A stretch of DNA of 15,527 nt from Candidatus Aenigmatarchaeota archaeon (GTDB taxonomy: Archaea > Aenigmatarchaeota > Aenigmatarchaeia > QMZP01 > QMZT01), in assembly GCA_030634615.1 (NCBI GenBank), contig DAOWAL010000013.1:1-15527 (forward strand). Reading direction: 5' to 3'. This document shows, in pieces, positions 1 through 15,527 of the stretch. The notes under the pieces were generated by a model. It made no database searches, had not been told where the DNA came from, and saw nothing but the letters and a program-made list of their open reading frames with translations. A program made the position numbers and the translations under genes. Numbering within the stretch: the first letter of the stretch is position 1; each line of letters opens with the position of its first letter.

Positions 1-345
1 ATAGATGAATTCTTCTTTATAGACGCTGTTACAAAGGGAGTGAAAGATGAGGAATCCACAGATCAGGTTGTGTATGTATCTTCCCCAAAAGCACTTACTG
101 AATTGAATATAACAATGAAAAAAGTGCTTAAAGTTGGTAAAATAGAATCCACAATCTTCGATTCATTATCAACACTTCTCGTTTACGAGGGTTCAGCAAA
201 TGTTGTAAGATTTTCACATTCAATAGTTTCACTTTTTCGCACACTTGGAACAAAGGGTGTTTTAGTGGCACTCAAAGAGGACGTGAAAAGTGAAGTTGTA
301 AAAGACCTAAACATGTTCGTAGACGAGGTCGTGGAATTGGAGTGA
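1..345 (+). CDS. KaiC-like RecA-fold protein, P-loop part not seen (5' partial)
   Basis: The reading frame is open from base 1 and ends in TGA at 343-345. The GTG at 40 is an internal codon, because residues before it (FFFIDAVTKG) already match a relative. The visible 114 residues align along their whole length with the C-terminal part of the minus-strand protein at 9422-9970. Shared landmarks are F-F-(I/V)-D-(A/T)-(V/L)-T, a Walker B-like strand ending STIFDSLSTLLVYEG (counterpart AIIFDTISKLMIYKG), a VRF(S/T)H helix and a final DL(N/S)MF(V/A)DE(V/I) helix. The same Walker B strand occurs in the intact KaiC-like ATPase at 10125 (RIIVDSLSA). I infer a RecA/KaiC-type fold. Whether the missing N-terminus carries a P-loop is unknown; the full-length paralogue has none. 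The next gene starts one base after this stop, so the two are almost certainly co-transcribed and translationally coupled. Function unknown; a scaffold or signalling adaptor is a guess. Confidence 0.75.
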   Translation: MDEFFFIDAVTKGVKDEESTDQVVYVSSPKALTELNITMKKVLKVGKIESTIFDSLSTLLVYEGSANVVRFSHSIVSLFRTLGTKGVLVALKEDVKSEVVKDLNMFVDEVVELE

Positions 346-346
346 T

Positions 347-2908
347 ATGACGTCTAAAATGAAAAGGAAAGAATCAGAGGGAAACGAAAGCCCAGATGAA
401 TTGTATAAAGTGTTGTTAGAGCATTCACTTCAAGGAATAGTAGTCATACAAGACTTTCGAATAGTTTTTGCGAATAAAAATTTTGCCAAGATCAGCGGAT
501 ACACCATCAAGGAGATGTTGTCGCTCTCACGAGAAAAGGTAAAGGAAATGGTACACCCAGAAGATCAATCGCTGGTCTGGGGACGTTTGAGGGACCGCCT
601 AGCATGGAAGAAGATCCCGCCCCATTACGAATATCGCGGAATTCGGAAGAACGGGTCTGTATGTTTTTTGGAAATGTTCGCCAGTAGAATCACGTACCGT
701 GGAAAACCAGCTATAATTGGAACCATTATTGATATTACCGAGCAGAAGAAGACGGAGAGAGCGATAAGGGAGAGTGAGGGGAAATACAGAAACTTGGTCG
801 AGATGGCCCCTTATGGCATAGTTTCTGTTGATTTGAAAGGGGTTGTTAAGTCATGCAATGCTGCTTTTGTAAAAATTATTGGTTATTCCAAAAATGAAAT
901 TATTGGTAAGAATTTCACAAATTTACCAACACTGAGAAAGAGGGACATTCCCCAATACCTGAAATTATTCACCGATATCATGAGAGGGAAAATTCCAGAA
1001 CCCTTTGAATCTGAGTGGAAAATAAAAGACGGCTCTTTTCGTGATGCCGAGATTCGTATTGGTTTGACTAAAAGTGGTGGAAAGTTAACTGGTATGCAGG
1101 CATTTATAATGGACATCACCGAGCGTAAGAATGCCCAGGAGGTCGTGAAAACCGAGAGGGACAGGGCTCAGAAATACCTCGACATATCGGGTGTTATGTT
1201 CCTGGCACTCGACAAAGATGGCAATGTAACTCTTATAAACCGAGAGGGCTGCAATATTCTGGGTTACAAACAAAGCGAGATAATAGGACAGAAATGGTTC
1301 GACAAGTTCTTACCAGATGCTATTAAGGTTCAAGTAAAGGGAGTCTTTGTTGACATTATTGCAGGCAAAGAATCAGCACAGGGTTATTATGAAAATTATG
1401 TGAAGACAAAGAGCGGTGAAAAGAAACTGATTGCCTGGCATAATACGTTACTCAAGGACGAAAATGGCAATGCCACAGGAACGCTCAGCTCAGGCGAAGA
1501 CATCACCGAACGAAATAAAGCCACTGACGAATTACAAAAACTATCATCAATAATTCAATACAGCACAGAACTGGTCAACATGGCCACATTGGACGGAAAG
1601 ATGATTTTTTTAAATGAAGCAGGCAGAAAATTCCTCGGGATTAACCCAAAGGAAGTTGAAAAATACAAAATTTTAGATGTCATACCAGCTGAGTATGTGA
1701 ATAAAGTAAAAAGCGAAGTACTACCTTCCATAATTAAAAGAGGTGGTTGGGAAGGTGATTTAGCATACAAAAATGTCAAGACTGGTAAATTGACACATTT
1801 TCATTCCATAACATTCTCAATCAAAGATCCAAGAACAGGAAAACCTTTATATCTAGCAAATGTGTCACGTGACATAACGGAACAGATCAAAATACAAACG
1901 GAAATAAAACGAAGCGAGGAGAAATTCAGAACGCTTTATTCTTCACTCAGGGAAGGCGTTGCTTTGCATGAAGTTGTATATAACAAGAAAGGTGCTGCTA
2001 CTAATTATATAATAACAAGTGTTAATCCCGCATACGAAAAAATTACAGGACTTAAGGCAAAAGATGCTGTTGGCAAAAAAGCTTCAGAACTTTACGGAAC
2101 TGGCAAACCTCCTTATATGGATATTTTTGTTAAAGTTGCAAAAACACGAAAACCTGAAACATTTGAAACATATTTTGCTCCTATAAAAAAGCATTTCAAG
2201 ATATCTGTTGTTTCTCCGGCAAAGGGACAATTTGCAACAGTATTTGACGATATAACTGAAAGGATAACATCCGATGAAATTTCACATAAGCAAAGAGATC
2301 TTGGATTAAAACTAAGTTCTGCGGATAACCTGAAAGACGCGATGAGTACTGTTTTAGATTTTGTTACTTATCTTCCAGATGTTGACTCTGGTGGAATTTA
2401 TATACTAAATAAAAAAATAGACAGTCTTAATTTGGTAGTACACGAAGGATTGTCAAAAGAATTCTTAAATGCAACCTCTCATTACGATTCCAATTCTTCC
2501 CACATGAAATTGGTTATGGTTGGTAAACCTACATATGTAAATTATCCTAAATTTGTGCCAGATGAAAAAGATCCAATTAAGATGAAAGAGGGTCTTCGTG
2601 CTTTGGGTGTAATACCGATACTCCATGAAGATGGTGTCATCGGGGCGCTAAACATAGCATCGCACAAAAAAGATGAATTTACTGAAAGCACTCGTGATGT
2701 GCTTGAAACAACCGCTGCTCAGATTGGCGGTGTCATATCACGTATGAGGGCAGAGGAGGAGCTCAAAAAATCTAAAAAAAATCTGGAAACAAAAGTTGAT
2801 GAGCTTGAAAGATTCAGTAAGGTGGGCGTTGGCAGAGAACTAAAAATGGTGGAACTTAAGAAGAGAATTAGGGAACTTGAGAAGCAATCAAAAACAAAAT
2901 CTACATAA
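347..2908 (+). CDS. Soluble multi-PAS/GAF sensor protein without kinase domain
   Basis: The product has 853 residues with no signal peptide or membrane helix. Domains in order: PAS1 about 16-133, PAS2 143-261, PAS3 272-390, PAS4 396-514, PAS5 523-640, GAF about 647-800, and a charged coiled-coil tail 803-853. Each PAS ends in the usual D-I-(T/I)-E-(Q/R) motif: DITEQ near 129, DITER near 256, DITER near 385, DITEQ near 509 and DITER near 635. There is no H-box, N-box or G-box, so it is not a histidine kinase itself. The tail contains VDELERFSK and VGRELKMVE, a signature I recognise as recurring after PAS or kinase domains in many bacteria and archaea, function unknown to me. The same tail ends the HAMP protein at 4604-5581. 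The start follows the upstream stop by one base. It presumably senses cytoplasmic small molecules or redox state and passes the signal through the coiled coil. Parts of PAS1 and PAS3 look richer in G+C than the rest, hinting at mosaic assembly. Confidence 0.85.
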   Translation: MTSKMKRKESEGNESPDELYKVLLEHSLQGIVVIQDFRIVFANKNFAKISGYTIKEMLSLSREKVKEMVHPEDQSLVWGRLRDRLAWKKIPPHYEYRGIRKNGSVCFLEMFASRITYRGKPAIIGTIIDITEQKKTERAIRESEGKYRNLVEMAPYGIVSVDLKGVVKSCNAAFVKIIGYSKNEIIGKNFTNLPTLRKRDIPQYLKLFTDIMRGKIPEPFESEWKIKDGSFRDAEIRIGLTKSGGKLTGMQAFIMDITERKNAQEVVKTERDRAQKYLDISGVMFLALDKDGNVTLINREGCNILGYKQSEIIGQKWFDKFLPDAIKVQVKGVFVDIIAGKESAQGYYENYVKTKSGEKKLIAWHNTLLKDENGNATGTLSSGEDITERNKATDELQKLSSIIQYSTELVNMATLDGKMIFLNEAGRKFLGINPKEVEKYKILDVIPAEYVNKVKSEVLPSIIKRGGWEGDLAYKNVKTGKLTHFHSITFSIKDPRTGKPLYLANVSRDITEQIKIQTEIKRSEEKFRTLYSSLREGVALHEVVYNKKGAATNYIITSVNPAYEKITGLKAKDAVGKKASELYGTGKPPYMDIFVKVAKTRKPETFETYFAPIKKHFKISVVSPAKGQFATVFDDITERITSDEISHKQRDLGLKLSSADNLKDAMSTVLDFVTYLPDVDSGGIYILNKKIDSLNLVVHEGLSKEFLNATSHYDSNSSHMKLVMVGKPTYVNYPKFVPDEKDPIKMKEGLRALGVIPILHEDGVIGALNIASHKKDEFTESTRDVLETTAAQIGGVISRMRAEEELKKSKKNLETKVDELERFSKVGVGRELKMVELKKRIRELEKQSKTKST

Positions 2909-3060
2909 GTCATATCTCGGGTTTATACAAAACGGGAGATTTAATTAAGGGAATTTAAATAATAATTAAATAGTAAGGGTGATGGGTATGAAGAAAATAT
3001 TGGTATTTGGTTTGTGCATTTTGATGGTATTCAGCCTTTCAGGGTGCATTTCACAGGTTG
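2762..3060 (+). repeat. Long direct repeat, copy A (sensor tail + intergenic + signal peptide)
   Basis: This stretch matches 5435-5732 in collinear order (offset 2672-2673). It spans the last 48 codons of the PAS/GAF sensor, the whole intergenic region and the lipoprotein signal-peptide region of the next gene. Bases 2866-2910 are identical to 5539-5583 (45 nt), and 2947-3002 differ from 5619-5674 at only two positions. The central intergenic part (2911-2946) is much more diverged. The tail peptides share 41 of 48 residues. It looks like duplication of a unit of about 2.67 kb rather than a mobile element: there are no terminal inverted repeats and no transposase. Confidence 0.85.
2911..2983 (+). 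promoter_or_regulatory. Promoter/leader of SBP cassette 1 with dyad, TATA and Shine-Dalgarno
   Basis: A dyad spans 2914-2940: ATCTC (2914-2918) pairs with GAGAT (2936-2940) and GTTT (2921-2924) with AAAC (2930-2933), around a 5-nt centre. It contains GTTTATACAAAA, a variant of the GTTTAAACAAA word found at three other places. AT-rich TATA candidates follow (ATTTAATTAA at about 2939-2948 and TTTAAATAA at 2954-2962). GGTGAT at 2978-2983 is an ideal archaeal ribosome-binding site 4 nt before ATG 2988. It therefore favours 2988 over the in-frame GTG 2979 and ATG 2982, which overlap it. The upstream TATA candidate would leave this site in the mRNA. The dyad could instead be a termination hairpin for the preceding gene. 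Confidence 0.5.
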
Positions 3061-4580
3061 AAGAAGGAGCAGAAGTAAAGGTGAAAACAAAACCAAAGAT
3101 ATTGGTCATAGGAAGCGCTGTAGATGTTTACAATATGGACCCTGCTGTGGGATTTGATCAAGCAATTACAGCCACTATAAAATCTCTTTATGATAACCTT
3201 TACAGGCACGTTGACAATCCTCCAAGGGTCGTGCCTTGGCTTGCAGAGAGATATGAGGTTTCGGAGGATGCTATGGAGTGGACATTCTATCTAAGGGAAG
3301 ATGCGAAGTTCCATGACGGATCGCCAGTTACAGCCCAAGCCGTCAAATACTCAGCAGACAGGCTTATTGAAATCGGGAAGGGTCCGAATTCGCTGTTCAA
3401 AGGCGTGATCGATAAGGATAGCACGATAGTGATAGATGACTACACAGTGAAGTTCAAACTCTTAAAACCCTTCGCTCCGTTCCTCGATGTGATACCATGG
3501 CTTTTCATTGTAAATCCAAATATAGTGGAAGAGAATAAAGGTGATGATTTTGGACAGATGTGGTTGACAGATCATGGAGCTGGATCAGGAGCTTTCGAAA
3601 TAAAGAGAATCGTTCCTGGTGAACTCTACGAGTTCGAGGCGTTCGAAAATTATTGGAAAGGTTGGCCCGAAGAAGGGAGAATCTCAGGATTCATGAGAAA
3701 GATAATGAGAGAATCTTCTGAAAGAACAAAAGCGTTGGAAGACGGAGAGGTACACGTAGCTGACTGGTTGTCTGCAGAGGACCAACTGGTTCTTCGTGAC
3801 GTTAGTGGCATGGTGTTGGTAGATGAGCCTACACTAAATATCTATGATATAAAACTAAACAACAAGAAGACATACACGTCAGATATAAACGTGAGAAAAG
3901 CAATTTCGTATGCATTTGATTACGAAGCCTTGAAAAATATATGGGTTGGAAGGGCAAAGTTATTAAGAGGTCCTTTACCACCAGGATCTGAATGGGTCAA
4001 TGAAAATATGGAGGTATACGAAACTGACATTAATAAGGCAAAAGAAGAACTTTCAAAATCGCCATGGCCGAACGGAGGATTCGAGCTGGATTACGTTTAC
4101 GTAACCGGCCTGGAGGAAGAGAGGCAGACTGGCTTGATTCTAAAAGATCAGCTAGCGAAAATCGACATAACAGTCAACGTAATCCCAATGTCCTGGACAG
4201 ATGCAGTGGTTTTATTCTCTGATCCACAAACATCTCCTGACATGTTCCCTCTATATTCGAGTTCGGCATTCTCAGACCCGGATAACTATCTCTGGTCAGG
4301 TTACCATTCTTCACAGGTGGGCCAGTGGACAAACCCGGGACATTACGAGAATATAGAGCTTGACTCGATTCTAGAAGAGGCCAGAGGAACCATAGACGAG
4401 GATAAGAGGAAACAATTATACAATCAAGCCCAGGAGATAGTAGTTGAAGACGCAGTTAACATATTTGGCGTCATCCCACCGGATTTCCATGCATGGAATC
4501 CAAATGTAAAGGGCATTGATTACTGTCCTATCCAGGGTTCGGATGAGGAATTTTACTGGCTAAGAATAGAAGAAAACTGA
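2988..4580 (+). CDS. OppA/DppA-type (SBP family 5) substrate-binding lipoprotein
   Basis: The product has 530 residues from ATG 2988. Its N-terminus is a lipoprotein signal: MKK, a hydrophobic run, then the lipobox LSGC with Cys20. The mature protein follows the peptide/nickel-binding family 5 pattern: an early SAVDVYNMDPA strand and SLYDNLYRHV, WLAERYEVSEDAMEWTFYLR with FHDGSPVTA, a mid-domain INVRKAISYAFDY, and a C-terminal PPDFHAWNPNVKGI. Length is normal for the family. It should sit on the outer face of the membrane and bind a peptide or other small ligand. No permease or ABC ATPase gene is visible in the window; the next gene, 23 nt downstream, is a transmembrane four-helix-bundle/HAMP protein. 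I therefore infer a role in sensing, possibly in addition to transport by a system encoded elsewhere. By eye, parts of the gene look less AT-rich than the neighbouring sensor genes. The ligand cannot be read from the sequence. Confidence 0.88.
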   Translation: MKKILVFGLCILMVFSLSGCISQVEEGAEVKVKTKPKILVIGSAVDVYNMDPAVGFDQAITATIKSLYDNLYRHVDNPPRVVPWLAERYEVSEDAMEWTFYLREDAKFHDGSPVTAQAVKYSADRLIEIGKGPNSLFKGVIDKDSTIVIDDYTVKFKLLKPFAPFLDVIPWLFIVNPNIVEENKGDDFGQMWLTDHGAGSGAFEIKRIVPGELYEFEAFENYWKGWPEEGRISGFMRKIMRESSERTKALEDGEVHVADWLSAEDQLVLRDVSGMVLVDEPTLNIYDIKLNNKKTYTSDINVRKAISYAFDYEALKNIWVGRAKLLRGPLPPGSEWVNENMEVYETDINKAKEELSKSPWPNGGFELDYVYVTGLEEERQTGLILKDQLAKIDITVNVIPMSWTDAVVLFSDPQTSPDMFPLYSSSAFSDPDNYLWSGYHSSQVGQWTNPGHYENIELDSILEEARGTIDEDKRKQLYNQAQEIVVEDAVNIFGVIPPDFHAWNPNVKGIDYCPIQGSDEEFYWLRIEEN

Positions 4581-4603
4581 AATGTCATATTGGGTGAACT
4601 GAA

Positions 4604-5581
4604 ATGGTTCGTTGGACAATAGGAAGAAAATTGGCAGCGTCATTTCTAGTTCTAACCATCCTCATGGCTTTTATGGGATTTTTAGGGATAACGTCATTGG
4701 CTTTTTTGAATTCAAGTAGTAATGAGATACTGGAAAGGCAACAGCCGATTTTAACGACAATCTCAGAAATAAAAACAGACCTTCTAACCAGTAGATTGAA
4801 AATCAGTCAATATCTGAGAACAGGTAATATGGCACACTTAATTGCTGTCAGAAATGAAATGAGGGATGTTAACAATAGCATTTTATTCGTTGAGGGGGAA
4901 GCTGATGAAGAAACTCTGGAGATTTTGAATGAAATTAAAAACTCTTTCATTTCGTATAAAAATTTAATAGACAGTCTCTTATCTTTTTATGAAAAAAACC
5001 CTGATGAAACAGAAATTATAGACATGAAAAAATCCAACCTGAACTCGCTTATGGAAAATGCACTCCTAATCAAACTCGATTCACTGTACGATACTAAGAA
5101 TGAAAACATAAGAGAACTTGGAGAATTGAACAAAGAGGTTTATGAAAACTCTTTTATGATGACAACATTTCTAAGTTTAATTTTAGTTGTAATAGGACTT
5201 TTAATTTCATTTTTGGTTTCGAGAAACATAACAATTCCTTTGAAAGAAATGGCCGAACTCATACCTAGAATGGTAAGAGGAGAATTCAAGAAAATCAGAA
5301 TAAAATCAAGAGATGAGATAGGTGATCTGGCCTTTGGTTTCAATAAGATGGCCGACGATCTTAAAAAATCAAGAAAAGAACTAGAAAAATATAGCGAAGG
5401 CCTTGAAAAAGAGGTTACCGAAAGAACAAAGGAATTAGAAAAATCCAAAAAAGAACTTGAAGAAAAAGTAGATGAGCTCGAAAGATTCAGCAAGCTTACC
5501 GTGGGAAGAGAACTGAAGATGGTTGAAATGAAGAAGAAAATTAGGGAACTTGAGAAGCAATCAAAAACAAAATCTACATAA
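4604..5581 (+). CDS. Four-helix-bundle/HAMP membrane sensor lacking an output enzyme domain
   Basis: The product has 325 residues. TM1 is about 10-33 and TM2 about 184-206. Between them lie about 150 mainly helical residues resembling the four-helix-bundle sensor of chemoreceptors. A HAMP domain follows (about 205-257, with NITIPLKEM and the DEIGDLAFGFNKMADDL helix), then a continuous coiled coil (258-325). It ends in the same tail as the PAS/GAF sensor (VDELERFSK, VGRELKMVE). There is no kinase, methyl-accepting hairpin or cyclase domain, so it must act through a partner bound to the coiled coil. GGTGA at 4593-4597 lies 6 nt before ATG 4604 and supports this start. It follows the OppA-type SBP gene by 23 nt, so the SBP is the likely extracellular partner. 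This resembles the known TorT-TorS arrangement, where a periplasmic binding protein engages a helical sensor domain. The partnership is inference. Confidence 0.82.
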   Translation: MVRWTIGRKLAASFLVLTILMAFMGFLGITSLAFLNSSSNEILERQQPILTTISEIKTDLLTSRLKISQYLRTGNMAHLIAVRNEMRDVNNSILFVEGEADEETLEILNEIKNSFISYKNLIDSLLSFYEKNPDETEIIDMKKSNLNSLMENALLIKLDSLYDTKNENIRELGELNKEVYENSFMMTTFLSLILVVIGLLISFLVSRNITIPLKEMAELIPRMVRGEFKKIRIKSRDEIGDLAFGFNKMADDLKKSRKELEKYSEGLEKEVTERTKELEKSKKELEEKVDELERFSKLTVGRELKMVEMKKKIRELEKQSKTKST

Positions 5582-5732
5582 GTTCTGGCCCAGGTTTAAA
5601 CAAAATTGGAAATTTAATAAGGGAATTTAAATAATGATTAAATAGTAAGGGTGATGAGTATGAAGAAAATATTGATCTTGAGCTTGTGCTTTTTGATAGT
5701 TGTTGGACTATCAGGATGTGTTTCACAGGTTG
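5435..5732 (+). repeat. Long direct repeat, copy B
   Basis: This is the partner of 2762-3060. It covers the tail codons of the HAMP protein, the intergenic region and the signal-peptide region of the LivK-type SBP. The best-conserved parts are 5539-5583 (identical to 2866-2910) and 5619-5674 (two differences from 2947-3002, including the ribosome-binding site and first codons). Only the middle of the intergenic region, around 5584-5618, has diverged. Because the repeats are direct, recombination between them would remove or amplify exactly one SBP plus one sensor gene. Confidence 0.85.
5584..5655 (+). promoter_or_regulatory. Promoter/leader of SBP cassette 2 with GTTTAAACAAAATT word
   Basis: GTTTAAACAAAATT lies at 5594-5607, 66 nt before ATG 5660. 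The same 14 bases occur at 11155-11168. TATA candidates are ATTTAATAA at about 5612-5620 and TTTAAATAA at 5626-5634. GGTGAT at 5650-5655 stands 4 nt before ATG 5660 and fixes that start over the in-frame GTG 5651 and ATG 5654. The layout mirrors the leader at 2911-2983, so both cassettes are probably transcribed under the same type of control. Confidence 0.5.
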
Positions 5733-6856
5733 GAGAAATTGGCGGAGAAAAGACAATAAAAATAGTGACAAGTGCTCCTATGAGGAGTATAAATCATGGA
5801 CAGGATATATCCAGAGGAGTGAAATTAGCTTTGGAAGAGGTTAATTATCAAGTAAGCAATTTTAAGATAGAAATTGTAACCGAAGATGATGGTGATGAGA
5901 ATGGTCAATGGCAGGAATCCTTGGAAGAGGAAATTGCCAAAAGAGCAGTTGCTGACCAAGATGTAATGGCTTACATAGCAACACTTAACAGTGGAGCTGC
6001 AAAGATAAGCATTCCGATAACAAACGAGGGGGGACTTGTTCAAATAAGTCCTGCAAACACTTGGCCAGGACTTACAAAAGCAGGATTTTTCCCAGGAGAG
6101 CCAGGCATATTTTATCCTACAGGAATGCGTAACTTTTTCAGAGTCTGCACAACAGACGATAACCAAGGTCCGGCAGCAGCAATATGGGCAAAGGACCTGG
6201 GGTTCAAAAACATATTCATATACGATGATGGAGAGGCATACGGGAAAGGAATAGCAGATTTATTCGCAGAAAAAGCAACTGTAATAGGCTTAAATGTAGT
6301 GGGACAGAAAACCATTGATAGGACAGCAGAAGATCTTACAGATGAACTAAATGAGATAAAGGATTTGGATATAGACCTTATCTATTTTGGAGGCATGAGT
6401 TCACATGGCGCAATTCCAATAATCAAAGGAATAGAAGAGTTGGAAATGACAGCAAAATTCATGGCTCCCGATGGCGTTATGGATCCCGCCTTTATTGAAG
6501 GAGGAGTAGATGCTACAGAAGGGGCATATCTGACTACGGTGGCGGTTCCACCAGAAGAAGTAGGAGGAAAGGCAAATGATTTCTACAATAACTATGTGGA
6601 AATGTATGACATGGAACCAGGATCCTTCTCTGGATTAGGCTATGAAGCAGCAAAGGTAGTACTACTGGCAATTGAAAAGGCAGGAACAAATGATAGAGGA
6701 ATGATATTGGAGGAAGTCTCCAAAATAAAAGACTATGATGGTCTTTTCGGCACTTGGAGTTTCGATCAGAATGGTGACACTACTTTGACTTTAATGAGTG
6801 GAAACATAGTGAAAGATAAGGTCTTTGTTTTTGAAAAACTACTGAGTGCAAAATAA
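5660..6856 (+). CDS. LivK-type (Peripla_BP_6) substrate-binding lipoprotein
   Basis: The product has 398 residues from ATG 5660. A lipoprotein signal ends in the lipobox LSGC with Cys20. The body follows the branched-chain amino-acid/ANP-receptor type I binding fold: GQDISRGVKLALEEVN, an edge strand KIEIVTEDDGDENG, AYIATLNSGAAKISIPITNE followed by QISPANTWPGL, FKNIFIYDDGEAYGKGIADL, LIYFGGMSSHGAIPIIKGI and SGLGYEAAKVVLLAIEKAG. Length is normal. It is predicted to be an extracellular, lipid-anchored protein binding an amino acid or related molecule. No LivHMGF transporter genes are present; the next gene, 18 nt downstream, is a Cache-domain histidine kinase. I infer that it is a ligand presenter for that kinase, analogous to LuxP with LuxQ. 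The signal peptide and leader are near-duplicates of those of the OppA-type gene, although the mature proteins belong to different families. Confidence 0.88.
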   Translation: MKKILILSLCFLIVVGLSGCVSQVGEIGGEKTIKIVTSAPMRSINHGQDISRGVKLALEEVNYQVSNFKIEIVTEDDGDENGQWQESLEEEIAKRAVADQDVMAYIATLNSGAAKISIPITNEGGLVQISPANTWPGLTKAGFFPGEPGIFYPTGMRNFFRVCTTDDNQGPAAAIWAKDLGFKNIFIYDDGEAYGKGIADLFAEKATVIGLNVVGQKTIDRTAEDLTDELNEIKDLDIDLIYFGGMSSHGAIPIIKGIEELEMTAKFMAPDGVMDPAFIEGGVDATEGAYLTTVAVPPEEVGGKANDFYNNYVEMYDMEPGSFSGLGYEAAKVVLLAIEKAGTNDRGMILEEVSKIKDYDGLFGTWSFDQNGDTTLTLMSGNIVKDKVFVFEKLLSAK

Positions 6857-6874
6857 AGAATAAGAAAAGATAAA

Positions 6875-8950
6875 ATGGAAGAGAGGAAAATTAGAGTTAT
6901 ATTTAGCAAGATCGGGTCGAAATTGATAGTCCCATATCTAATAATCTCCTTTCTTACATTAGCGATAATCGCAGGACTGGTCTACTATAATTACAATGTG
7001 CAAGTTGATTCCATACAGAAAATCCAAGATGAAATCTCAATCAAGGCCAGTTCTGAGATTAATTTTTACATTGAAAGAATTGTTAGTGAATTGGAATTGT
7101 TCAGTAATGAAATAGGTAAAACCAACCGCTTTGATAAAACCCTAAACCTCAAAAGTTTGAAAAATTTAATTGAACATGATCCTAGCATTTATTCACTTTC
7201 AATTGCTGATATAAACGGTATTGAAATAAATAAAATTGTCAAATATTACGACATGGAAACAGCTTCAGAATTGAAGGATACACATACCGAGGAAAAATTT
7301 AAGAAGGCGATTGAGGGAGATATTTTTCTGGGCCCTATCTACATCTCTAAATATGACATCCCATTTATTTCAATAAGTTCACCTATTTCAGATGATGACG
7401 GTGAAATAATTGGGGTTCTGGCTTCTGAAGTCGATCTAAGTCCCATGTGGGGAACCATATCCAAAATAAAGGTTAAAAAAACGGGATATGTCTACGTTGT
7501 GGATAACGATGGGCATCTTATAGCGTATAAGGACATCGCTCTAGTCAAGGAGCATCTAGATCTGAATCATATTGGGGGGGTTAGAAATTTCTTTAATAAT
7601 GTCCATGTGTCCGATGGTTACATTTCTTTCAATGACGAAGAGGTTATTGGCGATTGGAAAATGATTGAGATCGTTGGTTGGGGCTTGATTGTGGAATTGC
7701 CAAGCAAAGAAGTATTCCAAGAATTATCACCACTTCTAAATATTGGCGGAATTTCAGTTATCGCCTTTGTCTTATTCATAATTATAATCCCAATGATCAT
7801 TCTTAGAGTCGTGTTGAAACCGCTTGGTTATTTGCAAGAGGGGGTTATGGAAGTCAGAAGCGGGAATCTGGGGTACAAAATCTCCAAGACATCTAAAGAT
7901 GAGATAGGCGAGATAACTTCTGCTTTCAACCAGATGACCGTTGATTTGAAAAAATCACAAGAATCTATAAAGAAACATGCTGAAGAAATGGAAGGAAAAG
8001 TCGAAGAAAGAACATCAGAACTGAATGAAAAACTAGGTGAGCTTTCCGATACAAAAACAGCTGTTCTCAACATGATGGAGGACATGGACGAAGCAAATAT
8101 CAAACTCATCAAAACACAGGAAGAGCTTGAAAAAAGCCTTGCTGAATTAAAGGAAACTGACATAAAGAAAGATCAATTCATTTCAATTGCAGCACATGAA
8201 CTAAAAACACCTCTTACTTCAATTCATGGATTTTCCCAGCTTTTGATGAACAAGAAAGTTGCGAATAATTTCACGAAAAGAAACAAATATCTTAAGATTA
8301 TGGATCATGAAACAAAGAGGCTTGGTAAGCTTGTGGGTGACATACTTGATCTTTCAAGAATAGATCTTGGTACTGTAAAAATGTCATTAGTGACACTTGA
8401 TGTTAACGAATTCATTGAAAATATGGAAAGAGAAATGGAAATGCAAATCAAGGATAAAGGACTTACTTCAAAGTATGCCATAGAAAAGAAATTACCTAAA
8501 ATACAAACAGATAAAGAAAAACTTACAGAGGTTATCATAAACCTCATAAATAACGCTATTAAATACAGCCAGAAGGGCAAAATTACAGTTAAGGGTTTCA
8601 AAGAAAATGAAAACATACATTTCATCGTAAAGGATAATGGTATTGGTGTATCAAAGGGAAACCTTGAAAAGATCTTTGACAGATTCTATCAGATAGATTC
8701 ATCGTATACGAGAAGCGTTGGCGGAACAGGTCTTGGCTTGTCATTATGTAAAGAATTTGTTGTAATGCTCGGCGGAAAAATATGGGTAAACAGCGTCTTA
8801 GGTAAGGGAAGTGAATTCCATTTCACGCTTCCGATTAGCGGTGTGTCAGAAAAAAGTAAAACAGAGAGAAAGAAAAAGGCCGAAGAAACTATTAAAAGAG
8901 CAAAAGAACTGCAAAAAAACATTAAAGAGGCTGGCGGCAGTTCGCCTTAA
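6875..8950 (+). CDS. Cache-HAMP transmembrane sensor histidine kinase
   Basis: The product has 691 residues. TM1 is about 17-38. An extracellular Cache-type domain (about 40-285) carries YVYVVDNDGHLIAYKD and a closing GWGLIVELP strand. TM2 is about 290-312, HAMP about 311-362 (DEIGEITSAFNQMT), a coiled coil 363-430, HisKA with phospho-acceptor His441 in FISIAAHELKTPLTSIHGF, and HATPase_c with N-box NLINNAIKYS (Asn560), G1 DNGIGV, F-box IFDRFYQ and G2 GGTGLGLSL. All catalytic boxes are intact, so it should be an active kinase. After the ATPase domain there is an unusual basic, helical extension of about 30 residues (658-691). The start at 6875 has only a weak purine-rich upstream sequence and may depend on translation of the preceding SBP gene, 18 nt away. 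The likely phospho-acceptor is the receiver protein encoded convergently at 9010-9381, but no transcriptional link is visible. Confidence 0.92.
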   Translation: MEERKIRVIFSKIGSKLIVPYLIISFLTLAIIAGLVYYNYNVQVDSIQKIQDEISIKASSEINFYIERIVSELELFSNEIGKTNRFDKTLNLKSLKNLIEHDPSIYSLSIADINGIEINKIVKYYDMETASELKDTHTEEKFKKAIEGDIFLGPIYISKYDIPFISISSPISDDDGEIIGVLASEVDLSPMWGTISKIKVKKTGYVYVVDNDGHLIAYKDIALVKEHLDLNHIGGVRNFFNNVHVSDGYISFNDEEVIGDWKMIEIVGWGLIVELPSKEVFQELSPLLNIGGISVIAFVLFIIIIPMIILRVVLKPLGYLQEGVMEVRSGNLGYKISKTSKDEIGEITSAFNQMTVDLKKSQESIKKHAEEMEGKVEERTSELNEKLGELSDTKTAVLNMMEDMDEANIKLIKTQEELEKSLAELKETDIKKDQFISIAAHELKTPLTSIHGFSQLLMNKKVANNFTKRNKYLKIMDHETKRLGKLVGDILDLSRIDLGTVKMSLVTLDVNEFIENMEREMEMQIKDKGLTSKYAIEKKLPKIQTDKEKLTEVIINLINNAIKYSQKGKITVKGFKENENIHFIVKDNGIGVSKGNLEKIFDRFYQIDSSYTRSVGGTGLGLSLCKEFVVMLGGKIWVNSVLGKGSEFHFTLPISGVSEKSKTERKKKAEETIKRAKELQKNIKEAGGSSP

Positions 8951-9009
8951 TCCATTTTTCACAAGGAACCCCGTATAATACTTTGCCCATACGTGATTAT
9001 CCATTGACA

Positions 9010-9381
9010 CTAACCGATGATCTTTTTTATTCTCTTTAGAAGGTCATCGTTGTCAAAAGGTTTTGTTATATAATCAGAAACTTTCATCGAGTCAAGTTTA
9101 CCCTTCCCAGCTTCTGAGAATTTGGCAACAGTTACAAAGGCTATTTTCAAATTCTCTGTTTTCGGATTTTTCCTTATGTTTTCACATGTTTCTCTTCCAC
9201 TCATCCCGGGCATCATCATGTCAAGGAGCATCAAATCGGGTTTTACAGTTTTTAATTTTTCTAATGCTTCTTCACCATTTATCGCAGGAATTACTTCATA
9301 ACCTTCTTCTTCAAGGATTGCCGTTAGAAGTGCTATTAAACTTTCTTCATCATCAACTATCATGATTTTTCTCTTTGCCAT
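9010..9381 (-). CDS. Single-domain response regulator (CheY/receiver type)
   Basis: The product has 123 residues from ATG at 9381 (minus strand). It is a receiver domain only. Acidic pair Asp10-Asp11 lies in IMIVDDEES, phospho-acceptor Asp54 in MLLDMMMPGMSG, the switch Thr84 in IAFVTVAKF and Lys107 in YITKPFD. There is no DNA-binding or enzymatic output domain, so it must act by protein contact or as a phosphate relay. An upstream in-frame ATG at 9402 would add seven residues (MRDILII). I prefer 9381 because the TATA candidate at about 9404-9412 would place transcription start just before it, giving a leaderless mRNA. It converges with the histidine kinase gene (59 nt between stops) and lies 40 nt downstream of the P-loop-less KaiC-like gene on the same strand, so co-transcription with that gene is also possible. 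Confidence 0.92.
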   Translation of the reverse strand: MAKRKIMIVDDEESLIALLTAILEEEGYEVIPAINGEEALEKLKTVKPDLMLLDMMMPGMSGRETCENIRKNPKTENLKIAFVTVAKFSEAGKGKLDSMKVSDYITKPFDNDDLLKRIKKIIG

Positions 9382-9421
9382 AATTATCAATATGTCTCTC
9401 ATTTTATTAATATAATTTTTA
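9382..9421 (-). promoter_or_regulatory. Candidate TATA promoter for the receiver gene
   Basis: Read on the minus strand, an AT-only stretch (AAAAATTATATTAATAAAA, roughly 9420-9402) contains a TATA-like element centred about 27 nt upstream of ATG 9381. This fits a leaderless archaeal transcript. The gap is short (40 nt), so read-through from the upstream gene is equally possible. Confidence 0.35.
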
Positions 9422-9970
9422 TCATATATCTATTATCTCATCTGCAAACATTGACAAATCGCTTATCAATCGTTGATGTTCTTCTTTCTCTATATCACTA
9501 TTTTTTTGTAGCAGGAACATTTTTTTCGTTTTTCTTTCACCATTTTCTGAAAGCAATTCGTGTGTGAATCTAACTATTGATGAAATTCCTTTGTATATCA
9601 TCAGTTTGGATATTGTATCGAAAATAATAGCATTGCATTTTTCTTCGTTTATGGCTGTTTTTATCGCATTTTTCATCTTTGTCAAATCAGTAGGCCCGTC
9701 TACAAAAATGCAGTTGTCAACTGGGGGATGTTCCATGTAATAAGATGTTAAGGTGTCCACGAAGAACAAATTTGATGTGTCAATGTCCATATTTTTTAGT
9801 TCATTTATCGTGTCTTCATATGGTCTCGTAATGGTCACATAACATATTTTTTTATTGCCATCACCAATCAATTTTATTATTTTGTCGAAATTTGTCACGT
9901 ATTCATCCTCTTTTGTAAGCAAAAGAAATAATCTGTTTTTACCTGAAACATTATTTTTTCTTTCTCCCAT
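9422..9970 (-). CDS. Degenerate KaiC-like RecA-fold protein without P-loop
   Basis: The product has 182 residues from ATG at 9970 (an in-frame TTG lies at 9979). Its C-terminal two thirds align with the partial protein at 1-345, so the two are paralogues. A RecA/KaiC-like order of strands is visible: RLFLLLTKEDEYVTNFDKII in the place where a Walker A loop would be, then KICYVTITRPYEDTINELK (compare CLYMSFEESEERL in the intact ATPase at 10125), NLFFVDTLT, the Walker B-like NAIIFDTISKLMIYKG, and a final DLSMFADEIIDI. No GxxxxGK(T/S) motif exists and the paired catalytic Glu of KaiC is not apparent, so ATP hydrolysis is unlikely. It is predicted to be soluble. Its neighbours are a receiver gene downstream and an active KaiC-like ATPase divergently upstream, which suggests a regulatory or adaptor role. 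Family assignment is by pattern only. Confidence 0.75.
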   Translation of the reverse strand: MGERKNNVSGKNRLFLLLTKEDEYVTNFDKIIKLIGDGNKKICYVTITRPYEDTINELKNMDIDTSNLFFVDTLTSYYMEHPPVDNCIFVDGPTDLTKMKNAIKTAINEEKCNAIIFDTISKLMIYKGISSIVRFTHELLSENGERKTKKMFLLQKNSDIEKEEHQRLISDLSMFADEIIDI

Positions 9971-10124
9971 TTCAATCAATAGTCATTTGTATGGACAATT
10001 TATAAATTAAACGTATAAATGTTTAAACAAATCAGTGTAAACAATAAACATATTATATTGGTTATTCAATACATCATAACAGATTTATTAGTAGAGAATG
10101 TAAATTCTATATTAGGTGTGTTAA
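9971..10124. promoter_or_regulatory. Divergent intergenic region with GTTTAAAC palindrome and promoters both ways
   Basis: This 154-nt region separates two divergent genes. For the minus gene, TTTATAA around 9999-10005 lies about 30 nt upstream of ATG 9970, consistent with a near-leaderless transcript. For the plus gene, GATTTATTA (10082-10090) followed by GGTG (10115-10118) fits a TATA box and short leader ending at ATG 10125. GTTTAAACAAA at 10021-10031 is the shared word also found at 5594 and 11155. AATTAAAC (10005-10012) lies 8 nt to its left and also recurs at 11165-11172. The palindrome sits about 50 nt from the minus start and about 100 nt from the plus start. Confidence 0.45.
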
Positions 10125-11057
10125 ATGGCAAAGAAAAATGTCAAGAAAAAAACAACAAAAGCTGCAAAAAAAAGAACAAAAAAACCAGCTGCAGAGTCAA
10201 AGAAAAAACCTCTTTTTGATATCGGGGCGATAAAAAAAGAGATAAAAAAAGTTACTGTTGGCGGAAAAACATCAAAAGTCCAAACTAAAAGCAGTACAAA
10301 AAAGATGGCAAAGGGAAAGGAAAGGCATTACGTTAAGGTAGGGATAGACGGATTTGACAGTCTTTTTGAATACGGTATACCAAAGGGATCTTCCATACTA
10401 GTTGCTGGTGGTGCAGGCTCTGGTAAAACAATATTCTGTTTACAGATGATTGCGGATGCTGCAATGAAGGGTGAAAAATGCCTTTACATGAGTTTTGAGG
10501 AATCAGAAGAAAGACTAATAAACCACATGGAAGATTTTGGATGGGACGCAAGAAAACTCATAAAGGAAGGAAAACTCAAGATTGTAAGAATGAGCTCTCA
10601 TGATATTGCAAGGTCAGTTGAAGCACTGCTTGCAAAAGAGAGAGGGGAACTCATGATAGATATGGAACCTGTGATAATCCCGGAAGGGTTTAAACCTGAC
10701 AGGATAATAGTTGATTCTCTTAGTGCAATATCATCAAGCTTTATTGGCAGTGAGAAAAATTACAGGAGTTACATAGAGCAGTTATTCAGATATTTTGAAA
10801 AACTAGGTTCAACTTCATTTTTAATAACAGAAACTGAGCAGGTACCAAAAATATTCAGCCCGACCGGCGTAGAAGAATTCCTGGCTGATGGTGTAATAGT
10901 TCTTTACAGCATAAGAAAGGGTGATGTAAAGGAAAATGCAATAGAAGTTCTTAAGTGTCGTGGAGCAAGACACGAAAAGAAAATTGTGGCAATGCAGATG
11001 ATAGAAAATAAAGGAATTGTCGTATACCCGGATCAGCAGGTATTTAGTGGAATATAA
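10125..11057 (+). CDS. KaiC-like RecA-superfamily ATPase with lysine-rich N-terminal tail
   Basis: The product has 310 residues with a single RecA/KaiC domain at about 66-305. Visible motifs are VGIDGFDSLFEYGIPKGSS (typical KaiC entry), Walker A GGAGSGKT (95-102, Lys101), YMSFEESEERL with the paired Glu125/Glu126, Walker B RIIVDSLSA with Asp197, and a late strand ADGVIVLYS followed by the K-C-R-G-A-R-H segment seen in KaiC-family C-termini. It should bind and hydrolyse ATP and oligomerise as a ring; targets are unknown. Residues 1-65 are low-complexity and very basic (KK and KKK runs), possibly a nucleic-acid or membrane-surface tether. An alternative start at Met61 (10305) would remove the tail, but GGTG at 10115 and a TATA candidate support 10125. 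The poly-A codon runs of the tail are prone to sequencing or replication slippage. It is a single-domain protein, not the double-domain clock KaiC. Confidence 0.87.
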   Translation: MAKKNVKKKTTKAAKKRTKKPAAESKKKPLFDIGAIKKEIKKVTVGGKTSKVQTKSSTKKMAKGKERHYVKVGIDGFDSLFEYGIPKGSSILVAGGAGSGKTIFCLQMIADAAMKGEKCLYMSFEESEERLINHMEDFGWDARKLIKEGKLKIVRMSSHDIARSVEALLAKERGELMIDMEPVIIPEGFKPDRIIVDSLSAISSSFIGSEKNYRSYIEQLFRYFEKLGSTSFLITETEQVPKIFSPTGVEEFLADGVIVLYSIRKGDVKENAIEVLKCRGARHEKKIVAMQMIENKGIVVYPDQQVFSGI

Positions 11058-11114
11058 AATTTCACTTGTTTTAGTTAGTTCATTGTGGGGCGCCGTGAGT
11101 ACAATATTGATCGA

Positions 11115-11138
11115 TTTTTTGCATTTTTGTTTGTTTTG
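11115..11138 (+). terminator. T-rich archaeal-type terminator
   Basis: Three T-rich runs (T6, T5, then TTTGTTTTG) lie about 60-80 nt after the KaiC-like stop codon with no strong hairpin upstream. This matches intrinsic archaeal terminators, which rely on U-tracts. It would separate the KaiC-like gene from the surface-protein gene. Confidence 0.5.
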
Positions 11139-11146
11139 TAAAAATC

Positions 11147-11203
11147 GTTTAATTGTTTAAACAAAATTAAACTTTATTATCAAGTAAGATTTAATTATTA
11201 TAT
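11147..11203 (+). promoter_or_regulatory. 8-bp inverted repeat around GTTTAAAC plus TATA, leaderless start
   Basis: Perfect 8-base arms, GTTTAATT (11147-11154) and AATTAAAC (11165-11172), flank GTTTAAACAA. The 14-mer GTTTAAACAAAATT (11155-11168) is identical to 5594-5607. CTTTATTAT at about 11172-11180 is a TATA candidate about 28 nt upstream of ATG 11204, so transcription would begin at or next to the start codon. The dyad lies directly upstream of the TATA candidate, a plausible activator or repressor position. Confidence 0.5.
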
Positions 11204-14200
11204 ATGTTGTATAAATTCATTGTAATTACTATTATACTATTGATTATAATTCCATCAGTTTCTGCTTCGAATTTACCGAATATCACTTTGTCTGCACCGA
11301 ATGATGGAAATATTTCAACTACACAAAACATCACTTTTGAATGTAATGTTACAGATGATGAGAGTATTTACAACATATCCCTTTTTCATAACATAAACGG
11401 TACATTCGAATTCCATAGTACCAGAAACATAATGACAGTTGAAAGTGATGATAATACGACATTGCTGTGCAGATTTGATAATAATTATACATGTGAAGAT
11501 GGCGAGGTCGGGACAGGTACATCGACAGATTTCGTGACAACCAAGTTCATGAACGGTGTCAGGATAAACAACTCTGACACGCTGACCTATCCTGCATCGG
11601 GCAACATAATCACGGACAGCGGGACAATCGAGTTCTGGGTGCAGCCGGGTTACAACACGACAGGTTATGGGGACTACATCTACCTTTTCGTTACAGATCC
11701 TTATAGCGAAGAAGAAGTGAATTATTTCGAAATCTACATATACAATGACGATATTTTCTTCAATATCGTAGATTTTGAAGGAGAAGACGAGAGTGTTTCC
11801 AAATCCATAGACTGGAAAGTGGGAGAATGGCATCATGTCGTGGCGGAATGGGATGTCGACAACCAATTAGGAAACGGTGAGATTGTAGACATATTCATTG
11901 ACGGTTTGAACAGCTCGACCACATTCGGTGGTACAGGTTATAGCACAAAAGGTAGCGAATTAGGGACAAATATATACATAGGAAGCTATATCGACGGCCA
12001 ATATCAGGGAATATCGGTTTTCGATGAATTCAGAATTTTGAACAAACCTTTGACTGAGAATGAAATAAATGCCTCTTACCATAAGAGCCTATCGGATCAC
12101 ACAAGTGAAACCGCTACTTGGACAATAAATAATATTCCTGACGGCTCATACAAATGGGCATGTCTTGCGTATGATAATGAAAGTCAGGGCAATTGGTCTG
12201 AAACAAACTTCACACTTTATGTAGATTCGTCAACATGCCCAGCACTGGAAGAGTTTATTTTCTCCCCTCCAAATGATGATGCCATAGATCCTAGTATGGT
12301 TGTTAATGTTACTGCAAATGTATCAGACTTTACTAACGTTAGTTCAGTTGTGTTTCAATGGAATGAAAATGGTAGCTGGACCAATGACACAATGGATTAT
12401 GACAACATCACTGAATTATTTGAAAATGCAAGTATGACAATTGACCAAACCGGTGGTGTGTACTATTACAGAATATGGTCGAATGATACATGGGGGAATT
12501 CAGGATATTCAAGTACATTAAACATGTCAGTAGATTGGGATTATACATGGTCGCTTAGCCCATCTACTTTTGGCACAGTTTATGGGTTTGTTAGTTGCTC
12601 TGACTGCTATGTTGGTACACTAATAATAAATAATACAGCAGATGACAGTATGAGTTTTACAATATTAAATGACTGGCCATTCGGTCTTAGCTATAACGTT
12701 TCAAACCCAGTTTCAATAGGTGCGAATCAGGAAATTCATATAAATGTAACAGCTGACTTTGCAGCTGAATCCAGCGAATACGATGTTGTATTGAATGTAA
12801 CAGCAGTACATGGAACTCAAACACCGTTGCCAACTTCAAGTAATGTTACATTTTCAATGAATTCATATACCGGTGGATCATATTTTGACAATGATGACAT
12901 ATCGGTTACAAATTATGAAACCAGTGTTTATCAGGGGATGTCATATAATCTTACAATGGAACTTAAAAACATAGGTAATGATACAGCTAACAATGTATCT
13001 ATAAACTGGACACTGCCTACTGGTTGGTCAAACAGTTCTGGAAATTTAACAAATTATATAGGTCCATTAAATGGCTCAACTGATGGTGGTAATACGATAA
13101 CTTTGAACTTAACAGTTCACATTTCATCTTCATCTGCAGTAGCTGGTGTTACAAATATAACAGTTTCTGCCAGTTCCAGCGATGGCCTTTCTGCAAATAC
13201 AACTGTTACAACCTATGTTAATTGCAACAATGATGACAGTGTATGTGGTTTGGGATGTTCATACGTAACAGATGACGATTGTCCGATACCACAATCTCCT
13301 GGTGGAGGTGGTGTCTCTACTTCAATAGCACTTCCTGCGTCTTCAAAAGAATACGACATGACACTGACACTTCCTGAAAGAATTGATGTGAACAGGGGCG
13401 AAACAAAGATAGTTCAGATTGGTGTGAGAAATGACGTTTCTGGAACAACTTTAGATAGTGTTAAACTTTCACTTACCGGTTATCCTCAAACATTTATGAA
13501 AATTGTTCAAAGCAAAATAAATGGTATAGGATACGGAGAAATTGAATATTTTGATGTCGAAATAATTGCACCTGTTTATGCTGTACATGAAAAATACACG
13601 CTTACTGCAAAGGTGTCGGGTGCATTTATAGAATTGAATAAAGAAACACCAACTGAAAAAACAGGTGAAGTACCGCTTGTTACACACAAAACAATAGCGA
13701 ATGATACACTCGATTATTACGATGGTGCAAAAGAAGCATTAGTTGAAATGGAAAATTCTGAATTCGAAAGTAAGCAACTTAAAGAAACGCTTATTGAAAT
13801 AGAGGAAGCACTTGACGAAGGTAATTATGATAAAGTAAAAGAACTTTCAGAATCAGTAATTTCAAAAAAGAATTTAGCATTTGAACTGAGCAAAAAGATT
13901 AGTGAAATGGAAAATATCATACAGTCTATAAAATATCAAAACGGTGAACTTCCAGAAGCTGAAAAAATGCTCTTCCTTGCAAAAACCGCATTTCAGAGAG
14001 GTGAATATGATAGGGCAAATGAGAGAATGGATAGTGCAGCTTTAGTATACACACTTGAGTCAACAAATGCTTGGTTTACTATTTTTGTTACAAAATACTG
14101 GTGGGCAATTATCATCGCCATGGTAGCATTAGTTAAACTTGCTTTCATGAGCAAAAATAAGCTTAATGTGATGGGTAAGATAGGAAGACTGGATACTCTT

Positions 14201-15352
14201 TCAGGTGAAGAAGAAAAAATAAAGGGACTTATAATGGAACTTCAAAAAGATTTTGTCAAAAAGAAAATAAGTATAAAAAAATACAATGAAATGATAAGTA
14301 ATTATGAATCCGGTGGTGCTGAAATAAGAAAAGAAAGAGGTTCGATACTTTCATCATTAAGAGGAATGGTTGGGCATGAGCATGCACTTAGTTTGCTTAC
14401 CAGTGAAGCAGGTAAAATAAAAGGCATGATATCATACCTTCAGCAAAAATATTTCATATCAGGTGTTATGGGAAAAGAGTACTATGATAGAATGATGGAA
14501 GGTCTTAAAAGTGAACTTTTCGATATTGAGGATAGCATAGAAGAGATTCACACAAAAAAACGAAAAACCGGTAAGTCTAGCAATAGATTTGGTGGGTTGG
14601 TGCCACTTATTTTAGTTTTCATATTTTTGACAATTACAGTTTCAGCAGTTGAAATGAGTGATGCACAATCTGCAATAACACGAGCAGAATTTGTGATAAA
14701 AGAAATGGAATCGTTGGGATTTGGTGTGACTTATGCAAACGATACTCTAAACGAAGCAAAGAATCTTTTTGAAAATGAATACTATGAGGCTGCTGAATCA
14801 CTTGCAAGAAAAGTTATTGGGATAAAGGAAAAGTCAATAAATGTTAACAACATTATAAACGATGCCGAGGTTAGGATATATGAGCTTTCTGTTGAAGGAT
14901 ATGATGTAACAGAAGCTGAAAAAATGTTTGATTTAGGCATATCTGAATTTTTGATAGATAACTACATCGGAGCAGAAGAGTATATGACAGAAGTTCTTGA
15001 TAAGATAGATGAAATAGAAGCAGAAGAATCATTCAAAAGACTACAACAAACAGACAACTCCTCGATAGTGATGGATTATCTTTGGTTGATTATATTGGTG
15101 GTATTCCCGATCGTGATATTTTCATACAAGCTGATGGAAAAACATAAAATAAAAATGTTTGGAAAGGAGAAATCCATTCTTGAAAAAGAAATTGATAAAC
15201 TAAAAGACGCAATTAGTGCTGGGCAAATGAAATATTTCAAAAATGGTACAATGTCAAAGCTGGATTATGAGATACTTGTTAAGAAACATACGAAAAGGAT
15301 AGCTAATATAAAAAGAAGATTATCTTTCCTAGAAGGAATACTTTCTAAATAA
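11204..15352 (+). CDS. Giant secreted/membrane-anchored surface protein (LamG + Ig-like domains, three TM helices)
   Basis: The product has 1382 residues. A Sec signal peptide (1-22, ending SVSA) is followed by a large ectodomain rich in N-x-S/T sequons. An Ig-like domain (about 25-77 plus 298-342) is split by a LamG/concanavalin-like domain (about 80-294). Further beta-sandwich modules lie at about 345-445, 450-555 and 560-670. A four-Cys segment (Cys674, 681, 685, 693) and a PGGGG hinge come next, then a NEW3-like module (about 708-815) and a helical segment (about 830-945). TM1 is about 956-978, a cytoplasmic helical part 979-1129, TM2 1130-1149, an extracellular helical segment 1150-1289, TM3 1290-1308 and a basic cytoplasmic tail. 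Lys/Arg clusters on the cytoplasmic side of all three helices support this topology. Role unknown: adhesion, carbohydrate binding or transmembrane sensing are possible. The ATG at 11204 is taken because it gives a complete signal peptide. Confidence 0.85.
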   Translation: MLYKFIVITIILLIIIPSVSASNLPNITLSAPNDGNISTTQNITFECNVTDDESIYNISLFHNINGTFEFHSTRNIMTVESDDNTTLLCRFDNNYTCEDGEVGTGTSTDFVTTKFMNGVRINNSDTLTYPASGNIITDSGTIEFWVQPGYNTTGYGDYIYLFVTDPYSEEEVNYFEIYIYNDDIFFNIVDFEGEDESVSKSIDWKVGEWHHVVAEWDVDNQLGNGEIVDIFIDGLNSSTTFGGTGYSTKGSELGTNIYIGSYIDGQYQGISVFDEFRILNKPLTENEINASYHKSLSDHTSETATWTINNIPDGSYKWACLAYDNESQGNWSETNFTLYVDSSTCPALEEFIFSPPNDDAIDPSMVVNVTANVSDFTNVSSVVFQWNENGSWTNDTMDYDNITELFENASMTIDQTGGVYYYRIWSNDTWGNSGYSSTLNMSVDWDYTWSLSPSTFGTVYGFVSCSDCYVGTLIINNTADDSMSFTILNDWPFGLSYNVSNPVSIGANQEIHINVTADFAAESSEYDVVLNVTAVHGTQTPLPTSSNVTFSMNSYTGGSYFDNDDISVTNYETSVYQGMSYNLTMELKNIGNDTANNVSINWTLPTGWSNSSGNLTNYIGPLNGSTDGGNTITLNLTVHISSSSAVAGVTNITVSASSSDGLSANTTVTTYVNCNNDDSVCGLGCSYVTDDDCPIPQSPGGGGVSTSIALPASSKEYDMTLTLPERIDVNRGETKIVQIGVRNDVSGTTLDSVKLSLTGYPQTFMKIVQSKINGIGYGEIEYFDVEIIAPVYAVHEKYTLTAKVSGAFIELNKETPTEKTGEVPLVTHKTIANDTLDYYDGAKEALVEMENSEFESKQLKETLIEIEEALDEGNYDKVKELSESVISKKNLAFELSKKISEMENIIQSIKYQNGELPEAEKMLFLAKTAFQRGEYDRANERMDSAALVYTLESTNAWFTIFVTKYWWAIIIAMVALVKLAFMSKNKLNVMGKIGRLDTLSGEEEKIKGLIMELQKDFVKKKISIKKYNEMISNYESGGAEIRKERGSILSSLRGMVGHEHALSLLTSEAGKIKGMISYLQQKYFISGVMGKEYYDRMMEGLKSELFDIEDSIEEIHTKKRKTGKSSNRFGGLVPLILVFIFLTITVSAVEMSDAQSAITRAEFVIKEMESLGFGVTYANDTLNEAKNLFENEYYEAAESLARKVIGIKEKSINVNNIINDAEVRIYELSVEGYDVTEAEKMFDLGISEFLIDNYIGAEEYMTEVLDKIDEIEAEESFKRLQQTDNSSIVMDYLWLIILVVFPIVIFSYKLMEKHKIKMFGKEKSILEKEIDKLKDAISAGQMKYFKNGTMSKLDYEILVKKHTKRIANIKRRLSFLEGILSK
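11435..12091 (+). other. LamG-like domain inserted inside an Ig-like domain
   Basis: Residues about 78-296 of the surface protein read as a LamG/Laminin-G3 jelly roll: LLCRFDNNYTC, FMNGVRINNSDTLTYP, TIEFWVQPGYN, EWHHVVAEWDVD, VDIFIDGL, IYIGSYIDGQYQG and FDEFRILNKPLTENEI. The flanks (NITFECNVTDDESIYNISLF before, and TWTINNIPDGSYKWACLAYD after) are the two halves of one archaeal Ig-like domain. The insert uses visibly more G and C in third positions (for example around 11505-11660) than the AT-rich flanks, suggesting later acquisition. Confidence 0.6.
13694..14579 (+). repeat. C-terminal module, first copy: helical ectosegment + TM1 + two short-helix units
   Basis: This encodes residues about 831-1126. 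It holds an extracellular helical region with the hairpin LPEAEKML (916-923) and EALDEGNYDKVKEL, TM1, then two cytoplasmic units resembling the short SHOCT-type helix pair: one at about 1007-1035 with ISIKKYNEM, one at about 1073-1103 with GVMGKEYYDRM. It corresponds to the second copy at 14651-15352. Similarity is recognisable at protein level but low at DNA level, so the duplication is old. Confidence 0.6.
14651..15352 (+). repeat. C-terminal module, second copy: helical ectosegment + TM3 + one short-helix unit
   Basis: This encodes residues about 1150-1382. The extracellular helical region contains NLFENEYYEAAESL (compare EALDEGNYDKVKEL) and VTEAEKMF (1235-1242, compare LPEAEKML at 916-923). 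TM3 follows, then a cytoplasmic unit (about 1333-1363) with GTMSKLDYEIL, matching GVMGKEYYDRM in the first copy. The helix before it (1130-1149) ends TVSAVE like a signal-peptide cleavage site, so this copy looks like a formerly separate secreted membrane protein fused in frame. Confidence 0.6.
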
Positions 15353-15527
15353 TTACTGATTTTTTAATGTGTATATTTTCTGTCTTGATACAATAATACC
15401 CTCTGTCACACCGGATTTTTCAAGTTCTGTCAAGTACTCACTACACCTTGTCCTTGACAAATTTAGCTTAACGCTGACGTCTGATGCAGTCAACCTAGTG
15501 TGCTTTTCAAGAAGTTCGAGTATTAAT
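15353..15527 (-). CDS. Winged helix-turn-helix transcription regulator, C-terminal part (5' end outside window)
   Basis: On the minus strand an open frame enters from the right edge and ends in TAA (complement of 15353-15355). Its 57 visible residues form a compact winged-helix: an initial helix LILELLEKHT, LTASDVSVKLN as helix 2, the recognition-type helix LSRTRCSEYLTELEKSG, and a wing ending GIIVSRQKIYTL. The pattern resembles small archaeal MarR/ArsR-like DNA-binding proteins. The stop codon abuts the stop of the giant surface-protein gene with no spacer (convergent). It could regulate the neighbouring surface gene, but no evidence in this window shows that. Confidence 0.65.
   Translation of the reverse strand, partial: LILELLEKHTRLTASDVSVKLNLSRTRCSEYLTELEKSGVTEGIIVSRQKIYTLKNQ

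Follow-up and report, generated by a model that had tools for sequence, protein, structure and literature searches.

Substrate-binding proteins (SBPs) that act with a transducer have an archaeal precedent in BasB/BasT and CosB/CosT of Halobacterium salinarum, reportedly described by Kokoeva in 2002. In the available part of PMC3579733, the Htrs that copurified with BasB and CosB included BasT and CosT. This precedent was missing from the first-pass annotation of the DNA analyzed here. In Clostridium beijerinckii, the SBP XylFII is presented to the four-helix-bundle ectodomain of LytS (5XSJ), with its contact on helices H3/H4, and in Corynebacterium glutamicum, according to an excerpt of PMC9769921, the SBP GlnH acts through the four-helix-bundle periplasmic membrane receptor GlnX on a separate kinase, PknG. 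As far as the accessible text of PMC11113362 goes, receptors activated by SBPs are firmly documented; they involve at least 13 SBP families and cover every major ectodomain type, and of the 11 SBP-kinase couples characterised, 10 have their genes close to each other. Since SBP-activated sensing is well established, archaeal BasB/BasT and CosB/CosT included, it is of a known kind; new here are variants of it, namely kinase-less HAMP receptors with a particular C-terminal motif (TAIL), the use of six SBP families by one receptor class, a permease-free setting and a cassette layout with modular exchange. The pairs bear on how DPANN archaea sense partners and nutrients; an excerpt of PMC10805038 reports that DPANN groups other than Aenigmatarchaeota are poor in sensor kinases, and a search of the CC-licensed PMC literature by title and start of abstract yielded no paper on SBP-receptor pairs in Aenigmatarchaeota.

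Gene layout and receptor R1

The window, by which we mean the whole stretch of DNA analyzed (15,527 nt), comes from the MAG of an Aenigmatarchaeote (DPANN; G000; 1.10 Mb in 142 contigs, 83% complete, 0.42% contamination) that is placed in one family with the Aenigmatarchaeote G002. Its genes are as follows, where hub denotes the putative shared signalling partners.

1..345 (+): 3' part of a DUF835-like/inactive KaiC-like protein, hub member; the contig edge cuts the ORF
347..2908 (+): soluble PAS x5-GAF protein with C-terminal TAIL, hub member (Pfam PAS, GAF)
2988..4580 (+): SBP_B, lipoprotein SBP of family 5 (PF00496; Pfam SBP_bac_5, E 2.4e-74); alternative GTG start at 2979
4604..5581 (+): receptor R1, TM-four-helix bundle-TM-HAMP-S-helix-TAIL, without kinase (Pfam 4HB_MCP_1 + HAMP)
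5660..6856 (+): LivK-type lipoprotein SBP (PF13458; Pfam Peripla_BP_6, E 1.1e-35); alternative GTG start at 5651
6875..8950 (+): dCache-HAMP-HisKA-HATPase histidine kinase (Pfam dCache_1 + HAMP + HisKA + HATPase_c)
9010..9402 (-): REC-only response regulator, hub member (Pfam)
9422..9979 (-): DUF835-like protein, hub member (match below the Pfam cut-off)
10125..11057 (+): KaiC-family ATPase, hub-linked (Pfam)
11204-15352: membrane protein of 1382 aa

The first-pass annotation had described two SBP genes of different families, each followed within 25 nt by the gene for a transmembrane sensor, and no permease or ABC ATPase gene in the window. Pfam bore out the two families and the receptors, with SBP-to-receptor gaps of 23 nt (SBP_B to R1) and 18 nt (LivK-type SBP to kinase), and the Pfam scan, which covered nine window ORFs and not the partial ORF 1-345, found no ABC permease or ABC ATPase. 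Direct reading of the sequence located a signal peptide and a lipobox (LSGC) in both SBPs, whose genes are preceded by gaps of 79 and 78 nt. The five PAS domains of the protein at 347..2908 were counted with our own model, beside the Pfam PAS and GAF matches. Hub genes were conserved in G002 and G015 by sequence comparison: the ORF at 1..345, which matches DUF835-like proteins, is 66% and 52% identical to the G002 and G015 copies, respectively, the REC-only regulator 78% and 65%, and the DUF835-like protein at 9422..9979 36-37% to both. The KaiC ATPase is 58% identical over 192 aa to KaiC2 of G015, a partial ORF in the stretch examined.

According to Pfam, the sensor parts of R1 are 4HB_MCP_1 and HAMP (PF12729, the 4HB_MCP superfamily, scored 42.3 bits against a gathering cut-off of 27), and the Pfam scan detected no output domain in R1, with no match to PF00015, the MCP signalling domain. 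In a structural model of the monomer, helices were predicted at residues 6-73, 76-99, 102-131 and 142-224, with a four-helix-bundle fold. HAMP is followed by a helix that bears 'ERT', the S-helix signature (as given in an excerpt of PMC1592074). The approximately 40 residues from this S-helix to the C-terminus, which include 'VGRELKM', constitute TAIL, a motif common to the PAS proteins and receptors of G000, G002 and G015 and to one receptor of G016; the TAIL of the window's PAS protein is 69% identical (48 aa) to that of a G002 receptor. Among the best 120 of 304 R1 homologues (R1 counted), 117 carried TAIL, always within 25 aa of the C-terminus, three carried a kinase core and none carried both, in a search limited to proteins 0.55-1.75 times the length of R1 and thereby biased towards kinase-less TAIL proteins. 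The 117 proteins with a C-terminal TAIL and no kinase core argue against R1 being a truncated kinase gene. Because Woesearchaeota, Thermoplasmata and Patescibacteria are among the listed homologues, the architecture is broader than Aenigmatarchaeota; a kinase-less ectodomain-HAMP-S-helix-TAIL receptor class was not met in the literature searched.

A sequence search of the R1 ectodomain against the PDB gave nothing meaningful, and we therefore conducted a fold search, in which the best VIA-align match was LytS, whose structure was solved together with its SBP, and the first rank in Foldseek was NarQ, a direct nitrate sensor. XylFII senses xylose and works with a kinase, LytS, whereas R1 is kinase-less and has an SBP_bac_5 partner. 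Similarly, GlnX differs from R1 in having four TM helices and two periplasmic domains, and PknG is presumably not a histidine kinase. BasT and CosT are methyl-accepting chemotaxis transducers, unlike R1, in which the MCP signalling domain is missing, and DPANN archaea reportedly have no chemotaxis system, according to the accessible text of PMC9680633. The likeness to TorT-TorS and LuxP-LuxQ drawn by the first-pass annotation holds only by analogy: R1 (4604-5581) has no kinase, and its best VIA-align match is LytS. The parts of an SBP-activated sensor histidine kinase, an extracytoplasmic domain, HAMP and a kinase core, are combined in the window kinase (6875-8950) but not in R1. Membership in the TorS and LuxQ families was not supported, since the TorS model (TIGR02956) gave 33.4 bits for R1 and 201.7 bits for the kinase against a cut-off of 676.5, and the LuxQ model (NF041947) gave 155.5 bits, over the kinase part only, against 1200.

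Recurrence of the SBP-receptor pairing

We searched 156 genomes of the phylum with a HAMP-TAIL alignment (A2) and obtained matches in 19 of them (E<=1e-8), including 12 full-length receptors with two TM helices and no kinase. Soluble PAS-TAIL proteins, multi-TM TAIL proteins (L101, L137), small TAIL proteins (L140, L141) and a HAMP-PAS protein (L102) were left out of this receptor count, and the ORFs in the examined loci were mechanical calls. One of the 12 (G060 L088:9072-9953) has a HAMP match, no TAIL-model match and an A2 alignment that extends to position 140. Two seeds of our own HAMP model (the G000 and G015 kinases) were wrongly cut; HAMP was confirmed by Pfam in the receptors scanned. 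An SBP gene lay immediately upstream on the same strand in 11/12 kinase-less receptors (gaps from -4 to +75 nt), and the twelfth (G016 L093) had no SBP gene immediately upstream. The SBPs belong to six Pfam families: PF00496 (G000, G002), PF04392 (G015, three in tandem; G018), PF13458 (G016 L043, two in tandem), PF00497 (G016 L086; G060 twice, one with three in tandem), PF01547 (G016 L087) and PF13407 (G004 L095, G012 L099). As for the HAMP-kinases in the examined phylum loci, 5 of 14 had an SBP immediately upstream (window, G002, G007, G064 and G004 L094), and the other nine were preceded by a PAS-TAIL gene (5), a DUF835-like gene (2), a HAMP-TAIL receptor (1) or a KaiC gene (1). A PAS-TAIL gene also precedes the 7TM receptor of G007. 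SBP-receptor adjacency outside G000 was thus confirmed, with ten phylum genomes in all (G000, G002, G004, G007, G012, G015, G016, G018, G060 and G064), and this recurrence leaves chance as no credible source of the pairing. Binomial and Fisher statistics on the pairing were set aside, the former for its assumed SBP densities and the latter for being partly circular.

Counted from the SBP side (PF04392, PF00497, PF00496 and PF13458, leaving out PF01547 and PF13407), all six PF04392 proteins, from four genomes, were located in cassettes. The 14 PF00497 matches, also from four genomes, comprised seven in cassettes (one of these just 3' of a receptor, in G060), five orphans (four in G016, one in G060) and two adjoining a permease (G008). 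PF00496 gave nine matches in seven genomes, of which three were in cassettes (G000, G002 twice) and two adjoined permeases (G009 C214, G046), with those of G009 C54, G039, G144 and G145 left out of the assignment (short contigs or very long proteins). Finally, three of 18 PF13458 matches (seven genomes) were in cassettes; those of G013 and G055 adjoin BPD_transp_2 genes, nine of the ten in G124 are on the contig bearing its BPD_transp_2 genes, and two in G112 were left out of the assignment, as was the G015 match, which is a PF04392 protein.

Among 392 relatives searched, 17 genomes from outside the phylum gave matches at 1e-15 (for some genomes only 10 candidates were scored), and we examined 16 regions from 14 of the 17 (G218, G275 and G329 were left out). 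An SBP was encoded immediately upstream of 4/19 non-phylum HAMP sensors, three of the 19 having no upstream gene in the examined stretch. These four were PF13458 before a kinase (G302, G372), PF04392 before a kinase-less HAMP receptor (G232) and PF12974 before a kinase (G380). The pairing therefore extends beyond Aenigmatarchaeota, although, at 4/19, it is no rule elsewhere.

Ectodomain families and the direct repeat

The gene order is identical in G000 and G002 (PAS-TAIL, SBP, receptor-TAIL, SBP, kinase), and the output halves correspond by slot (R1 versus the first G002 receptor, 59.5%; window kinase versus G002 kinase, 60.7%). SBP_B, which is 71.5% identical to its G002 orthologue, is found in the first slot in G000; in G002 it precedes the kinase, in slot 2. 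Further orthologues of SBP_B are present in Aenigmatarchaeota (P0130, P0135-P0137). The R1 bundle matched the bundle of the G002 kinase (70/155, 45%, z 39.6), compared with z 0.9 for the ectodomain of the first G002 receptor. We then compared 17 ectodomains (12 receptors and 5 SBP-preceded kinases) by BLAST and found eight strong pairs (34-58% identity, the 34% line having been chosen after the matches were known). The SBP family was the same in 8/8 of these pairs, 5/8 of which join a kinase-less receptor with a kinase, and none of 200,000 shuffles of the SBP labels reached eight same-family pairs. The match groups were as follows.

PF00496: G000 R1, G002 kinase
PF04392: G015, G018, G064 kinase
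PF00497: G016a, G060a, G007 kinase
PF13407: G004, G012

When all 16 matches at E<=0.01 were considered, nine were same-family, a number reached by 59/200,000 shuffles. Two sensors lacked a match to the ectodomains of their families, namely the kinase of G004 (PF04392) and the second receptor of G060 (PF00497), and the dCache of the window kinase showed 26-27% similarity to the dCache partners of PF04392. Nothing argues more strongly for a functional pair than the way in which SBP and ectodomain move together across outputs, and the comparison shows SBP plus ectodomain as an exchangeable unit; because ectodomain type tracks SBP family across different outputs, the earlier description of the SBPs as exchangeable is supported. 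Joint inheritance of adjacent genes sets a limit to arguments from co-movement.

A direct repeat was detected at the boundaries of the first cassette.

2757..3080 (+): copy 1, 3' end of TAIL in the PAS gene, the leader of 79 nt, and the start codon and signal peptide of SBP_B
5430..5752 (+): copy 2, 3' end of TAIL in R1, the leader, and the start codon and signal peptide of the LivK-type SBP

The repeat search gave 324 bp with 80% identity between the copies, as two overlapping repeat families, and the extended local alignment gave 288/364 (79.1%; score 400 versus a shuffle maximum of 59). Each copy runs from the TAIL codons through the stop codon and the leader into the following SBP gene, covering its start codon, signal peptide and lipobox, and the mature SBPs 3' of the two copies are of different families. 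By eye, 'TTTAAATA' in the leader may be a promoter and 'GGTGAT' a ribosome site. SBP_A of G002 has a leader and signal peptide similar to those of the window (scores 59 and 69 versus shuffle maxima of 36 and 38), whereas the window leader is absent from G002 SBP_B (36 and 30 versus 37 and 44), which rules out one leader common to all SBPs. G002 also contains a repeat, though a weaker one (69.6% over 171 bases). Because the copies in the window enclose mature SBP_B and R1 as far as its S-helix, recombination between them could copy, remove or exchange an entire cassette, and we infer that recombination drives cassette exchange; the G000-G002 switch requires a second crossover near HAMP.

Proposed scheme and alternative explanations

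We consider it likely that these genes encode SBP-presented receptor cassettes feeding a shared hub of PAS, kinase and response-regulator proteins. In this scheme, the SBPs derive from importer components. Each SBP would be anchored to the membrane as a lipoprotein and bind a solute extracellularly; once loaded, it would dock on the ectodomain of the receptor encoded next 3', SBP_B serving R1 and the LivK-type SBP directly serving the dCache-HAMP histidine kinase. R1 would relay the change via HAMP and the S-helix to TAIL, the motif that it has in common with the neighbouring PAS protein, and TAIL might couple R1, by docking, to a hub comprising the PAS-TAIL protein, the histidine kinase, the REC-only regulator and the DUF835/KaiC-like proteins. 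In this hub, the kinase would phosphorylate the adjacent REC-only regulator. The homologous DNA around the cassettes, that is, the tail-leader-signal-peptide repeat, may provide the exchange sites, with HAMP as the site of an output switch, and SBP-receptor pairs would thus swap as units among related archaea. More tentatively, the cassettes could represent a new TAIL receptor class, fed by interchangeable SBPs and leading to a common PAS/kinase/KaiC-like hub, in which units of SBP and ectodomain are exchanged and multiplied as a modular sense organ of importer-poor DPANN archaea.

It seems unlikely that SBP and receptor are adjacent and uncoupled, with the ectodomains binding ligands directly and the SBPs doing something else or being passengers. 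Direct binding of small ligands is established for Tar, NarQ and dCache receptors, and both the four-helix-bundle and the Cache ectodomains have solved relatives able to do so. Gene proximity can also mislead, as for AgtS and AruS, which have neighbouring sbp and kinase genes and no functional link in the accessible text of PMC11113362. However, the present pairing recurs with six SBP families, and the ectodomain follows the SBP family while the output differs. Even less probable is that the SBPs scavenge or hold solutes, or pass them to a non-ABC carrier or a partner cell, with the receptors only reporting their loading; the orphan SBPs of G016 and G060 would fit this, but the loci read, where multi-TM ORFs are partly annotated, showed no conserved carrier adjoining the cassettes, and receptor coupling is explained in this way only if sensing is added anyway. 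We regard as highly improbable an assembly or binning artefact that brought a foreign contig into the archaeal bin, although a different contig in this bin (C134, L135) appears bacterial by eye, because separate MAGs of the same family and order (G002, G015) carry orthologues of the hub genes, with similar layouts in G007 and G018; the repeat copies differ by 20% and thus represent no duplicated assembly.

A further possibility, which we rate as improbable, is that the SBPs belong to importers, the permease and ATPase genes being located elsewhere or absent only because the MAGs are incomplete. Transport is the ordinary role of the SBP_B family, since a bacterial relative (L009, Thermomicrobiaceae, 47% identity) has two permease-like ORFs directly 3' (by eye). 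The first-pass annotation had regarded a conserved linked permease elsewhere as evidence against its reading, and we therefore searched for the cognate permeases, BPD_transp_1 for PF00496 and BPD_transp_2 for PF13458, which were matched in 14/14 and 12/14 control genomes, respectively. Neither was found in G000 (83% complete) or in G002, G004, G007, G012, G015, G016, G060 and G064, and completeness of at least 90% is listed for six of these relatives (G002, G007, G012, G015, G016 and G060); an importer operon with distant permeases is disfavoured by these empty searches. Across the 156 phylum genomes, BPD_transp_1 was present in 24 and BPD_transp_2 in 3, compared with 1/10 and 0/10 cassette genomes. 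The single case, G018, has an SBP of PF04392, whose usual permease we take to be BPD_transp_2. In addition, SBPs adjoining permeases were seen in six genomes (G008, G009, G013, G046, G055 and G124), none of which is among the ten cassette genomes.

Being paired with receptors, and with no importer permease detected for them, the SBPs are probably used for sensing the surroundings. Neither the permease search nor the conservation of the pairing went against the earlier reading of the SBPs as exchangeable ligand receptors for the sensors, which the genome comparisons thus support.

If SBP-presented sensing is correct, importer SBPs of at least six families have been reused as receptors in these archaea, and SBP family predicts ectodomain. 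Since SBPs can be expressed and screened, the pairs would also offer a route to ligands, as well as a tool for chimeric sensors. Solved structures left the ligand of SBP_B unassigned, because binders of peptides, nickel, haem and opines are all among the matches, and the closest solved chain to the LivK-type SBP was 3td9, an amino-acid binding protein.

Recurrent hub genes and an adjoining membrane protein

Several families of Aenigmatarchaeota carry all or part of one recurrent set of hub genes, which code for a DUF835-like protein, a PAS-TAIL protein, a HAMP-kinase, a REC-only regulator, a second DUF835-like protein and a KaiC protein (window 1-11057; loci L008, L052/L053 and L084-L100); SBP cassettes may be present or absent alongside this set. 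Adjoining the hub, homologues of a membrane protein of ~1270-1390 aa were found at four loci, with 32-41% identity among them; a LamG match was obtained for the window copy by Pfam scan.

Large membrane protein homologues
window 11204-15352
L085:2633-6736
L096:11961-16121
L098:11711-15520

Variation among SBPs, receptors and kinases

At L052:5175-8237, one receptor is preceded by three ABC_sub_bind-type lipoproteins in tandem (57-67% identical), which is an SBP expansion. Five SBP_bac_3 proteins (four in genome G016, one in G060) are solitary: no recognised permease and no receptor adjoins them, and they could serve receptors in trans.

Solitary SBP_bac_3 proteins
L162:5839-6639
L163:5370-6224
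L164:5965-6777
L165:6195-7043
L166:5367-6161

In the kinase of the same-family relative G002 (L008:9645-12095), a four-helix bundle, HAMP and kinase core are fused with a HisKA_7TM region; such stacking of two input domains is unusual.

HAMP-TAIL receptors outside the phylum and a bacterial-looking contig

Upstream of two HAMP-TAIL receptors outside the phylum, FIST-domain genes stand in place of SBPs.

FIST-domain gene with HAMP-TAIL receptor
L119:6625-8151 with 8166-9089
L121:6675-7787 with 7809-8930

Among the matches listed, kinase-less HAMP-TAIL receptors also occur in proteins labelled as Patescibacteria-type or unclassified bacteria (bacterial by listing names: P0040, P0048, P0051, P0059, P0088, P0091 and P0114). 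Contig C134 (L135) of the window's own genome, G000, encodes FHA and SurA-like proteins, recognised by eye, and looks like a small contamination of this MAG, its bacterial appearance likewise being judged by eye.
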